Shown one piece after another: positions 1-64,000 of a stretch of 64,000 bases of DNA; the first letter of the stretch is position 1, and each line of letters opens with the position of its first letter. The stretch comes from Niabella beijingensis (GTDB lineage: Bacteria; Bacteroidota; Bacteroidia; Chitinophagales; Chitinophagaceae). The translations under genes and the position numbers were made by a program. Location: NCBI RefSeq assembly GCF_020034665.1, contig NZ_JAIQDI010000001.1, positions 434,001 through 498,000 of the forward strand, written 5' to 3'. A model generated the notes under the pieces. It ran no database searches and was not told the origin of the DNA. It saw only the letters and a list, made by a program, of their open reading frames with translations.

Positions 1-2712
1 CTTCAACTGATCCAGTGGTGTCATGCACACCAGCAATTTACCTCTTCCCATGCTGCACTCAAAGATCAGTCCCAGCTTATGGTTGCGGTCGATATTATCA
101 ATCACCTGCACCAGCGGCCGGTAGGTTGCCGGCAGGGCATCCAGTATCAACGGGCGTGCGTTTTTGATAATGCTCCACCATTGCCAGCTGGCATAATATT
201 CCGTGGGAAAATGATCAAACAGCGGCAATTCCGGCCGTGTAAGTATCCCCAATGTACCGGCTGATTGCGGCCGCTGTTGTTTTTCTGCAGCCTCTTTAAA
301 CACTTTCCAGTTCCAGAATTCCGTAATGAACTGTCCGCCCACTGATTTTGCTTTTATGCTTTCATGATCCGGGAACAGCAATACTTTTGCTCCTTCCCGT
401 AAGGCTTCGATGGTCTTATCATCCAGCTTTTTTGAGATCACTATCCCGGACGACATGTCCAGCTCCTGTTTGGATGGGTATACCCAAACGGGATAATGAT
501 TGCTATAAGAAGTACCTTCAAGTGCAACCTGCACCATCAATTTTGCAGCTGCGTTAATGCCGGATAACGGGAAACGGATATTTCCCACAGGAATAACACC
601 TTTATGGTCTTTTCCGATCTTCAGCTTTCCGCTGCCCAGCACCTGACCCTGCAGGTTGACTATTTTCCAGTACACGGTTCTTCCCGAAAGATTTTCCGGG
701 CTATAATTTACCAGCTGTATGTCTGCCGTAAACTGCTCATTGTTTGCCCAGGTATACTTATCCATCAGCACCTGCAGCGTACGGTCGCTACAAAACTGCC
801 GGAAGACCTCCGGGGTAATCAGTCCTTTGCTCCGCATAAAGGAATTCAGCAAACCTACCAGTGCCGTGCCCTGTCCGGGAAAATCCTGCAGGTCCAGCAA
901 CTGAAAGCCTCCGAAGCCGGGTGTTCCCAATGCCATTTCAATTTCCCGCCGGTACAACTGTACGGCCAGCATGCCTGATGCTTTAAAGAAATCAGCAGCC
1001 TGATCGCCCATGCCCGCCTTTTGCAAACGCTCCCTGAAGATCCGGAGGTTTGCCGGCTGAAGCACACCGGTGTATTGCGGAAGCTCTGTATAATCCGGAT
1101 AGAGCTGGTATTGCCCGATCTCATGTCCTATTACCGGCAGGTGATACGGTTTAATGGCTTCACTGTAGTTGCGTCGTGTATTGGCGCGCATGGTGTTTAA
1201 AATTCCATTACCGGCATCTTCCGTTGTAGCAAAACCGCCCCGCACATCAAACCGGCCATCAGGGGTTTCCTTACCTGTCCGCATCGTTACCCAGAAATCA
1301 TCCCCCGGCCCCGGATGCGGGTCGTTATAAAATGCATTTGTACCAACGGTATATAGCCGGCGGTTATCATCGTAAGCCCGTAATTCTTTTATCATTTTAT
1401 CCGGCACCGTTTCATCACCTGCCAGTTCATTGCCCAGCGATAACATCACAAATGATGGATGATTTCCATAGGCGTCCAGGATCGCTTTGCCTTCCTCATA
1501 TTGAAAGCGGTTCTGAAAACTGTCCTTACTGTTGAAATTGGACCAGTTGGGCAGCTCGGCCTGGATATAGATGCCCTCGATATCCGCAGCTTCAAAAGCG
1601 GCTTCCGGCGGGGTATAGGAATGAAAACGATACTGATTGATCCCGTATTGTTTTGCGATACGGTACAGGCGTTGCCATTCCGCTGTAGCAGTGGGCGGAA
1701 ATCCTGTTAAAGGGAAAACACAGCTTTCATTTTTTCCACGTAAAAAAGTGATCCGGTTATTGATGCTGAATTGTGTACCTTGCGGACGGAACGTTCGAAG
1801 CCCGGCATTTAATGTCCTCCGGTCTGCAACGCCATTCTTATCATACAGTGTTACCGTAATGCGGTAAAGTGCCGGGTGGTATTCATCCCAAAACAGGGCC
1901 TCAGTACCTAACGGATAATCCAGTACTACCATACGATCCGTTGTTTGTTCAGCGAGATTATACCACTGCGTTTTTGCCCGATGCGGTTTCGCCGTATTCC
2001 ATGCTGATGCTTCTATTTTGATACGGGCGGTTTTGTGATCTTTATGCTCACCTCCCAAGCGGATGCTGAGCCGGAACAGCCGCTTGTCTGCATCTGGTTT
2101 CACCCGCACCTGCTCCAAACCAGTACTATTATGGTTTTCCAGGAAGATATTGCCGATGATGCCGTTCCAGTTGGTTTGTGTATGTTCACTCAACGCATGC
2201 GAACCACCCACTGCAAAAAGAGAAGGCGTATTGTCTACGCAGATGGTTAGTGTATGCCACCCGGGTCCCGGGTGACCGAGTTCGATCACTTGTGCGGCAG
2301 ACAGCAATCTGCTCTCGCCTATCTGAACTCCATCCAGCCAGACGGTTGTGGCTTTTGTACGTTCCAGGTGCAGCGCTATTATTTTCCCTTTCCAGGATGC
2401 CGGTATGTGGATGCGTTTCTGGTACCAGGACTTGCCGGTATAGGACCAGGATTCATTTAGATGCTGTGTAGTAGGTTGGGTATTCCGGACTCCCTTACGC
2501 CACTGCGCCATGGAACCGGGCAGGGTTACCGTTTCGGTAAACAGGCTGTCCATCCAGCGTTGTACCACTCCTGTATTTTGCGGATCCATACGAAACCCCC
2601 AACTACCGCTCAGGGAAACGCGCTCCCGCGCAAATGGCTGCGCATTGCCATGAATACTCAGCAATATCCATAACAGGATTCCTGCTATACGTGTTTTTAA
2701 AATATCAATCAT
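1..2712 (-). CDS. Glycoside hydrolase family 2 enzyme (C-terminus cut by window edge)
   Basis: The reading frame is open from the ATG at 2712 to base 1, giving 904 residues with the stop outside the window. It begins with a signal peptide (hydrophobic run, then NAQP). A sugar-binding/jelly-roll domain follows, containing the QTNWNGIIG motif, then an Ig-like domain and the GH2 TIM barrel. The acid/base Glu lies in SLGNELAGDE (near 1428) and the nucleophile Glu in GHEIGQY (near 1117). GH2 enzymes remove non-reducing beta-linked galactose, glucuronate or mannose; which one cannot be read from sequence. The protein is a clear paralog of the complete 926-residue GH2 at 9278-12058, and comparison suggests only a few dozen residues are missing. 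It is the last visible gene of the locus and is separated from the GH88 upstream by a repeat-filled gap, so it may have its own promoter. Confidence 0.9.
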   Translation of the reverse strand, partial: MIDILKTRIAGILLWILLSIHGNAQPFARERVSLSGSWGFRMDPQNTGVVQRWMDSLFTETVTLPGSMAQWRKGVRNTQPTTQHLNESWSYTGKSWYQKRIHIPASWKGKIIALHLERTKATTVWLDGVQIGESRLLSAAQVIELGHPGPGWHTLTICVDNTPSLFAVGGSHALSEHTQTNWNGIIGNIFLENHNSTGLEQVRVKPDADKRLFRLSIRLGGEHKDHKTARIKIEASAWNTAKPHRAKTQWYNLAEQTTDRMVVLDYPLGTEALFWDEYHPALYRITVTLYDKNGVADRRTLNAGLRTFRPQGTQFSINNRITFLRGKNESCVFPLTGFPPTATAEWQRLYRIAKQYGINQYRFHSYTPPEAAFEAADIEGIYIQAELPNWSNFNSKDSFQNRFQYEEGKAILDAYGNHPSFVMLSLGNELAGDETVPDKMIKELRAYDDNRRLYTVGTNAFYNDPHPGPGDDFWVTMRTGKETPDGRFDVRGGFATTEDAGNGILNTMRANTRRNYSEAIKPYHLPVIGHEIGQYQLYPDYTELPQYTGVLQPANLRIFRERLQKAGMGDQAADFFKASGMLAVQLYRREIEMALGTPGFGGFQLLDLQDFPGQGTALVGLLNSFMRSKGLITPEVFRQFCSDRTLQVLMDKYTWANNEQFTADIQLVNYSPENLSGRTVYWKIVNLQGQVLGSGKLKIGKDHKGVIPVGNIRFPLSGINAAAKLMVQVALEGTSYSNHYPVWVYPSKQELDMSSGIVISKKLDDKTIEALREGAKVLLFPDHESIKAKSVGGQFITEFWNWKVFKEAAEKQQRPQSAGTLGILTRPELPLFDHFPTEYYASWQWWSIIKNARPLILDALPATYRPLVQVIDNIDRNHKLGLIFECSMGRGKLLVCMTPLDQLK

Positions 2713-2949
2713 TATAAATACAGGCCTGCAGTCCGGCAAGCATCCTTCGCATTTAGTGTTCAAACATAGCACCGATCTGGTGCACTTTCAATGGCTAATT
2801 TTCGGAAAAAGATAGATCTTTTGATGTTAAAGAGCAGTGGCTGCGGCGGGATTTTTATTATCCCGGCCGCAGTACTCATGGCAGCAGTTTCTCTGTGGAA
2901 CTCGGGAACCAGTAGAACGGGGAGTCGTCTTTTTAACGTATGCTTTTTA

Positions 2950-3650
2950 AAGTTCGTCGGCCCGGCCTGTTAACAACTCGGGAATTTATTCCGGAATCGA
3001 AACAGTTACTGAATACAAAGTGCCGTAGGCACGATCAATAAAGGCATCCTCATGTACACCAAGTCCTATTTGTCCCACAGCTCCGCCTTGATACCACTTG
3101 TCCTTGACGCCATCCACCCATGATCCGAGCCTATGGCTCTCGGTCTGTACTACAGCCCGTTAACAACGAACTAAAGTTCGTTGTTAAAAAACTAAACCGA
3201 GGCGAAGCCTTTTAACTGTATTTAGATACCCTTGTGAGCATTTCTCCAACAAGCCACTAAAGACCATTCTACTGCTATAACTCCGGAATTTACTCAGGGA
3301 TCAAACATACCAAGGAACATGCAAGTGTCATCGGCATTGTCAGTAAAGACGCACGCCTGACCTATGGCTTTTCCGGCCCCGCAGCCCTGTATTAATATTA
3401 TTTTTCAAAATATCATCCGATTATGATCTGAGCCTGTGGTTCTTCTTCTTCACTACAGTCTGTTAACAACGTACTGAAATTCGTTGTTAAAAAACTAAAA
3501 TGAGGCGATGCCCCTTCACTGTATTTACACACCGTCGTGAACATTTCTCCCACACACCATCAAAGGCCATCGGCCTGCTGCTATATAACTCCGGAATTTA
3601 TTCCGGGGACTAAAACATGCTAAGAGACCAGAGTGCCATAGGCACGACCA
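2950..3650. repeat. Cluster of imperfect palindromic repeat units
   Basis: This 0.9-kb gap has no convincing gene. It holds two imperfect direct repeats of about 180 bp (roughly 3122-3301 and 3427-3606) and parts of a third. Each unit is a string of short palindromes. There is a TTCCGG-type hairpin at about 2978 and 3590. GTGCC-GTA-GGCAC lies at 3020-3032 and GTGCC-ATA-GGCAC at 3633-3645. GAGCC-TAT-GGCTC lies at 3127-3139. An 11-bp stem (TAACAACGAAC pairing with GTTCGTTGTTA) lies at 3161-3186, with a degenerate copy at 3464-3489. Related hairpins recur at 4930-4990. The pattern resembles repetitive extragenic palindromes rather than coding sequence. Confidence 0.7.
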
Positions 3651-3653
3651 ATA

Positions 3654-4865
3654 TCACCTTCCCGTTCCCAGCTTCCAGTACCGTTGCAATGCCTCTGCAT
3701 AATAATAATCAGCATAAATCAGCGGCACGTCGATATCCGCATTTTTCGGATAGTTACCAACACCATGTTTCAAAAGAAAACCACCATTTTCACCGGTAGC
3801 GGCGCGGTAGGCCGGGGAGCACAGGCTTTGCAACATTTTTTCTGCCGCCGCCATATAGCTTTTGCGCTCTTTTCCGGATGTATAGGTAGCCAGCTCCAGC
3901 AGGGCAGAGCAGATCACCGCACCTGCAGAAACATCCCTTGGTGCATTGGGGATCCCGGGTGCATCAAAATCCCAGTAAGGTATCTTGTTTGCAGGAAGGC
4001 GCGGATGGGACAGCAGAAATTGAGCAATATTCCGGGCCTGTTCCAGGTATTTCGGGTCGCGGGTTTCGCGGTAGGTCATGGTATAGCCATACAATCCCCA
4101 GGCCTGGCCCCGTGCCCATGCTGAGCTGTCGGCAGCCCCCTGCACCGTTTGTTTTTTTAATACGCTACCGTCCTTTGGGTTGTAGATCACCAGGTGATGC
4201 GAACTGTAATCCGGACGGTAATGATGATTCATCGTGGTATTGGCATGGGTCACTGCTATATGGTAAAAAGAAGAATCTCCGGTCATCTTTGTAGCTTCAA
4301 ACAACAGTTCCAGGTTCATCATATTGTCAATAATCACCATAAACCGGCCGGCATCCGAATCCCAGGAACGGATGCACCCTACTTTTTCACTGAACCGGCT
4401 TGCCAGCGACCGTGCACTGTTGATCAGGATCTCTTTATACTCCGGCTTCGGAGCCAGCCGTTCTGCATTACCAAAAGAGCAGTACATCATAAAGCCCAGG
4501 TCATGCGTTGTTTTATTGTATTGCTCTTTTTCCAGCACGTTCATTTTTTGCAACGCTTCCTTGTATAAAGCGCTGTCCTTCGTATACTCAAAAAGATACA
4601 ACAATGCACCGGGGTAAAAACCACCCACCCAGGGCTCGGAACCGCTGGTGACCAGTTTATCCTCTTTAGCATACCAGGTTACGGGGAACCGGGCGACATC
4701 CAGCCGTTGCATCATTACCTTGTATTGCTGTGCCGATTCATTCATACACTGCACTACCTCCCGTTGCAGTTTTTTCCGGGTCTTTAGATGCTGTGCGTTT
4801 AATGTGTTCAACAAAAAACAACAGGCAAGCAACCAATAAATCCGGCGCAACCTTATTTTATTCAT
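3654..4865 (-). CDS. GH88 unsaturated glucuronyl hydrolase
   Basis: A 403-residue exported protein (signal peptide ending LNAQ, about residues 1-24) with the alpha/alpha-barrel signatures of GH88. Visible motifs are WVGGFYPG, HDLGFMMY (Asp122) and IDNMMNLELL (Asp180), plus SSAWARGQAWGLYG and PYWDFDAP. The two Asp residues match the two catalytic acids of the family. GH88 enzymes hydrate and release the 4,5-unsaturated uronic acid left at the non-reducing end by polysaccharide lyases, so this protein acts downstream of the PL8 at 5932-7941. A second GH88 lies at 7979-9259; this one is shorter and the two are clearly diverged paralogs. A gap of about 340 bp separates it from the SGNH gene upstream. 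Confidence 0.93.
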   Translation of the reverse strand: MNKIRLRRIYWLLACCFLLNTLNAQHLKTRKKLQREVVQCMNESAQQYKVMMQRLDVARFPVTWYAKEDKLVTSGSEPWVGGFYPGALLYLFEYTKDSALYKEALQKMNVLEKEQYNKTTHDLGFMMYCSFGNAERLAPKPEYKEILINSARSLASRFSEKVGCIRSWDSDAGRFMVIIDNMMNLELLFEATKMTGDSSFYHIAVTHANTTMNHHYRPDYSSHHLVIYNPKDGSVLKKQTVQGAADSSAWARGQAWGLYGYTMTYRETRDPKYLEQARNIAQFLLSHPRLPANKIPYWDFDAPGIPNAPRDVSAGAVICSALLELATYTSGKERKSYMAAAEKMLQSLCSPAYRAATGENGGFLLKHGVGNYPKNADIDVPLIYADYYYAEALQRYWKLGTGR

Positions 4866-4929
4866 ATTATTTTATTTAGTACCTCTTCAAGTGATTTGTA
4901 AGTACACCATACGCGGCAGCTTATGGTCC

Positions 4930-4990
4930 GAGCTTATGGCTCTCTACCGTTTTTACGAATATCCGGCAACGACCCGGGGTTCGTTGCCGG
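4930..4990. repeat. Further copy of the palindromic repeat
   Basis: In the 340-bp gap 4866-5204, GAGC-TTATG-GCTC (4930-4942) is followed by a perfect 10-bp stem, CCGGCAACGA (4963-4972) pairing with TCGTTGCCGG (4981-4990). The stem corresponds to the TAACAACGAAC hairpin of the 3.1-3.5 kb cluster, but the outer pairs changed on both arms (AA/TT to GG/CC). That is a compensatory change that keeps the structure. The rest of the gap shows nothing recognisable. Confidence 0.65.
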
Positions 4991-5204
4991 AACACGGACC
5001 GGGGCTATACCTCTTATAACACCTCCGTTACCATGAAAGGCAACAGGCCCAATATCAGCAGACCACTCCGGATCCGAACATTCGGATTATTCCACAAAAA
5101 TGCCTCCTATCTGAGATCTGAGTACCAGCGGCACGATATACTTTATTAACCTGACGAATACGATAAGAACACCAACCACGGCCTGACATTAACTTCTTAC
5201 CATT

Positions 5205-5915
5205 TTAAAACCATTTCATAATCCGGTCTGCGATTAGCCGGTGGCCTTTCCCATTGGGGTGATTGCTCTGCGCCATATAATCGCGTAGCTGTTTTCCGTT
5301 CCGGGCCTGCTCGTAAAAAGCGGCATAGCTGTCTGCAAGACCGATCTTATATTTTGCAGCCAATTGTATCAGCTGCTGACTGAACTGACTCAGGATATTA
5401 TCCTGCTTAAGAATATCCACCGTAAGATCCGCAGAAGGGGTCATCAGGATGATCTTTATATGCTTCTTCAATGCCTTCCGGATCATCTTCTCCATGGCAA
5501 TCCGGGATGCTTCCAGGCCAATGGCCCGGTCGTTGAGGGCATAATCGATAAACAATACATCCGGGCGGTGCGGCAGCACCTCCTTCTCAAACCGCTTTTG
5601 TCCCTGCACGGAATTTTCGCCGCCGATGGATGTGGTGATCACATTGATGACGGCATTGGGATACAGCTCCTTCAATTGCTGCAATACCTGGTGCGGGTAG
5701 GCTTCCAGCGTATGCACCGCAGGCGTTTGAAAATACCCGCTGGGTACGGAATGCCCGTGAAATACCAGGTTGATCGTCCGGTTGGCGGGCCATTTCTTTT
5801 TCAATTCGGTCTTCAGCTCCTCCAAGTAGGTTTGCGGATCTGCCTGCGCCATTCCGGCCACGGCCCAGTGCAATGCCAGAATAAGCAGTGATAAACGGGT
5901 CATCCAGTTTTTCAT
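5205..5915 (-). CDS. Secreted SGNH/GDSL-type esterase
   Basis: The start is placed at the ATG at 5915 rather than the longest frame (5996). It follows the PL8 stop by 16 bp, has a purine-rich AAAAAG before it, and begins a clean signal peptide ending AGMAQA; the product is 236 residues. SGNH blocks are visible: catalytic Ser in FHGHSVPSG (about Ser56), the oxyanion Gly in SIGGENS, the Asn block in IDYALNDR, and the catalytic His in QSNHPNGKGH (about His219). The residue usually Asp before this His is Asn here. In polysaccharide loci such proteins usually remove acetyl or other ester groups so that lyases and hydrolases can reach the chain; the actual ester is unknown. Confidence 0.82.
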   Translation of the reverse strand: MKNWMTRLSLLILALHWAVAGMAQADPQTYLEELKTELKKKWPANRTINLVFHGHSVPSGYFQTPAVHTLEAYPHQVLQQLKELYPNAVINVITTSIGGENSVQGQKRFEKEVLPHRPDVLFIDYALNDRAIGLEASRIAMEKMIRKALKKHIKIILMTPSADLTVDILKQDNILSQFSQQLIQLAAKYKIGLADSYAAFYEQARNGKQLRDYMAQSNHPNGKGHRLIADRIMKWF

Positions 5916-5931
5916 CTTTTTGTTTTTAAAT

Positions 5932-7941
5932 CTATTTGTAAGCGGCAGCAACCGTAGTTCCATTCTCCGGCAACTGCAGCCGTTGCGTTTTATCATTGAT
6001 CGCTACTGTTACCGTTACACTTTTGTGCAACGGATCGCTGATATATAGTTTCCCTTTTTTAACAACCATCATGCAAGGCTGATCCGTTTGCAGGTAGCGC
6101 CGCTGATCCAGCATCAGTTTACCTCCTGTATAGAATGCCGCCATGACCACGCCGTCTGAAAAACGAACGGCCTGTATATCCTTATCGTTCCGCAGCACTT
6201 TCCAATCCGGTTTCAGCGCAAGCACAGCGGCCTGTTCGGCGGTCTTTGCTGTACTTAACACATAGCCGGAAGGTTGACCTGCGCGATGCAGCAGTACCGG
6301 CATAAATACAGCTTCGCGCACAGTATCCCTGGATTCTGCATTGTTGATCGCATACCAGGTGCCGGACCTTTGCTCCGCGTGTACTTCCATAACCGCCGGC
6401 TGCAGCGGGATATAGGCAAATCCTGCATGATGGATCCAGCGTACCTGATCCAGCCGCGTTGTTCCGCCCCGCAGTACCTGCGTTGGACTGTTGACCGTTA
6501 CCGGACCCCGCAGGCGGCATTGATCCAGTGCGGTGTAAACCGGTTCGGAAACCTGATCTGTTTTTAAACCGCCTGCCAGGCATATTATCTTATCCCCATA
6601 ACAGGCCCAGAACTTACGCGCCTCCAGTGTTTGCTTCCCGGTTGTATCCGCAATGATGAGGTGCATGGCCGTTACACCGCATAAGGAGTCGCCCGCGCTG
6701 CCGGCAAAAGCCTGGCGGTTTGCCTGGTAAGCACCTTTAAAAGTTGTTACGCCAGGCAGGTGCGACCAGTCCCAGACCGGCATCAGATCCGTATACTCCT
6801 TTCCATCCCTGACCAGGTAAGCATCACCGCTATTGAGCAGGCGGCCTTTTAAGTTTTCATGATTGATGGATTCGGTAGCCAGCGTACGGGTCGAAATGGT
6901 TTTTATAAAAAAGCTAAACCCTTTCCGGTGATACGCAGCAAAATCTGAATAGGGATAATAGCGGAAGCCCTGCAAGCCCGCTTTCCCATTCTGAACGGCA
7001 CTTAGCCGGTCCCAGTCTGCAGACCTGGAAGGCTGCAGCTCTTTCATAAAAGGGATCAACGGCCGTACATCAGCGCTTTCCAGTTCACCTTTCCGGGAGG
7101 CCGACCGGTCCATGGTTCCCGGCACGGTATAAATTCCCCGGGCCATCCATTGCCAGCCGTTCAGCATCATACCGGTCAGCAATGCTACCTTATCTTCCGG
7201 AAAGGCAAGTGCGGTGCCCTTTAACTGCCAGGCCACCCGCAGGCTCTCCAACAAAAATGCTTTTCCATACTGGTACATCTGCAGCCGGTGGCCGTGCTGC
7301 TGAAAGCTGTAATCCGGCTGAATGCCCTCCCCTGTTCCGGTTTTGATCTCCTTTACGATCAGCGCCTGACAACGTTGCACCAGCTTTTCATCACCGGTAA
7401 GCGCGCCGTAATGCAATCCCAGGTCGGCACACCAGACCAGGTTTCCGGCAAGATAATCTTCGTGTACCCGCAGCTGGTTCAGTACTTCCAGCGCGGCCTT
7501 CATACGTTGCGGATCCAATTGGTTGCGGAGCAGGATGATGATGTCCCGCATATAGCGGGGAATGCCGATTTCATTGTGCCACCAGTTCGTACTCTGGTAC
7601 CGCTTCAACAGCCAGTGGTCAAGTGCTTTTTCCATTGCAATTAACAGCCGGGTACTGTTCCGGTCCGGGGATCCCGGAGCCGCCCAGCACAAAGCCATAT
7701 CACGAATCCGTTTGAGGTGGTCCGGTACTTTCCATGCGGCCGGTTCCTTATCGTTATAATCAATATCCGGCCAGCGCCCATCCGGTTGCAGGGTACGTAT
7801 CCAGCTGCCTGTATGCGTTACAGGCAATACACTGGTTTGGAACAAATACCTGCTGTACCGGTCCAGTATGGTATCTGCCTGTGCGTTCGCCACCACGGCA
7901 AACAATAAAATAAAAACGATATTCAAACTGATCCTGCGCAT
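5932..7941 (-). CDS. Polysaccharide lyase family 8 (hyaluronate/chondroitin/xanthan lyase type)
   Basis: A 669-residue exported protein with a signal peptide (cut near VANAQA) and PL8 architecture: an alpha/alpha toroid N-terminus with NWWHNEIGIPR (119-129), then beta-sandwich domains. The catalytic tetrad can be placed at Asn167 (LAGN), His216 (SFQQH), Tyr225 (QMYQYG) and Arg279 (MDRSASR). The spacing (49, 9, 54) is nearly the same as in Flavobacterium chondroitinase AC (50, 9, 54). NHENLKG is also family-typical. PL8 enzymes cleave 1,4 linkages to uronic acid by beta-elimination, leaving unsaturated uronate ends, which the two GH88 neighbours remove. The substrate could be hyaluronan, unsulfated chondroitin or a xanthan-like polymer. 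It is probably the first depolymerase of the locus. Confidence 0.9.
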   Translation of the reverse strand: MRRISLNIVFILLFAVVANAQADTILDRYSRYLFQTSVLPVTHTGSWIRTLQPDGRWPDIDYNDKEPAAWKVPDHLKRIRDMALCWAAPGSPDRNSTRLLIAMEKALDHWLLKRYQSTNWWHNEIGIPRYMRDIIILLRNQLDPQRMKAALEVLNQLRVHEDYLAGNLVWCADLGLHYGALTGDEKLVQRCQALIVKEIKTGTGEGIQPDYSFQQHGHRLQMYQYGKAFLLESLRVAWQLKGTALAFPEDKVALLTGMMLNGWQWMARGIYTVPGTMDRSASRKGELESADVRPLIPFMKELQPSRSADWDRLSAVQNGKAGLQGFRYYPYSDFAAYHRKGFSFFIKTISTRTLATESINHENLKGRLLNSGDAYLVRDGKEYTDLMPVWDWSHLPGVTTFKGAYQANRQAFAGSAGDSLCGVTAMHLIIADTTGKQTLEARKFWACYGDKIICLAGGLKTDQVSEPVYTALDQCRLRGPVTVNSPTQVLRGGTTRLDQVRWIHHAGFAYIPLQPAVMEVHAEQRSGTWYAINNAESRDTVREAVFMPVLLHRAGQPSGYVLSTAKTAEQAAVLALKPDWKVLRNDKDIQAVRFSDGVVMAAFYTGGKLMLDQRRYLQTDQPCMMVVKKGKLYISDPLHKSVTVTVAINDKTQRLQLPENGTTVAAAYK

Positions 7942-7978
7942 ATCTTATTTTCTGTGATCTTCAAAAAAGCACTGCCTC

Positions 7979-9259
7979 CTATTTTTTGAGCGCCCGGTAA
8001 CGCATAAGCGCTTCAAGATAGTAATAGTCTGCGTAAATAAGGGGCACATCCACCTCAATATTTCCCGGTACGCCTCCCGATGCATGTTTGAGGATGAACC
8101 CGCCGTTCTCCCCGGTTGCTGCACGGTAAGCCGGTGACGACAGCGATTGCAGCATGGTTTCTGCTGCGTGCTGGTAACGCTCGCCTGTCTTACGATCCAC
8201 ATATCCTGCCAGCTCCAGCAATGCCGATGCGGTGATCGCAGCTGCGGATGCATCCCTGGGCACCGGCTGGTATTTTAAAGGATCAAAGTTCCAGGGCGGA
8301 TCAAAGCCCGCCTGACCCACATTAAAATCCCAGTAGGGAACCTTATCCTCTGGCAGGTTGGAATGATTCAGGAAAAAATCGGCCATGCCGGTTGCTGTTT
8401 GCAAAAAGCGGGGATCCTTTGTTTCGCGGTATACCATGGTGAACCCATAGATGCCCCAGGCCTGACCGCGCGACCAGGCAGAGTTATCTGAAAAACCCTG
8501 TTGCGTCTCCCGGCTCTTTACGGCGCCGGTCTCCACATCATAGTCCACCACATGATAGCAGCTGAAATCAGGACGTACCTGGTTCTTCATGGTCATCTCC
8601 GCATGTTTGATCGCCATATCTTTATAAAGCGGTTCCCCGGTTACGCTTGAAGCGAAGAACAATAATTCCAGGTTCATCATATTATCGATGATCACGGGAA
8701 ATTTCAGGATCCGTTTTCCATCCAGGGATTTTACCTGGTCCCAGGACTGGATGCAGCCTACACGTGGATCAAACCGGCGGGCCAGCGACTGCGCCGAGCG
8801 TACCAGGATGGCTTTATCTTCCGGCCTGCCAAACAACCGGTAGGCATTGCCATAACTGCAATACATCATAAAACCAAGATCATGATGTGCGGTCATTGTT
8901 TTTAGCGGCTCCATCTTTTTCAGTTTAGCCTTAGCTTCATTCAATAAACCCTGATCCCGCGAAAATTCATAGAGGTACAGCAGCCCGCCGGGATAAAAAC
9001 CGCTGGTCCAGGCAGCAGGTGTTACTGTTTGTAACATTCCTTTTTCAAAGGTCCGGGGCCATTGATCCGGCTTTAGCTGTTGTTTTAAATAGTTATACTG
9101 GCGCACGGAAGCCTGCAAGTTTTCTGTTACCAGTGCCTGCATCTCCGGGCGGGGCCTTAACCGGTGCTGTTTCTGGGCGTTTACCGGAACTGGTATTGCC
9201 CCTGACAATAGCAGGCAACTGCCGAGCAAGACGTTCTTTAAACCATTCTTCATATCCAT
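7979..9259 (-). CDS. GH88 unsaturated glucuronyl hydrolase (second paralog)
   Basis: A 426-residue exported GH88 (signal peptide ending PVNAQK). Motifs are TSGFYPGGLLYLYEF, HHDLGFMMYCSYGNAYRL (Asp127), IDNMMNLELLF (Asp192), NSAWSRGQAWGIYGF and PYWDFNVG. Compared with the 403-residue paralog at 3654-4865 it has a longer loop between the WDF and PRDAS motifs (residues about 318-335), next to the active-site region in this family. The two may therefore prefer different aglycones or sulfation/acetylation states, though this is inference. It lies 37 bp upstream of the PL8 and 18 bp downstream of the GH2, consistent with one operon. Confidence 0.93.
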   Translation of the reverse strand: MDMKNGLKNVLLGSCLLLSGAIPVPVNAQKQHRLRPRPEMQALVTENLQASVRQYNYLKQQLKPDQWPRTFEKGMLQTVTPAAWTSGFYPGGLLYLYEFSRDQGLLNEAKAKLKKMEPLKTMTAHHDLGFMMYCSYGNAYRLFGRPEDKAILVRSAQSLARRFDPRVGCIQSWDQVKSLDGKRILKFPVIIDNMMNLELLFFASSVTGEPLYKDMAIKHAEMTMKNQVRPDFSCYHVVDYDVETGAVKSRETQQGFSDNSAWSRGQAWGIYGFTMVYRETKDPRFLQTATGMADFFLNHSNLPEDKVPYWDFNVGQAGFDPPWNFDPLKYQPVPRDASAAAITASALLELAGYVDRKTGERYQHAAETMLQSLSSPAYRAATGENGGFILKHASGGVPGNIEVDVPLIYADYYYLEALMRYRALKK

Positions 9260-9277
9260 CTCAAAATTTGTCCTGAT

Positions 9278-12058
9278 CTATTTTTTAAATAACTGCTGCA
9301 ACAGGGCCGGAGCCAACGCTTCGGTTGGCGCAAAGGCATTGCTGCTGATATACTTCTTCAGACTGTACAATAATTGCCTTGCCACAGGACGCTGATCCAG
9401 CTGGTGTTTCAGATCAATGGCTGAAACCAGTAATTTTCCCTTACCTACGCGTGCTTCAAACAACAGGCTGATCTTACGGGGATTGTTCCAATCGGGGATC
9501 ATCTGTACCAGCGGCTTAAATCCGAACGGGAAATACTCCAGCACCATGGGCCTTGAATGGGCTACAAGGTCCCACCACTGCCAGTCGGAATGAAAGGCCG
9601 TTGGAAAGAACTGTAAGGCCGGATGTTTCGGATCACAAAGGATCCCTAACAGGTTGGGCGGCATACCGGACCACACCGTGTTCCAGGAAATGCCCGAGAA
9701 CCCGGGTGCCGCATCGGTATTTACTTTTGCGGTATCGGCCAGCAACAATACACTACCTCCTTTCTCCAAAACCCTTGCCACCTGATCATCCCAGCTATCG
9801 GCTACCAGCACCTTACCCGGATCCACTTCCGGCTGTTTTTGCGGATATACCCATACATTCCAGTCATTATTGTAGTCCGTACCACGTATGCCGATCGTCA
9901 GCTTTAGCTGTACGGCCGTTTCAATCTTATCCAACGGAATGGCGATCTCTCCCAGCGTGAACAGGCTGCCCACCGGTATATCGGCCGGTGCAAAACTTCC
10001 CGAAGCATATACGGTGCCATCCTGGTAACAGAGCGACCATTCACCTGTAGCACCTTTCAGCGCAGCACTGTCGAAATTAGCAAACTGCGCCGTTGCCGTA
10101 AAAGTCTGTGCATTCGTCCAGGTAAAACCATCCGTTCTTAATAAAGGTACCCTGGTATTTTGAAACCTGCGGAAGGCCGCCGCTGTTGTATAAGGCTTGG
10201 GATCCCAGAAGATGTCTACCACACCTACCGGTGCGGTGCCCTGACCGGGAAAATCGTTCAATTGCAACATATGATAACCACCGAGTCCGGGTGTACGCAG
10301 GTAGGACTCCACTTCCTCTTTCTTCTGGATGACCTGGAATTTTCCCGAGGCCATCATAAAATCTTCCGCCTGGTCCAGCATGTTACGTTCGCGCAGCAGC
10401 TCCCGGAACAGTTCATAATTATACGGTTTCAATACACCCGTATATTTCGGAATTTCTTTAAAGTTGGGATACACACACCACTGACCGATCTCATGCGTGA
10501 TCATCGGCACCTTGTTCTTGACCACATAATCCGAATAATCATACCGGGTATCCAGCGCCTTTACATTGAAGCGGCTTTTGAGCCCTTCCTTCCAGCGGTG
10601 CGGCCGGGCACCATACAATACATGATAATCATTCGCATCAATAAGAGGGTACGCTGCACTTCCGGTATAAAGGCGTCGCGGGTCCAGCTGTTTCCAGTGC
10701 GTAACCTGCGCTGTAAGAAATTCCTTTACAGCCGGGCCTACCAGCTCATTACCTTCACAGAACATGATAAATGACGGGTGGTTGCCATAGGCATTTAAGA
10801 TGGCTTCACCCTCCCTGCGCAAAAATCCATTTACGGCGCTGTCCTTACCAATGGTAAACCGCCAGTCAGGATTTTCTACCTGCAGGTAAAAGCCCAGTTC
10901 ATCTGCTGCCTCAAAAGCCGCTTCCGGCGGGCACCAGGTATGAAAGCGCATCGCATTTAATCCATAATTCTTACAGGTGGTAAAGATCCGGACCCATTCC
11001 TTTTTATCTGCAGGCGGATAGCCGGTCAGCGGAAACTCTGAAGAGTTCACCGTTCCCCTGATGAATGACGGCCTTCCGTTAACGACAAAGCGGGTGCCTT
11101 GCGTTGCAAGATCACGCACACCGAAGGTCACTTCGGTTCCATCATTATATTGCTGTGCATTTCCGGTAGCGTTCAATGTCAGCTGCAACCGGTACAATGC
11201 GGGATTAAATTCATCCCATAACTGAACCGGTGTTCCCAGCGGTATTTCGGCAGTAACGGTAGACATAGAATCTGTCCCGGAAAAACGGAGGCTTCGTTCC
11301 GGAACCTGTTGCGGCGTTGCAGTATGCAGTACAATACCATTGCACCGTATTGTCCCCTCCACGGGTTTGCGGCTGCTGTTTTGAATATCGATCTTCAATT
11401 TTACCGTGCCTTTTGCTGCATCCGGATAGGCCTGTACACCGGCGATATGCACCTTGTCAAAAGCACGCAACTCTATTTTACCAATGATGCCGTTCCAGTT
11501 GGTTTGCGTTTCTGCACTGATGGCGTGCGCATATTCGATGTCATAGATCTTATCATTGTTGACCCGGATCCTTATCTTATTTTTCTTACCGGGTTTCAGC
11601 AACGAAGTCACCACATAACGATGCGGTACAGAAAGGCTCTCCCGCTTGCCGGCCGGCCGGTCGTTGACCCATACATCGGTTTGCCAGTGCGCCCGTTCAA
11701 GAAAAAGCTCTACTTCTTTATCGTTCCACTGCTCCGGCACTTCGATCTCTTTTTCATACCAGGCAATGCCCTTATACTCAAAAGCACGCGTTAAACGCAG
11801 GGAGGTCATCCCCTGTGTCTTGTATCCTTTACCCGCCTGGTCCGTAGACCCCGGCAATGTGATCGTTTCCGCCAGGGATGGCAGCAATTGTACACCATTA
11901 CTGTTAACGCCGGTTTCAAAGGGGTCGAGTTTAAACTTCCACACGCCTTCCAGGCCCAGGGCTTTGCGGGAGGAAGGGGTATACGGCTGTGCCTGTGTCG
12001 TAAACACGATGCCCAGCAATAAGGCCGTTATCCAATAAACCGGAATGCTTCTCATCAT
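9278..12058 (-). CDS. Glycoside hydrolase family 2 enzyme
   Basis: A complete 926-residue GH2 with signal peptide (MMRSIPVYW... ending TTQAQP). The N-terminal sugar-binding domain contains ETQTNWNGIIG (183-193). An Ig-like domain follows, then the catalytic barrel with acid/base Glu438 (FCEGNELVG) and nucleophile Glu523 (THEIGQWCVYP). A long C-terminal extension (about 660-926) ends in a GKGKLLVSAIDL segment also found in the partial GH2 at the left edge. Expected activity is removal of a beta-linked terminal sugar (galactose, glucuronate or mannose) in the periplasm. It lies 22 bp from the GH30 upstream and 18 bp from the GH88 downstream, so it is probably co-transcribed with them. Confidence 0.92.
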   Translation of the reverse strand: MMRSIPVYWITALLLGIVFTTQAQPYTPSSRKALGLEGVWKFKLDPFETGVNSNGVQLLPSLAETITLPGSTDQAGKGYKTQGMTSLRLTRAFEYKGIAWYEKEIEVPEQWNDKEVELFLERAHWQTDVWVNDRPAGKRESLSVPHRYVVTSLLKPGKKNKIRIRVNNDKIYDIEYAHAISAETQTNWNGIIGKIELRAFDKVHIAGVQAYPDAAKGTVKLKIDIQNSSRKPVEGTIRCNGIVLHTATPQQVPERSLRFSGTDSMSTVTAEIPLGTPVQLWDEFNPALYRLQLTLNATGNAQQYNDGTEVTFGVRDLATQGTRFVVNGRPSFIRGTVNSSEFPLTGYPPADKKEWVRIFTTCKNYGLNAMRFHTWCPPEAAFEAADELGFYLQVENPDWRFTIGKDSAVNGFLRREGEAILNAYGNHPSFIMFCEGNELVGPAVKEFLTAQVTHWKQLDPRRLYTGSAAYPLIDANDYHVLYGARPHRWKEGLKSRFNVKALDTRYDYSDYVVKNKVPMITHEIGQWCVYPNFKEIPKYTGVLKPYNYELFRELLRERNMLDQAEDFMMASGKFQVIQKKEEVESYLRTPGLGGYHMLQLNDFPGQGTAPVGVVDIFWDPKPYTTAAAFRRFQNTRVPLLRTDGFTWTNAQTFTATAQFANFDSAALKGATGEWSLCYQDGTVYASGSFAPADIPVGSLFTLGEIAIPLDKIETAVQLKLTIGIRGTDYNNDWNVWVYPQKQPEVDPGKVLVADSWDDQVARVLEKGGSVLLLADTAKVNTDAAPGFSGISWNTVWSGMPPNLLGILCDPKHPALQFFPTAFHSDWQWWDLVAHSRPMVLEYFPFGFKPLVQMIPDWNNPRKISLLFEARVGKGKLLVSAIDLKHQLDQRPVARQLLYSLKKYISSNAFAPTEALAPALLQQLFKK

Positions 12059-12080
12059 CTGCTCAAAAACTTTTTTATTA

Positions 12081-13706
12081 TTACTGGTAGAGCCCGGTTA
12101 CGGTCACCACGGATTTAGCTGGCAGCCGTATTTCGCGGGCATTTGCTATCGAATGTTTCAGGTTCTGTGTGTCATCTGTGGTATAAGTAGTAACGGAACT
12201 ATCTGTCATTCCATTTAATTGTACGGTCTGTTCCTGGTTCCACGGATTGATCAGTACCACGACCGTCTTCCTTTTATTCACCTCTTTATACGCTGATACA
12301 AGGACATTCCCTGTATCCGTTTTCCCTGAAACCGTTGCAGCGATCCGTTTCATTCCCGGCCGCACAAAACGGGCAAAATTACCAAAGACCCAGAGTTGTT
12401 TTGAGTCTGAAACAATGCCGTCTGTTTTGCAACCCGGTACATCTATCCTGCCGGACGGGGCATTGATATACACCAGCGCATCACTGTAATCGTAAGGGCT
12501 CATGGCCAGCCACCACTGCCAGGATGTTGTGTTGGCCACCGTAAGATCATGGTGGATCACTTTTGCTACATATAATCCGTAATCGATACCGGTATTACGC
12601 GGTGCACCGCTGTATTGATTGCAGATATTACCAAGGATACCGAACTCTGTTTGCCATGTTTGCAAAGGCGCCAGTTGCTGCACTACAGAACGCACCTGCT
12701 GCCGGGTGGTAACAGCTGTAGCATCCGGACAGGTACTAAAATAACTATGTGCAGAAATAATGCCGGCAACCTGCGGCAGGCTACCGATATAGGTAGGTGT
12801 TCCCGGTTCAAAGAACTGACGGGCCTGATCGCCGCAGCCTTCTTCATTTTTACCAAAGATATAATCCCACTGCCCGGCTTCACCCACTACGATCTTTGCG
12901 CTTGTATTTTCCATCTTTGGAGCAATGGCCTTTACCAAATCAGCGATCTCCGTATTCACTGCCTGTGTACCTTCCTGGCCGGCTCCGTCGGCCTTTCCCC
13001 ACTTCCATTGCGGCTCATTTACCGGGCTCAGAAAATCGAACTTAAAATGATCCGTCACCTTTGCTAAAAAACCGGCATAGGCATCCATCATCCCATCTTT
13101 TATGTTCATTCGCGTGCCGCCGGAGGCATTATAAGCCTTTCCGTTCTGCGTCATGAAAACAGGAGGTGTCAGCGAAAAGCCCAGTGTATAAGCAACACCC
13201 CGTTTTTTTGCTGCTTCCAAAAACCATTGCTGTCCTTGTTGTTTGTTCCAATCATAAGAACCATCGGCATTCATAAAACATTCCTCTCTCCGCCATTCGT
13301 CTTTTATATTGCTCGCGGTGCCCTGTTCAAAACTTCCGCCACCGATATTAAAGCGCCACAGGGAAAGGCCGATGCCTTCCGGACTTCCATCTTTTAAGGT
13401 ATCCATGCTGAAAAGCAGGTCGGCTATTTTGTTCTTTTTTTGTTCATCCTGCCAGTTGCCGATAAACTTTGCCGTCCAGCAATCCGAAGCACCAAAACTG
13501 TGCATTGTCTGCTGTTCCTGTGAAGGATAGAGTGTCACTATTATTTTTTCCGGGGGCAAAATGGCACCGGGTTTATCACCTGCGGGCTTTTTATCACAGG
13601 CCCAGGGAAGTGACAGCACATGCATCAGCACAAATACACACCCTGCTTTTTTTATAATTCGTTTTATCGTCCGTTTAGCTGCTGGTCTCTTTTTTAAAAA
13701 TATCAT
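12081..13706 (-). CDS. GH30-family O-glycosyl hydrolase, lipoprotein
   Basis: The start is set at the ATG at 13706 (541 residues); a longer frame reaches 13811, but only the shorter form gives a plausible lipoprotein signal (SLPWACDKK, Cys37). The GH30 hallmarks are the FGASDCWTAKFIG N-terminus, FNIGGGSFEQG, acid/base Glu231 in SPVNEPQWKW and nucleophile Glu354 in WQTEFGILG. A WQWWLAMSPYDYSDALVY barrel segment and a C-terminal beta-sandwich follow. The family covers beta-glucosylceramidase, xylanase, beta-1,6-glucanase and endo-beta-1,6-galactanase; the visible pattern fits the broad O-glycosyl hydrolase group often linked to galactan. It is probably surface-anchored, acting with the SusC/D systems upstream. 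Confidence 0.88.
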   Translation of the reverse strand: MIFLKKRPAAKRTIKRIIKKAGCVFVLMHVLSLPWACDKKPAGDKPGAILPPEKIIVTLYPSQEQQTMHSFGASDCWTAKFIGNWQDEQKKNKIADLLFSMDTLKDGSPEGIGLSLWRFNIGGGSFEQGTASNIKDEWRREECFMNADGSYDWNKQQGQQWFLEAAKKRGVAYTLGFSLTPPVFMTQNGKAYNASGGTRMNIKDGMMDAYAGFLAKVTDHFKFDFLSPVNEPQWKWGKADGAGQEGTQAVNTEIADLVKAIAPKMENTSAKIVVGEAGQWDYIFGKNEEGCGDQARQFFEPGTPTYIGSLPQVAGIISAHSYFSTCPDATAVTTRQQVRSVVQQLAPLQTWQTEFGILGNICNQYSGAPRNTGIDYGLYVAKVIHHDLTVANTTSWQWWLAMSPYDYSDALVYINAPSGRIDVPGCKTDGIVSDSKQLWVFGNFARFVRPGMKRIAATVSGKTDTGNVLVSAYKEVNKRKTVVVLINPWNQEQTVQLNGMTDSSVTTYTTDDTQNLKHSIANAREIRLPAKSVVTVTGLYQ

Positions 13707-13831
13707 CCGATTATTTGTTAGCGTCCTTAAAGCGAAGGACAGTTTATAGTTCCCGTAGCGCATGAATGTTCCGCAGATCAAACAGTGAAACAAAAGATCA
13801 GCGCTAATCACCGGAAAAATCGATTGTCCTC

Positions 13832-15439
13832 CTAATTCCCCGTTCGTACGATCCGGAACCGTTGCAGCACCAGGTCGTAAGAAGCTTTATAGGTACCGGC
13901 CGGACTCGTTGAAAAGCCCCAGTTGGCCCCGCCGGTGCTGGCACCTACCGCCCCCACGGTGGTGATCAGATCTCCATAATCATCTTTCATAGCGGCACGC
14001 GCTGCTGCCAGGCGGAACCATCCCCTTCCCCACACATCCCCGCCCAAAGCGGCCAAAGGTGCATTCAGACTCATATTTGACGACCCTCCGGTTGTTTGAA
14101 ATGTTCCGGTAAATAAATATTTGTTATCGGGATCCCTTACTAATTTGGGCGAAGTTCCCGCTTCCGTCCAGCCACCGGCGCTACCCGTAATGGTAGGTCC
14201 GGTTACTGAAAGATACTGCCAGGGGCTGGCATCGGACCAGCCCGGATATTTTACCGCATCCACCGGTAATGCAGGTGTATAAGGTACGGCGCTTATCGTC
14301 CGGTTCGTCATATCAACAGTAACGTGATAATACCCTTTCTGCGTTACCGGAAGCTTAAAGCCGGCCTCCTGCAGGTTTACCGTAAGCGTTCCCGGCGCCG
14401 CTGAATTTGAACCGATGACGTTGCCGCCATCCAGTGTATAATTGATCCCTGCCTGGGTTCCTCCTGTATTGTTAAATGGTTTGTCGTTACCCATGAATGC
14501 TACAAACCGGATATTTTCTGCGCCTGAAGCGGGATAATAATAGTCTATAAGAAAGCTGTTGGCACCCTGCTTTTTCATGGAGTAAATCGTACCAATGCCC
14601 CTGCAACCACCGGCCTGGTCATATCCCTGTGCAGTCACCTCTGTTGCATTCAGCGCATCGGATAAATAAAGGCGATCGATATATCCTACACTTACTTCCC
14701 CGCCCATTGTTTTTTTATTACCGCTGGCATCGGTCGATCGGATAATATACTGATACAATCCCGGTTTACCCGCGGGCAGCTCCAGGCTCCTGGTCAATGT
14801 ATATTGTTTTTTTGCTGCATCATCTGCGGGTGTAATCTTTTCATAAAGATCCACCGGCTCACCATCCGCCGCCGCTCCCCATAGTTTAAGTTCGATGTCA
14901 TTAATCTCCCGGTCTTTGACAGTGGCTTCAAAGTCAACCTTAACGGGGTCTGCCGAAAATCCGAGGAATTTGGTCACAGTAGGTTTTACCACCTCGATAT
15001 TCGGTGGCAGCTCATCCGGATCATAGCCCGGAATCAGGTTTTCAGAAGAAAGATCTTCTACCGTCACGTATTTTTTGATCAACCCGCCCTGACTGTTGGT
15101 GATCAGGAATTCCAGCGTATGCTGGGTACGGTTCACATCTTTGGGCACCAGGAAACTGTCCTGTATGGAAAACGATGCCCGGTTGCTGACATTAAAAGCC
15201 GTATCCAGCTGCCATTCACCGTTTTTCAGCTGTACGGTTTCAATTCCCTTCTCATCTTTGATCACCGCCTGCACAGCTACTTTATATTTTGGACCGATCC
15301 AGTGCAAGCGGGCACTGGCGCCTTCCAGCATGGGCAACGGAGTAGTTGCACCCGGAGGAAAGGTAAGTGCCTTATTGCAGGCGACAAACAGCCACAGCAG
15401 GTTCAGTCCAATAAACAGTATACTATATATTCTTTTCAT
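13832..15439 (-). CDS. SusE/SusF-position surface glycan-binding lipoprotein
   Basis: A 535-residue lipoprotein: signal MKRIYSILFIGLNLLWLF with lipobox FVAC and Cys21 followed by Asn-Lys. The body is all-beta, Ig-like repeats (roughly 40-130 and 150-250). A C-terminal part (about 260-535) is rich in Gly, Thr and aromatic residues, ending YDLVLQRFRIV. No catalytic motif is visible. Its position directly downstream of a SusC/SusD pair and upstream of the enzymes is that of SusE/SusF-type glycan-binding lipoproteins. The call rests on position and architecture, not on a recognised family. The 112-bp tandem repeat lies between it and the SusD gene. Confidence 0.65.
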   Translation of the reverse strand: MKRIYSILFIGLNLLWLFVACNKALTFPPGATTPLPMLEGASARLHWIGPKYKVAVQAVIKDEKGIETVQLKNGEWQLDTAFNVSNRASFSIQDSFLVPKDVNRTQHTLEFLITNSQGGLIKKYVTVEDLSSENLIPGYDPDELPPNIEVVKPTVTKFLGFSADPVKVDFEATVKDREINDIELKLWGAAADGEPVDLYEKITPADDAAKKQYTLTRSLELPAGKPGLYQYIIRSTDASGNKKTMGGEVSVGYIDRLYLSDALNATEVTAQGYDQAGGCRGIGTIYSMKKQGANSFLIDYYYPASGAENIRFVAFMGNDKPFNNTGGTQAGINYTLDGGNVIGSNSAAPGTLTVNLQEAGFKLPVTQKGYYHVTVDMTNRTISAVPYTPALPVDAVKYPGWSDASPWQYLSVTGPTITGSAGGWTEAGTSPKLVRDPDNKYLFTGTFQTTGGSSNMSLNAPLAALGGDVWGRGWFRLAAARAAMKDDYGDLITTVGAVGASTGGANWGFSTSPAGTYKASYDLVLQRFRIVRTGN

Positions 15440-15510
15440 AAATCGCCTATTTTAACATTCAATACGATTAAAACATTAAGAAGTCAATCAGCAATAAGAC
15501 CTTGATCATC

Positions 15511-15842
15511 TATAATTGAAACATTAAGAACTTAAGTAACATTAAGACCTTCATCACCTTAAATCCTTAATGGTTCAAACAACGCTAATATCATCAGGAT
15601 TCCATCCACCTTAACGATCACTTATAATTCAAACATTAAGAACTTAAGTAGTAGTAAGACCTTCATCACCTTAACTCCTTAATGGCTCAAACAGCGCCAA
15701 CATCATCAGGATTCCATCCACTTTAACAATCACTTATAATTAAACATTAAGAAGTTAAGTAGCATTAAGACCTTCATCACCTTAAATCCTTAATGGTTCA
15801 AACAACGCCAACAGCATAATGCCCTATTCACCTTAACAATCA
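15511..15842. repeat. Three tandem copies of a 112-bp repeat inside the operon
   Basis: TATAATT followed by AACATTAAGAA recurs at 15511, 15623 and 15735, an exact period of 112 bp. The first two copies differ at about 11 of 112 positions; the third has small deletions and a diverged end. A degenerate partial unit precedes them (about 15447-15490). The period is not a multiple of three and no reading frame runs through it. The array fills the gap between SusD and the SusE-position gene and ends at the SusD stop codon, so it would be transcribed as a spacer in the operon mRNA. The whole gap 15440-15839 holds nothing else recognisable. Confidence 0.85.
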
Positions 15843-17561
15843 CCAGCCCGGTGCCTGTGTAAGGTTCCCGTTGCTTTTCAATACTTCCTGTTCCGGAATG
15901 GGGTACCAGTACATCTTTGGCTGAAAGATCCGGTCCTCTGCTTTCCGTACCAGGTAGTTGAAGGTACCTTCCGGCGTCTTTGTGATCTGCATGGCCATCA
16001 GGGGCTGGTTCTCTGTCTGCTCGGCAATCTTCCATCTCCGCACATCAAAAAAGCGGTGCTCTTCAAATGCCAGTTCCACCCTGCGTTCATTGCGGATACG
16101 TGCCCGCATCTCTTCTTTTGAAAGACCCGGAGGCAACAAGGGCAGGCCCACACCCGGCCGTTGCCGCACACGATCCACCGCTGCCTTTGCGGTCATGGAA
16201 TAACCACTGGCAGCTTCCGGTCCATACGCTTCATTCATAGCCTCGGCATAATCCAATAGTATTTCAGCATACCGGAACAGCACCCAGGTATGCACACTGC
16301 TGGTGTTCTTTTCCAGATCCAGGCCTTCATCAATGAACTTACGTAGATAATACCCCGTTGTTGTGGCGTTAAGCTTGCCCAACCCATCCAACCCGCCTAC
16401 CCAACTTTCTACCGGACGGTTTTTGAAGGTGGTATTATTGGTAAGGACCGACATACCCAGCCGGGGATCTCGTCCGGCATAAGGATTGGCCGGATCATAG
16501 CCCGAGCCGGGCTCGCCGATCGCCATACCGGTGGCCTTCATCTCATAGGCGTCCACCAGGTTTTGCGAAGGACAGGTACTGCCCTCTCCACCCTGACTGT
16601 AGCCTACCGGGTAGTTCATCCGCTCAAAATCATTGCGGGCCCAGCCCTGTATGGCAAAGATGACTTCCGTATTTCCATCAGCACCATTGCCCAACCGGAA
16701 TAAACCGCTGTAGCTGTTGTGCAATCCATATTTCCCCAATGCGATCACATCGTGCGCCGCCTTCGCAGCAGCGATCCATTTTTCAACATCTCCCGAAGGA
16801 TTATTGAGCGGGCTGGCCGCATACAATAACAGGCGGGCTTTCAGCGCCAGTGCTGTACCCTGTGTAAGCCTTCCCCGCCATTTCTCGGAGGAAAAGCCCA
16901 CCCAGGTATCTTTTAGCTGGAGATACGCGCTGTCACATTCAGCCTTTATAAATTCGGCACATGCGTCAAATGGCTGCCGCCGGAACTGTTTCAGCTCTTC
17001 ATCCGTATACGTGGATTTATCCACCAGCGGTACACCACCATACCGTTTGATGAGCTCAAAATAATACAGGGCCCGCAACAACCGCACTTCTGCACGCAGC
17101 CACGCTATATCTTTTACATTGGCCTCATAACTGCTTTTATTGGCCGGATCCAGCGTATCCCGGTAAATGATTTGTTTGTAGTTCACTGAGTTTTCCAGGA
17201 ACAGGTTGGCCCTGCGGATGCCCTGGTAAAAAAAACTCCAGCAATCTTCCGGATTGGACACGGCCGTCCAGGTGCCGGTATTGTATTTCTGAATGGCGGA
17301 GGCCGGAATCGCATGATCCGCCTCATCGCTGGCAGCAGCCAGCATGGCATTATCGATGCGTTGAAAGCCAAAGCGGTTGTACAGGAAAGCGTATACGCCG
17401 ATGCCTGCCTGCTGCATACGATCATAATTCACAAACACCTCATCTTCCTTATAGTTGGATTCTACTTCACGGTCTAAAAATTTCTTGCAGCTGCTGTTTG
17501 CTACTGTCAGCAGCAATACCAGGCAGCTGATCCAAACCGGTTTTATATTCATTGCTTTCAT
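15840..17561 (-). CDS. SusD/RagB-family glycan-binding lipoprotein
   Basis: A 573-residue lipoprotein with lipobox NSSC (Cys25, followed by Lys-Lys). It shows the SusD pattern: an N-terminal helical TPR-like region (YFELIKRYGGVPLVDKS about 165-185, LKARLLLYAASPL) and a C-terminal segment with RNERRVELAFEEHRFFDVRRWKIAE and PIPEQEVLKSNGNLTQAPGW. SusD caps the SusC pore outside the cell and binds the oligosaccharide. It starts 10 bp after the SusC at 17572-20424, its obvious partner. Confidence 0.95.
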   Translation of the reverse strand: MKAMNIKPVWISCLVLLLTVANSSCKKFLDREVESNYKEDEVFVNYDRMQQAGIGVYAFLYNRFGFQRIDNAMLAAASDEADHAIPASAIQKYNTGTWTAVSNPEDCWSFFYQGIRRANLFLENSVNYKQIIYRDTLDPANKSSYEANVKDIAWLRAEVRLLRALYYFELIKRYGGVPLVDKSTYTDEELKQFRRQPFDACAEFIKAECDSAYLQLKDTWVGFSSEKWRGRLTQGTALALKARLLLYAASPLNNPSGDVEKWIAAAKAAHDVIALGKYGLHNSYSGLFRLGNGADGNTEVIFAIQGWARNDFERMNYPVGYSQGGEGSTCPSQNLVDAYEMKATGMAIGEPGSGYDPANPYAGRDPRLGMSVLTNNTTFKNRPVESWVGGLDGLGKLNATTTGYYLRKFIDEGLDLEKNTSSVHTWVLFRYAEILLDYAEAMNEAYGPEAASGYSMTAKAAVDRVRQRPGVGLPLLPPGLSKEEMRARIRNERRVELAFEEHRFFDVRRWKIAEQTENQPLMAMQITKTPEGTFNYLVRKAEDRIFQPKMYWYPIPEQEVLKSNGNLTQAPGW

Positions 17562-17571
17562 GCGCTCCGTT

Positions 17572-20424
17572 TTAAAATTTGACCATAATACCTGCCGACC
17601 AGGATTTCAATACAGGATAGCCCTGCCCCAGCATCTCCGGGTCCACATCCACCGCCAGGTTATCCCAGGTAACCAGGTTCAAACCACTTACAAATATTTT
17701 CGCCTGCTGCATCCCCACCTTTTTCACCAGGCTTACCGGTAACTGGTACCCCAGCTCTACATTCCGCAGCCGGAGAAAATCGGCATTGCGTACCCAGAAG
17801 GTGGAGGCCTGGTAGTTATTGGGATTGGCCTGTGTAGTGAGCCTTGGATAAGTAGCTGTGGCCTGTGTTTGCGGCGTCCAGTGTCCATCGGCAGCCCAGT
17901 TAAGGATATTCGCATTATTGATGAATGGCTGGAATAAATAGCCGTTCAGGTATACGCTTTTATCGGCCACGCCCTGGAAAAAAACATCCAGGGAAACCCC
18001 TTTATAAGACACCCCTGCCTGAAACCCATAGTTGATCTCCGGATAGTTCCGCTTTCCAATCGCGATCTGGTCATTGACATCAATAAGGCCGTCGTTATTC
18101 TGATCCTTGTATTTCAGATCACCGGGAGCAACAATGGAAAAGGTCTGTACCGGGCTGGATGCGATATCACTTTCATCCTTAAAATAGCCGATGGCTTCCA
18201 GTCCGAAGTATTGCCCCACCGGATGCCCCTGCCTGTAACTGTAAGCTTCTTTCTTTGGCGTCTCCCAGCTTTCCTTAATTGTATTGTGTGCATAGGAGAA
18301 CTGCCCGCCAACATAATAATTCACCGTACCGGCATCCTCGCGGTAAGTAGCGGATATTTCGGCCCCTGTATTGTTCACCCTACCTAAGTTAGCCATCCTG
18401 CCCGAAGTATAACCTGCCAGTGCAGAGCCGGTGGCAGAGAGGTCAACCAGTATATCTTTCCGGTTCTCTTTAAACACATCTGCTGTAAGGCTTAGCCGGT
18501 TGTTGAACAAAGTGGCATCCACACCCAGGTTATAGATCATCGAACGCTCCCAGGTGATATCCGGATTGGCCATCGCCAGCTGCACCAGCCCGTTGTACCA
18601 GCTTTGCCCGGTTCCGAAATAATAACCCTGACTGCTGGCCACGCCCCAGTACTGGTTGTAGTTAAACCGCGGGGAGCCTTTATCATTTCCCACACTTCCT
18701 GCGGAGGCGCGTAATTTCAGGTAATTGATCCAGGAGGCATTTTGCAGGAATGATTCTTTATGCAGCAACCATCCGGCGGACAACGCAGGAAAAAAACCAA
18801 AACGTTTGCCGGGCGCATAATTCTCGAGACCACTATAGGAGAACACCCCTTCGGCGAAATATTTATCCCTATACCCATAGGTCAGGCGCCCCGCCAGGTT
18901 CTGCATGGCAAAGGGCGAAGCATTGCCCAGCACGGTATATTTATCCTGCTGAAAAAACAGCATCCCTCCCAGCTGGTGCTCCCCGAACCGGCGTCCATAG
19001 TCCAGTCCGCCCTGAAAGATCAGCCGGTTATTCTCATAATCGCCGCCGGTTACTACGGTGAGATCCGTATCCAGACTGCGTTGCAGGTAATACATAGAAT
19101 CCTGTCCGCTGGCACCTTTTGTCCATATCGGCTCATAATAAGCGTAGGTCCGGGTCTTATCGTAACGGTTCTGCAGCATATTATCAAATAATACCGCGCC
19201 GAATACATTAAGGCCGCCGGTAATAAAATCGAGCTTTTGTGTAACCCGTACATTCATCTGGATGTTCCGGTCGTGCCGCGACTGGTAACCTCTTTTCAAG
19301 AGGTCGCCCAGGGGGTTGGAAGGAAAGGCGGCTGTTCCAGTAATATTTCCGTCCGGTGTCATCGCCGGGTACAGGTTGGGTGCATAAGTAAGCATGTTTT
19401 GCCAGAAGGTAGCCGTAGCTACGGGAGGGAACTTCCGGTCCTGTATATTTCCTCCGATCCCTACCTGTGCCGAAAGTGTTTTTGTGAGGTTTACATCCAG
19501 GTTGGCACGCAGGTTGAGCTGGTTGTATCCTATATTGGCATTGTGCTCTCCGTCTGTGCGCGCATACAATCCCTGGTTGTTCAGATAGCCAAGCATCACA
19601 AAATATTTTGCCGTCTGATTTCCGCCATTAAAGCTGACCGTGTAATCCTGTATGGGCGCCTGTTTTCGTAATATTTCATTCATCCAGTTCACATCCGGGT
19701 ACAGGTAGGGGTCTGTTTTCTGGCGGTAGCCTTCCAGTTGTGCATCGGTATACAACGCCGGCAAGCCATCATTTTGCAGCGCCTCATTGTAGAGGCGGGC
19801 AAAATCATAGGATGATGCCATTTTGGGCAATTGTGTGGGGGACTGTACGCCATACCGCAGGTTCAGTGCGATCTGCGGCTTTTCAGAAACGGTCCCTCTT
19901 TTTGTCGTTACCAGCAGCACACCGTTACCACCCCGGGCACCGTACATTGCCACGGCAGCAGCGTCTTTTAATACCGACACGCTTTCGATTTCATCCGGAG
20001 ATATAAAACTGATGCTGTTTACCTGTATCCCGTCAACAATCAGCAGGATGCCGTTATTCAAACTGGTATGCTGGCCACGGATCAGGATGGAGGGGTCATC
20101 GAAGCCCGGTGCCGCGCCGGTATTGGTAATGGTCACCCCCGGCAGTTTTCCCGCCAGCGCATTGGTTAATGTGGCCGTCTGTGTTTTCTTAAGCTCCGCC
20201 CCGGTAACGCTTGAAACAGCAGCATTGCTTTGATCTTTGGAGAGCGTGCCATAAGCCACCCGTACCGAAGAATCCGGGTTCACATCATACTGAACCGATT
20301 GTGCATGTGCGGCATTCCAGAGAAAACCGCAGCACAACAACAATCCCGTTCTGAGGCAGCGCACCGCAATGCCTCCGGTCTGATCTATTCCTGATTTCAT
20401 TTTCATTGCATTCCTTTTGTGCAT
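17572..20424 (-). CDS. SusC/RagA TonB-dependent transporter (short N-terminus)
   Basis: A 950-residue outer-membrane TonB-dependent receptor. A signal peptide (ending NAAHAQ) is followed almost directly by the plug domain (VSSVTGAELKKTQTATLTNALAGKLPGV, ILIRGQHTS, IESVSVLKDAAAVAMYGARGGNGVLLVTTKRG). The 22-strand barrel follows, ending in SAGIMVKF with terminal Phe. Unlike the 1051-residue SusC upstream, it lacks the CarboxypepD-regulatory-like domain before the plug, which accounts for its short length. It pairs with the SusD just downstream and imports oligosaccharides using TonB energy. Alternative starts exist at internal Met7 or Met9. Confidence 0.94.
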   Translation of the reverse strand: MHKRNAMKMKSGIDQTGGIAVRCLRTGLLLCCGFLWNAAHAQSVQYDVNPDSSVRVAYGTLSKDQSNAAVSSVTGAELKKTQTATLTNALAGKLPGVTITNTGAAPGFDDPSILIRGQHTSLNNGILLIVDGIQVNSISFISPDEIESVSVLKDAAAVAMYGARGGNGVLLVTTKRGTVSEKPQIALNLRYGVQSPTQLPKMASSYDFARLYNEALQNDGLPALYTDAQLEGYRQKTDPYLYPDVNWMNEILRKQAPIQDYTVSFNGGNQTAKYFVMLGYLNNQGLYARTDGEHNANIGYNQLNLRANLDVNLTKTLSAQVGIGGNIQDRKFPPVATATFWQNMLTYAPNLYPAMTPDGNITGTAAFPSNPLGDLLKRGYQSRHDRNIQMNVRVTQKLDFITGGLNVFGAVLFDNMLQNRYDKTRTYAYYEPIWTKGASGQDSMYYLQRSLDTDLTVVTGGDYENNRLIFQGGLDYGRRFGEHQLGGMLFFQQDKYTVLGNASPFAMQNLAGRLTYGYRDKYFAEGVFSYSGLENYAPGKRFGFFPALSAGWLLHKESFLQNASWINYLKLRASAGSVGNDKGSPRFNYNQYWGVASSQGYYFGTGQSWYNGLVQLAMANPDITWERSMIYNLGVDATLFNNRLSLTADVFKENRKDILVDLSATGSALAGYTSGRMANLGRVNNTGAEISATYREDAGTVNYYVGGQFSYAHNTIKESWETPKKEAYSYRQGHPVGQYFGLEAIGYFKDESDIASSPVQTFSIVAPGDLKYKDQNNDGLIDVNDQIAIGKRNYPEINYGFQAGVSYKGVSLDVFFQGVADKSVYLNGYLFQPFINNANILNWAADGHWTPQTQATATYPRLTTQANPNNYQASTFWVRNADFLRLRNVELGYQLPVSLVKKVGMQQAKIFVSGLNLVTWDNLAVDVDPEMLGQGYPVLKSWSAGIMVKF

Positions 20425-20448
20425 GTACTTTTTATTACCGTTACGGGC

Positions 20449-22248
20449 TTACCATCCGGGATTTTGCTGGATATACCCCAGGTTGATCTCGCTGACCCGG
20501 AACGGATACAGGTACATTTTGTCATTCCATACCCGGTCTTCAAATTTTTCCAGGCGATAGGTAGGGTTGGCACCGCCTTTTAAACGCAGCCCGTACATCC
20601 CGCCACGCATCACGCCTTCATCACCGGCGATCATCCAGCGCCGCACATCAAAATAACGGTGCTCTTCAAATGCCAGTTCCACGCCGCGCTCCCGGCGTAT
20701 CTTCCGGCGCATATCTTCCTGGTTGGTATAGGCATAATCCGGCATGTTCACCCTCCGGCGTACTTCATTCAGGGCCCAGACGATCTGACCGCCATCCCCG
20801 TTCATCTCGTTTAATGCCTCTGCATAGTTGAGGTAGAATTCCGCCAGGCGGAACGTGATCCACTTGGGTGGCGGATTGGAGCCATTGCTGACCCCCTTCG
20901 CAAACTTGCGGAGAAAGCCCACACCATTATAAGCATCCAGCAGTTTACCATGCTGTTCATAAAAATGATATACGGTGCCTGTGCCTCTTGCCCATTCTTC
21001 ACCGGAATAAAAAACCGATGCCTGGAACCTCGGATCGAGCTCCTTTAATTTTTGCCGGTACTGAGTATAAGGATAATCTACCCCCTCCTGCTCGTCCCAG
21101 GTCTGATCGGTACCATCGGCCTTCTGATAGAACTTGGTAAAATTCAGGGTAACGCCGATATTGATCGGGTCCGATCCGGTATAAACAACCGTACCCGGTG
21201 TCATAAACCGTACAAAGTAGTTATTGGTACTGGTGCCCATCAGGCCTGCGTCCAGGATGGTCTCGTTCACACTGGGGTTGATAAAGATCTCCTCATAGCG
21301 ATCCACAGGGTTGCTTTTTCCTTTATACAGTTCGCACCAGCCACTTTCATTCGCCGCCCAATCGAGCACCGCTTTGCTGGCATCCGCAGCCAGTTTCCAG
21401 CGGTTGGGATCATAACTGGTATAACCGATCAGTTCGCGCAGTTTGGGATCGCCCACCGGCACGTAGGATTGCGCCGTATTGAACAGGGGGCTGGCCGCAT
21501 ATAACAGTACCCGGGCTTTTAATGCCAGTGCCGCACCTTTTACGATACGTCCCCGGTACTTGCTTTCATAGGCACTGGGCAGGTTTTTTGCCGCTTCATC
21601 ACAGCTGTTCACGATAAAATCCACCGTTTCGGCATAGGTACTTCTGGGTACCCGCACCTCGGGTATATCCGCAGCACTGCTTACTTTTAATACCTTGTCT
21701 ACAATAGCAACCCCACCCAATCGCTGCATCAGGTCAAAATGCATCAGTGCTCTTAAAAAGACCGCCTCTGCCTTCATAGATGCCTTTTCTGCATCGGAGA
21801 ACGGTGATTTATCAATATTCTCAATAAAGATATTTGCATTGCGTATGCCTTTATAACAAAATTCACTGCGGAACTCATACCAGTAAATATCGCTGGAACC
21901 CCAGTTACCTTTATTAAATGCTTCTGCGCCGGTGATATTGGAATACGCATCCGCTTCATCATCTGCGGCCGCAACGATCGTATAGGTAGCACCGTAATGA
22001 TAAAAACCGTTCTCCCCGGAAGCCCAGTAGTAAGGGAATTCAAAAATGGAACAGGTACGGTATACACTCCAGAGGAATTGCTCGGTGCGCTCCCGTGAGG
22101 CAAAGACATCTTCCAGTTTGATGTCGCTGCTCTCGGGCTTTTCCAGGTACCGGTTACAGGAACCGAGCAGCAGGCACGCAATGCTCCATAAAATCAGTTT
22201 ATTGAAAACGATTGGTTTCATCAGTGTATGTATTAAGCTTCGTTTCAT
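20449..22248 (-). CDS. SusD/RagB-family glycan-binding lipoprotein
   Basis: A 599-residue lipoprotein with lipobox LLGSC and Cys31 followed by Asn-Arg. SusD signatures are MHFDLMQRLGGVAIVDKVL, LALKARVLLYAASPLFN, RRERGVELAFEEHRYFDVRRWMIAGDEGV and the PGW C-terminus. It is the partner of the SusC at 22286-25441 (37-bp gap). It precedes the second SusC by 24 bp, so the two pairs are probably one transcript. The gene is clearly diverged from the SusD at 15840-17561, suggesting the two pairs bind different oligosaccharides or different stages of the same glycan. Confidence 0.95.
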   Translation of the reverse strand: MKRSLIHTLMKPIVFNKLILWSIACLLLGSCNRYLEKPESSDIKLEDVFASRERTEQFLWSVYRTCSIFEFPYYWASGENGFYHYGATYTIVAAADDEADAYSNITGAEAFNKGNWGSSDIYWYEFRSEFCYKGIRNANIFIENIDKSPFSDAEKASMKAEAVFLRALMHFDLMQRLGGVAIVDKVLKVSSAADIPEVRVPRSTYAETVDFIVNSCDEAAKNLPSAYESKYRGRIVKGAALALKARVLLYAASPLFNTAQSYVPVGDPKLRELIGYTSYDPNRWKLAADASKAVLDWAANESGWCELYKGKSNPVDRYEEIFINPSVNETILDAGLMGTSTNNYFVRFMTPGTVVYTGSDPINIGVTLNFTKFYQKADGTDQTWDEQEGVDYPYTQYRQKLKELDPRFQASVFYSGEEWARGTGTVYHFYEQHGKLLDAYNGVGFLRKFAKGVSNGSNPPPKWITFRLAEFYLNYAEALNEMNGDGGQIVWALNEVRRRVNMPDYAYTNQEDMRRKIRRERGVELAFEEHRYFDVRRWMIAGDEGVMRGGMYGLRLKGGANPTYRLEKFEDRVWNDKMYLYPFRVSEINLGYIQQNPGW

Positions 22249-22285
22249 CCGTATTATTTTTTGTTTTTATGACGGGGATGGAACC

Positions 22286-25200
22286 TTAGAATGACAGATT
22301 GATACCGCCGTTAAACACCCGCATGGGAGGATAGGTACGGCCCCATAACTCGCGCGCATCCGGATCCTTGCTGTATTTGAAATGACTCTTTGTAAGGAGG
22401 TTATTGCCGCTTACATAGACGCGCAGGTTGTTTAATCCCATGCGTTTCAGGGTCTGCGATGTAAAACGGTAGCCCAGCTCCAGATTTTTCAGGCGGATAT
22501 AAGAGGCGTCCTGCACCCAGAAGCTGGAAGGCTGATAGTTGTGCTGCCGATCCGGAGATACCTCCACCCTTGGAAAAGAGATCGGTTCTCCGTTGGCGTA
22601 GCGCTCGGGGGTCCAGCGCTCCATATGCCATTCCTGCGCGCTTCCCCAGGAGGACACAAAGGGGTAAGCAGCGGCCGAAGCAAAGCTGGCCGATACATGA
22701 TCCGTGCCCTGCACCAGGACACTCAGATCAAACCCCTTCCAGGAAAAACCACCGGACATGCTGTAGGTCACTTCCGGCCAGTCGGAATAACCTACCGGCC
22801 CCATATCGTCTTCATCAATGATGCCGTTTCCATCCAGGTCCTTGTACTTCATATCCCCCGGCTGCAGGCCGGCACCCTCCCATTTTGACTTGGGACGGTT
22901 GGGATCGTTGATCTCCTCCCAGGAATTATAAAATCCTTCAAAGCTCAGTCCGAAATATTGCTGAATGGGTTTTCCGGTACGTCTTAAATAGTCGTATTTG
23001 CGGTCCGGCTCGTCCTGGAAAATAATTTCATTACGGGCAAATGCATAGCTGGCCTTTACCCAGTATTGCAGCTGGGCGGTCTGCCCGGTATAGCCGAGCT
23101 CCAGCTCGTATCCGTGATTGTTTACCTTGCCGATATTGGCAGGCGGCAGTGTAGCAGCTACCAGCTCGGGAACCGTAGACAGGTACCAGAGGATATTATC
23201 TCTCTTTTCTTCAAAATAATCGCCGTTAAAAGAAAGCCGGTCATCCAGGAACTTCAGCTCTGCACCGATATCCATCTTTTTCGATTTCTCCCAGGTCACA
23301 TCCGGGTTACCGATGGCACCTTCGTTGTATACATTGTAGCGGGCAAAATCCACACCCGGGTTGCCGAACACCACGGCCTGATTGCCTCCGTTGTTAAGAC
23401 TGTAGGGAGGATCCAGATACAGGTAACGCTGGCCGCCGATCTCGTCATTACCCACCACCCCGTAAGATCCCCGGAACTTTACAAAACTGACCCAGCTGTT
23501 CTTTGGGAAGAACGGTTCGTTGGAAAGTACCCATCCCAGGGATACGGAAGGAAAAAAGCCGTAACGCTTTCCTTCAGGAAAATTCTCTGACCCATTATAC
23601 CCCATGTTCAGTTCGGTGAGATAGCGGTTCTTGTAATCATAGGTCACCCTTGATACCATACCCAGGTACACATGAGGCAGCTTGTACAGCAGGCTGGGCC
23701 GTACTTCGCGGGAAAAGTTCCCCAGTACCAAACCGGAAACATTGTGCCCGTTAAAACCACGTTTGTATTCGATAGCCGCTTCCGTATATACTTTCCGCCA
23801 TTTGTTGGCATCACCTACTGCTTCGGAAATACCGGTAAACGGGCCGTCTTCCGCACTTTGATACAAGCGGTACCCTTCCGGAGCTTCAGGGTCCTTCATT
23901 ACCGTCCACTTTGGAAAATTCTTACTCTGGCTTTTATTTTTCAGATAGTAACTGTCATAAGCCCCCATTGCGCGCACGCTCAATCCTTTTGTAATACGAT
24001 CGAGTTTATAGGTAATCTGGAGATTGGTATTAAGCGTGCTGGAATATTGTTCGGTAAGGAAGGCACCGGAAGCACTTGTAGGCCCTGCATCCCCCCAGGG
24101 GTTAAAATTGGGCACAGCCCCCGGCAGACCGATCACCCGTTCGATGTATTTGCCATCGATAAAAACAGGACTGGTCATCGGCGGGCGGTTGGCTGCTTTG
24201 TCAAAAGCCGCCCAGGCACCCCCGTTGGGTATGCTGTTATCGGTGATCTGATTGCCCAGCTTTACCTGGATCAGCAGGTCCTGGCTCAGCTTGAAATCAA
24301 AGTTCATCCGCACATTGTACTTATCATACTTTTGTTTGTAGGGAAAACCCAGGCTTTGTTCGGGCTGCTGGTAGCCTCCGCTCTGGTTAAAATAACCCAG
24401 CGAAGTATAATAGCGTACCTTTTCTGTGCCGCCAGAGATATTGGCATTATAGGATTGCTGGAACGAATAGGGTTTGATCAGTTCATCGATCCAGTTGTTG
24501 CTGGGATGAAAAATGGGGTCTGCCCCGGATTTGTACAATTCGAGGTCTTCCGGGGTAAAGGTCACTTTATCTGCTGCAATTCCTCCGTTCCGCTCCGCCT
24601 CATTCCGCAATACGGCATAGTCATAGGAGTTAAGGTATTTGGGAAGGATCGTGGGTTGTATTGCTGCGGCATTGGCGGTTACATTTACCTGCGGGCGGCC
24701 CATCTTTCCCTGTTTGGTAGTGATCAGGATCACACCGTTTGCACCCCGTACCCCGTAAACAGCGGTTGAAGAAGCATCTTTTAAAACGCTGATGGATTCG
24801 ATCTCATTTGGGTCAAGGTTGTTATAGGTATCCCGCTGCACCCCATCGATAAGGATCAGGGGGTTCCGGCCGCCGGCATTCAGGGTCGCCATTCCACGGA
24901 TGAAAATAGTAGCCTTGTCATTACCAAATTCGCCCGATGTTTGTACCGCCTGCAGTCCCGGGGCCATCCCGATGAGCGCATTACTGATACCGGCAACCGG
25001 GGCTTTTACCAGATCGCTGCCGGATACCGTGGCAATAGCACCCGTCACGGTCAGCTTCTTTTGTTCGCCATATCCGACCACCACTACCTCTTCCATTTCT
25101 TTTTGTTCCGCGATCAGCACTACATTGATCTGTGACTGCTGTCCCACCGGCTGTTCCAGGGAATTGTATCCGACAAGGGAGAAAACCAGCACGGGATTGC

Positions 25201-25441
25201 CGACATTATCCGGTACCACTAATGAATACCGGCCTTCCTGGTCCGTAGAAGCACCGGTTCCGGTCCCTTTAATGGTTACAGTTACGCCTGCCAGCGGAGT
25301 GCCGGTCTTCTGATCGGTAACAATCCCGGAAACCGGTTGCTGTTCTTTATGCCAGGCACCGGTAACAATACGACCGGCAGCGGTTGCGGAAGCACCGGTT
25401 GCAACAACCAGGAAAGTGGCAAAAAACAATCTGAATAACAT
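22286..25441 (-). CDS. SusC/RagA TonB-dependent transporter
   Basis: The start is placed at the ATG at 25441 (MLFRLFFATFLVVATGASATAAG, a proper signal peptide); a longer frame begins at 25507. The product is 1051 residues. In order it has a CarboxypepD-regulatory-like domain (VSGIVTDQKTGTPLAGVTVTIKGTGTG), the plug (VTGAIATVSGSDLVKAPVAGISNALIGMAPGL, then ILIDGVQRDTYNNLDPNEIESISVLKDASSTAVYGVRGANGVILITTKQG), and the barrel ending GGINLSF. It is the first gene of the polysaccharide locus and faces the divergent AraC regulator across a 660-bp gap. Confidence 0.95.
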   Translation of the reverse strand: MLFRLFFATFLVVATGASATAAGRIVTGAWHKEQQPVSGIVTDQKTGTPLAGVTVTIKGTGTGASTDQEGRYSLVVPDNVGNPVLVFSLVGYNSLEQPVGQQSQINVVLIAEQKEMEEVVVVGYGEQKKLTVTGAIATVSGSDLVKAPVAGISNALIGMAPGLQAVQTSGEFGNDKATIFIRGMATLNAGGRNPLILIDGVQRDTYNNLDPNEIESISVLKDASSTAVYGVRGANGVILITTKQGKMGRPQVNVTANAAAIQPTILPKYLNSYDYAVLRNEAERNGGIAADKVTFTPEDLELYKSGADPIFHPSNNWIDELIKPYSFQQSYNANISGGTEKVRYYTSLGYFNQSGGYQQPEQSLGFPYKQKYDKYNVRMNFDFKLSQDLLIQVKLGNQITDNSIPNGGAWAAFDKAANRPPMTSPVFIDGKYIERVIGLPGAVPNFNPWGDAGPTSASGAFLTEQYSSTLNTNLQITYKLDRITKGLSVRAMGAYDSYYLKNKSQSKNFPKWTVMKDPEAPEGYRLYQSAEDGPFTGISEAVGDANKWRKVYTEAAIEYKRGFNGHNVSGLVLGNFSREVRPSLLYKLPHVYLGMVSRVTYDYKNRYLTELNMGYNGSENFPEGKRYGFFPSVSLGWVLSNEPFFPKNSWVSFVKFRGSYGVVGNDEIGGQRYLYLDPPYSLNNGGNQAVVFGNPGVDFARYNVYNEGAIGNPDVTWEKSKKMDIGAELKFLDDRLSFNGDYFEEKRDNILWYLSTVPELVAATLPPANIGKVNNHGYELELGYTGQTAQLQYWVKASYAFARNEIIFQDEPDRKYDYLRRTGKPIQQYFGLSFEGFYNSWEEINDPNRPKSKWEGAGLQPGDMKYKDLDGNGIIDEDDMGPVGYSDWPEVTYSMSGGFSWKGFDLSVLVQGTDHVSASFASAAAYPFVSSWGSAQEWHMERWTPERYANGEPISFPRVEVSPDRQHNYQPSSFWVQDASYIRLKNLELGYRFTSQTLKRMGLNNLRVYVSGNNLLTKSHFKYSKDPDARELWGRTYPPMRVFNGGINLSF

Positions 25442-26103
25442 AATAGCCGTTTTAATATAATATACAGGTGCCGTCGCCCTGCCTGTTTTACCTCCCTGCG
25501 GGAGCATACCTTTTATCTGGATTAAAGATCAACCGTTATCAAAGCAAGCTGAATTTTTATTTCTGATATCTATGTCAAATAGTACAATCTGTATTTGTTC
25601 GCCTATTAAAAATCATTGCATGGTATATTTTTAATAAGGAACAAAAAATGCCCCCCGTCTTAAAAACCGGTTTAAGCAACTTCGTTAGTAACTACACAGC
25701 AGTAGCGTTGCGGACGACCCGTTTTTCCACTTATCATTCTCTTTCATCCCTGCGTGTAAAATTCCAATAAAATGAATGCCGAGGAAATAGATATTCCCGG
25801 GAAAATAATGGATTTTTTTATGCTTCGCCCTTGAAATATTTTGATCCGCCTGTTGTAACCGGAACTGTACTAGTCACGCCAAACCGGCTCAGGTAAAGCC
25901 TTTCAGCGATCCGTTTCCGGTATCTTTTATTTTGCCCGGCCGCAAAATTACGGGTCACGATTGCCGTTTACACACCGGGAAGTAATAAAGTGTTGCGGAA
26001 ATTCTCTTTATTTTTTAACCCGATCCGGCAGGCCATATAGAAAATATGGATATTTTTACAGTACTGCGGGAACGGGTGTTCCTGCAGTGAAAACGGTTCT
26101 TCC
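25442..26103. promoter_or_regulatory. Divergent regulatory region between the SusC operon and araC-type gene
   Basis: No gene is supported in these 660 bp. It must hold the promoter of the minus-strand operon and that of the plus-strand regulator. One imperfect palindrome is visible at 25659-25676 (CTTAAA, six-base spacer beginning AACC, TTTAAG), a possible regulator site. I see no exact match to the Bacteroidota promoter consensus (TTTG, about 19 bases, TANNTTTG). Confidence 0.4.
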
Positions 26104-26991
26104 ATGAATGCATTCAATTCAGAAAACGTCCAGAAAAAGATGGAAGGCTTTGCAGGCCAGTTGACCTGTATCCTGCCGCAGGCCAAAGTAAAATTCTGTG
26201 CCCAGCATATTTTTTGCAAAAATCTTTACATTACCGATATCGGTTATTATCCCAATGCCGCACATCATGAGCGCGAACGTCCCAGGGGCTGCGCCCAGTA
26301 TATCCTGATCCATTGTGTAAAAGGAAGAGGCTGGTTTTCTATAGAGCAAAAGCGGTACGAAGTAAACCCTAATGAATTTTTTATCATTCCTGCCGGTGCT
26401 GCACATCATTATGGTGCGCATGAAAAGGATCCCTGGAGCATTTACTGGCTTCATTTTTCAGGGGCCGATGCCGATTTTTATTCCCGGCTGCTTACCAAAA
26501 CCCAGGGAAAAGCACCGGTAAGTGCGGTGGTCAGCACTTCCCGTCAGCTTATATTCTATGATATCATCCAGCACCTGGAGCTTATGAACAATACAGATAA
26601 TATTATTTACAGCTGCAGTTCGGTACATGCCTACCTCTCGTCCTTCCAGAACACCCAGATAAAATTGTCTGCCAACGAAAATGACATCATTCAGCAGTGC
26701 ATCACTTTTATGAAACAGAACCTGGACAAACCGCTGCGCCTGGATGAGATCAGCACCGAAGTAGGCCTCTCGTCCTCCCATCTCTCCTCCCTGTTTAAAA
26801 AACAGGTAAAATCAAGTCCGATCCATTTATTTACTTCCCTTAAAATACAGAAGGCCTGCCAGATGCTGATGGACAACGCGCATAACATTAAAACGATCTC
26901 GTACAGCCTGGGCTACGAGGATCAGTATCATTTTTCCCGGGTCTTCAAAAAGATCATGGGGATCTCACCCAAGCACTTTAAGAATAAATAG
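26104..26991 (+). CDS. AraC-family transcriptional regulator of the polysaccharide locus
   Basis: A 295-residue protein with an N-terminal cupin-like ligand domain (about 60-125: YILIHCVKGRGWFSIEQKRYEVNPNEFFIIPAGAAHHYGAH). The C-terminal double helix-turn-helix spans about 195-293 (LRLDEISTEVGLSSSHLSSLFKKQ; LGYEDQYHFSRVFKKIMGISPKHF). These one-component regulators sense a small molecule in the cytoplasm, typically a mono- or disaccharide. Its position divergent from the SusC/D operon makes it the likely activator of the locus. It replaces the hybrid two-component sensor or ECF sigma/anti-sigma pair commonly found with SusC/D systems, neither of which is present here. Confidence 0.9.
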   Translation: MNAFNSENVQKKMEGFAGQLTCILPQAKVKFCAQHIFCKNLYITDIGYYPNAAHHERERPRGCAQYILIHCVKGRGWFSIEQKRYEVNPNEFFIIPAGAAHHYGAHEKDPWSIYWLHFSGADADFYSRLLTKTQGKAPVSAVVSTSRQLIFYDIIQHLELMNNTDNIIYSCSSVHAYLSSFQNTQIKLSANENDIIQQCITFMKQNLDKPLRLDEISTEVGLSSSHLSSLFKKQVKSSPIHLFTSLKIQKACQMLMDNAHNIKTISYSLGYEDQYHFSRVFKKIMGISPKHFKNK

Positions 26992-27810
26992 ACAGGCACA
27001 GCAAACAGACCATTGCAGCTGCAGTCCACTCCCCGGCAAACAGCGCTACCCTGTTGCTGTGTTTCCTTCTTTCCACACTTCTATTATAAATAAATTGTCA
27101 ACTATCCTTGATCCGAACCTTGAAAGTGGTTTAAAGTATAGATTGTAAAAAAGATAAGGCCTTCTTCTTTACCTTTTTTAAAATGATCGAAATAAAAATA
27201 GGCTTGTTCCTCAAATTTCATATAGCAGGTTTATAAGAAAACGTAGCTATTATTATACTGGCGAATTATAGCTACATCTGAAAAGCATAAGTTGAGATTG
27301 GTGCAGGCAGCCGGCTATACTGGGTTTTTGGGTTTGCATGCATAAAGGATTCCATATAGACAAACTTCCGATATGGTTGAAATCGCTTTTTGCATTGCTT
27401 TAGCAAAAGTCTTACAAAAATAATATAGAAGCACACTACATCTACCATCCATTTATTATGAAAAACCATGAATTACTTACGAAAATCACAAATAACTTCC
27501 TAAGCATAGAGGATATAAAAGGCTAGGTATATACGGAATTGTCAAAGCTGGCCAAAGCCAACCTAAATGATACACTTTAACGATTAAAGACAATTCTATT
27601 AATGCACTAAAGACCAGCAAATTTTAGTACATTTATACGCTGTTTTATAATGTTTCAGGATAAAGCCAAAGCATATCCCATATTAAATCACAATTGCAGC
27701 CTGCTTTCCCGAAATTAAGCACAACACTGTTTCTAAAAGGATTTTTATAACGCTTCTTACCGAGACTTGCGGTATATATTGCAAATTGACAAACATTAGA
27801 TAAAAAAGAG
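26992..27810. other. AT-rich gap with a possible broken small gene
   Basis: About 820 bp without a convincing gene, at the point where composition changes from GC-richer to AT-rich. At 27458-27526 an ATG opens a 22-codon frame (MKNHELLTKITNNFLSIE...). It ends in TAG and continues open in the same frame for 17 more codons (VYTELSKLAKANLNDTL) to a TAA at 27580. This may be a small gene with a nonsense mutation or only chance. Nothing else is recognisable. Confidence 0.3.
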
Positions 27811-28626
27811 ATGCCCCCTGTTAAAAAAATTATTACTATTTTATCAGTGCTTTTGCTTATCCTTACAGCTTGCCGTAAAGTGGTTCGCCTGGACCTTGAT
27901 GAATTGGATTATAAAAAGGACGTAATACAAGCAATCCTTTCAAGTGCCAAAGATTCTGTAACGGTATTTTTGTCGCAGACCCTAAACATAGAAGATCCTA
28001 ACTTGTATAATGGAAATGACGATGCGCAGATCCTCATAAGTAGAGAGGGAGGTGTTCCGCTTAAATTGGAGGGCCGGGGAAGCGGTAAATACGTAACGTA
28101 TATTACTACGCGTCCTGGTGAAAAATATACGCTAGACGTACAGCTCCCATTCGCAAGATATTTAGCGTCATCCACAATGCCCGCCAAAGTCAATTTCGAC
28201 TCCCTCTATTATACAAAAAGAACTGTATTGGGAAAAAACCTATATATACCAACAGTCGTTTTTCATGATCCGCCAGGGATCGCTAACTTTTACCGGTTTA
28301 TATTGACCGTTGATGGGTTTGAAAACACCACCATATTTCTCGAAAATGACCGTCTCTTTGATGGAAAAATAGTTTCTCTGCAGTTATTAGATGCTTTTCA
28401 GGATCAAAACGCTACAACGTTTATCGACAAATATGACAGTGTAATCGTAAACATGCAGTGCATCGAAGAACCTGTTTATACGTATTTATACCAGCTACGG
28501 GACGCTGCTTTAGGAAATGGAGGCACCACAAATCCTGGAAACCCCAAATCCAATTTTTCAGGCGGCGCCTTGGGATATTTCAGCGCGCAAACCACCCAAA
28601 AAAGAGGTTTTGTTCCCAGAGATTGA
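27811..28626 (+). CDS. DUF4249 lipoprotein
   Basis: A 271-residue lipoprotein: signal MPPVKKIITILSVLLLI, lipobox LTAC, Cys21 followed by Arg-Lys. The pattern is that of DUF4249 proteins: VVRLDLDE, an Ig-like beta region with PGEKYTLDV, FDSLYY, FYRFILTV, and the ending GALGYFSAQTTQKRGFVP. In Bacteroidota these usually sit directly after a TonB-dependent receptor and act as its surface partner. Here no receptor is present on either side, so it is an orphan or a remnant of a larger insertion. It is the first gene of the AT-rich island. Confidence 0.8.
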   Translation: MPPVKKIITILSVLLLILTACRKVVRLDLDELDYKKDVIQAILSSAKDSVTVFLSQTLNIEDPNLYNGNDDAQILISREGGVPLKLEGRGSGKYVTYITTRPGEKYTLDVQLPFARYLASSTMPAKVNFDSLYYTKRTVLGKNLYIPTVVFHDPPGIANFYRFILTVDGFENTTIFLENDRLFDGKIVSLQLLDAFQDQNATTFIDKYDSVIVNMQCIEEPVYTYLYQLRDAALGNGGTTNPGNPKSNFSGGALGYFSAQTTQKRGFVPRD

Positions 28627-28897
28627 TATAAGTGATTTGCAAGTAAAGGTTAAACAACTGATAAACTCTTCTTTTTCACTCTATTTTGTTGTTGATTTGA
28701 ATACCCTATATCAAATCTACTTTTCCTTGAACAAATCAACAACGTATTTCGGGTTGACGGAAGTTTAGACAGCAGATCTGCAGACTTATTCTTAAGTAAA
28801 AGCAATCACTGTAACTAAACCAATTGATGACATCCGGAAAGCGCAGCACTATACTGTTGCTCCTTTTTATTTTAAAAATGCCGGACAGGATTAGTAA

Positions 28898-29269
28898 CTA
28901 TTGCAACTGAAGATTAGTTAATTCAATAAGGCTGCCCTGGGCGCAATCAGCCTTTAGTATCTTATCATCAATAATCTTGTACTCCACGCAAACCTTCAAG
29001 CTACTTGACTGGAACTTTTTATCAATATCATGTTGGAACAAGTAAGTCGTATTATTGCCTTCAAGCGTAATATATCCTTTAATTGAAGCACAATCAGGCG
29101 TATAATACAATATTGCGGATTGACATTGATCAACAGCCTTACCCTTTGAACATCCGGATAACAAGAAGCCTACAACTACCCAAAGACCTAATAATTTTTC
29201 ATAAAGCACATAATTAAAAAATATAAAAGATGTATCTATAAGACGTCTGATTTTTATAAAATGCAACAC
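28898..29269 (-). CDS. Small lipoprotein of unknown function
   Basis: A 123-residue protein with a hydrophobic segment and lipobox LLSGC (Cys40 in the longest frame). The signal region is unusually long, so the true start may be an alternative codon nearer LLGLWVVVGF. The mature part (about 83 residues) has four further Cys and a beta-rich pattern (GYITLEGNNTTYLFQHD). I do not recognise the family. It lies downstream of a terminator that closes the subtilase fragment, so it is probably transcribed separately. Confidence 0.5.
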   Translation of the reverse strand: MLHFIKIRRLIDTSFIFFNYVLYEKLLGLWVVVGFLLSGCSKGKAVDQCQSAILYYTPDCASIKGYITLEGNNTTYLFQHDIDKKFQSSSLKVCVEYKIIDDKILKADCAQGSLIELTNLQLQ

Positions 29270-29284
29270 AATATTTAGTTATAT

Positions 29285-29325
29285 TTAAAAAATGCTCGCC
29301 GCTGTACCAAAGGCAACGACGAGCA
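29285..29325 (-). terminator. Rho-independent terminator
   Basis: On the minus strand a 12-bp stem (TGCTCGTCGTTG pairing, with G-U pairs, with CAGCGGCGAGCA) is followed by a run of six T. It lies 40 bp after the stop of the subtilase fragment, and is a normal transcript end for that gene. Confidence 0.75.
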
Positions 29326-29365
29326 AACCTAAACCATATCAATTGCAAAGAACAATTGCCAAAAA

Positions 29366-29617
29366 TCATGGTGTAATGGAAGCCTGATAAACTGCCGATC
29401 CGGCATTTACCCGACCATATCCATATTGATTGTCAAATCCTGAACTGCCCATATCGACGGCAGTGGACTGCAATATGGATTTTACCTGACTTTCCGTCAA
29501 TGTTGATTTTGCTGAAAGCATTAAAGCCGCAACACCGGAAACCTGTGGGCATGAGGCAAAAGGGACGGCCAAAATTATAACCAAAGATCGCCGGTTAATT
29601 GAACGGTTATTTGACAA
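29366..29617 (-). pseudogene. C-terminal fragment of an S8 subtilase-family peptidase
   Basis: About 62 residues (FASCPQVSGVAALML ... LTESQVKSILQSTAVDMG ... YGYGRVNAGSAVYQA) match the C-terminal end of S8 peptidases. They start just at the catalytic-Ser region, where GTSFACPQVSG would be expected. The upstream Asp and His blocks and the Ser itself in its GTS context are missing. Homology stops near 29557, upstream of which the sequence is unrelated. The intact terminator behind it argues that a whole gene once stood here and lost its 5' part by rearrangement. Confidence 0.7.
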
Positions 29618-29709
29618 TCTGAAATATTCGATAAAAAAGTAGATGGGCTATCTTTCTATTGCCTGTGAAAACAACCTTTCGCTGCCACATCTGAAAATGA
29701 GAGCAACAG

Positions 29710-31029
29710 TTAACGATTTTTCGAAACAGTTTGATTATGCGGGAATCGATTACTGGCATCTGATAAGACTGCAAGTCTATTCAATATAGGAGTACGGGGG
29801 ATATTCATCATGGTTTGAATATACGGTTTAATATGCAATTCATTGCTGACAGCAGAAACAAACGGAGCTAATAGCATTTTATAATTGCTACAAGAAGATA
29901 GCAACTGATAAGGAAATTCTGTATTTTTTTTTGGATGACTTAATATTTTTTCAAAAACAGGCTTATACAGAATAAAAAATGATGTTCCCGAAAATTGATC
30001 AACCCAAAATTTGTCATTTAAGAGTGGCAACGCCATTCCAAAATCAACCGCATTACCACACAAAATTTCACAATGCAGATTATATGCCTCAATAATATCT
30101 TTTATAAAACGATCCCTATTATAAGCCCTTGTAAAATTATGCTCCTCATTACAAATAACTATGACATCATCTTTCTTATCGACAGCCAAGGACAATATAT
30201 GCCGGATCGTTGTCCAGAGGTCTACGTCTCCTCCTGCTGTTTTACGAGCAACTACTAAATTTATGGCGAATTCATCTTTTCCTGAAAATTGCTTTAGTAT
30301 TCTTATTCCCACTGTTTTATTCCGATCCTTACAAATTATGTACGTTGGAATAGCCGCGTTTTTCACAGCGCGTGAACTTATAACAGAGGGTTTAATCTTC
30401 TTAAATAGCGTCGAGAACAAAATAAGATGTAAAGATCTTTTCCTGGTTGTTTGAAATAGTCTCTCTACTCTCCCGTTAGCATTATTCTGCGTAGTCACAT
30501 CTGAATACCCAAATTCCTTTTGAGTTGAGAGGAAAGGAAAGCAAAAAAAAATATTCGAAGACAACCTTGAAATCTTATAATCGGCTGAATCCTTATCCGT
30601 GAAATTCGCCGAAAGTACAACTGGAAAGAATTTCTTAAAAATGACAGTAAACTGCAACCCCGAAAACTTTTTAACCCAAAAAAGCTGTTTACTAATTGGA
30701 AGGGCATCTTCCCACCAACTAACCCCACCACACAATACATCAGCCTGTAAACTTCTTGCTTCGGCTATGGCATCTTCCAATCGTTCTTTTTCATAATCAA
30801 CGGTGAATTGATGGTCATCTTCGCAAATTAATATATACTCTTGCTCTACGCCTATTGATTGCTGCAAAATAGCTTTGATCGTATTCCATAAACTCACCGC
30901 AGCTATAGGATGAGGAACCGGTTGGATGATTTCTACTTCAAACTCATCACGGCCATTGAATTCTGCTAAAATACTGACTTTCCGATCTGTTCGCTTTTCT
31001 AAGTTTAAGATATACGTGGCAATGCTCAT
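29710..31029 (-). CDS. Protein with two tandem GT25-like glycosyltransferase domains
   Basis: A 439-residue cytoplasmic protein. The N-terminal half (about 1-140) has the GT25-like opening YILNLEKRTDRK, an acidic ICEDDHQF motif, and LCGGVSWWEDALPISKQLFWVKKFSG. The second half (about 235-370) repeats the plan: YIICKDRNKTVGIRILKQFSGKDEF, IVICNEEHNF, LCGNAVDFGMALPLLNDKFWVDQFSGTSFFI. The acidic motif is changed from EDDH to NEEH in copy two, which may make it inactive or regulatory. It is the third gene of an apparent operon (15 bp after the secreted-protein gene). Its acceptor is unknown; a protein product of the same operon or a surface glycan are both possible. Confidence 0.6.
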   Translation of the reverse strand: MSIATYILNLEKRTDRKVSILAEFNGRDEFEVEIIQPVPHPIAAVSLWNTIKAILQQSIGVEQEYILICEDDHQFTVDYEKERLEDAIAEARSLQADVLCGGVSWWEDALPISKQLFWVKKFSGLQFTVIFKKFFPVVLSANFTDKDSADYKISRLSSNIFFCFPFLSTQKEFGYSDVTTQNNANGRVERLFQTTRKRSLHLILFSTLFKKIKPSVISSRAVKNAAIPTYIICKDRNKTVGIRILKQFSGKDEFAINLVVARKTAGGDVDLWTTIRHILSLAVDKKDDVIVICNEEHNFTRAYNRDRFIKDIIEAYNLHCEILCGNAVDFGMALPLLNDKFWVDQFSGTSFFILYKPVFEKILSHPKKNTEFPYQLLSSCSNYKMLLAPFVSAVSNELHIKPYIQTMMNIPRTPILNRLAVLSDASNRFPHNQTVSKNR

Positions 31030-31044
31030 TAATTAAATACTGAT

Positions 31045-31776
31045 TTACAATTTTCCCGTCACCTGTTCGGGATTCTTAAAACGAATAATTCCCCAGGTTT
31101 GTTCGATTGCCTGATCCAACAGATCAGAAGCCTCCTTAAAACTTATATTCCTCTTGTCTTCATGATATAACTTATACTGCAATACTATATATCCGACATT
31201 CTTTTTGTACAACAAAACTTCTTTCTCCAAGCCTATTGCACAAGAAGGAGTATATTTGTAAATCCATTGTACAATAAAAATACTATCCGCATTAATCTTA
31301 GTCCCGTCGTGCTTTGATTTCAACAAAAAATCTTCTTGGGGAAAACAAGGCCGTTTATCGCTCCAAGCATTTTGACCAGATCTGAACGCTATCCATCTCC
31401 TATATTCGGTTTCCACAATAGAATCACGCTTCTCAATAGCTGCATCAGGAATTTGATCTAACATTTTTTTGGTTTCAATAAAGTTCCTCCAAAGCTGATC
31501 TTCTCCACATTTATTACTTCGAACGAAATAAGCAACTCCTATACGATTCTTTTTAGTAAAATTGTTACGTAAATATCCCCGGAAGCATGAGCTGGTGTTT
31601 GTGGGGCTTTCATTTGTCCAGACACTATCCGATATCTGGAAAAAGCTGGCATTTACGCTATCCAGCTTCCCTGAAATCTGTTCTGCGGGTATCGGCTTTA
31701 ATAAAGTATAAGGTTGTGCATCAACCCTATACTGCATAATCATACAAACAATGATCAGATAATTTAGTTTTTTCAT
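31045..31776 (-). CDS. Secreted protein of unknown function
   Basis: A 243-residue protein with a signal peptide (MKKLNYLIIVCMIMQYRVDA, cut near QPY). The mature part has several Cys (SSCFRGYLRNNF, SNKCGEDQLW, RPCFPQEDF, PSCAIGLEKE), suggesting disulfides, and no catalytic motif I recognise. Its ATG overlaps the stop of the double-glycine-leader gene (ATGA), so translation is probably coupled. That pairing suggests the two products work together, for example as partner, inhibitor or anchor. Confidence 0.7.
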   Translation of the reverse strand: MKKLNYLIIVCMIMQYRVDAQPYTLLKPIPAEQISGKLDSVNASFFQISDSVWTNESPTNTSSCFRGYLRNNFTKKNRIGVAYFVRSNKCGEDQLWRNFIETKKMLDQIPDAAIEKRDSIVETEYRRWIAFRSGQNAWSDKRPCFPQEDFLLKSKHDGTKINADSIFIVQWIYKYTPSCAIGLEKEVLLYKKNVGYIVLQYKLYHEDKRNISFKEASDLLDQAIEQTWGIIRFKNPEQVTGKL

Positions 31777-32546
31777 TTGGGAGTCAGGGTTGTAACAGCA
31801 AGCATTTCAGAAGCAAGCATGAATAGTCCAACTTCGTTATTTTGTTTATCATCATAACCGATCAACCAGTTACCATCATCATCTTTAAAATAACCGGTTA
31901 TATTCACAGCATGGCTACCTGTTTCAGTATTGAAAAAACCGACCCCTTCGAAGGGAACGTTAGTCCACTCGGGGGTATCATCCGGCAGATCCATAATGTA
32001 ACCGGTTCCCGCACGTGTATCCGTCGCAAATCCGTTCATGTCAGCTGCCAGATCAAGTATATCCATAAGAGAATTCTGGGCATCCACTCCATTAGTAATA
32101 TTATCCGTTCCGTGATGTTGATCATAAGCCCCGATCGCGAAAGACGTTGGTACTAAGGTCTGGTTGAGAGGATTAATCATTGAACCCATAAGATAATCTA
32201 ATGCTATAGGCACACAGTCCGTTCGTCCTTCTTCATTACTCATATCAAAGCCAGTTCCAGACCCGACGCTTCCACCATCATATACATAATCCCACCCCCA
32301 CCAATTATCATCTAAATTGAAGTCCATGTTTGCTCCGAGTTGAAACTCATCTTGTGATCCGCCTGGAGCGGTGCCATAGTAACTACCATCGGGGCCTGCT
32401 GTAAACGTGAACCCTTTGGATGCGAGCAATCCCATTATTTCGTCGACCGCTGCGCCGCCAACAATGTTTTTTAATTCAGAAATCGAATCAATAACTTCAA
32501 TTTCATTTTCGAGCTGATCAAAGCTCAGTTTTAGTTTTGTTCTCAT
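31773..32546 (-). CDS. Papain-like (C39-like) protein with a double-glycine leader
   Basis: A 257-residue protein. Residues 1-31 look like a bacteriocin-type leader: charged and amphipathic (MRTKLKLSFDQLENEIEVID ...) and ending SELKNIVGG (Gly30-Gly31), the site cut by C39-peptidase ABC exporters. The remaining body of about 225 residues is acidic and Gly/Asp-rich. It carries a papain-like arrangement: Cys111 in RTDCVPIALDYL, His212 in GSHAVNITGY, and Asp in IGYDD (232-233). The peptide cargo of such leaders is normally 20-70 residues, so a whole enzyme-like domain behind one is unusual. No exporter is encoded in the window. It is the first gene of an operon with a secreted protein and a tandem glycosyltransferase-like protein. 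Function is inferred only. Confidence 0.7.
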   Translation of the reverse strand: MRTKLKLSFDQLENEIEVIDSISELKNIVGGAAVDEIMGLLASKGFTFTAGPDGSYYGTAPGGSQDEFQLGANMDFNLDDNWWGWDYVYDGGSVGSGTGFDMSNEEGRTDCVPIALDYLMGSMINPLNQTLVPTSFAIGAYDQHHGTDNITNGVDAQNSLMDILDLAADMNGFATDTRAGTGYIMDLPDDTPEWTNVPFEGVGFFNTETGSHAVNITGYFKDDDGNWLIGYDDKQNNEVGLFMLASEMLAVTTLTPK

Positions 32547-32970
32547 AATTATTAATTTAAAAATTAATATTATTGAATTTGTCCGAAAGCAAAAGTTAAA
32601 CGAAAGTTAAATAGCGATAATTATTATATATATAAATATATACAGTACACCATATTACATCCAAAGGCCTCGTTCAGGAAATAAGGAATCATTAGATGGC
32701 ATTAAGGAACCCAAATTGCTTGATCCGGCATAATTGACATTTTTAAGCGATGAATGCCGGGTGCACAAGAGTCTAAAACAGGCAACCAATGTATTAAAAA
32801 AATAAATATACTTTTGCAGCATTTTTTACTCAGATAAAGAACCCTTTCATGCTTTGCGGTGAGAGTGTTGCAGAAATGGAATATCACTAACGAGCTTATT
32901 ATATATTCCATGGAATACTTTTCGTCTTCAAGAATATAGACTTTCCCGGTCAATTGGTTGAGGTACTTTC
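32547..32970. other. AT-rich upstream region of the double-glycine operon
   Basis: No gene is supported. Upstream of the operon start, on the minus strand, two near-identical 11-base blocks (TTTAACTTTCG and TTTAACTTTTG, about 32590-32615) lie in tandem and may belong to the promoter. TAACTTTT is close to, but not identical with, the Bacteroidota -7 element. The rest is mostly A+T (TATATATA runs at about 32630). Confidence 0.3.
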
Positions 32971-33047
32971 TCATTTGGGCTCAGTGTTGTAATAGCAATC
33001 ATTTCAGAAGCAGGTGTAGGCTCCCTTCATCGACGTTATTCAATTGA
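32971..33047 (-). pseudogene. Decayed 3' end of a second copy of the double-glycine papain-like gene
   Basis: Read on the minus strand, the stretch encodes RQLNNVDEGSLHL and, after a frameshift, ASEMIAITTLSPN. This aligns with the end of the intact gene at 31773-32546 (KQNNEVGLFML ASEMLAVTTLTPK). The nucleotide match continues to the CCCAAATGA end, with a one-base deletion. Only the last 25 or so codons survive, and the copy breaks off exactly at the tRNA terminator next to it. Confidence 0.65.
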
Positions 33048-33056
33048 CGAACCAAT

Positions 33057-33083
33057 AAAAAAAGCGCTCCCCTGAAGGAGCAC
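33057..33083 (-). terminator. Terminator of the truncated tRNA gene
   Basis: On the minus strand, GTGCTCC - TTCAGG - GGAGCGC followed by seven T. It lies 15 bp downstream of the tRNA 3' end and is the expected tRNA-gene terminator. Confidence 0.75.
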
Positions 33084-33097
33084 TTATTCTTGTGTTG

Positions 33098-33121
33098 CGG
33101 TGAGGGCGGGATTCGAACCCC
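33098..33121 (-). other. tRNA-Ser 3'-end fragment (attachment-site remnant)
   Basis: The minus strand reads GGG-TTCGAAT-CCCGC-CCTCACC-G: the T-loop, the 3' half of the T-stem, the 3' acceptor strand and the discriminator base. The CCTCACC-G acceptor end is that of serine tRNAs of the GGTGAGG type. Upstream of the T-loop the match stops (the T-stem 5' half pairs only at three positions) and AT-rich sequence replaces the tRNA body. This is what is left on the far side when an element integrates into the 3' end of a tRNA gene. The conjugation module begins just beyond it. No intact copy of the tRNA is in the window. Confidence 0.7.
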
Positions 33122-33253
33122 ACCCCTAATTAATTAAATATCAATATTTTATAAAGACCTGCTCAGAATACTCTATGAATTACTACATATTAAAAAGAGC
33201 ACTATCTCCATAAAGGTAACACTTTAATTTTACGAATCAAATACCCAAAAAAA

Positions 33254-33550
33254 TCAGCCTAAATGATGCAGCTTAAAAAATATTGCAGACTTCATCCCTG
33301 GATCATAGGACGGCAAATAGCTTATATAATCCATAGCCTGCAACTGCTCAATATGCTTATGATAAGTAGTAAATGAGTGAATCTTTGCCAAATACATTAC
33401 AGCCCGACGTGAAATAAACACTTTGTTTTCCCTCCCCCGTTTATTCCAAAGATCACAGAGAGCAAGGAAAACAGCCAAATGAACGTAAGTAATACGAGTG
33501 TCCCTTAACAAAATCGGGATCATTTTCCACGGCCCCCTATCCATGATCAT
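33254..33550 (-). CDS. Small element-borne protein, possible winged-helix
   Basis: A 98-residue protein, helical, with a pattern like a small winged-helix protein (THLAVFLALCDLW-type helix, FISRRAVMYLAKIHSFTTYHKHIEQLQAMDYISYLPS). It resembles the 103-residue protein at 33912-34223 (SVRLRAVAKLGRTKYHKCMNELEAFGYIIYI) in the second half, so the two are probably paralogs flanking the excisionase-like gene. It overlaps that gene by 14 bp. Such proteins are often found near the end of Bacteroidota conjugative elements; a role in element regulation is a guess. Confidence 0.55.
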   Translation of the reverse strand: MIMDRGPWKMIPILLRDTRITYVHLAVFLALCDLWNKRGRENKVFISRRAVMYLAKIHSFTTYHKHIEQLQAMDYISYLPSYDPGMKSAIFFKLHHLG

Positions 33551-33836
33551 CCGCTTTTACAGACCGCATTCCCTTACGAAACATACGATCGATATCCCCG
33601 GATTGATAATAATGAACACCTCCAATCTTTGAAGATTGAAGAGTTCCATTTATCCGTAATTGCTGCAATTTTCCCGAAGAAATACCTAATAATTTTCTGA
33701 CTTCCGCGGGTTTATACCATTTTTTATCTGAATTCGGTTGAGAACCCACACCTCCAGATAAAATAACCGAAAGTTCCTCTATTAATTTTCTGCCAAACGC
33801 TTCAAGGTCGGCTTTTGTCAACACCACAATTTCCAT
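33537..33836 (-). CDS. Excisionase-like MerR-type HTH protein
   Basis: The start is taken at the second Met (MEIVVLTKADLEAFGRKLIEEL), giving 99 residues. The N-terminal helix has the look of the Bacteroidota group annotated as helix-turn-helix domain-containing element proteins. The C-terminal winged HTH (KKWYKPAEVRKLLGISSGKLQQLRINGTL, about 38-66, then the wing SKIGGVHYYQSGDIDRMF) is the MerR/excisionase fold. Lying at the end of the element next to the tRNA attachment remnant, it may direct excision or control the module. No integrase is adjacent. Confidence 0.75.
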   Translation of the reverse strand: MEIVVLTKADLEAFGRKLIEELSVILSGGVGSQPNSDKKWYKPAEVRKLLGISSGKLQQLRINGTLQSSKIGGVHYYQSGDIDRMFRKGMRSVKADDHG

Positions 33837-33911
33837 TACACACACTTTTTAGCCCCCAAATACAGATAAAGCACTTTTGAACTTTACCTAAATTCCTCTT
33901 TCTGCTCAACC

Positions 33912-34223
33912 TCAACTCTCCACCAAATACACTAAGCTTCCCAAAAATGGGCTGCAAGACCTTATATATATTATATAACCGAAAGCTTCCAATTCATTCA
34001 TACATTTATGATACTTCGTTCTTCCAAGCTTTGCAACAGCCCTCAAACGAACACTCGTTACCTGAACAGGCTTTTCCTTATCCTGAATACACCACTCCTG
34101 AAAAATTGCGATATAAAGGGATATGTGATGTGGACCAATACGGTGGTCAGCGCTTGCGCGAATCAAAAATTCAACCAATTGCTTCAAATACATTTTCACT
34201 GCTTTTTGTAATAAATTCTTCAT
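33912..34223 (-). CDS. Small element-borne protein, paralog of the 98-residue neighbour
   Basis: A 103-residue protein with helical N-terminus (MKNLLQKAVKMYLKQLVEFL) and a winged-helix-like second half (PVQVTSVRLRAVAKLGRTKYHKCMNELEAFGYIIYIRS). It overlaps the stop of the 208-residue gene upstream by 4 bp. I cannot assign a family; the resemblance to the product of 33254-33550 is at the level of the TKYHKHI/TKYHKCM motif and its context. Confidence 0.55.
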   Translation of the reverse strand: MKNLLQKAVKMYLKQLVEFLIRASADHRIGPHHISLYIAIFQEWCIQDKEKPVQVTSVRLRAVAKLGRTKYHKCMNELEAFGYIIYIRSCSPFLGSLVYLVES

Positions 34224-34846
34224 CTGGACAATTCCTGGCTGTGCCTGGACTTACCCTCTCCGGACAATTTCTCCAGAATTTTTTGTACTGTTTGCTCCTT
34301 ATCGGCCTCCGGTTTTAATGCACAGTTGAGATCTTTTTGCAACTCGGAAATCGAACACACTTTGTAATTTATTTCTGGTGAACCGCTTTCAAATGCGAAT
34401 GAGTGCGCTTCAGTCGCGTTGCAAAATCCCACAAATCGGTCATTCGGCATAATCCACTGATCATTCGGGAAGGCAACAAAACGATCTCCAATTTCCTGAA
34501 ATTTGTCAAGTACTTTTTGCAGTTCAGGCATATCCCTTTCCAAAACTATCCCCCCTAAAGGGCCTTTCAATTCTCCTGGATTTGAAAAAAAAGTAGCCTC
34601 ATTTATAGTATAGGGCGGAACATGCTGTTTCCATAATTCTTTCGCCTCCTCTAATCCACCATCCAACTTAGCCAACAATCGAAGGTCCGAATCAATTTCG
34701 CCAATTTCGTAGTTGCCTATACGCCACACCCGTGGATCATCAGAATAGTCATAATGCCAATCAGCCTTTGACATTTTATCAGACAGAAAATTGACAAATA
34801 CCTCCTTCAATTGAGTCCTTGTTAAACCATCAAATTCCTCATTCAT
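34220..34846 (-). CDS. Element protein with one copy of a shared repeated domain
   Basis: A 208-residue soluble protein of unknown function. Residues about 120-190 (GDRFVAFPNDQWIMPNDRFVGFCNATEAHSFAFES ... YKVCSISELQKDLNCAL) align with a domain that also occurs once in the next gene and twice in the one after. Common features are a D/N-R-(Y/F)-hydrophobic start, an acidic-F-hydrophobic core, an EA-aromatic helix, and a final (R/C)SI-xxL helix. The N-terminal 110 residues have no match to the others. Confidence 0.6.
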   Translation of the reverse strand: MNEEFDGLTRTQLKEVFVNFLSDKMSKADWHYDYSDDPRVWRIGNYEIGEIDSDLRLLAKLDGGLEEAKELWKQHVPPYTINEATFFSNPGELKGPLGGIVLERDMPELQKVLDKFQEIGDRFVAFPNDQWIMPNDRFVGFCNATEAHSFAFESGSPEINYKVCSISELQKDLNCALKPEADKEQTVQKILEKLSGEGKSRHSQELSR

Positions 34847-34862
34847 AATTATGTTTTAAAAA

Positions 34863-35306
34863 TTATCTTGATAGTTGTCTATTTTGTGATTTTATTTCCT
34901 TCCCATCTTCCAAAAAATTTTTATGCTGCATTCGCTCAATAGTCTCAAGCATTTGGCCTATTTCTTTTTTCATATTTTGTAGTAAATGTATTTCCCTATT
35001 CTTAAGAAGGCTATCCATACTTTTTTCAACTTCGCCGATCGAACGCACATCATATTTATCCACATCCGTAGAATTTTCATAGGCATGCTCATGCGCTTCA
35101 AATGCGGTCTTGAAAACTGCAAAATCATTTTTTGTTAAACCTTCCTTACCCAGTTCAAATGATACAAACCGATTCCCATCATTTAACGCAGCACGCAGCA
35201 TCTCTTTTATTTCCAAAGCATCTTTTTCATAAACACTCCCAACAGACATATCAATTACATTTTCCTCTTCCGTCATTCTTAAAATATGATCCGGAAAATT
35301 TATCAT
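34863..35306 (-). CDS. Element protein with one copy of the shared repeated domain
   Basis: A 147-residue protein. Residues about 35-105 (ALNDGNRFVSFELGKEGLTKNDFAVFKTAFEAHEHAYENS ... YDVRSIGEVEKSMDSLL) are one copy of the domain found in the two flanking genes. A short coiled-coil-like tail follows (LLQNMKKEIGQMLETIERMQHK). It lies 16 bp from the neighbour on one side and 10 bp on the other, so it is co-transcribed with them. Function unknown. Confidence 0.6.
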   Translation of the reverse strand: MINFPDHILRMTEEENVIDMSVGSVYEKDALEIKEMLRAALNDGNRFVSFELGKEGLTKNDFAVFKTAFEAHEHAYENSTDVDKYDVRSIGEVEKSMDSLLKNREIHLLQNMKKEIGQMLETIERMQHKNFLEDGKEIKSQNRQLSR

Positions 35307-35316
35307 CTATAATTAT

Positions 35317-36240
35317 TTACATTTCTCTGGACTGATCACGCTTTTGCTGGCTTTTCTGCCCCGGCGCCTGTTCCGGTAATAGATCTCTTTCCTTTTTAAG
35401 ATTTAATTGTTGATCTAATTCATCCTTCAATAAACTAAGCGACCGAAATATATGTCTACCTTCACCTGCCCCATTCTGACCAATATGCTCCCAGGCATCA
35501 AAAACCGAACGGACAAAGGAAAAATCTTCTTTTTTCAACTGGTCTTTTCCGGAAGGGATGACTGCATAAAAATTCCCTTTATCCCTTTCATCTTTTAATG
35601 CGCCTTTAAGCTCAATTGCATCTTTCTCCGTTAACTTCCCTCTCAGCACTGTATTTCTTTTATACTCCTGCGCTCTTTGTTGATCCATTGATTGATGAAT
35701 CCTAACAGAATTGATCAAAAAGGCCCGATTTTCATTCTGCACTATTTCTATCATAAAAGGTGTTTCTACCCCTCGCTCATTTCGCATACCCTTAACCAGG
35801 AATTTTGTAAAATCAGCGCTTATATAATCCTGTAACTGCTTCTGATCGATTTTTATATTCTGGTCCCGAAGCCGCTTTACGATATTTTCAGTAAATATTT
35901 CCCTGCGTGCCTTTTCCATAAAATGAATATGGCCTGTATCTATTACAATATCCTTCAGCTCTGCCTCTGGCGAACGGGTTAATCGTTGCAGCTCGATATT
36001 CTTGCATAATTGTTCCTGTAACGATAAAATGGGGAACGTTTCCAGATACAGGCTTTCTTCCGATCGTTTACAGTAGTTGTAATACAAGGCTTCCGATTTA
36101 TCTTTAAAAAAGCGCATTGTTTCTGCCGGGAAAGGCCGATCATTATTTCCTGTATTAAGACACAGATACCGGTCTCCGTCCTTCATTGCCTTTTCAAATA
36201 CCTGGGTTAGATATTCTGCTTCCGCTCCAACTACCTTCAT
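35317..36240 (-). CDS. Element protein with two copies of the shared repeated domain
   Basis: A 307-residue protein. The first copy of the domain is at about 15-80 (KDGDRYLCLNTGNNDRPFPAETMRFFKDKSEALYYNY ... FPILSLQEQL). The second is at about 205-275 (KDERDKGNFYAVIPSGKDQLKKEDFSFVRSVFDAWEHI ... IFRSLSLLKDELDQQL). The middle (about 100-190) is a charged helical region ending in a beta segment (FMIEIVQNENRAFLINSVR). The arrangement suggests one ancestral domain duplicated within and between genes. No enzyme motif is visible. Confidence 0.6.
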   Translation of the reverse strand: MKVVGAEAEYLTQVFEKAMKDGDRYLCLNTGNNDRPFPAETMRFFKDKSEALYYNYCKRSEESLYLETFPILSLQEQLCKNIELQRLTRSPEAELKDIVIDTGHIHFMEKARREIFTENIVKRLRDQNIKIDQKQLQDYISADFTKFLVKGMRNERGVETPFMIEIVQNENRAFLINSVRIHQSMDQQRAQEYKRNTVLRGKLTEKDAIELKGALKDERDKGNFYAVIPSGKDQLKKEDFSFVRSVFDAWEHIGQNGAGEGRHIFRSLSLLKDELDQQLNLKKERDLLPEQAPGQKSQQKRDQSREM

Positions 36241-36303
36241 GGTGTGAAATTTTAAATCTACTTCGTCAGCTTAAATACCACTACAATGTCATATCAATTA
36301 TTG

Positions 36304-37089
36304 CTATTTCATCAACTCCCGGAAAAAATCGCTTGCTTCTGAACCGGTTGCAATGCTAAGTTCACCGATGGCACATTGGATATCGATCATCGTAGTGGCA
36401 ACCCATTTCGCAACCTTTTTAAAAATACTCAATGGGCGGACCTGGACTTTTACCATACCAGGGGCAAAGCCAGCCCTTTGGAATAGCCGTGGCAGCTCAT
36501 TGGGATCATAACTTTGCTTTAATTCAGGTTGCTGAATCCATCGAAAGCCGGAATATCTTGCGATGGATGTTGCTTTTAGAATCACTTCCCGATCGCCAAC
36601 CGGCAGGCTGCTTTTGATTACGCTTTCTTCAAAACACCTGATGGCGCCTTTAAATTCGGGATAGGTGCAGCTGTCCGCTGAAACATCTTCTATTATTTTA
36701 ACTAGCTGAGACAATCTTTTTTTGACAGAATCGCTCCATTGGTATCGATCGATGTATCCGTTCACATCCGTAGCAGCGTCCATCACATTTTGCGGAATTT
36801 GGTCGAAATGGTCTGGAGTAAGATCCTGCCACTTGTGCATGTCATAGAATTTGCGGATATAATTACAAGAAGCGCTGAACCCTGTGCAGTTGCCAGTTGT
36901 ACGCTGTTTATCAATGGAATCCAGGATTACATTATGCCAGTAGCCAAAACTGTCGTACGGATTCATTAAATTAGCCGGTTCATTTTCAGCTGCCACCGAT
37001 ACCCGCTGCGTATTTTCGTTTTTCTTACAGCCCGTTGAAAAAATGAATACTGTAATACATGCGATTATAGTTGAAAAGAATATTTTCAT
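36304..37089 (-). CDS. Lipoprotein of unknown function in the conjugation module
   Basis: A 261-residue lipoprotein (lipobox FSTGC, Cys21, then Lys-Lys). The mature part is mostly helical with a Cys pair region (GNCTGFSASCNYIRKFYDMHKW) and a hydrophobic C-terminal helix (SIFKKVAKWVATTMIDIQCAIGELSIAT). It follows traN by 62 bp in the direction of transcription, at the place where traO to traQ would be expected in CTnDOT-type elements, but it does not resemble them. It could be a cell-surface factor such as an exclusion lipoprotein; that is inference. Confidence 0.6.
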   Translation of the reverse strand: MKIFFSTIIACITVFIFSTGCKKNENTQRVSVAAENEPANLMNPYDSFGYWHNVILDSIDKQRTTGNCTGFSASCNYIRKFYDMHKWQDLTPDHFDQIPQNVMDAATDVNGYIDRYQWSDSVKKRLSQLVKIIEDVSADSCTYPEFKGAIRCFEESVIKSSLPVGDREVILKATSIARYSGFRWIQQPELKQSYDPNELPRLFQRAGFAPGMVKVQVRPLSIFKKVAKWVATTMIDIQCAIGELSIATGSEASDFFRELMK

Positions 37090-37151
37090 TTTAATTATAT
37101 TTTTCCGGCAATTACCGGGAATGAAAAAAATATTTTGGAATAACCAACCTC

Positions 37152-37979
37152 TCAGCGCAGTCTATGTGCCTTTAGAAAAAAGCGACTTTTGATAGGAAGC
37201 ACGATCATACGACCTCCGGATTCATCACTTACCTGTGTAACCAGCCGCTGATGCTTGGGCACCGTAAAGGGTTTAAAACCTGCCGCCCATACCGAAGTGG
37301 ACCGCCCACTGATTGTACTCAGCTCTGACATATAAAGTGGGAATACTTCTGTCTCATTGAGAGCCGTTCGTTTCATTCTCTTTTTATCACGTAAGAAAAA
37401 TCGGATATAGGCCGGTTGAAAATCCACCTGGGATTGATTGTTAATGTCGAACTTCATCCAAAGGTTATTTTCGGAATAAAACACGCCATTTAACCTTAAC
37501 CGGAGCGCCTGGGCATCTTTTTGCAAGTACATAAACGACCGTTTCGCGGCCACGTTCCATGCCTCTTGTTCCAACTCCCTTGCATTGGGCTGTCCTCCCG
37601 AAAGCTTCACCGGACGATTACCCGCAAAACTGATATTGAGATTTAATGGGTTTTCTTCATAGTTTAGAACAAAGGAATAAAACTTACCATCAGCTGTTAC
37701 AACGGAAATATTTGTAGGCACAAATTGCTCGGCACCCGCTTTTAGTTGAAGAATATTCTCAACGCCCTTGGCTTTCTGCGCTAACACTGCATTGCTCCCC
37801 AAATCAACACTTTTTACCGAATAGGGGAAAATCAGGTTTGTAGTCTGGTGATAACCGACAGCAACTTCATAAGGAGCAATTGTAGTAGCTAAAACATCAC
37901 TTTTTTGGGCAAAGGCGGCTTGGCCACCTATATTAAAGAGGATTCCCATTAATCCTACTGCACATAATCTGTTCATCAC
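37152..37979 (-). CDS. traN: Conjugative transposon protein TraN (DUF4138 type)
   Basis: A 275-residue exported protein (signal peptide ending QAAFAQ). It has the TraN pattern: YHQTTNLIFPYSVKSVDLGSNAVLAQKAKGVENILQLKAG, FVPTNISVVTADGKFYSFVLNYEENP, and the late FFLRDKKRMKRTALNETEVFPLY and WAAGFKPFTVPKHQRLVTQ. In the Bacteroidota type IV secretion system TraN plays the role of VirB9, lining the outer part of the channel. It is 18 bp after traM. Confidence 0.88.
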   Translation of the reverse strand: MMNRLCAVGLMGILFNIGGQAAFAQKSDVLATTIAPYEVAVGYHQTTNLIFPYSVKSVDLGSNAVLAQKAKGVENILQLKAGAEQFVPTNISVVTADGKFYSFVLNYEENPLNLNISFAGNRPVKLSGGQPNARELEQEAWNVAAKRSFMYLQKDAQALRLRLNGVFYSENNLWMKFDINNQSQVDFQPAYIRFFLRDKKRMKRTALNETEVFPLYMSELSTISGRSTSVWAAGFKPFTVPKHQRLVTQVSDESGGRMIVLPIKSRFFLKAHRLR

Positions 37980-37997
37980 AATGGAAAATTTAAAGGT

Positions 37998-39344
37998 TTA
38001 AAAATTATTTGACTTTTTGTTATCGTCTCTCAGCAGAACCTGGTAACCTGCTGCCACTGTTACCCGGACCAATTTTGTAGTGCGACCAACTAAATTTTGC
38101 GCCATATTTAAGCCAGCGGTAGCCATTTGCGTACCAAAAGAAGGATCAAGTGTACCCAAAGTACCCAGACCTTGTACCGATTGAGCAGCAGATCTTTTTG
38201 CTACATCCCGAGTGATCGCACCCGGAATATCGATTCCGGAAAGGCCATCCTTCTTATCATATACCGTAAGCGCAACAGGTAATATTCTATTATTGTACTC
38301 AATAGAAGAAACTTCGATTTGCAAACGATCACCATTTAAGGTCGCTTTGCCATAAACAAAATGATTTTTAGGTATTTTTATGCCTGCAACAAATATTTCT
38401 TCCAGTAAACGCATTTTTATTGTCGCTCCGCTCACAAGCGTTTGAGCCTCTGGTATTGATGCCGGGATAGACCGTCCCTGTTGTGTTTGCGTCTCAGACT
38501 CTACCAGCGAAAAAAAACGATTACTGTTCTGATAAGCGCGCAACGTTTCAGATATGGTATCGCTGTTATTTCGGGAAAGAATTTCATAAAGATCGCGCCG
38601 GGGTTCTAACCGTGAAACCACATTCTCCGGAGGTGTTTCCAGTGCGAAAGCCTGCATTTTATTCTTTTCAGATTGCTGCCGCAATTTGTCCTGGACTCTC
38701 TCCGGATTTTGAATGTCCATTATTTTTTCAAGCATGCCATTTAATTGGAGTAGTTCTGTATCCGGGCCCTTCTCCTGGTTTATTTGATGCATCATATTTT
38801 CCAGCTTTTCAACATCGGGATTGTAGGAGGGATTGGGTGAAGCAGCTGCGGAAACGGTTTCTTCCGGATTTCGGTCCAATTCTCTCTGAAGCCTGGAAAG
38901 CTTTTGATATACTTTTTGTTCGTTACGATCCAGCTTTTTAGAATATGGAGATTTTTCACTTTCATACAACCTCTCACTAAATTCCGCCTCAGAAACCCCA
39001 TTCATGCTGGGCTGTTCCTCTTCATCTTCCAAAGACTGAAAGAATGGATCACGTCGCATCTGTGACCGGAGTTTTGCAGAATCTTTATCCGCCTGTTCGT
39101 AATATCGGAGTTTATTCCAGTTGCTATCCTTTGCGGGAGCAGCTGATGGTAAATTCAAATTAAAACCCTGTAACCCTTTTCTTCCGTTAGATTCTCCTTG
39201 TGCATTTCCTACCAAACCAGTGGTCCATAGAAAAAGTACAAGAAATGGAACTATTAATACAGGTGCAATTAGTAAAAATTTCCTTCGCCGCAGAAACTTT
39301 GCCGAATATTGCTGATTTTCATTCCCCTCATTTTTCTTTTCCAT
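37998..39344 (-). CDS. traM: Conjugative transposon protein TraM
   Basis: A 448-residue inner-membrane protein: short cytoplasmic N-terminus, one transmembrane helix (about 27-47, FLLIAPVLIVPFLVLFLWTTG), a long charged linker (about 60-260), and a conserved C-terminal domain (SGATIKMRLLEEIFVAGIKIPKNHFVYGKATLNGDRLQIEVSSI ... LPVALTVYDKKDGLSGIDIPGA). This is the VirB10-like architecture. Its start overlaps the end of the preceding 165-residue gene by 17 bp. Confidence 0.9.
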   Translation of the reverse strand: MEKKNEGNENQQYSAKFLRRRKFLLIAPVLIVPFLVLFLWTTGLVGNAQGESNGRKGLQGFNLNLPSAAPAKDSNWNKLRYYEQADKDSAKLRSQMRRDPFFQSLEDEEEQPSMNGVSEAEFSERLYESEKSPYSKKLDRNEQKVYQKLSRLQRELDRNPEETVSAAASPNPSYNPDVEKLENMMHQINQEKGPDTELLQLNGMLEKIMDIQNPERVQDKLRQQSEKNKMQAFALETPPENVVSRLEPRRDLYEILSRNNSDTISETLRAYQNSNRFFSLVESETQTQQGRSIPASIPEAQTLVSGATIKMRLLEEIFVAGIKIPKNHFVYGKATLNGDRLQIEVSSIEYNNRILPVALTVYDKKDGLSGIDIPGAITRDVAKRSAAQSVQGLGTLGTLDPSFGTQMATAGLNMAQNLVGRTTKLVRVTVAAGYQVLLRDDNKKSNNF

Positions 39345-39825
39345 CTTCGTTTATTTTTAATTGTTTATGATACACTCTCTCGATATAAACCAGGCTATCA
39401 AGTAATCCGGGTCTGACATGTGCTATACTGTCATATATTATGCGACCCGATTTTGTTAATAGCAGACTATCCAGGTGCCGCCGGATCAATCTGATATTTT
39501 CAATTTCTTGATCAGTTAATAACAATTTTGCTTGCAAATCTTCATTGGGAACCTCAACTGTCTGAGGTATAGAAATTGGCTGTACCTTAATGGTTTTCTC
39601 AGACGACTTTAAAGAATACCAAATTGTAAAGGCAGAACTACTTCCAAATAACAGGCAGAACAAAACCAAACCTATTAGCTGTTGCCTGGAATTGAGGGTT
39701 GCCGTTTTCCGGTTCAAATATTCCGCTGCTTTGCGCTGCTTCGTTTCAATTTTCCGCCCCAATTTTTGAAAAACTCCACTGATCAGCAAAGGGCTTTCCT
39801 TTTTTTTCCTAAAGAACTTAAGCAT
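39328..39825 (-). CDS. Membrane protein at the traL position
   Basis: A 165-residue protein with one transmembrane helix (about 50-70, LIGLVLFCLLFGSSSAFTIWY), a basic cytoplasmic N-terminus and a helical periplasmic part (VEVPNEDLQAKLLLTDQEIENIRLIRRHLDSLLLTKSGR). It lies between traK and traM, where CTnDOT has traL, but sequence similarity to TraL cannot be judged here. It probably belongs to the secretion apparatus. Confidence 0.65.
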   Translation of the reverse strand: MLKFFRKKKESPLLISGVFQKLGRKIETKQRKAAEYLNRKTATLNSRQQLIGLVLFCLLFGSSSAFTIWYSLKSSEKTIKVQPISIPQTVEVPNEDLQAKLLLTDQEIENIRLIRRHLDSLLLTKSGRIIYDSIAHVRPGLLDSLVYIERVYHKQLKINEDGKEK

Positions 39826-39836
39826 GGTTCAGAAGT

Positions 39837-40451
39837 TTATCGATTATCAGTCTTAATGTCATTGTTGCTAACAATCTCCCATCGCTCAATTAGAAAACCG
39901 TGGCTATTATTATCACTCTGCAACATACCCGTGCGAACATAGCCTTGCGTTACGATACTTCGGGTAAGCACAGATGTAGGTCGGGTAATATATTGCCGTC
40001 CTAAACAACGGAACCGGTAAGGTGTAATACTCATGTCCAGCTCAATGCTGTCAATGTCTATGGTCTGCGAAATATTACCCGAAATAATATTATTATAATA
40101 ACCAGCCTCTTTTAAATTCTGGTATTCCCGTCGCGCGGAACCATCTGCCAGGTACAGGGCCTTAGATATCTGCGTTTGTATCGCCTTCTCGTCCGGGGAG
40201 AGGGTAAAGAAAAGGGTGTGAAATGTCCTTATATGGTCTCGAAGCTCGACAGGAATATTGCGTTCCATCGCCACGGCCTCTATCAATTTACCATTTACCA
40301 TCACATAGACTTTCCCCTTGTTGGTTGTAAGTGTAACATTTGTTCGATAAACAATATATCCGCACAACAGCATAACTCCGACCACAATAATTATGGTAAA
40401 CAATCGTATAGATCGGAATGCCGTATCAATATTTTTCATTTTTTTGAACAT
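39837..40451 (-). CDS. traK: Conjugative transposon protein TraK
   Basis: A 204-residue inner-membrane protein: one N-terminal transmembrane helix (about 14-35, IRLFTIIIVVGVMLLCGYIVY), then a periplasmic VirB8-like domain. Family-typical segments are RDHIRTFHTLFFTLSPDEKAIQTQISKALYLAD, LKEAGYYNNIISGNISQTIDIDSIELD and RPTSVLTRSIVTQGYVR. TraK is the VirB8-type scaffold of the mating channel. It starts 3 bp after the TraJ stop. Confidence 0.92.
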   Translation of the reverse strand: MFKKMKNIDTAFRSIRLFTIIIVVGVMLLCGYIVYRTNVTLTTNKGKVYVMVNGKLIEAVAMERNIPVELRDHIRTFHTLFFTLSPDEKAIQTQISKALYLADGSARREYQNLKEAGYYNNIISGNISQTIDIDSIELDMSITPYRFRCLGRQYITRPTSVLTRSIVTQGYVRTGMLQSDNNSHGFLIERWEIVSNNDIKTDNR

Positions 40452-40454
40452 ATA

Positions 40455-41738
40455 CTATTCTTTTTCCTTGTCTTTTTTACCACCTCCCTTTAATTTATCA
40501 TACATGTAAGCACCAGCGCCGCCGATCTTGCTTCCAATTTTACCGGCCATCCCCGATCCGGTATCTTTTCCGCTATATCCTTCATGAACATTGAATGGTG
40601 CCTTCATTATATTACCAGCACCCGAAACCGCTCCGGCAGCAAGATTTTCGACACCACCCGCAGCAGCACCAGCCATTCCAGCTGCAACACCACCAGCCGC
40701 CATTGCAGCACCGGTTACCCGACCAGAGAGAGAATCGCCCCCTCCAACCCATAAAACCTGGTTTGCAATATTGGGCACGGAGAAGTATCCTAATATGCCA
40801 ATTATCAAAAAAATCATATACCCCAGGTCCGTCCTGCTGAAAAAAGTATCTCCGGCATCGGCAATCTGGTTGATATCAATCTTCAACATCTGTTCCTGGA
40901 TTTTTCCGATAAGCGCACCAAAAATATTCGCAATGGGGAGCCACAAAAAGACGTTTATATAACGAGCCAACCAATGCTTAAGAGTGTGTCCAAATCCATC
41001 AAAAACAGATAGCCCAAATGCAAGCGGCCCCAGGATCGCAAGGATGATCAGGTTAAATGTCCGCATAGTATTTATTGCAAGAGATGCAGCCGCAAAGAGT
41101 AATTGAAGGATCTCCGCAATTGCTTCCTTAATACTGTTTCTGAAATTATAGGAAGCCTTTGCCATAGCAAACCGGACGTTATTCCCAATCTTTTCCATCC
41201 AGCCCTCACCGGAAGGATCCTCATCCGGGTATGCGTGACGATACCACGCATCCCGGTCTCCTTCCCCTGACGGCCCTACATACATTTCATAATACTTTGA
41301 ATTTTTAACGGCATCTTCCTTCTGTTTGAGTAAAACCGCAATAGCAGCATCTGATTTTTGTACCATATTCCCAGTGCCGTTAACGACCGGCTGCATGACA
41401 CCCTGAATAAGAGCTATACACGCCGGAAAAAAAGCCACGGCAGTGCCAATTACGAACGGTTTAAATAGCGGATAGAAATCAATCGCTTCTGCACGAGAAA
41501 TATGCCCCCAAACCCTGGCTGCAATAAACCAAAGAGCAGCAAAACCAGCAATTCCCCGCCCAACACCGATAAGTTCACTGCAAAGCGGTAACATTTCCGC
41601 ATGCAATTGATCTAAAACGCTATGCAGGCTCTGAATTTCGCCTGTCCAGTCGTTTACGTCTGTCTGCGCGCTTCCGTTTAATGGCAATAGCATGCCCACA
41701 ACCACGGCTATTACAGAGGTTTCCCACATCTTCTTCAT
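40455..41738 (-). CDS. traJ: Conjugative transposon protein TraJ
   Basis: A 427-residue polytopic membrane protein with a cleavable signal (MKKMWETSVIAVVVGMLLPLNGSAQ). The N-terminal family block is LLPLCSELIGVGRGIAGFAALWFIAARVWGHI, followed by several transmembrane segments (about 80-105, 205-260, 275-300, 320-345). A Gly/Ala-rich tail (about 345-427) ends in Lys/Glu repeats. TraJ is VirB6-like, a core inner-membrane channel component. The length is at the upper end for the family because of the tail. Confidence 0.92.
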   Translation of the reverse strand: MKKMWETSVIAVVVGMLLPLNGSAQTDVNDWTGEIQSLHSVLDQLHAEMLPLCSELIGVGRGIAGFAALWFIAARVWGHISRAEAIDFYPLFKPFVIGTAVAFFPACIALIQGVMQPVVNGTGNMVQKSDAAIAVLLKQKEDAVKNSKYYEMYVGPSGEGDRDAWYRHAYPDEDPSGEGWMEKIGNNVRFAMAKASYNFRNSIKEAIAEILQLLFAAASLAINTMRTFNLIILAILGPLAFGLSVFDGFGHTLKHWLARYINVFLWLPIANIFGALIGKIQEQMLKIDINQIADAGDTFFSRTDLGYMIFLIIGILGYFSVPNIANQVLWVGGGDSLSGRVTGAAMAAGGVAAGMAGAAAGGVENLAAGAVSGAGNIMKAPFNVHEGYSGKDTGSGMAGKIGSKIGGAGAYMYDKLKGGGKKDKEKE

Positions 41739-41803
41739 TCATTTCAGATTTAAATCAAACTCACAAAACAATCACACCCACACCATCCAAAATGTCAAAA
41801 TGC

Positions 41804-42439
41804 CTATGGATCACCGTAAATACGACCGAGGGTCTTTGCGTCCTTCATTTCTTTGGCCCGTTGCAAACTAAGGACCTCCGTCTGATCATTAAACTTGCGG
41901 AGAAACTGCAATTTCTCGGACATATCCTTATAAATACCGTCTATAGCAGAAAGTCTTTCTTCATCTGACATACGTAGTTTCTTTGCCGTAATAACAACAA
42001 GCAAATCATCCAAACTCTCCAAACTTTCACTTACCAACTTACCATATATTTTCCCCAGGTAATCAATCTCATCATCGCGGAACCACCCACCCTGTTTAAA
42101 ATGTCCGAATGCCGCTTTATACTCCTTAATAATTCGCAACTGATAATTTATAATATCGCCTACCCGCTTGTACTTTTTTACAGCTGGGCTAACATCCATT
42201 AATCCGTCAAGAAAAACCTGGTGCAATTTGAAATTACCCTCTGAAATATTTTTTACCGTGTTATAACCACCTGTCAGGATCTCGTATCCCTTTTTCATAT
42301 CTGAAAGAATATTCTTGAATTGCGCAAGTTTTTCAATATTTAACGCCAATTGTTCAAGTTCGGCAACCTGCGCTTTTGCAACCATTCCTGCCGCCAAATA
42401 AAAACATAATAATCCCAGAATAATGACATACTTTTTCAT
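41804..42439 (-). CDS. TraI-related periplasmic protein (paralog 3 of 3)
   Basis: A 211-residue exported protein (signal ending GMVAKAQ), helical, with the pattern shared by three consecutive genes. Shared segments are KGYEILTGGYNTVKNISEGNFKLHQVFLDGLMDVSPAVKKYKRVGDII, RDDEIDYLGKIYGKLVSESLESLDDLLVVITAKKLRMSDEERL and the end LQRAKEMKDAKTLGRIYG. Close relatives are often labelled TerB family tellurite resistance proteins; nothing here supports a tellurite role. It overlaps the next gene by 4 bp. Confidence 0.8.
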   Translation of the reverse strand: MKKYVIILGLLCFYLAAGMVAKAQVAELEQLALNIEKLAQFKNILSDMKKGYEILTGGYNTVKNISEGNFKLHQVFLDGLMDVSPAVKKYKRVGDIINYQLRIIKEYKAAFGHFKQGGWFRDDEIDYLGKIYGKLVSESLESLDDLLVVITAKKLRMSDEERLSAIDGIYKDMSEKLQFLRKFNDQTEVLSLQRAKEMKDAKTLGRIYGDP

Positions 42440-43077
42440 TGTCCATACATTTTTTGCACCTCTTTAGCATCCAATAACTCCCTATTTCGTTGTAACTGTA
42501 ACAATTGTAACTCCCCGTAGAACTGATTTACAAATTGACCACGGCGGTCCATTTCAGCATCAAGCGCGTCAATTCTTTTAATTCTTTCATCATCACTCAA
42601 TTGCAACTCTCCGGGCGTCAGTAACTGTATCAATTCTCCGGACAATTCAAAACAGCCGTCCAACGTTTTATTAAAAACACCCAAGACATATTCCAATTCA
42701 TCCCCTGAAAATAGTTCGCTGCTTCGGGCGGATTTTATTGCCCTTTCTGATAATTTCACTACCTTAATATTCAGGGAAACAATATCAGAAACCCGGCTGT
42801 AATTACGCACTTTTGGATTTATCATTTTAAGGCCATCAAAAAAAGCCTGGTCCAGTTTAAAATGACCACCTTTTATATCTCCAATAGTTTTTAGCCCGCC
42901 CTGCACAATTTTGTATCCCTTTTCCAGGTAGCCGGTATAAATCTTTAGTGCCGCTATCTGCTGAATTAAATATTCCGTCTGTGTCTGCTTCTGGCTAAAC
43001 CAATGTTTTAAACCCTGAGTGTGCCCCTCAATACACAGCCCTATCCAAATCCAAGTAAATAATACGTACTTTTTCAT
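42436..43077 (-). CDS. TraI-related periplasmic protein (paralog 2 of 3)
   Basis: A 213-residue exported protein (signal MKKYVLFTWIWIGLCIEGHTQ). It shows the same plan as its two neighbours: EKGYKIVQGGLKTIGDIKGGHFKLDQAFFDGLKMINPKVRNYSRVSDIV, SGDELEYVLGVFNKTLDGCFELSGELIQLLTPGELQLSDDERI, and a C-terminus LQLQRNRELLDAKEVQKMYGQ. It resembles the 211-residue paralog more closely than the 223-residue one. It is probably a periplasmic accessory part of the mating apparatus. Confidence 0.8.
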   Translation of the reverse strand: MKKYVLFTWIWIGLCIEGHTQGLKHWFSQKQTQTEYLIQQIAALKIYTGYLEKGYKIVQGGLKTIGDIKGGHFKLDQAFFDGLKMINPKVRNYSRVSDIVSLNIKVVKLSERAIKSARSSELFSGDELEYVLGVFNKTLDGCFELSGELIQLLTPGELQLSDDERIKRIDALDAEMDRRGQFVNQFYGELQLLQLQRNRELLDAKEVQKMYGQ

Positions 43078-43083
43078 ATCCCC

Positions 43084-43755
43084 TTATTCAATTCCGTATA
43101 ATGCCTTAACTGATTCCACATCCCTCAAATCTTTTGCTCGTTGCAAACTGAGTTTAGCATTCTGAACGTTAAATAACCGAAGATCTGAAAGCGCTGCATC
43201 AATTCTTTCGGCCGCCTGAGAAATTATTTCTAAGCGCCTGCCATCCGTCATTTTGGTATCCATAGATGTAATAACTAAAAAGAGTTGGTCCAGGCTCTTT
43301 ATGCTTTCGTCAACAATACCCGTATATACCCTGGTCATATAGGCAATTTCTTCAGGACTAAAATGGGCATCCTGTTTAAAAAGACCAAACGCCCGTTTGT
43401 ACTCTTCCACCAGCCGGATTTGCTTGGAAATAATTTCTTTCACCTTTCGGTAACCGCTGATCGCCGCTTTCACCTGGGCAAGCTCATCATAGTACTTGGC
43501 ATATTGATCCTTATTCTTCTTAACCCAATCAGAAATTTCGTCCAACTTGACTTTGGAAAGCGTATTTTCCAAAGTCTTTTGAGCGTTCTGCAACCAAATC
43601 GTTTTATTTTGCAGGCGCTGTACTGCCAGGTCCATTGCCTTTATCACCTTTTTCAGTGCGGCTTTAACAACAACCCAAACAATAGCATGGCTTTTTTGAG
43701 TAGGCATTAATGCGAGGCCAAAACTTAGTGAAATTATTAACACAATCTTTTTCAT
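43084..43755 (-). CDS. traI: Conjugative transposon protein TraI
   Basis: A 223-residue exported protein (signal MKKIVLIISLSFGLALMPTQKSHA). It has the TraI (DUF4141) pattern: IVWVVVKAALKKVIKAMDLAVQRLQNKTIWLQNAQKTLENTLSKVKLDEISDWVKKNKDQYAKYYDELAQVK, then the helical block shared with the next two genes (SPEEIAYMTRVYTGIVDESIKSLDQLFLVITSMDTKMTDGRRL; LSLQRAKDLRDVESVKALYG). The extra N-terminal block distinguishes the genuine TraI from its paralogs. VirB5-like helical periplasmic proteins occupy this place in other systems. Confidence 0.85.
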   Translation of the reverse strand: MKKIVLIISLSFGLALMPTQKSHAIVWVVVKAALKKVIKAMDLAVQRLQNKTIWLQNAQKTLENTLSKVKLDEISDWVKKNKDQYAKYYDELAQVKAAISGYRKVKEIISKQIRLVEEYKRAFGLFKQDAHFSPEEIAYMTRVYTGIVDESIKSLDQLFLVITSMDTKMTDGRRLEIISQAAERIDAALSDLRLFNVQNAKLSLQRAKDLRDVESVKALYGIE

Positions 43756-43758
43756 AAA

Positions 43759-44136
43759 TTATCTGATTTTAAGATATGGCGTTTGCCCGAGTAATAGTTT
43801 CTTTTCGTTCAACAGGAAGGTGATAACTTTCCCGTTTTCAGATAAATTCAGCATACCTGTTCTTACGTCATAAATTCCTGTCCATCTTTCCACTTTAAAC
43901 AATTTTCGAGTTTTGACATTACCTTTTGCACGACGAAACCCAGTACGCTTAACAACTGCATACCTATTATTTTCTTGAAAGGTTACAAATAGCGTATCAT
44001 TTCCAGTTGCAGAATCAAGATTATCGGAGTGCACATAAACACCCGGAATAAATTCCAAAATTTCAGGATTCGGAACCCGGTTACAGCTCATCATATACCC
44101 AACAAGAACACCCAGGTAGTATGCTGTCAACTTCAT
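43759..44136 (-). CDS. Small lipoprotein at the traH position
   Basis: A 125-residue protein with a short hydrophobic signal and lipobox-like YMMSC (Cys18, then Asn-Arg). The mature domain is beta-rich: FIPGVYVHSDNLDSATGNDTLFVTFQENNRYAVVKRTGFRR ... GIYDVRTGMLNLSENGKVITFLLNEKKLLLG. It lies between traG and traI, where CTnDOT carries traH. I do not recognise the family. A small surface lipoprotein within a mating operon might serve in entry exclusion, but nothing here proves it. Confidence 0.6.
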   Translation of the reverse strand: MKLTAYYLGVLVGYMMSCNRVPNPEILEFIPGVYVHSDNLDSATGNDTLFVTFQENNRYAVVKRTGFRRAKGNVKTRKLFKVERWTGIYDVRTGMLNLSENGKVITFLLNEKKLLLGQTPYLKIR

Positions 44137-44164
44137 AAAAAATAAGTTTAGATTTCAATAATGC

Positions 44165-45304
44165 TTATGCCAAATTCGACCGTAATTGCGAAGCCAGTTC
44201 CCGGATCCCTGCTTCAATACTACCATGTTCAACTGCAAACTGCTGTACCTTTACTTTTTCTCTTTCCTCTGTAGTATAAGCCAGGTATTCTTCCAATGAA
44301 ACTTCTGTGCGGTAAACTTTTGAAAGCACACCACCGAGAGAAATAAAGACTTCCTTATATTTTTTTGTTGGGTCGTTCGCCTTATTAACCGAAAGTACTA
44401 GCGCCTTTTCTTTTTCTGTCAGTCCCAAAAGTTCCTGGATGTCATCAAACTTATTTTGATATTTGGACTGATCCAGTAAGATCTTACAATCAGAATTATT
44501 AATAATAGCCTGCTTAACAACGGGAGAAGAAATGATATCTTCGATTTCCTGCGTCACAACAATTGCTTCACCAAAATGCTTCCGGACCGTTTTAAAGAGA
44601 TATTTTATATACGCTGCAAAACCCTCCCGCATCAACGCTTTCCAGGCTTCCTCAATAAGAATCATCTTCCGTACGCCCTTCAACTTGCGTATCTTGGATA
44701 TAAAAACTTCCATGATGATCAATGTTACTACTGGAAAAATTGCGTGATCCTTGATATTGTCCAGCTCAAAAACAATGAATCGCTGTTGAAGCAGGTCCAA
44801 ATTTTTCGTGGCATTCAATAAATAATCAAACTCCCCGCCCCTGTAATAAGGTCTGAGCACAAAGAGAAAATTATCGATGTCGAAATATTTTTCCCGAACC
44901 TTATCCTTCTTCAACACATCCTGAAATTCCGTTTGCAGGTATTCATAAAAGGAATCAAAACAAGGAAAGATGCTTTTATCTTTTTCCAGGTTCTCAAAAT
45001 ATCCCTGCAAAGCATTGGAAAGTGCCACGTATTCACTACGCATATAAGATTCATCATCTTTTTTCCAAAGAGCTAACAGGAGCGTTTTAATACTCTCCTT
45101 TTTTTCAATATCCAGGCTGTCGCCTTCCCCGATGTAGAAAGGATTAAACCTGATGGGATCGGATTCCGAATAAGTGAAATAATAACCATCTACTAAATCA
45201 CACAACCCCTTGTAAGAATGCCCCACATCTACCAGCACGATATGCGCGCCTGATTCATAATAGCTCCTTACCATGTGGTTGGTAAAGAAGCTCTTTCCTG
45301 ATCC
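44165..45304 (-). CDS. traG: TraG ATPase, C-terminal part (separated by hairpin insertion)
   Basis: The C-terminal half of the VirB4-type conjugation ATPase. The frame resumes at GGATCAGGAAAG (GSGKSFFTNH, 45304 down), the second half of Walker A. The first ATG is at 45274 (MVRSYYESGAHIVLVDVGHSYKG), giving 369 residues if translated alone. Walker B is at 204-211 of that form (MILIEEAW), with VTQEIEDI and SDCKILLDQ motifs after it. Alone it would lack Walker A and the N-terminal domain. Joined to the N-terminal part without the 44-bp insertion, the protein would be about 820 residues, the normal TraG length, with an intact GPSGSGKS. Either this is a recently broken gene or the gap is bypassed in some way. 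Confidence 0.9.
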   Translation of the reverse strand, partial: GSGKSFFTNHMVRSYYESGAHIVLVDVGHSYKGLCDLVDGYYFTYSESDPIRFNPFYIGEGDSLDIEKKESIKTLLLALWKKDDESYMRSEYVALSNALQGYFENLEKDKSIFPCFDSFYEYLQTEFQDVLKKDKVREKYFDIDNFLFVLRPYYRGGEFDYLLNATKNLDLLQQRFIVFELDNIKDHAIFPVVTLIIMEVFISKIRKLKGVRKMILIEEAWKALMREGFAAYIKYLFKTVRKHFGEAIVVTQEIEDIISSPVVKQAIINNSDCKILLDQSKYQNKFDDIQELLGLTEKEKALVLSVNKANDPTKKYKEVFISLGGVLSKVYRTEVSLEEYLAYTTEEREKVKVQQFAVEHGSIEAGIRELASQLRSNLA

Positions 45305-45348
45305 AGATTTTTATGCCGGGCCACTCAGTTAAGAATGGCCCGGCATAA
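45305..45348. mobile_element. 44-bp hairpin insertion inside the traG Walker A motif
   Basis: On the minus strand the coding sequence ...GGGCCTTCT is followed by this 44-bp block and then GGATCAGGAAAG. Removing the block restores GPS-GSGKS exactly. The block consists of a perfect 13-bp stem (TTATGCCGGGCCA, 45336-45348, pairing with TGGCCCGGCATAA, 45311-45323), a 12-base loop containing the in-frame TGA, and a tail AAATCT. The codon TCT stands immediately before the insertion and again as its last three bases, so it looks like a 3-bp target duplication, or like matched take-off and landing codons. Length 44 is not divisible by three. I see no second copy in the window. Confidence 0.8.
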
Positions 45349-46668
45349 AGAAGGCCCCAATATGAATTTATTCCGGTTAGTGCAAATACCAGCCCTTATA
45401 GGCTCATCGCTTATATCCGCATGTACCGGCTTACCCGTCAGCCGGTCCCCGAGCCGCATACCAATTTCACTGTCACTGTCCCTGTAATTAGTTTCCAGGT
45501 TTAGAAAACAGCAGGCCTGTTCCGCGAACGTATCAAACACATCGTTCATTGGAAAATCAGCCGCGTTTCCGGGAATGCCCGCCCACCAGATCTGAGCCGC
45601 CCCGGCAGTTTCCAATTTAACCGCTGCTTCCATTTGTGCGAGCGCAGAAGTAACCTTATTTTTAATCTCCTTTAGCTCTTCGGGGGTATCCGTCCAAACC
45701 AACACATTAAAATGTGCCTTAACCGGCAGCCGCTGTTCACTCACACATTCATTGAGAAAATCACCAACTGCATCCCGTGCAATAGAATTCTCCCTGGAGT
45801 AAGCCGCTAACGACTGAAGCCGGAGCCGCTTACTTTCCAGCTTTTTCATCGTAACACCCGCATCGCCAATAAATACATATTGATTATAAACATGGTTACA
45901 GGGAAGGAGCAAACCAAGAGTTGATGAAAAACCAACGGAAAACTTTGTCCGGTCACTCGAATACTTGTCATAGTTGATCCGGGATCCACAAAGTGAAGGA
46001 AGATCAGTAACATCTGCCAATGTATACAGCTGGCAGTGCTGATCACCGATCTTCAGTTGATCTTTTAACTGCAAGTCTTTTACTAATAAGTGATCAGGCT
46101 GTTCCGACAAAGTAAAGTAACGCTCAATTAGACCGACTCTGTTGCTCTGGCTATTTATTTCACTTGTTCTAAGCCGTTTCAGTAAAACTCCGGCGTCCGA
46201 AAGGATTCGCGCGAACTGCCCCGCAGAATCTTCAAATTCCTGCAATGCCGAATTACTTACAGTCTGCTCAGGCACAAATGTTGGGCGAAGCAAACTGGTA
46301 AATACAGAACTGGATGCTTTTCTACCCGCTGGCTTCTTTGTTAATGTTATATAACAATCGTGCCTCAAATATGGCCGCCCCTCAAAGAAATTGTTGCTGC
46401 TCCGGGAAAGAAAAGAACCGTCCTCCAATTTTTCAGGCTGGAACTTCGACTGCACAAAATAATCCTGCTTATGAAATACCGTTTCCTTTGGGAGCACCTT
46501 AATGGCTTTAATAAAGCCCTGGTGCAACGCCTCATAATTCTCATCCGATTGGGTAAACACTTCGGGAAGCGTTACTTTAAATACAATGGAAATATCTCCA
46601 TGCTTACTCAAAATACAATCATGCTCCACATCCATTATGGGCATGAGATCGTTTAACCATTTTTCCAT
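45325..46668 (-). CDS. traG: TraG ATPase, N-terminal part (truncated in Walker A)
   Basis: The N-terminal 440 residues of the VirB4-type ATPase, followed by seven residues encoded by the hairpin insertion (LCRAILN) and a TGA stop. Family features are MEKWLNDLMPIMDVEHDCILSKHGDISIVFKV, HKQDYFVQSKF, LRHDCYITLTKK, IGDQHCQLYTLADVTDLPSLCGSR, CNHVYNQYVFIGD and the run into NRNKFILGPS, where Walker A begins. VirB4 ATPases energise pilus/channel assembly and bind the inner-membrane complex through this half. Reading stops before the nucleotide site is complete, so the product alone cannot hydrolyse ATP. It starts 42 bp after the TraF stop. Confidence 0.9.
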   Translation of the reverse strand: MEKWLNDLMPIMDVEHDCILSKHGDISIVFKVTLPEVFTQSDENYEALHQGFIKAIKVLPKETVFHKQDYFVQSKFQPEKLEDGSFLSRSSNNFFEGRPYLRHDCYITLTKKPAGRKASSSVFTSLLRPTFVPEQTVSNSALQEFEDSAGQFARILSDAGVLLKRLRTSEINSQSNRVGLIERYFTLSEQPDHLLVKDLQLKDQLKIGDQHCQLYTLADVTDLPSLCGSRINYDKYSSDRTKFSVGFSSTLGLLLPCNHVYNQYVFIGDAGVTMKKLESKRLRLQSLAAYSRENSIARDAVGDFLNECVSEQRLPVKAHFNVLVWTDTPEELKEIKNKVTSALAQMEAAVKLETAGAAQIWWAGIPGNAADFPMNDVFDTFAEQACCFLNLETNYRDSDSEIGMRLGDRLTGKPVHADISDEPIRAGICTNRNKFILGPSLCRAILN

Positions 46669-46710
46669 ATCTCACACTTTTTCTTCTTCACAAATGATAG
46701 ACCGCCAACG

Positions 46711-47019
46711 TTACCTTATAAATACCTTCCTGCTATTGTTTTTAATCCAATCAGGAATCTGTCGGTTGCCAATTTTTTTCATCAATCCATGCTCACCGTA
46801 TTTCCCGCTCATGCGATAAACCCTTTTAAAAAGAATACCTCCCGTTATAAAAACAATTCCAAGGCAAATGAACATATTCACACCGCATATATATAATATG
46901 GCAAATCCGACCAACAAGGCCACCAATCCACCGCCCAGGTACCATATATATTGTGCTTTAAGTCCTTTAAACATTACAGGCTGGTTCACTCCCCTGTTTA
47001 TTTTATAAACGCTGGCCAT
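46711..47019 (-). CDS. traF: Conjugative transposon protein TraF (DUF4133)
   Basis: The start is chosen at 47019 (MASVYKINRGVNQPVMFKGLKAQYIWYLGGGL), 10 bp after the TraE stop, rather than the longer frame to 47067. The product is 102 residues. Two transmembrane helices (about 27-70) and the ending GLMKKIGNRQIPDWI fit TraF, the VirB3-like small membrane protein that sits beside the VirB4-type ATPase. Gene order traE-traF-traG is that of CTnDOT. Confidence 0.9.
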   Translation of the reverse strand: MASVYKINRGVNQPVMFKGLKAQYIWYLGGGLVALLVGFAILYICGVNMFICLGIVFITGGILFKRVYRMSGKYGEHGLMKKIGNRQIPDWIKNNSRKVFIR

Positions 47020-47029
47020 TGTTCTGTAC

Positions 47030-47371
47030 TTATAGTCCGAAAAATGAACGCAATACTGTGGCCACAATTACCAGGAAGATGCAACTACCAAACCAGCTTG
47101 CCGCAATTTGTCCTGTATGTGGATCCCCTCCGCTCCATCGCTGGTACACCCTCACCGCTCCAACCAACCCAAGTACGGCACCCACGGCATACATTAAATT
47201 GATTCCGGTATCAAAATACTGCCGTACTAACGAGTTTGCTTCTTCGATCCCCTTACTGCCATCCTGGGCATGGGAACTAATACTGCATAAAAAACAAAGA
47301 ACTGTTGTAATAAGCGCATAGCGCTCCCCTTTACTGCCTGAAGCAGTCTTACGCCACATAATCATACTCAC
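47030..47371 (-). CDS. traE: Conjugative transposon protein TraE (DUF4134)
   Basis: A 113-residue membrane protein: signal (ending SSHAQ, about residue 36), GIEEANSLVRQYFDTGINLMYAVGAVLGLVGAVRVYQRWSGGDPHTGQIAASWFGSCIFLVIVATVLRSFF. This matches the DUF4134 TraE family, the VirB2-like pilin-type subunit with two hydrophobic helices. It is the first gene of the tra operon; a large inverted repeat lies about 160 bp upstream. Confidence 0.92.
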   Translation of the reverse strand: MSMIMWRKTASGSKGERYALITTVLCFLCSISSHAQDGSKGIEEANSLVRQYFDTGINLMYAVGAVLGLVGAVRVYQRWSGGDPHTGQIAASWFGSCIFLVIVATVLRSFFGL

Positions 47372-47531
47372 ATCTGCTTTATTTGATCAATAAGAACCTT
47401 CTATCCCCACACTATCCAAACACACTGTCTTATGAATCATAAGCAGGTGATCCAAAAAAACCTGCCGCGGCTCAAACCTATGGCTGAGACGACCACCGTA
47501 AGCGGAATAAGCTCGCGGACAGGACTAAGGC

Positions 47532-47592
47532 GGCCTCCGTTCCCGATCCTCCCCACCTTATCCAATGCTACACAAAATGGGATACGGAGGCC
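47532..47592. promoter_or_regulatory. Inverted repeat in the leader of the tra operon
   Basis: GGCCTCCGTTCCC (47532-47544) pairs with GGGATACGGAGGCC (47579-47592) with one bulged base and a 34-base loop. It lies between traE and the upstream 145-residue gene. It is GC-rich in an AT-rich neighbourhood. It could be an attenuator, a terminator of the upstream gene (no T-run is visible) or an operator. The remaining 230 bp of the gap show nothing else. Confidence 0.45.
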
Positions 47593-47604
47593 ATATTATT
47601 ACGG

Positions 47605-48042
47605 CTACTGCCAGATTTCTTCTAATTCATTGTCGTTTAGCTCAACACCTAACCGGTGAGATGCTTCCTGAGCAAAATGATTAGACATTGAGATTTGAAA
47701 CGCTGTCCCCTTAATTTGAGGAAACGCCTTCACCTTATCGCTCAAATCCGCAATTAGTTTACCCCTGTCAATCGGCGCATTGTTTGTATTGCTAAAAACG
47801 CCTCTGCATTCTTTCATCAATTCATGCACACTGTCATAAAGACTTTCGTATTCGTGCTTTTCTCTGGGTATAGACGAATTTCCTTTTTTATACATTGCAT
47901 TAGCCCCATCTTGTTTGCCAAATCGCTTACCAAGCTTTCCCAAATCATCACGATAATATAAAGCCAGAACTATTACATAATAAATCAAAAGAAAAACGAG
48001 AAGACAAATTAAAAACTGTTCCCAGGTAATTACATTTTGCAT
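47605..48042 (-). CDS. Small single-pass membrane protein upstream of traE
   Basis: The start is placed at the internal Met (MQNVITWEQFLICLLVFLLIYYVIVLALYYRDDL; 145 residues), because the upstream extension to 48129 has no protein-like features. One transmembrane helix (about 10-30) is followed by a cytoplasmic region (HEYESLYDSVHELMKECRGVFS ... ISMSNHFAQEASHRLGVELNDNELEEIWQ). Proteins of this plan precede traE in Bacteroidota elements, but I cannot assign a tra letter. Confidence 0.6.
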   Translation of the reverse strand: MQNVITWEQFLICLLVFLLIYYVIVLALYYRDDLGKLGKRFGKQDGANAMYKKGNSSIPREKHEYESLYDSVHELMKECRGVFSNTNNAPIDRGKLIADLSDKVKAFPQIKGTAFQISMSNHFAQEASHRLGVELNDNELEEIWQ

Positions 48043-48182
48043 AATTGATGTTTTATTGACAACACAAAAATGAGGTTTACAACAGCCATTTTGTAGTCCA
48101 AAAAGCAATAAAATCAGTCCAAAAAGCAATTTCTTGTATCCAAAACTTTTTAAACCGGCGCACTTTTTTCACATGAAAAAAA

Positions 48183-49211
48183 TCATTTTGGAAAGCCTGC
48201 CCGATATTGGCTTGGGGTTAAGCCAAACGCCAACTTGAATGCTTTTCCAAATGCCTGGGGTGATTCAAAGTCAAGATCTGCCGCAACCGAATGAATACTT
48301 TCCCCATTACGCAACAATTCTTTTCCCCGCTCCATTCGTATAGCATTGTAATATTTATAAGGAGAAAGCCCAAATAAGCGTTTGAATCCATAATTCAATG
48401 TAAAATGGTTGAGGTAGGTTTGACGGCAAAGTTGTTTATTTCCTGGATAATAGGGAATGCTCTCATCAATCAATCGCTTTACCTCCTGCAATGCCTTAAT
48501 CTGAACTTCAGTCAGCTGAGCCGTCCCGTCCTTAACCTGCCCATTTGCCTCCAAAGTAGCAACTAAAACATTTCCGATGGTGTTCTGCAAAAGCCGCATC
48601 CTACCCACATCACTATAATTATTTTGTATTATGCCCTGTACCGCCTCTAACATCAAACTTGTACAGCGGTGCGGTCGATCATACAAATTCACCGGCGAGA
48701 TATTCTTTACCTGGTTCATAAACTGCCCAAATAATTTATAGTCCTTTACAAAATCCTCAACAAACCACTTCTCAAAATGGACATCAAAAGTTTCATATTG
48801 CATTCCAGCATCAAAGCGGGCGTGCCATACACCAGCAGGCATAAAAAGAAAATTAAAACAGGACGCTGGAATTTCAACATCCAACTCCCCGTTCCAAGAT
48901 CCCCTGATTCCATTTTGCATTGCTATCCACAGATCAAAAGTGGATTCAAACCCGCTGACCTGCAAAACCGTATCTGAGGCAGCAAAAAAGTGATTAATCC
49001 ACGCTACAAAGCCGTTGCCCATAAACTTTTGAAAAAGAGCTTTAAAACCCTTCCCAGATATGCTAAAGGCCGTAGTTGCTTGAATTACATAGCGAACTAA
49101 ATCCTCCGGAATATCCGGTGAAGATCTAAGCGCTCCGAAACCCTCTTGCACAAACTGTATGATCAAAATACCATCCATAAACACCGCACACTTATCCACC
49201 ATTGCCCACAT
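48183..49211 (-). CDS. AraC-family transcriptional regulator
   Basis: A 342-residue protein with a non-cupin-like N-terminal sensor domain (FNFLFMPAGVWHARFDAGMQYETFDVHFEKWF at about 123-155). The C-terminal AraC DNA-binding domain (about 250-340) includes RQTYLNHFTLNYGFKRLFGLSPYKYYNAIRMERGKELLRNGESIHSVAADLDFESPQAFGKAFKLAFGLTPSQYRAGFP. Earlier Met codons make the exact start uncertain. It lies directly upstream of the tra genes in the same orientation and may regulate them, or the neighbouring regulators and SusC/D set. Confidence 0.85.
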   Translation of the reverse strand: MWAMVDKCAVFMDGILIIQFVQEGFGALRSSPDIPEDLVRYVIQATTAFSISGKGFKALFQKFMGNGFVAWINHFFAASDTVLQVSGFESTFDLWIAMQNGIRGSWNGELDVEIPASCFNFLFMPAGVWHARFDAGMQYETFDVHFEKWFVEDFVKDYKLFGQFMNQVKNISPVNLYDRPHRCTSLMLEAVQGIIQNNYSDVGRMRLLQNTIGNVLVATLEANGQVKDGTAQLTEVQIKALQEVKRLIDESIPYYPGNKQLCRQTYLNHFTLNYGFKRLFGLSPYKYYNAIRMERGKELLRNGESIHSVAADLDFESPQAFGKAFKLAFGLTPSQYRAGFPK

Positions 49212-49587
49212 AAAATAAAAATAACAGAATGGTATTTTTCTTCATCTGGAACCTATATTGTCCACGTCGCTGCCTTAGAAAAAGCACAGTTCCAAATGCA
49301 AGAACATATAAAAATTCGCCACTTTGGCACAAAGGATCTCGGAAACCTTTTTGCAATGCCACTTCCATTACATGTTGTAATTTAGGCGTAGAGGGTTCTG
49401 GCCACCGGAACTTCATTCTGTTCCGGCACCACTGAATAGATGCAATCATAGTGTAAAATTTAAAAGGCTATAAATATTACTCTATAGGAAATAGCAGCAA
49501 ATTCCAAGCCTTCAGTAGTACGCAAAAAGTACTATTTCCATACGCATAATTACGTATTTTTAGAAAATCGGCATTGCGATATCTCCA
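49212..49587. other. Gap between two regulator genes
   Basis: 376 bp. A minus-strand frame of 85 codons (49192-49449) overlaps the start of the AraC gene, but its product has no protein-like pattern and I do not call it. No promoter motif or strong hairpin stands out. Confidence 0.4.
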
Positions 49588-50019
49588 TTAAGCGCTTATC
49601 TTATATATAAATTTGGCTTTGTTAGAAACGCTCATTTTATCAAAAATGTGTTGCACATGCTTTGACACGGTTCTTTCTGCAATAAAAAGCTGTTTGGCAA
49701 TTTCTTTGTAAGTAACACCCGTATACACCAAAAAAGCAATTTCCTGCTCACGGCTGGTTAGATTAAATTGCTGGCAGTTTTCTCTAAACTTCTCATTTCT
49801 CTTCAACTGGCCGCACTCCTGTAATCGAGTCTCCGTTTCTTTAAGACGCTTATTCACTTTTCTTAAAGAAAATATGTTCATTTTAACCTGCAAAGCAATC
49901 AGCAAAAGTAAACCTGCATTTGCCATAACCTCTACTAGCCGTATTCTTTGTTTCACAACTGGAGAAATAATAGCATTCGCACTATTAATTGGGTTGTTAA
50001 GGGATAAATCCTTTCTCAT
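49588..50019 (-). CDS. Membrane-anchored LuxR-type HTH regulator
   Basis: A 143-residue protein. A hydrophobic segment (about 31-47, VMANAGLLLLIALQVKM) is followed by a coiled coil (about 50-80, LRKVNKRLKETETRLQECGQLKRNEKF). A LuxR/FixJ-type helix-turn-helix spans about 85-141 (FNLTSREQEIAFLVYTGVTYKEIAKQLFIAERTVSKHVQHIFDKMSVSNKAKFIY). No receiver domain is present. The small membrane-plus-coiled-coil-plus-HTH format is common in Bacteroidota. It is divergent from the AraC-like gene at 50288. Confidence 0.85.
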   Translation of the reverse strand: MRKDLSLNNPINSANAIISPVVKQRIRLVEVMANAGLLLLIALQVKMNIFSLRKVNKRLKETETRLQECGQLKRNEKFRENCQQFNLTSREQEIAFLVYTGVTYKEIAKQLFIAERTVSKHVQHIFDKMSVSNKAKFIYKISA

Positions 50020-50196
50020 AAGAAGTTAATTATTTAATAACCAATTTATAAACTAATAGAAATTAGCAAAAAACAAATTGTTTTGATGTCACTTTCACAA
50101 TTCAGTCTCAGGCTGAATACCTTATACAGTTAGATCAAATTTAATAATTTTCCCACCACTTGGTATACTTTTTACGAGAATTACATTTTTGGTTTG

Positions 50197-50204
50197 TACT
50201 TTTG
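50197..50204 (+). promoter_or_regulatory. Candidate Bacteroidota -7 promoter element
   Basis: TACTTTTG exactly matches the TANNTTTG consensus of the Bacteroidota main sigma factor. It lies 84 bp upstream of the plus-strand AraC-like gene. The -33 region is only weakly matched, so the call is tentative. Confidence 0.4.
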
Positions 50205-50287
50205 ATGTAGCAAAACTATTGCATTGTTATCTATAAGCTCCATCTATTACACGACGGAGCATTTTTAAACGTACAAATTGAAACAAC

Positions 50288-51286
50288 ATGCCTTACAAAC
50301 CACCCCTATTATTTCAGGCTCCAGGCCAATGGCAAAGTACCAAAACTGAAAGCACCGGCCTCCCTCCCGGTCAGCAGCTGGTATTAATGTTTGCCACCCC
50401 CTACCTTACCAGTTGGGGAAATAAAAAAGAAAACTATGTACTTCAGCAAATTTACCAATGGGCAAACATCACATTAGCACTTGTCACCATACATCTCTCA
50501 GAATATTCATTATTTGAAGTAACCTGTGAACATGATTTCAAGGCATTTCAATATACATTACAGGGCTACGGATTTGCGGCACTTTACAATCATGGATGCA
50601 TACCGCTCTATGAAGGAACATACACCCTCCAATACATACCAAAGGGCTCTCATAAAGTAATCTTATCAGCGGGTACCTATCACTATTTTTACATGATCTC
50701 TGACACCTTTCTGAGCACTCCCACAAGCATTGATCCACATATTGACGCACAAAATCAATATACTGAAAAAGGTAAAAACAATAGCGTAGTTACCAGATTA
50801 CCAATGGATCACAGGGTAAAAGACCTCATCCGAAGACTGCTCGAATTGCCCGGTAACGAACCAGAAGTTCCATTTACAACAATCTCGATAATAACCAAAT
50901 TAAATAGGCACTATTACCGGCAGATCAATAACATGGTCGGAGAACCAAAGCCGATCGATTTCCGGGCATGGGTAAACACATTTCTGGCCAATAACATGGA
51001 CATTTCTGTAAGGCAGCTCATACAGAAAATAAAGCAGGATTTTTCGATGGAGGCGACTACGCTGCGGAACTACTGGATAAAGTCGGGGCATAAAAAGGAC
51101 TCACCAAGAGCAAGTTTTAAAAAACTAAGATTTGAGTATGCCTTATATCTTATAGCAGTCGAAAATTTGTCAAGCAAACAGGCCCAGGAACAGTTAGGTT
51201 TTAAAAACCATTCAAATTTTGTAGAAGAATTCAATAACTATTTTGGTTATCCTCCAAACCAAATAGATAAATTTTTAATACGGTAA
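50288..51286 (+). CDS. AraC-like HTH transcriptional regulator
   Basis: A 332-residue protein. The N-terminal and middle parts have no strong match (YTLQGYGFAALYNHGCIPLYEGTYTLQYIPKGSHKVILSAGTYHYFYM looks like a beta-barrel sensor). The C-terminal region (about 235-330) has two HTH-like units (NNMDISVRQLIQKIKQDFSMEATTLRNYWIKSG; LRFEYALYLIAVENLSSKQAQEQLGFKNHSNFVEEFNNYFGYPPNQID). It is transcribed away from the LuxR-type gene. It precedes the MauE/DoxX gene on the same strand after a 600-bp gap. Target unknown. Confidence 0.75.
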   Translation: MPYKPPLLFQAPGQWQSTKTESTGLPPGQQLVLMFATPYLTSWGNKKENYVLQQIYQWANITLALVTIHLSEYSLFEVTCEHDFKAFQYTLQGYGFAALYNHGCIPLYEGTYTLQYIPKGSHKVILSAGTYHYFYMISDTFLSTPTSIDPHIDAQNQYTEKGKNNSVVTRLPMDHRVKDLIRRLLELPGNEPEVPFTTISIITKLNRHYYRQINNMVGEPKPIDFRAWVNTFLANNMDISVRQLIQKIKQDFSMEATTLRNYWIKSGHKKDSPRASFKKLRFEYALYLIAVENLSSKQAQEQLGFKNHSNFVEEFNNYFGYPPNQIDKFLIR

Positions 51287-51887
51287 AAGTCCTCTTCTTC
51301 AAGACAAGATTACGGTAAAATGCAATTGTACACGACTTTCCAAACAAAAATTTTCATTTTACCGTAATAATGAATACAAATTTCCTTTGCAACTTTGTAT
51401 TGGAAACAGTGCTGGAGGATTGCCCACGACTTCTTCGGAAGTTAATTAAATTCAAAAAGGTTCTTTAAAGGAAAGTTTAAAAAGTGAATAAAGACACAAA
51501 CAGCCATGTCCAGGTCGCGTATTCATAAAAAGGATGGATATAGTCTTACTTCCTCGTCGTATTAAGATGCGGTAACAAAAGATTATCTGTCTTAAAAAGT
51601 TTATTGAGAGAGAAAGACCAGGCCAAGCTAGGTTACAGAACACATAGAATCAAGAAATGCCATGCACCTCTAAACATTGGTAATCATCCTGACCGACTAT
51701 CAAACGGCTCTCTAGACAAATTTAAAGAAAAGAATAAAATATATTATTTCAAAAGCAACGATACTTGCTAAATAAAAGGCTTTATTTAATCGCAGGACTA
51801 CCTCTTCGCCATCAAAGTCGGAATAGGTAAATATTCGGTACTGACAATTCGAGCCTAAAAGCAAGGATTCGCTCTAAAACAACAATA
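51287..51887. repeat. Gap with a 14-bp inverted repeat after the regulator gene
   Basis: Just after the stop codon, TACGGTAAAA appears (51271-51290). Then ATTACGGTAAAATG (51309-51322) is repeated in inverted orientation as CATTTTACCGTAAT (51355-51368). The 14-bp arms are perfect, with a 32-base spacer. The three copies of TACGGTAAAA suggest a binding site or a terminator-like structure without T-run. The remaining 500 bp show no gene or clear signal. Confidence 0.5.
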
Positions 51888-52352
51888 GTGGAAGTAATAT
51901 TGACACATACCAACAAGGCAACCTGCACAAAGATATTATTAAAGATTTGTATCCTGATATTGCTATTATACTTCTACAGCCTCGGACTTCAAAAATGCAT
52001 TGCACTATCCAGCTATCGATTTTGGCTAAACAGAGTTCCGGTTGCAAAAACATTTTCGGATATTCTTTATATAATTATACCAGTGTTACAACTCTTGCTT
52101 GCAGCAATGCTATTACACAAGAAAACCCGGATGGCTGCACTATATTATATAATCATCTCCCAATTAGCATACGTTGTATTAATAGGATACATATTCTATT
52201 TCACTCCATATTTAGTATGGCCGTGGCACCCATTTTGGACGAAAGCAGATTGGTTTGAGATTCTTTTGCTTACGTTGAGTACTGCATGGTTGGCATTTGT
52301 AAGTTTGAAATTGCATATGAAATTGCTAAAAATCGAGAAACGTTTATTTTAA
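51888..52352 (+). CDS. MauE/DoxX-like four-helix membrane protein
   Basis: A 154-residue protein using a GTG start. There are four transmembrane helices (about 17-35, 57-77, 85-105, 122-142). The first segment, LYFYSLGLQKCIALSSYRFWLNRVP, and the later GLQK/RVP pattern fit the MauE/DoxX redox-associated family. Cys37 near the end of the first helix may be functional. In many Bacteroidota such a gene stands next to a small exported peptide gene, as here (75 bp downstream). The pair may concern disulfide chemistry or export of the small protein. Confidence 0.7.
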   Translation: MEVILTHTNKATCTKILLKICILILLLYFYSLGLQKCIALSSYRFWLNRVPVAKTFSDILYIIIPVLQLLLAAMLLHKKTRMAALYYIIISQLAYVVLIGYIFYFTPYLVWPWHPFWTKADWFEILLLTLSTAWLAFVSLKLHMKLLKIEKRLF

Positions 52353-52428
52353 AATAAAACAGCGGCCTACGAAAAAAGGGAATTGCTGAAACCCTCTAAA
52401 AAGTAAGCATTTTTTAAAATCAATAATC

Positions 52429-52713
52429 ATGAGAAGGTTTTCATTCTTTCTGCTACTGGTCTGCTTATTGGCTACCACAGCATTTGTCTTCGCAAACAAC
52501 AAAAAGTTTGCTAATGGCTTAAATCTTTACATTCAGGATGCTTCATCCAACTACGTCCAAATCTCAGATGGGACGATGGATTTTCTTCAGCTGCAAATTG
52601 CCTCACCTGGTCAAACCCAAGCTCAACTAAAGGGAAACGGAGCATCGGCACGTCCTCTTTTCCATGACAACGGCACAACCAAAGTTCCGGTTTCAGCAGT
52701 GGGTTCCTGGTAG
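52429..52713 (+). CDS. Small exported protein of unknown function
   Basis: A 94-residue protein with a clear signal peptide (MRRFSFFLLLVCLLATTAFVFA, then NNKK). The mature part (about 70 residues) is rich in Gln, Ser and Gly, with no Cys (LNLYIQDASSNYVQISDGTMDFLQLQIASPGQTQAQ). It resembles the DUF6520-type small secreted proteins that occur with MauE/DoxX genes, but I cannot confirm this. A strong terminator follows. Confidence 0.7.
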   Translation: MRRFSFFLLLVCLLATTAFVFANNKKFANGLNLYIQDASSNYVQISDGTMDFLQLQIASPGQTQAQLKGNGASARPLFHDNGTTKVPVSAVGSW

Positions 52714-52740
52714 TTCAAGAAAATCTCAAATTAGCCATAA

Positions 52741-52772
52741 AAGAAGCTGTTTCAAAAAACAGCTTCTTTTTT
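52741..52772. terminator. Bidirectional Rho-independent terminator
   Basis: A perfect 12-bp stem AAGAAGCTGTTT / AAACAGCTTCTT with a 4-base loop. It is followed by T4 on the plus strand (ending the small exported protein gene) and by TTTTAT on the minus strand, where it can also end the convergent SusC/SusD transcript. Confidence 0.85.
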
Positions 52773-52804
52773 CTATTTCGCTAAACATGTAAAAAATAAC
52801 AAAT

Positions 52805-54256
52805 TTAATACCCATCATTTTGCGTCATATTTGCATTCTTTTTAAGCTCCCCATCTGGTATGGGATATAGTTTGTCTGTAGGCTGCCAATCACTTCCCTT
52901 TAACGTACCTAACAATCCATCTGCAAGACCCCAACGTTTTAGGTCCAGCCAGCGATTTCCCCATTCAGCAAAAAATTCGACTTGCCGTTCCTTAATCAAT
53001 GCATTCATTATATCGTCAGGAGAAAGTGTCGTCTCCAATGGTCCCAGTCCCGCCCTTATACGAATTAAATTTATATCCTCTGTCGCCTTAGAATATTGGT
53101 TTTGTTTTATTAGCGCCTCAGCCCTGATCAAGTATTGTTCAGCAAGTCGTAATACCATATAATACTGCTTATAAGGTCCATTCACAATCGCCTCCCCCAA
53201 TCCTTCTTTATATTTTCCAGGAAAATAATAGATCAAATTATCTACGGCAAACCTGGTACTATCCACCCAGGCATCCTTCCTGTGATCTTCCGGTTGAAGG
53301 CTATTTAAGAAAAAATCCGTTATCCAAACTCCAGGCTGATAGTCCGAATTGCGCGACAATGGACGAATAAAGTAGCCTTCTGGCGTTGCATTGTAAGTCC
53401 CTGATGTATTGTTCTGCTTTAACTGCCAAATCGCTTCCCTGCTTTTTGTGCCAAAAATATTTTCAAGAGGTTCCAGAGCCATTTCGGGGCTATTAATAAC
53501 AGTAGTTGCCTCCTGTTCCGCATGGACCAAATCACCCATATAAAGATATACTCTTGCAAGAAGCGCTGTAGCAGCCGTTTTATTCGGAATGATGCGCTCT
53601 CCTTTGCCAACTGAATAATCTTTTGCGAGCTTTTCTTTCGCATCTTTCAGGTCTGCTACAATCTGTTCGTACACCTTATCCGTTGGTGCCCTGGCAAGCA
53701 AGTTTGTCTTACGCCAGTTGGATGTGGTAACAAGGGGAACAGGCCCAAAAAGGTTGACCAGATAAAAATTGCAAAATGCGCGTATAAATCGCGCTTCTCC
53801 AACAAGTTCAGCCTTAATAGAATCATTGATATTTGTACTGTTTTGTAGTCCTTCTATTATTGCATTTGCCCGGTAGACATTTGCATAAAGACTTTGCCAG
53901 AAATTATACCCGACAATTAAATTACCACTAAACAAATTATTTTTAGCAAATTGTGGCCCCTCTGTAGTGTTGACAACTGTTAATTCATCGGCACTCATTC
54001 CGCAATATACCGTTGTAGAATAGCTCGCAAAATTAGCGTTACCCGAAATCAATTCGCTATAAATTCCGGCCATTGCAGCAGTTGCCTCAGCGGGTGATGC
54101 GAAAACCTGTTCTGTTGTAATTGTACTAACCGGAGGAGGAATTTCAATTAACTTTTTGCACCCGGAAATATGCATTTGTAAAAATAAAAAGACTGTCACA
54201 TGAATTATAAATTTATCAAACCGCTTCAAGCTACTATAATATGATAAAAGAGTCAT
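52805..54256 (-). CDS. SusD/RagB-family lipoprotein of the third pair
   Basis: A 483-residue lipoprotein with lipobox ISGC (Cys33) followed by Lys-Lys. SusD features are NINDSIKAELVGEARFIRAFCNFYLVNLFGPVPLVTTSN, ALLARVYLYMGDL, LIKERQVEFFAEWGNRWLDLKRWGLADGLLG and the ending YPIPDGELKKNANMTQNDGY. It is of the shorter type often linked to peptide- or unknown-substrate SusC partners. It starts 10 bp after the SusC stop. No degradative enzyme follows; the terminator lies 30 bp beyond its stop. Confidence 0.95.
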   Translation of the reverse strand: MTLLSYYSSLKRFDKFIIHVTVFLFLQMHISGCKKLIEIPPPVSTITTEQVFASPAEATAAMAGIYSELISGNANFASYSTTVYCGMSADELTVVNTTEGPQFAKNNLFSGNLIVGYNFWQSLYANVYRANAIIEGLQNSTNINDSIKAELVGEARFIRAFCNFYLVNLFGPVPLVTTSNWRKTNLLARAPTDKVYEQIVADLKDAKEKLAKDYSVGKGERIIPNKTAATALLARVYLYMGDLVHAEQEATTVINSPEMALEPLENIFGTKSREAIWQLKQNNTSGTYNATPEGYFIRPLSRNSDYQPGVWITDFFLNSLQPEDHRKDAWVDSTRFAVDNLIYYFPGKYKEGLGEAIVNGPYKQYYMVLRLAEQYLIRAEALIKQNQYSKATEDINLIRIRAGLGPLETTLSPDDIMNALIKERQVEFFAEWGNRWLDLKRWGLADGLLGTLKGSDWQPTDKLYPIPDGELKKNANMTQNDGY

Positions 54257-54266
54257 AACAATAGGT

Positions 54267-57200
54267 TTAAAATTTTAATGAAATACCAAAAGTGAGGATC
54301 AGCGGCTTTGGTGGCGATCCGAAATTCTGCACTTCCGGGTCAAGGCCCTCATAATTCGAAATGATCAAAAGATTTTGCCCCTTGAAAAACGCACTGCAAT
54401 CCGAAATGCCAAGTTTGCGACAAGCTGTTTCTCCCAGCCGGTAGCTTAGAACAAGGTTTTGTAACCGGATAAAGGATGCATCCGTCCAAACACCGTCTGA
54501 ATTCTTATACTGATTAAATAGCACAGATGAAGGGTTGGTGCTAGGACGGGGAATAGCAGTAATGTCACCTTCTTGTTGCCAGCGGTCCAGAATAATTGAA
54601 GGATAGTTGTAAATGCCGCCAGGATAATTGACTGTTGATAAGACACTACGTCCTATTTGTTTTTTAAAGTAAAATAAAAAGCTTAACTGCCAGCGCTTAT
54701 ACGTAAGGCTATTATTTAAGCCGCCAAAGTATTTGGGAGTAAGATCCAGAAAATAAGTATCATCTTCATAGGGTTTGTTATTCTCTACTTTACCATTACC
54801 ATTGCGGTCCTCGAAGCTGTAGTTTCCGGAGGATGGATCCACACCTGTATAGTGCAATACCCGGATTGTATTGAGCGGCTGACCAAGTTGCATCGCTCCA
54901 TAATATGGAGATGCAGAAAAATTCGGATATGAAAGCAACCGGTTGCGATTCAGACTAATATTAAAACTTATATCCCAGTTAAGGTTCGTTGATTGCAGTG
55001 GTTTTCCTTTTAATATAATTTCCCATCCGGTATTTTCCACGTTGGCCGGACTATTCGTTGTCACAAAATCAAAACCCGAATACGTGGGAGTTGGTAGCGC
55101 AACCAGCTGATTATTGCAACGGGTCCGGTACCAGGAGATATCTGCCGTTATGCGATCCTTTAAAAATCCCAATGCAAAACCTACTTCCGTTTTATAGTTC
55201 ACCTGCCATTGAATCAAAGAATCCAGGTGACTTGAAGGTATTAATGGCAATATGCCGTTATAAGATCTACCGGCAGGACCAAACCCCCAACGACTCAAAA
55301 ACTGGTAATCTCCAACATCATCGCTTCCGGTAGTGCCAATACTTGCGCGAATCTTCCCAAAACTTAATGCTGGTATGGATCGCTTTATCCATGCTTCATC
55401 TCCAAATATCCATCCCGCCCCTATCGAACCAAAATTACCAAACTGCCTGCCGGGTCCAAATCGGCTGGAACCATCCCGGCGCATGTTAAGATTTAGAAGG
55501 TACCGTTCCAGCAGGTTATAACCAACACGTCCAAAAACAGCAGCGTATCTATAGTCGCCTCTGTTATTATATACATCCCTTTCAGGAGCATTATTTACGG
55601 ATCGCAACAGCGCATCGTTAGCATACCCCCTTCCCTCCCACAGGGTAGAAGTTGACAAATGATTCTGCCAGGACCCTCCTGCAAGCAGGTTCAGTTTACC
55701 CTTTCCTATGAAACCGTTGTACTCTAACTGGGGTTCAACAATCTGATTAATGGCAATCAGATTACTAAACTGGTTGCTCCCTTTGGAATTATTTTTAGGA
55801 TTTTTTGACCGAATGAGGTCCAGCTGGACCTGGCCGGATTGCAGGTAGTCATACCCCAGGTTGGTTTTAAAACTCAACCCCTTAGAGATTTCATAGCTGG
55901 TACTAAGGCTTGCATTCAGATTATTAATTTTAGACTCATAGGGATTTACAAGGCTACCAAACCGGTACAAATTATCCAACGGTGCCCAGCCCGCATAGTT
56001 CGGATTACCATCTGCATTCCAGATCGACGGTGCATTTGGAGGCAGCGTTGTTAACAATGGCATTCTCTTTAAGTTCACCTTTGATGATGCGTAAATAGTG
56101 GACAAATTGACACGCAATCGTCTATTTGTTGATTGATGGGCTACATTCGCCGAAAAGGATCCCCGTTGATTGGCCCCGCTATAGGTCGAAAGATCTTTTT
56201 GGCTGGAATAATCACCCGAAAGGCGAAAAGTGGTATAAGTGTTCCCGCCAGACACCGTTGCATTCGCCAGAATGGAGGATCCTCCGCTCATGAGTGCTTT
56301 TTGCCAGTTGGTGTACTTTGTAGTATCCCAAAGCACTAAATCCGGCGCATTTTTTGAATCAATGGGTAGGCCATCATTCTTTAATGCCTCCCTGCGCAAG
56401 GCAACGTACTGCTCCGTATTAAGCATATCGTACATTTTCGTGATTTCGGTGGCTCCATAAGATACATTCATTTCCAGGGTTGTCTTGCCGGGCTTTCCCT
56501 TCTTCGTGGTGATCAATATCACCCCCTTTGCACCCCGTGATCCGTAAATGGCAGTGGCGTCAGCATCTTTTAATACCTCGATGCTTTCAATATCGTTGGG
56601 ATTAATATTAAAAAAAGGGCTTTGACCATTAGCAGGCCCTAAATTATTACTAGACTGGTTAACCCCGGTAGATCCGCCCGCATATGATTCCAGGCCATTC
56701 AAATTCAAAATGGTTAATGGCACTCCATCAATAACATACAGGGGGTCAGATGAAAAATTTGGATTGATTCCATTACGGCCTCTGATCTCGATTTTTACAA
56801 CGCCGCTGGCATATCCGCTGGTATTTACAACATCTACTCCTGGACTCAGGCCCTGCAACACATTTAGCACATTCATCACCGGCTGCTTCGCAATATCTGC
56901 GGCTGTTACTTTGGAAATATTTCCTGTACGCAGCCTGTCGCTTGTAGTACCGTAAGCCTGCACCACCACCCTATCTAATTCATTAGTGGCATCCTTTAAG
57001 GTAATGTCCAACTCAGTGTTTTTTTTAACGGTCACAAATTGGATGGCATAGCCAATATAGCTAACGCGCAATTTGTCATCTTCTGTTACTGTGGGCAGCG
57101 TAAACTTGCCGGAGGCATTTGTTACGGAGCCCTTTCCCGTTCGGGTATTGGTAATGGTGGCACCGGAGAGCGGTTCTCCGGAGGAATTACGTACAGTGCC

Positions 57201-57296
57201 GGTAATTTCCCGGTACTCTTTTGGGTTGTTTTGGCTAATAGGGATGAGGTAAAGACATAGCAATGCCAGCACGCCCAGGAGCGCTTTCTTTTTCAT
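54267..57296 (-). CDS. SusC/RagA TonB-dependent transporter of the third pair
   Basis: A 1009-residue outer-membrane receptor. It has an N-terminal hydrophobic signal (MKKKALLGVLALLCLYLIPI) and a CarboxypepD-regulatory-like domain (ITGTVRNSSGEPLSGATITNTRTGKGSVTNASGKFTLP, about 34-110). The plug follows (ISKVTAADIAKQPVMNVLNVLQGLSPGVDVVNTSG; LYVIDGVPLTILN; IESIEVLKDADATAIYGSRGAKGVILITTKKG), then the barrel ending LTFGISLKF. Together with the SusD it forms a complete uptake unit. With no enzymes nearby, the substrate cannot be inferred; the regulators at 48-51 kb are candidates for its control. Confidence 0.95.
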   Translation of the reverse strand: MKKKALLGVLALLCLYLIPISQNNPKEYREITGTVRNSSGEPLSGATITNTRTGKGSVTNASGKFTLPTVTEDDKLRVSYIGYAIQFVTVKKNTELDITLKDATNELDRVVVQAYGTTSDRLRTGNISKVTAADIAKQPVMNVLNVLQGLSPGVDVVNTSGYASGVVKIEIRGRNGINPNFSSDPLYVIDGVPLTILNLNGLESYAGGSTGVNQSSNNLGPANGQSPFFNINPNDIESIEVLKDADATAIYGSRGAKGVILITTKKGKPGKTTLEMNVSYGATEITKMYDMLNTEQYVALRREALKNDGLPIDSKNAPDLVLWDTTKYTNWQKALMSGGSSILANATVSGGNTYTTFRLSGDYSSQKDLSTYSGANQRGSFSANVAHQSTNRRLRVNLSTIYASSKVNLKRMPLLTTLPPNAPSIWNADGNPNYAGWAPLDNLYRFGSLVNPYESKINNLNASLSTSYEISKGLSFKTNLGYDYLQSGQVQLDLIRSKNPKNNSKGSNQFSNLIAINQIVEPQLEYNGFIGKGKLNLLAGGSWQNHLSTSTLWEGRGYANDALLRSVNNAPERDVYNNRGDYRYAAVFGRVGYNLLERYLLNLNMRRDGSSRFGPGRQFGNFGSIGAGWIFGDEAWIKRSIPALSFGKIRASIGTTGSDDVGDYQFLSRWGFGPAGRSYNGILPLIPSSHLDSLIQWQVNYKTEVGFALGFLKDRITADISWYRTRCNNQLVALPTPTYSGFDFVTTNSPANVENTGWEIILKGKPLQSTNLNWDISFNISLNRNRLLSYPNFSASPYYGAMQLGQPLNTIRVLHYTGVDPSSGNYSFEDRNGNGKVENNKPYEDDTYFLDLTPKYFGGLNNSLTYKRWQLSFLFYFKKQIGRSVLSTVNYPGGIYNYPSIILDRWQQEGDITAIPRPSTNPSSVLFNQYKNSDGVWTDASFIRLQNLVLSYRLGETACRKLGISDCSAFFKGQNLLIISNYEGLDPEVQNFGSPPKPLILTFGISLKF

Positions 57297-58083
57297 TATA
57301 CATGAATTTTTTGGTTAAGAAATCATCTTAAACCCATGTAATTATATCCCGGGGAGAGTACTTGTGTATTTTAAAATATTATGCTTCTTTCATAGAGTAC
57401 TACAAAGCAGCCGGGGGCCGGCTCCATGAGATAAGCCGGCCTTTGGATGTGCTGCCGCCAGGGGTTTTTACCGTTGCCTTTAAATTTTACTAGAATGAGA
57501 ATAACCGGTACCCTGGCAAAAAATTAATCTGGTTGGCGCGGAATAAGCGAATACCAGGTGTTGTAACTTGCCCGTTCACTGCCTCCTAAGCAGCAATGTC
57601 CGGAGCAACATAATTCTATTGAAAATAAAAATAGTTTTTTGTAATCAGCCTGCCTCATCTTGCCTTTTTGGTTAAGCAAGTCTCTTCAGCAGACGGGGCA
57701 ATCGTAGTATTTTAAAACATATAGAGCAGGCCCCGTCTTACCGAACTGCGGCGCCGCGAAGAGCCTTGACCCAGTAAGCTGATAGGAGCCTACTCTATAT
57801 GTTAAATTATATAGAGCAGGCTTTCACTATCATCTCGGGTCTGTTAAGTTCGCGGCTTTCAGTTCGAGACTCGTAGTGAAATCCTTCACATCAATGAAGA
57901 ATCTCAAATTTATTGAATAATCGCTACAACATTTACATGTTGCAGAATTGTCGTAATAAAAATACGTAAAATATACCATAATGGTATATTTTATATTCAA
58001 TAATCGATAAATTATACCAATTATCTAATATTTATCAAGACTGGCAAATTCTTATCTAATTTTTGATAATAAATTATAGATGA
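57297..58083. repeat. Palindrome-rich intergenic region with a likely operator
   Basis: No gene is supported in these 790 bp. Several inverted repeats are visible. AGACGGGGC (57691-57699) pairs with GCCCCGTCT (57730-57738). GCGGCGCCGC lies at 57749-57758. AGCCTACTCTATAT (57787-57800) pairs with ATATAGAGCAGGCT (57809-57822, one G-T pair), and ATATAGAGCAGGC also occurs at 57719. A perfect 11-bp palindrome, TAAAATATACC, five-base spacer, GGTATATTTTA (57967-57993), lies about 90 bp before the HTH gene and is a probable binding site. Confidence 0.55.
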
Positions 58084-58428
58084 ATGCCAAGAACAAAGCG
58101 AAATATTTCGAAAGAGCAAAAAGCGAATGAATTCAACCAACAATTACAGCACAAACTCAACTCTTTAAAAACAGATTTTGAATCGAATAAGGTTGAGAGT
58201 TTTGGAAAAATTAATGCTTTGATCCCTCCATCTGTATTTGCTCGTCAGCTACACATGGGTTACGAATCCTTCAAAAGCAAATGTAATAATCCAGGCGACT
58301 TCTCAAATAATGAACTTGTGCGAATGGCCGAATTAATTGACATTGATATTAACATTTTGATAAAGTTCATTTTCAAAATGATGAAATATAAAAACAAATT
58401 TAAGGCCGGAGATTCAATTAGGCTATAA
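58084..58428 (+). CDS. Small HTH (XRE-like) DNA-binding protein
   Basis: A 114-residue basic protein. After a charged N-terminal helix (about 7-40) comes a helix-turn-helix-like region (about 45-95: KINALIPPSVFARQLHMGYESFKSKCNNPGDFSNNELVRMAELIDIDINILIKFI). This resembles phage or XRE-type regulators in which the second helix replaces the usual consensus. The perfect palindrome at 57967-57993 in its upstream region fits autoregulation. A possible overlapping ATG at 58080 is out of frame. Confidence 0.6.
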   Translation: MPRTKRNISKEQKANEFNQQLQHKLNSLKTDFESNKVESFGKINALIPPSVFARQLHMGYESFKSKCNNPGDFSNNELVRMAELIDIDINILIKFIFKMMKYKNKFKAGDSIRL

Positions 58429-58573
58429 AATTCCTACACAGAACTAAGACGAATTTTAAGTAACTTCGAGAACAATAAGGATGAATCGGAGAAAATGAGC
58501 TATTTGGGAAACTGCGGCCAATGTGACGTGAGTAAGTAAAATAGAAATAATTTTATATTTAAAATTGAAAACT

Positions 58574-58810
58574 ATGGGCAGCGTAAATGCAATGCGCCGT
58601 GATGTTAAGAAATATATTGATACGGCTGATGAAAAAGTGGTAAAGATGGTTCATGCCATGTTAGAAGTAGATGCGGAAAATGACTGGTGGGATGGCATGC
58701 CGGATAATGTGAAGAAAGACGTGGAAGTTGCTTTGGTGGAATCTGAAAACGGCAAGGTAACCCCTCATGAGGAAGTACAAAAGCGATACCACAAATGGCT
58801 GTCAAAATAA
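58574..58810 (+). CDS. Antitoxin of a ParE/RelE-type toxin-antitoxin pair
   Basis: The start is taken at the ATG at 58574 (78 residues); the longer frame begins with TTG. The protein is acidic and helical (RRDVKKYIDTADEKVVKMVHAMLEVDAENDWWDGMPDNVKKDVEVALVESENGKVTPHEEVQKRYHKWLSK), like the small addiction-module antitoxins of Bacteroidota. Its end overlaps the toxin ATG by 16 bp, the usual arrangement for translational coupling. Confidence 0.8.
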   Translation: MGSVNAMRRDVKKYIDTADEKVVKMVHAMLEVDAENDWWDGMPDNVKKDVEVALVESENGKVTPHEEVQKRYHKWLSK

Positions 58811-59094
58811 ACTGGACCAATCGGGCCTGGAAAACCTATGAATCCAACATCAAATACCTTCAGGATGCCTGGACACAGCGAGAGGTAAATAATTTTATTG
58901 AGCAAACCGATAAACTCATTTTACGACTTTCACGCTTTCCTCAAAGTGGCCGTTCACGGAATAAAAAGTACCAAAACATAAGGTGTGCTGTACTGCACAA
59001 AAGAGTATTACTTATTTATAAGTACAAACCCATAAAAAATGAAATTGATCTATTAGTATTTTGGAATACCTGGCAAAATCCCAAGAAGCTGTAA
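58795..59094 (+). CDS. ParE/RelE-family toxin
   Basis: A 99-residue protein with the ParE/RelE pattern: INWTNRAWKTYESNIKYLQDAW at the N-terminus, VNNFIEQTDKLILRLSRFPQSGRSR in the middle, and YQNIRCAVLHKRVLLIYKYK with the final VFWNTWQNPKKL. ParE-type toxins attack DNA gyrase; RelE-type toxins cleave mRNA on the ribosome. The FPQSGR-IR and IDLLVFWNTRQ-like ending fits the ParE branch better. Pairs like this stabilise mobile or accessory regions. Confidence 0.85.
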   Translation: MAVKINWTNRAWKTYESNIKYLQDAWTQREVNNFIEQTDKLILRLSRFPQSGRSRNKKYQNIRCAVLHKRVLLIYKYKPIKNEIDLLVFWNTWQNPKKL

Positions 59095-59214
59095 ATGCAC
59101 TTCCTTTAAATAACATAGGTCAAAACTGCAAAAATTTTCAAAAATCAAAAAACCACTATTGCATACCTAACAATTAATATAAGCAAAAGAAAGTAATTAG
59201 CCTCGGTGGCAACG

Positions 59215-59328
59215 GTGTTTTCCCAAAACAGCCATATAAAACAGCTACAAGAAGTAATTATTATTTACAATGCCAATGCGCTTTCTTTCTGGCTGAACAG
59301 CGGAGATCGGGTTTATACTCCCGCTTGA
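59215..59328 (+). pseudogene. Truncated paralog of the 80-residue gene at 60184
   Basis: A 37-codon frame from a GTG (VFSQNSHIKQLQEVIIIYNANALSFWLNSGDRVYTPA). Its central part aligns with the beginning of the 80-residue protein (TKIIIVYNNEALSSYLWMHNGTKWYLFP) and then stops. The rest of the gene is missing, so this is probably a remnant of a duplication. The remainder of the gap 59095-59446 holds nothing recognisable. Confidence 0.5.
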
Positions 59329-59446
59329 TATTAATTAAAAAATTCCTAAAGTTATCCAGACACTAAGAATAATTTGGAGAACAACTAGAAAATAATTAAG
59401 TTAAACATTTCCAGGTTGGCAGAACCAACTTCTTAATACCATAGAC

Positions 59447-59890
59447 ATGAAAGCAATCAGATTATTACTATTTATCTTTTTTACTGCAACGGGAATTGCC
59501 AATGCACAGACCAACAAAAATCACTTTGTAGACCTACCTTCGCCCCATCAGGATACGACTTTTGAGCGCGTCTTGCAGCTGCTTCTTTCGAGCGACTATT
59601 TCGTTCTTTCGGCTGATAAAAGTTCGGGCCTCATCCAATGCAAAATCGTTATGGATGACAATAAGAGTAAGGTATTTACAAAGTTAAAAATAGATATTCT
59701 TGAATACAACCTGCTGATTCAGAACAACCGGAACAAAGGCTCACGGATATATATCCAAGCCAACGTTAAACAAAAGATCCGAAGTCCAAAAGTGAATGAC
59801 GATGGCATCTATATTGATGACAATGGCGTAACCAAAAATCCAAAATATTATGATCCCATTATAGCATTCCTTAAATCCAATTTGATTTAA
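59447..59890 (+). CDS. Exported protein of unknown function
   Basis: A 147-residue protein with a signal peptide (MKAIRLLLFIFFTATGIANA, then QTN). The mature part is an alpha/beta domain (TTFERVLQLLLSSDYFVLSADKSSGLIQCKIVMDDNKSKVFTKLKIDILEYNLLIQNNRNKGSRIYIQANV). That pattern, an SDYFV strand followed by an amphipathic helix, is common in small Bacteroidota lipocalin- or DUF4468-like exported proteins. I cannot fix the family. It is followed by a terminator. Confidence 0.65.
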   Translation: MKAIRLLLFIFFTATGIANAQTNKNHFVDLPSPHQDTTFERVLQLLLSSDYFVLSADKSSGLIQCKIVMDDNKSKVFTKLKIDILEYNLLIQNNRNKGSRIYIQANVKQKIRSPKVNDDGIYIDDNGVTKNPKYYDPIIAFLKSNLI

Positions 59891-59913
59891 CTTTTGAGCA
59901 GCAAATAAACATG

Positions 59914-59946
59914 AAGGTTATCCCACATAAAGGCGATAACCTTTTT
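59914..59946 (+). terminator. Rho-independent terminator
   Basis: AAGGTTATC / GATAACCTT 9-bp perfect stem with a 12-base loop, followed by TTTTT. It ends the exported protein gene 24 bp upstream. Confidence 0.85.
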
Positions 59947-59961
59947 GATTTAAATTTCAAG

Positions 59962-60005
59962 CATTTCCTTAAACCGTTGTCACTATAATTCGTGACAAGG
60001 AAATG
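59962..60005. repeat. Interrupted inverted repeat upstream of the 80-residue gene
   Basis: CATTTCCTT, a 7-base interruption, then TGTCAC (59962-59983) pairs with GTGACAAGGAAATG (59992-60005), giving two stacked perfect stems around an 8-base loop. It could be an operator, an RNA structure or an insertion end; no T-run follows. The rest of the 290-bp gap has no gene. Confidence 0.5.
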
Positions 60006-60183
60006 ATTAAAAAAATTTGAAATATGTCAGTTTTGGTTATACCTTAGAATTGCATTATAGACCTAATTGGGCTTCTCCAGTACCGTAACTACTGAATACC
60101 GGGGAACCCATTTTTTTAAAACTCCGTGCCAGTCAAGATGGCTGAATTTTGAGATTTTGTAACCCAGACTAATTATTTAAACT

Positions 60184-60426
60184 ATGAACACTTCTACCAA
60201 AATTATTATCGTTTATAATAACGAAGCCCTTTCCTCCTACTTATGGATGCACAACGGAACCAAATGGTACCTGTTTCCATTTTTGGAAGGCCGGGACCTG
60301 TATCCATGCTTTGACAAAAAATTCACCCTACAAAATTTGAATTACAATTCACTGCCAGACAGCCTGAAGAAGGAACTGAAAGCGGATGATTTTGATAACA
60401 ACATTAAGGTAATCTATTGTTTATAG
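60184..60426 (+). CDS. Small cytoplasmic protein of unknown function
   Basis: An 80-residue protein without signal peptide or membrane helix. It is aromatic-rich (NEALSSYLWMHNGTKWYLFPFLEGRDLYPCF) with an acidic end (LKADDFDNNIKVIYCL). I do not recognise it. A truncated paralog at 59215-59328 indicates a small family in this region, which makes it likelier to be a real gene than its size alone would. Confidence 0.55.
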   Translation: MNTSTKIIIVYNNEALSSYLWMHNGTKWYLFPFLEGRDLYPCFDKKFTLQNLNYNSLPDSLKKELKADDFDNNIKVIYCL

Positions 60427-60471
60427 ACCAGACATAATCGTTGGCTCCCTGAGAACTTACTTGTATCCATT

Positions 60472-62460
60472 TTATTGAGGGAATGATCCGTCGTATGCCT
60501 TTGTTAGGTTTCCTACTGCATTTAAAGGATTTCTTTTGCTCAAATTATAAGAGATACCGAAAAAAGGTTTAAACACAAAACGTTGATGATATGCAATCTT
60601 TGTATTTTCCATAGAACCTCTAATCTTATACAAATCATCTGCAAGCCCCTGATCAGTTTTTTTATCAACGAGGGAATATTGGGATAGATCTAGGTAATTA
60701 GCCGGGCCTCCGCTGAACCCAAAGTGCACGATGAGCCTTTCAGTTTTCCCAAACTGAAGTGACAGGGAGGAAAGAACTTGTAAATTTTGATTAGTGCCAT
60801 ATGCAACTCCCACACTAAAGCCGGGTGTAAACCAACAAGTTCCAGTCCTCCACAACAAATTCACCATCCCGCCAAAAGCAAAACTATATCGACCAGCGTC
60901 CACTTTAGTGAGAGCAATAGTATCGCCCAAAGTCCGGGTGCCAGCGGAATCATAAAGAGCTAATTTATTATATGTAAAGTTGCTTATTCCCGATGCCAAA
61001 ATCGCAACGCTAAAATCAACTTTCAGTCCTCCCTTAAGCCAAATATCATATGGCTGTACATCCGGCTCTTTTCCTTTAGTATTCAAATCAAACCTACTAA
61101 CAGTATATCTAATCTTGTCAGCATTCCCAAGATTATTATTAAAGGGCAGCGTATAAACAACTTCAGTGCTTTTATTAATCTTGTCCAGCGCGTTGAGGAC
61201 GTTAAGAAGTGTTCTATAGTTGTTATTAACTCGGAACACTACACTGTCAAAAACAGTGTTGGACAGTTGGTACTGATTAATATACGTATTGAGATTAACA
61301 CACACATCCTGGATAAATTGAAACACGTTAGTTGCCTCCACATTCTTTTTTTTAATGTCCCCCTCAGTATCGTTTATACAATCAAAGTCTTTTAATTGAT
61401 TTAGAAACCTAGAGTATTCAATCAGCTTATTTTGTAATAGTCGACCTATTTCCATAGACGCAATCAAAACAAATTGTTCTTTTTCACTCAATTGAGCAAT
61501 TTTGCCCTCGTATATCTTCTGTACGTTTGAATACTGCTCATCCACAAAAACATCCGCATTTAAATTTGGGGATTCTGACTCCTTGCCTTTTTCTTTACCT
61601 TCAATTTCTTTAATTTTTTCAATCGTATTAGCTGCAATACCTTTTATTGAGGCCGCAGTAGTTTTTAAACCTGGGATCTCTTTATAATTGTCACAAACTA
61701 TAACAGTGTTATTTAATACTGATACATTGTCATATTCCTTAAACAACGGTTCATAATCCTTAAATAAGACTGCCATTTTTCTACTTTGTTTAAAATACAG
61801 TTCCTCAAGCTCAGTAATTCTTTGGTTCAAACTGTCTAACTTTATGGAATCAAATTTTCTACCAGAATCACTGAATATCCTTCCTTCTTTATCATACTTC
61901 AGGTTCATTCTACTTGCATAGTTTACAACTTTATTCCATTCATCAACCAATGAGTCAAATATCGCTTTGTTCTCTCCTATTTCTTTTCTGGAGCGAGCCA
62001 AGGTCATCATTTTATTATCGGCTGTCGCAACTTTTTTAAGGTCGAAAATTACCAATGCTTCAATCGAACTCGCTGGAACAATTGAAGTATCCCTGAGTGC
62101 AGCCTGGGATACCACTTCCTGAGCATCGAAAAACTGCGTCACCAACTGATTATTAATCTTAAATCCATACCTTAACGGATTTATATTAATAATTCTAAAA
62201 CTGGTTGAACGATTTACATTTACTGAAAACCTTTGTTGCTTAAATAACTTTTTACGTCCGCTATTATAACGTTCGATATAAATGGACCTCAAATCAGGAG
62301 AACAAGCATTTAATGTAATCACATCAGTGTAAGGGCCGCTTCCACTTACAGGAGACTTTTTCTGGATTCGTCTTGTAGCGGAGTCTGATTCATAGGACTG
62401 TGCACCTGCAAATCCAGTGAATAATAAAATTACGGCAAATAGCAAAGCGCATTTTTTCAT
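60472..62460 (-). CDS. Large exported protein, probably outer-membrane, unknown function
   Basis: The start is placed at 62460 (MKKCALLFAVILLFTGFAGAQ, a typical signal peptide) rather than the longer frame to 62556; the product is 662 residues. A beta-rich N-terminal domain (about 20-150) is followed by a long helical/coiled-coil middle (about 160-430; WNKVVNYASRMNLKYDKEG, LNQRITELEELYFKQSRKMAVL, ISLKTTAASIKGIAANTIEKIKEIEGKEKGKE). The C-terminal beta-domain (about 480-662; FAFGGMVNLLWRTGTCWFTPGFSVGVAYGTNQNLQVLSSLSLQFG) resembles an outer-membrane barrel. No family recognised. Confidence 0.65.
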   Translation of the reverse strand: MKKCALLFAVILLFTGFAGAQSYESDSATRRIQKKSPVSGSGPYTDVITLNACSPDLRSIYIERYNSGRKKLFKQQRFSVNVNRSTSFRIININPLRYGFKINNQLVTQFFDAQEVVSQAALRDTSIVPASSIEALVIFDLKKVATADNKMMTLARSRKEIGENKAIFDSLVDEWNKVVNYASRMNLKYDKEGRIFSDSGRKFDSIKLDSLNQRITELEELYFKQSRKMAVLFKDYEPLFKEYDNVSVLNNTVIVCDNYKEIPGLKTTAASIKGIAANTIEKIKEIEGKEKGKESESPNLNADVFVDEQYSNVQKIYEGKIAQLSEKEQFVLIASMEIGRLLQNKLIEYSRFLNQLKDFDCINDTEGDIKKKNVEATNVFQFIQDVCVNLNTYINQYQLSNTVFDSVVFRVNNNYRTLLNVLNALDKINKSTEVVYTLPFNNNLGNADKIRYTVSRFDLNTKGKEPDVQPYDIWLKGGLKVDFSVAILASGISNFTYNKLALYDSAGTRTLGDTIALTKVDAGRYSFAFGGMVNLLWRTGTCWFTPGFSVGVAYGTNQNLQVLSSLSLQFGKTERLIVHFGFSGGPANYLDLSQYSLVDKKTDQGLADDLYKIRGSMENTKIAYHQRFVFKPFFGISYNLSKRNPLNAVGNLTKAYDGSFPQ

Positions 62461-62580
62461 AACAGAAAGTTTTGATAGTTTGAGAAGATAGAAAAATCCC
62501 GACAATGAGAAATAATTGGCCTCTAGAACTAATTTTAAAAAAATACAGTCTTGCAAAAAGCTTAAATCACTATTCTAAAT

Positions 62581-63453
62581 CTAAATAATAGTCATTGAAA
62601 CGGAACTATCATCATCCAAGATTTCTACATACTGAAGATTTTCAATATTTTTTTGGCTTGCCAAGGCGAATACCTCAGACTGGGTCGCATCATCCGCATC
62701 CTTAAGAATAATTAATTCTTTAAATATCCCGTCTGGAAGTTTAATTTTCCTTTCTTCGCTATCACGACTATTATCAATAAATAAACGCTGAATCCTAACC
62801 TCTTCTTCATATTGGAAGCGAGGCTTCAATGCAAAAGATATTGTCAATAATTGATTTAGGTTCGTGATTCCTGATGGATCGAATTCCAATTCAAACTTCT
62901 TAGTCTCTTCAGAATACTTAATCTTGCCCTTTTTACAATTGCCCTCGTTTGCTAAAATGCCTTCCAATAAATCACTATCAATACCTAAACAAATAATATT
63001 ATTGCTTCCTTCATTTCTAAACGAATTCCACAAATTGAATGAATACTTACTTTCCGAAAGACTCATGATGCCTGTCCTGGCGAAGAATACTCCTTTTAAC
63101 AGTTCCATAAATTTTGCGGGATTGGAAACTTTTTCCTCTGCCATTTTTCGTGCGAATTTCTGCTGCATCATGTCTTGTTGAAAAATAGACAATTTGCTAA
63201 GATCAACCCCATATTTGTTAGCGTTATAATTCATCCACCTCTCATATTCATCAAAATGATAGTTATTTAGGTGATCAGTAATTTTAAGTATGATATCAAA
63301 CAACTCCATTTCAGAAAAACCATCCAAATCAAATGCATATTCACCATCCTTTTCCCATTGATCCGCCCCGTAGAAAAAAAGTTCATTTTCAGACAAAAGC
63401 CTTTTTGACCCACGGTCATTCCAATTAATGTATCGGTATAATAAATTTGCCAT
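62581..63453 (-). CDS. DUF2971 domain protein
   Basis: A 290-residue soluble protein with the DUF2971 pattern: LLYRYINWNDRGSKRLLSENELFFYGADQWEKDGEYAF at the N-terminus, FFARTGIMSLSESKYSFNLWNSFRNEGSNNIICLGID in the centre (residues about 124-160), and a late FALKPRFQYEEEVRIQRLF. DUF2971 proteins are frequent in accessory islands and defence loci and have no settled function. It lies 188 bp from the modification-associated gene on the same strand. Confidence 0.75.
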   Translation of the reverse strand: MANLLYRYINWNDRGSKRLLSENELFFYGADQWEKDGEYAFDLDGFSEMELFDIILKITDHLNNYHFDEYERWMNYNANKYGVDLSKLSIFQQDMMQQKFARKMAEEKVSNPAKFMELLKGVFFARTGIMSLSESKYSFNLWNSFRNEGSNNIICLGIDSDLLEGILANEGNCKKGKIKYSEETKKFELEFDPSGITNLNQLLTISFALKPRFQYEEEVRIQRLFIDNSRDSEERKIKLPDGIFKELIILKDADDATQSEVFALASQKNIENLQYVEILDDDSSVSMTII

Positions 63454-63640
63454 TTCCCTTAAACAAAATGTTTACAAATTATTTGAGCCTTAAATAAACA
63501 ATCACGTAGGATTTAAAACTGTATTGTCAAAAGTTTCCAGATCAATTTGGAGGACAAGGAGTATTTATGGGCTGCATTGGTTAAATTTAGTTTGGTTAGT
63601 TAAATATACAAATAATTCAAATATAATAAAAGGGGAAATT

Positions 63641-64000
63641 TTACTCCGTATGAGAACATTTCCGATGATGGCCGCATTCAACATCTGTTGTGAAGGCAAA
63701 TCGCATCCTTTCTTTAGGTTCCGAATAAACACTGTTCTTTGCCTTCGCCTGACTCATGATCCAGTCTACAAAAGCTTCAAAATAAGGCTTATTTAAAGTT
63801 GACTTATAACCCTGACCCTGGTTCACAATGGGCAATAAATAATCAGGAAGCGGCTCTGGATGATCTCCAAAATAATAAAAATGGTCAGAAAGTAAGGTAT
63901 AAACTCCGCTCAAATCACGTCTACGGTTTTCTTCAACATGTACACTTTTCAACAATTTTGGCGGCTCGGTACTGAAATCATAAATGCAATCACCCACTCG
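63641..64000 (-). CDS. Nmad2-like nucleotide-modification-associated protein (N-terminus outside window)
   Basis: The frame is open to the right edge, and the apparent first residue is an internal GTG (reading RVGDCIYDF...), so the gene is incomplete; 119 C-terminal codons are visible. The pattern VGDCIYDF, LLSDHFYYFGDHPEPLP and LLPIVNQGQGYKS fits my memory of the Nmad2 family (nucleotide modification associated domain 2), predicted to act in modified-base pathways of phages and defence islands. The identification is from memory of motifs and moderate. Confidence 0.5.
   Translation of the reverse strand, partial: RVGDCIYDFSTEPPKLLKSVHVEENRRRDLSGVYTLLSDHFYYFGDHPEPLPDYLLPIVNQGQGYKSTLNKPYFEAFVDWIMSQAKAKNSVYSEPKERMRFAFTTDVECGHHRKCSHTE

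Follow-up and report, generated by a model that had tools for sequence, protein, structure and literature searches.

The window analyzed here, a stretch of 64,000 nucleotides from the genome of Niabella beijingensis (positions 434,001 to 498,000 of contig NZ_JAIQDI010000001.1), carries a CTnDOT-type tra gene cluster on its minus strand (Table 1). The traG gene of this cluster encodes a VirB4-like conjugation ATPase and is interrupted by a block of 44 nt that separates the codons for GPS from those for GSGKS within the Walker A motif, just as the original prediction had stated; the other tra ORFs of the window are long and open according to the ORF list. The block is preceded by CCT TCT and followed by GGA TCA GGA AAG AGC. 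When the downstream half of the gene was translated from its first ATG, it matched positions 49 to 412 of the 413 positions of the Pfam P-loop_TraG model (E 1.8e-197). The TGA that had been noted in frame within the block is indeed present, as the eighth codon after the TCT. In the frame of the downstream half, the block contains a TAA that is followed by just AAA TCT, so that no start codon lies ahead of GSGKS.

TABLE 1. Features of the interrupted traG gene and its surroundings (window positions).
Feature	Position	Strand	Remarks and basis
CTnDOT-type tra cluster	36304..47371	-	DUF4134, DUF4133, traG, TraJ, and TraM homologues, others; ORFs, Pfam
traG upstream half	45349..46668	-	440 codons from ATG, MEKW...FILGPS; Pfam DUF3875 and first 38 positions of P-loop_TraG
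Putative take-off codon TCT (Ser of GPS)	45349..45351	-	
44-nt coding gap (hairpin cassette)	45305..45348	-	Last triplet is the putative landing codon; sequence, fold, relatives
Stem 5' arm (mRNA sense)	45333..45349	-	Outermost base doubles as the third base of the take-off codon; fold, covariation
In-frame stop TGA at the apical loop	45325..45327	-	Codon +8 after take-off; sequence
Stem 3' arm (mRNA sense)	45310..45326	-	Fold, covariation
TAA in the landing frame	45311..45313	-	9 nt ahead of GGA; sequence
Putative landing codon TCT	45305..45307	-	
traG downstream half	44168..45304	-	379 codons, GSGKSFFTNH...; stop codon 44165-44167; Pfam

The predicted hairpin is present, and it is longer than first given (a 13-bp stem with a 12-base loop). 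Its arms are 17 nt long, 94% complementary, and 6 nt apart, and the RNA folds into 17 pairs, one of them G.U, that enclose a 6-nt loop. The folding energy of the block (-37.5 kcal/mol) is far below the mean of shuffled sequences (-20.4 kcal/mol; z -5.9), and none of 200 shuffles folded as well. An Rfam scan of window positions 45000-45700 returned three hits, all of them far below the gathering scores. We rejected a group I or group II intron; such introns require more than 44 nt, and no Rfam match in this region came near its gathering score.

The genome from which the window was taken possesses three further TraG-like genes with frames of 839-848 codons. GPSGSGKS is unbroken in two of them, and the third has a different P-loop. 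Near the tra cluster, we also noticed an ORF of 257 codons (window 31773-32546) whose product possesses an IVGG motif near its start and a Cys-containing region further on; it is possibly a secreted peptide-like protein.

Occurrence of interrupted traG genes

The original prediction had suggested searching the genome and its relatives for the same block. It is single-copy at home, even when up to three mismatches are allowed, and same-site hairpins are present in related traG genes. In total, we found a hairpin at the identical position between GPS and GSGKS in at least 21 traG genes, which are distributed over 18 genomes, six genera, and two families of one phylum. These counts are lower bounds, since genomes were sampled, first-look filters were applied, and only the matches listed were considered.

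Among 17 genomes of the window's genus, the same hairpin was recovered once more, in the traG gene of another species and at the same codon boundary. A TraG search of 394 genomes of the family yielded a match at E <= 1e-60 in 118 of them; among the matches listed, eight traG genes possess an open frame of just 381-402 codons, the result of a cut at Walker A, and a hairpin was found at this cut in all eight. A covariance model of the hairpin found matches in 26 of the 394 genomes. Nine places scored above 48 bits, and all nine are traG genes, one of them new; the remaining matches (38 bits or less) were reverse strands of the same hairpins or hairpins located elsewhere. A second covariance model found a match in two of 395 genomes of the phylum, the window's own genome and one from another family. 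When 246 genomes of this other family were searched, 13 of them gave a match, three of these in traG, and a TraG match was present in 122 of 173 genomes of its genus g204. Taken together, the other family contributes at least 12 interrupted traG genes in 10 genomes, with 12 genes stemming from genus g204. An order-level search of 298 genomes returned four matches: two already known, and, both weak, an uninterrupted traG gene and an unrelated palindrome.

Uninterrupted TraG copies also occur, partly inside genomes that hold interrupted ones. Searching plasmid sequences by tblastn with TraG gave at least 5000 records, of which 60 were listed; six of these have no annotation under the match, and the P-loop was uninterrupted in each of the five inspected among them. 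A nucleotide search of plasmids with the gap region gave no match, and no TraG was confirmed in viral contigs. Several short-frame entries of the family search were left out of the count as presumed cuts at contig edges (two in G092, and one each in G387, G184, G236, and G326); G092:C198 and G387 were opened, and their P-loops are uninterrupted. Genome G015 was likewise left out, its traG gene (locus L064) being marked by runs of N and G-rich sequence. The N runs and the G/T-rich sequence of this gene are located just 5' of the P-loop, and the end of this sequence resembles the cassette of G137. Four otherwise long TraG frames contain a single in-frame TAA (G171:C12, G217:C22, G1122:C1:776711, and G1272:C1:2550994), which may reflect other recoding, decay, or sequencing errors.

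We rejected a transposable hairpin of the MITE or REP type: the block is single-copy at up to three mismatches, and the nine places scoring above 48 bits in 394 genomes all lie in traG. The 18 lower-scoring loci (L074-L091) include no apparent interrupted gene. Two of them have long frames on both sides: in L083 (G040), the upstream open frame ends 2 nt into the hairpin, and in L085 (G362), a weak model match lies inside an uninterrupted frame that runs straight through it. Hairpins outside traG in these Bacteroidota (for example L084, L137, L138, and L143) have a stem of the GGGCCATTC... type and a loop in the style of the cassette, which may itself have originated from a terminator hairpin. 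Palindromes sharing the ATGCCGGGCCA arms were observed in 15 genome stretches (L011-L025), mostly from other phyla, and in the IMG/VR contig L026 (2523-2550). No long frame leads into or out of the hairpin in the Bacteroidota stretch L017 or in the viral contig L026; several of the other fourteen stretches with these arms, which are G+C-rich, have the palindrome within or beside long open frames. The palindromes of these other stretches may be terminator-like.

Codon pairs, covariation, and selection

We counted the gap from the end of the presumed take-off codon to the end of the presumed landing codon. Across the 21 genes its length is 41, 42, 44, 45, 45, 46, 50, 51, 52, 52, and, eleven times, 53 nt. 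These lengths fall into all three classes modulo 3 (0, 1, and 2), which excludes simple frameshifting. Programmed ribosomal frameshifting was rejected accordingly: the gap modulo 3 differs among relatives, and in the window gene (G000) and G099b the landing frame is closed by a stop codon 9 nt ahead of GGN.

In one of two neighboring registers, the take-off and landing codons match in their first two bases and in their wobble class in all 21 genes, which are related, 12 of them coming from one genus, and represent by our judgement about six independent lineages. The control registers (-2, -1, 2, and 3) gave a codon match in none of the 21. Six genes possess Ser to Ser pairs (TCT-TCT, TCC-TCT, TCC-TCT, TCC-TCC, TCT-TCT, and TCG-TCA) and fifteen possess Gly to Gly pairs (GGT-GGC once, GGG-GGA fourteen times). 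Since the third base is identical between the paired codons in just three of the 21 genes, the pairs are not simply retained target-site duplications. This speaks against one element of the original prediction, a 3-bp target duplication left by a minute mobile hairpin: in 18 of 21 genes, the two triplets of a pair have different third bases yet belong to one wobble class, and the block is not repeated in its own genome. According to ARAGORN, the window genome encodes Ser(GGA), Ser(UGA), Gly(GCC), Gly(UCC), and Gly(CCC) tRNAs. By ordinary wobble, the first four read TCY, TCR, GGY, and GGR codons, respectively, and Gly(CCC) reads GGG alone.

The take-off codon as defined by the match ends exactly 6 nt ahead of the CGGG core of the stem in all 21 genes, and an in-frame stop is located at codon +8 in 20 of them (including the window gene) and at codon +7 in G001. 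The Ser and Gly types differ in their protein register by one codon; because the 6-nt spacing and the position of the stop are kept despite this shift, the take-off codon, the stem, and the stop move as one unit. On the 3' side, the spacing between the core and the landing codon varies from 6 to 18 nt.

Covariation was assessed on 12 aligned inserts, with nine near-copies from genus g204 left out of the 21; the alignment row for G099b is one base off register at its ends, outside the stem core. In this alignment, 94.8% of the cells pair and ten stem pairs have changed on both sides. The covariation score of 0.378 was not reached by any of 500 shuffles (0.162 for shuffled alignments), and structures slid along the alignment as a control scored 0.017-0.077. 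The count of further pair types did not rise above that of the shuffles, 212 of 500 being as high (24 of 500 when eight inserts alone were used, a set that otherwise gave a similar picture). A U.G pair retained in nine of the 12 inserts fits an RNA structure better than a DNA palindrome.

To judge selection on the gene, we estimated dN/dS separately for the two traG halves of 12 interrupted pairs. These 24 comparisons gave 16 estimates, eight comparisons being saturated in dS. Fifteen of the estimates are at 0.009-0.057; the outlier (0.174) comes from two nearly identical genes and concerns their N half. Uninterrupted pairs gave three values, at 0.017-0.033. Both coding halves of interrupted traG are thus, as judged from these ratios, under purifying selection. 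The window gene and that of G002 have diverged at 97 of 152 and 67 of 117 fourfold sites but share an identical 30-nt hairpin core. All 21 upstream halves have an open frame of at least 441 codons, and 20 of the 21 downstream halves have one of at least 378. In the remaining case (G703, locus L154), a second frame displacement near the 3' end places the last part of TraG in another frame; this is either a real lesion or an assembly error. The TraG downstream half of G002 contains an extra in-frame stretch (L027, about 9700-9750; SPSPTLPEGKGG), which looks like a small in-frame repeat insertion.

The nine codons 3' of the gap encode GSGKSFFTN in 20 genes and GSGKSFYTN in one, in 12 distinct DNA spellings. 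Inside the insert, the landing frame has no ATG, GTG, or TTG in eight of the 21 genes, the window gene among them. As GSGKSF[FY]TN is kept in these start-less genes as well, its codons are selected as protein there, even though an ordinary start codon within the insert could not bring a ribosome to them. We rejected a recent pseudogene or a sequencing artefact, as the same type of insert is present in 18 assemblies, with covariation and purifying selection. The original prediction had seen a hint that the interruption is recent or tolerated; the comparison does not bear out a recent origin, but it does bear out tolerance.

Candidate translational bypassing and its alternatives

Inserts at the same site in twenty related, strongly selected genes imply that ribosomes most likely jump the hairpin. 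We therefore regard programmed translational bypassing of the traG mRNA, similar in its logic to that of T4 gene 60, as very probable on the strength of the comparative sequence pattern. A ribosome with peptidyl-tRNA-Ser would leave the TCT at the foot of the hairpin, with the hairpin forming or re-forming in or ahead of the A site. It would then pass 44 nt without decoding them, and the same tRNA would re-pair with the TCT just past the 3' arm, so that decoding would restart at GGA and yield a continuous GPS-GSGKS Walker A motif. Ribosomes that fail to take off would translate seven codons of the stem region before terminating at the loop TGA, thereby making only the N-terminal half. Relatives would use the same cassette with Ser or Gly codons for take-off and landing. 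For ribosomes melting the hairpin, the conserved loop stop would end translation, either as a safety stop or as a regulatory output. The TCT to TCT jump of the original prediction gains strong support from the relatives, as a matched pair restores GPSGSGKS in all 21 homologous interruptions. Selection on both halves suggests that a full-length fused TraG is made; the efficiency of the jump may regulate its amount and could thereby affect conjugation. Several points count against bypassing: the stop is 7-8 codons away from take-off, neither an internal Shine-Dalgarno sequence nor a GAG ahead of landing was observed, the 21 genes are related, the count of further pair types stays within its shuffles, another take-off site also finds a match in 16 of 21 genes, G703 has a further frame displacement, and uninterrupted TraG copies are present in the same genomes, where a damaged copy could be tolerated.

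A ribosome might also jump from a position deeper in the insert, taking off just before the loop stop (at AAT, AAC, or the like) and landing on a like codon before GSGKS, which would add 8-10 residues to the P-loop. The stop would then adjoin the take-off codon as it does in T4 (PMC11194080, as far as accessible), all 12 genes of genus g204 have AAT before GGA and AAT or AAC before the stop, and some match in the landing frame exists in 16 of the 21 genes. Such a jump fails, however, in the window gene and in G002, G007, G018, and G137; the position of the matching codon varies, more than one candidate per gene had been allowed for, and the product would not have the first Gly of GxxxxGKS where it belongs. 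We consider this take-off site very improbable. Equally little credit is due to a TraG split into two proteins, of which the N half would extend to the loop stop and the C half would restart in or after the hairpin. Candidate starts do exist: a landing-frame TTG overlaps the loop stop in 10 of the 12 g204 genes and in G137, a GTG follows the stop in G099a, and many of the genes printed have an ATG 3' of GSGKSFFTNH. Restarting from the latter would nonetheless omit Walker A, the eight genes without any landing-frame ATG, GTG, or TTG in the insert keep GSGKSF[FY]TN like all the others, and the codon matching in 21 of 21 genes would be left unexplained; two separate proteins are therefore quite unlikely.

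The same protein would result if the hairpin were removed from the RNA, either as a tiny intron or by cutting and religation, and the hairpin is indeed conserved in sequence and located at a fixed site. The three Rfam hits far below their gathering scores provide no match to a known RNA family, the 3' boundary is not fixed relative to the stem (core and landing codon are 6 to 18 nt apart), and codon matching restricted by wobble would not be expected, which makes removal from the RNA hard to credit. Excision could instead operate on the DNA of some cells, through recombination between the short repeats that flank the palindrome. These repeats comprise just 2-3 bp, and in 18 of 21 genes their third bases disagree; furthermore, the insert should disappear from a population in which the empty form is favored, and we give DNA excision hardly any weight. 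The same holds for a plain pseudogene, in which insertion of the hairpin would have killed traG, as in the second reading of the original prediction. A stop does interrupt the ORF, other TraG copies reside in the genome, and one of the 21 genes (G703) has a further lesion. This reading fares very poorly against the dN/dS values of 0.009-0.057 in 15 of 16 estimates, the open halves on both sides of the gap, and the covarying hairpin, all of which speak for an old and conserved interruption.

Natural bypassing is known from very few cases, of which those in T4 gene 60 and in yeast mitochondria are established; the accessible text of the review that states this lists T4, Magnusiomyces mitochondria, and a few unproven bacterial or phage cases (PMC5009743). 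As in programmed bypassing generally, the two ORFs of traG are separated by a gap whose lengths across the 21 genes fit no constant frameshift. The traG genes share with gene 60 matched take-off and landing codons (Gly in 15 and Ser in 6 of the traG genes), a stop codon within the gap (excerpts of PMC5009743, PMC11194080, and PMC3014915), and an RNA hairpin at the take-off site (fold z -5.9, covariation, and the fixed 6-nt spacing). The gene 60 mechanism involves a stem-loop in the A site, and sliding is processive at less than 56 nt, a range that includes the traG gaps of 41-53 nt (PMC11194080, in part). There are also differences. The stop of gene 60 adjoins the take-off codon, whereas that of traG is located 7-8 codons further on, in the loop. 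Gene 60 possesses 5' and 3' stem-loops, but traG has one strong hairpin that starts at the take-off codon. A weak Shine-Dalgarno-like GAG precedes the gene 60 landing site by about 6 nt; in traG, no internal Shine-Dalgarno sequence became apparent, and no GAG was found between stem and landing codon when the printed sequences of the interrupted genes were inspected. Gene 60 also depends on a nascent-peptide signal. The NRNKFILGPS stretch 5' of the traG gap occurs in uninterrupted TraG proteins too, and the comparison cannot therefore single out such a signal. Bypassing of gene 60 is apparently unique to T4 among T4-related phages, according to the available part of a 2010 review (PMC3014915), whereas the traG case concerns a bacterial conjugation gene family with two codon types and signs of horizontal spread.

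The mitochondria of Magnusiomyces capitatus contain 81 bypass sites that are seemingly independent of context and include several imperfect codon matches; short non-coding blocks within genes are skipped there by the ribosome, as we propose for traG, so that their insertion is tolerated (PMC5009743, in part). In contrast to this system, the interruptions of traG occupy a single conserved site of a single gene family, their codons match strictly, and their bacterial hairpins belong to one family. A 29-nt hop was reported for an adhesin gene of Prevotella loescheii, also a member of the Bacteroidota and also short; it concerns a single gene for which the lack of follow-up was noted, and no comparative family is described in the part of the review available (PMC5009743). 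A bacterial candidate tied to a UUA codon has a much shorter gap than traG (same review, PMC5009743, in part). Searches of openly licensed PMC papers brought up no title, abstract opening, or passage (of PMC5009743, PMC11194080, PMC3014915, and PMC3711429) that reports bypassing in TraG.

Counterparts of the established cases have long been presumed to exist, and instances with a regulatory role would widen interest in bypassing, according to the review text at hand (PMC5009743). The traG family would represent the phenomenon in bacterial genomes and, seemingly, on the move. Its 21 natural variants, with covarying stems, two types of tRNA, and gaps of 41-53 nt, form a comparative set that reveals which features are retained. 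If our reading is correct, automatic gene calling would present functional TraG genes as two separate ORFs, and a ribosome jump may set a limit to conjugation in these bacteria.

Scattered distribution and possible movement of the cassette

Interrupted genes lie dispersed among uninterrupted sisters. A tree was built from 41 TraG downstream halves, nine of them from the interrupted genes found first and 32 from genes with an uninterrupted P-loop, with some duplicate rows. On this tree, the distribution of the interrupted genes needs six changes, and well-supported branches force at least three of them. As few changes sufficed for 14 of 500 label shuffles; the bootstrap of the tree is unsettled, and some of its branches are long. 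The interrupted gene of G137 groups with closely related uninterrupted copies. Compared with five of these sisters, it is 76-92% identical at 120-300 nt on either side of the gap, and 60-63% identical over the last 30 nt before the gap and 63-76% over the first 30 nt after it. In the same 30-nt windows, four pairs of uninterrupted genes are 76-96% and 83-93% identical. The first 30 nt after the gap in G137 are 93-96% identical to those of three interrupted genes of the other family, but at 120-300 nt downstream the identity to these genes is just 66-83%. Over the 30 nt before the gap, G137 is 63-70% identical to genes of the other family, with no clear donor. From these identities, we take the 3' flank of G137 to be the probable remnant of a short conversion tract by which the cassette passed from one family to another.

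We tentatively entertain the possibility, far less firmly than the ribosome jump itself, that the hairpin with its built-in take-off and landing codons is a horizontally moving cassette, spread by recombination over short tracts among the conjugation ATPase genes of different bacterial families. It has so far been seen in P-loop codons only, and it would survive there by means of the ribosome jump; it might also serve as a valve on the translation of TraG and hence on DNA transfer. A homing endonuclease accompanies the bypass region of T4, but no homing endonuclease domain was found by Pfam in 26 selected neighbor proteins from the window and from 19 kb around each of eight other interrupted traG genes.

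The neighborhoods of the interrupted genes differ in several respects. In G002, a gene for a PAPS-reductase-domain protein (L027:6875-7675) lies within the tra operon between the DUF4134 and DUF4133 genes, and the interrupted loci with which it was compared had no such ORF. Upstream of the interrupted traG gene of G007 lie a gene for a protein with an AbiEii-type toxin domain (L126:5291-6130) and an ORF adjoining it (4716-5294). RteC regulators are encoded close to interrupted traG genes in G080, in both loci of G099, and in G001 (L122, L124, L125, and L127), which ties the clusters of these three genomes to CTnDOT-type regulation.
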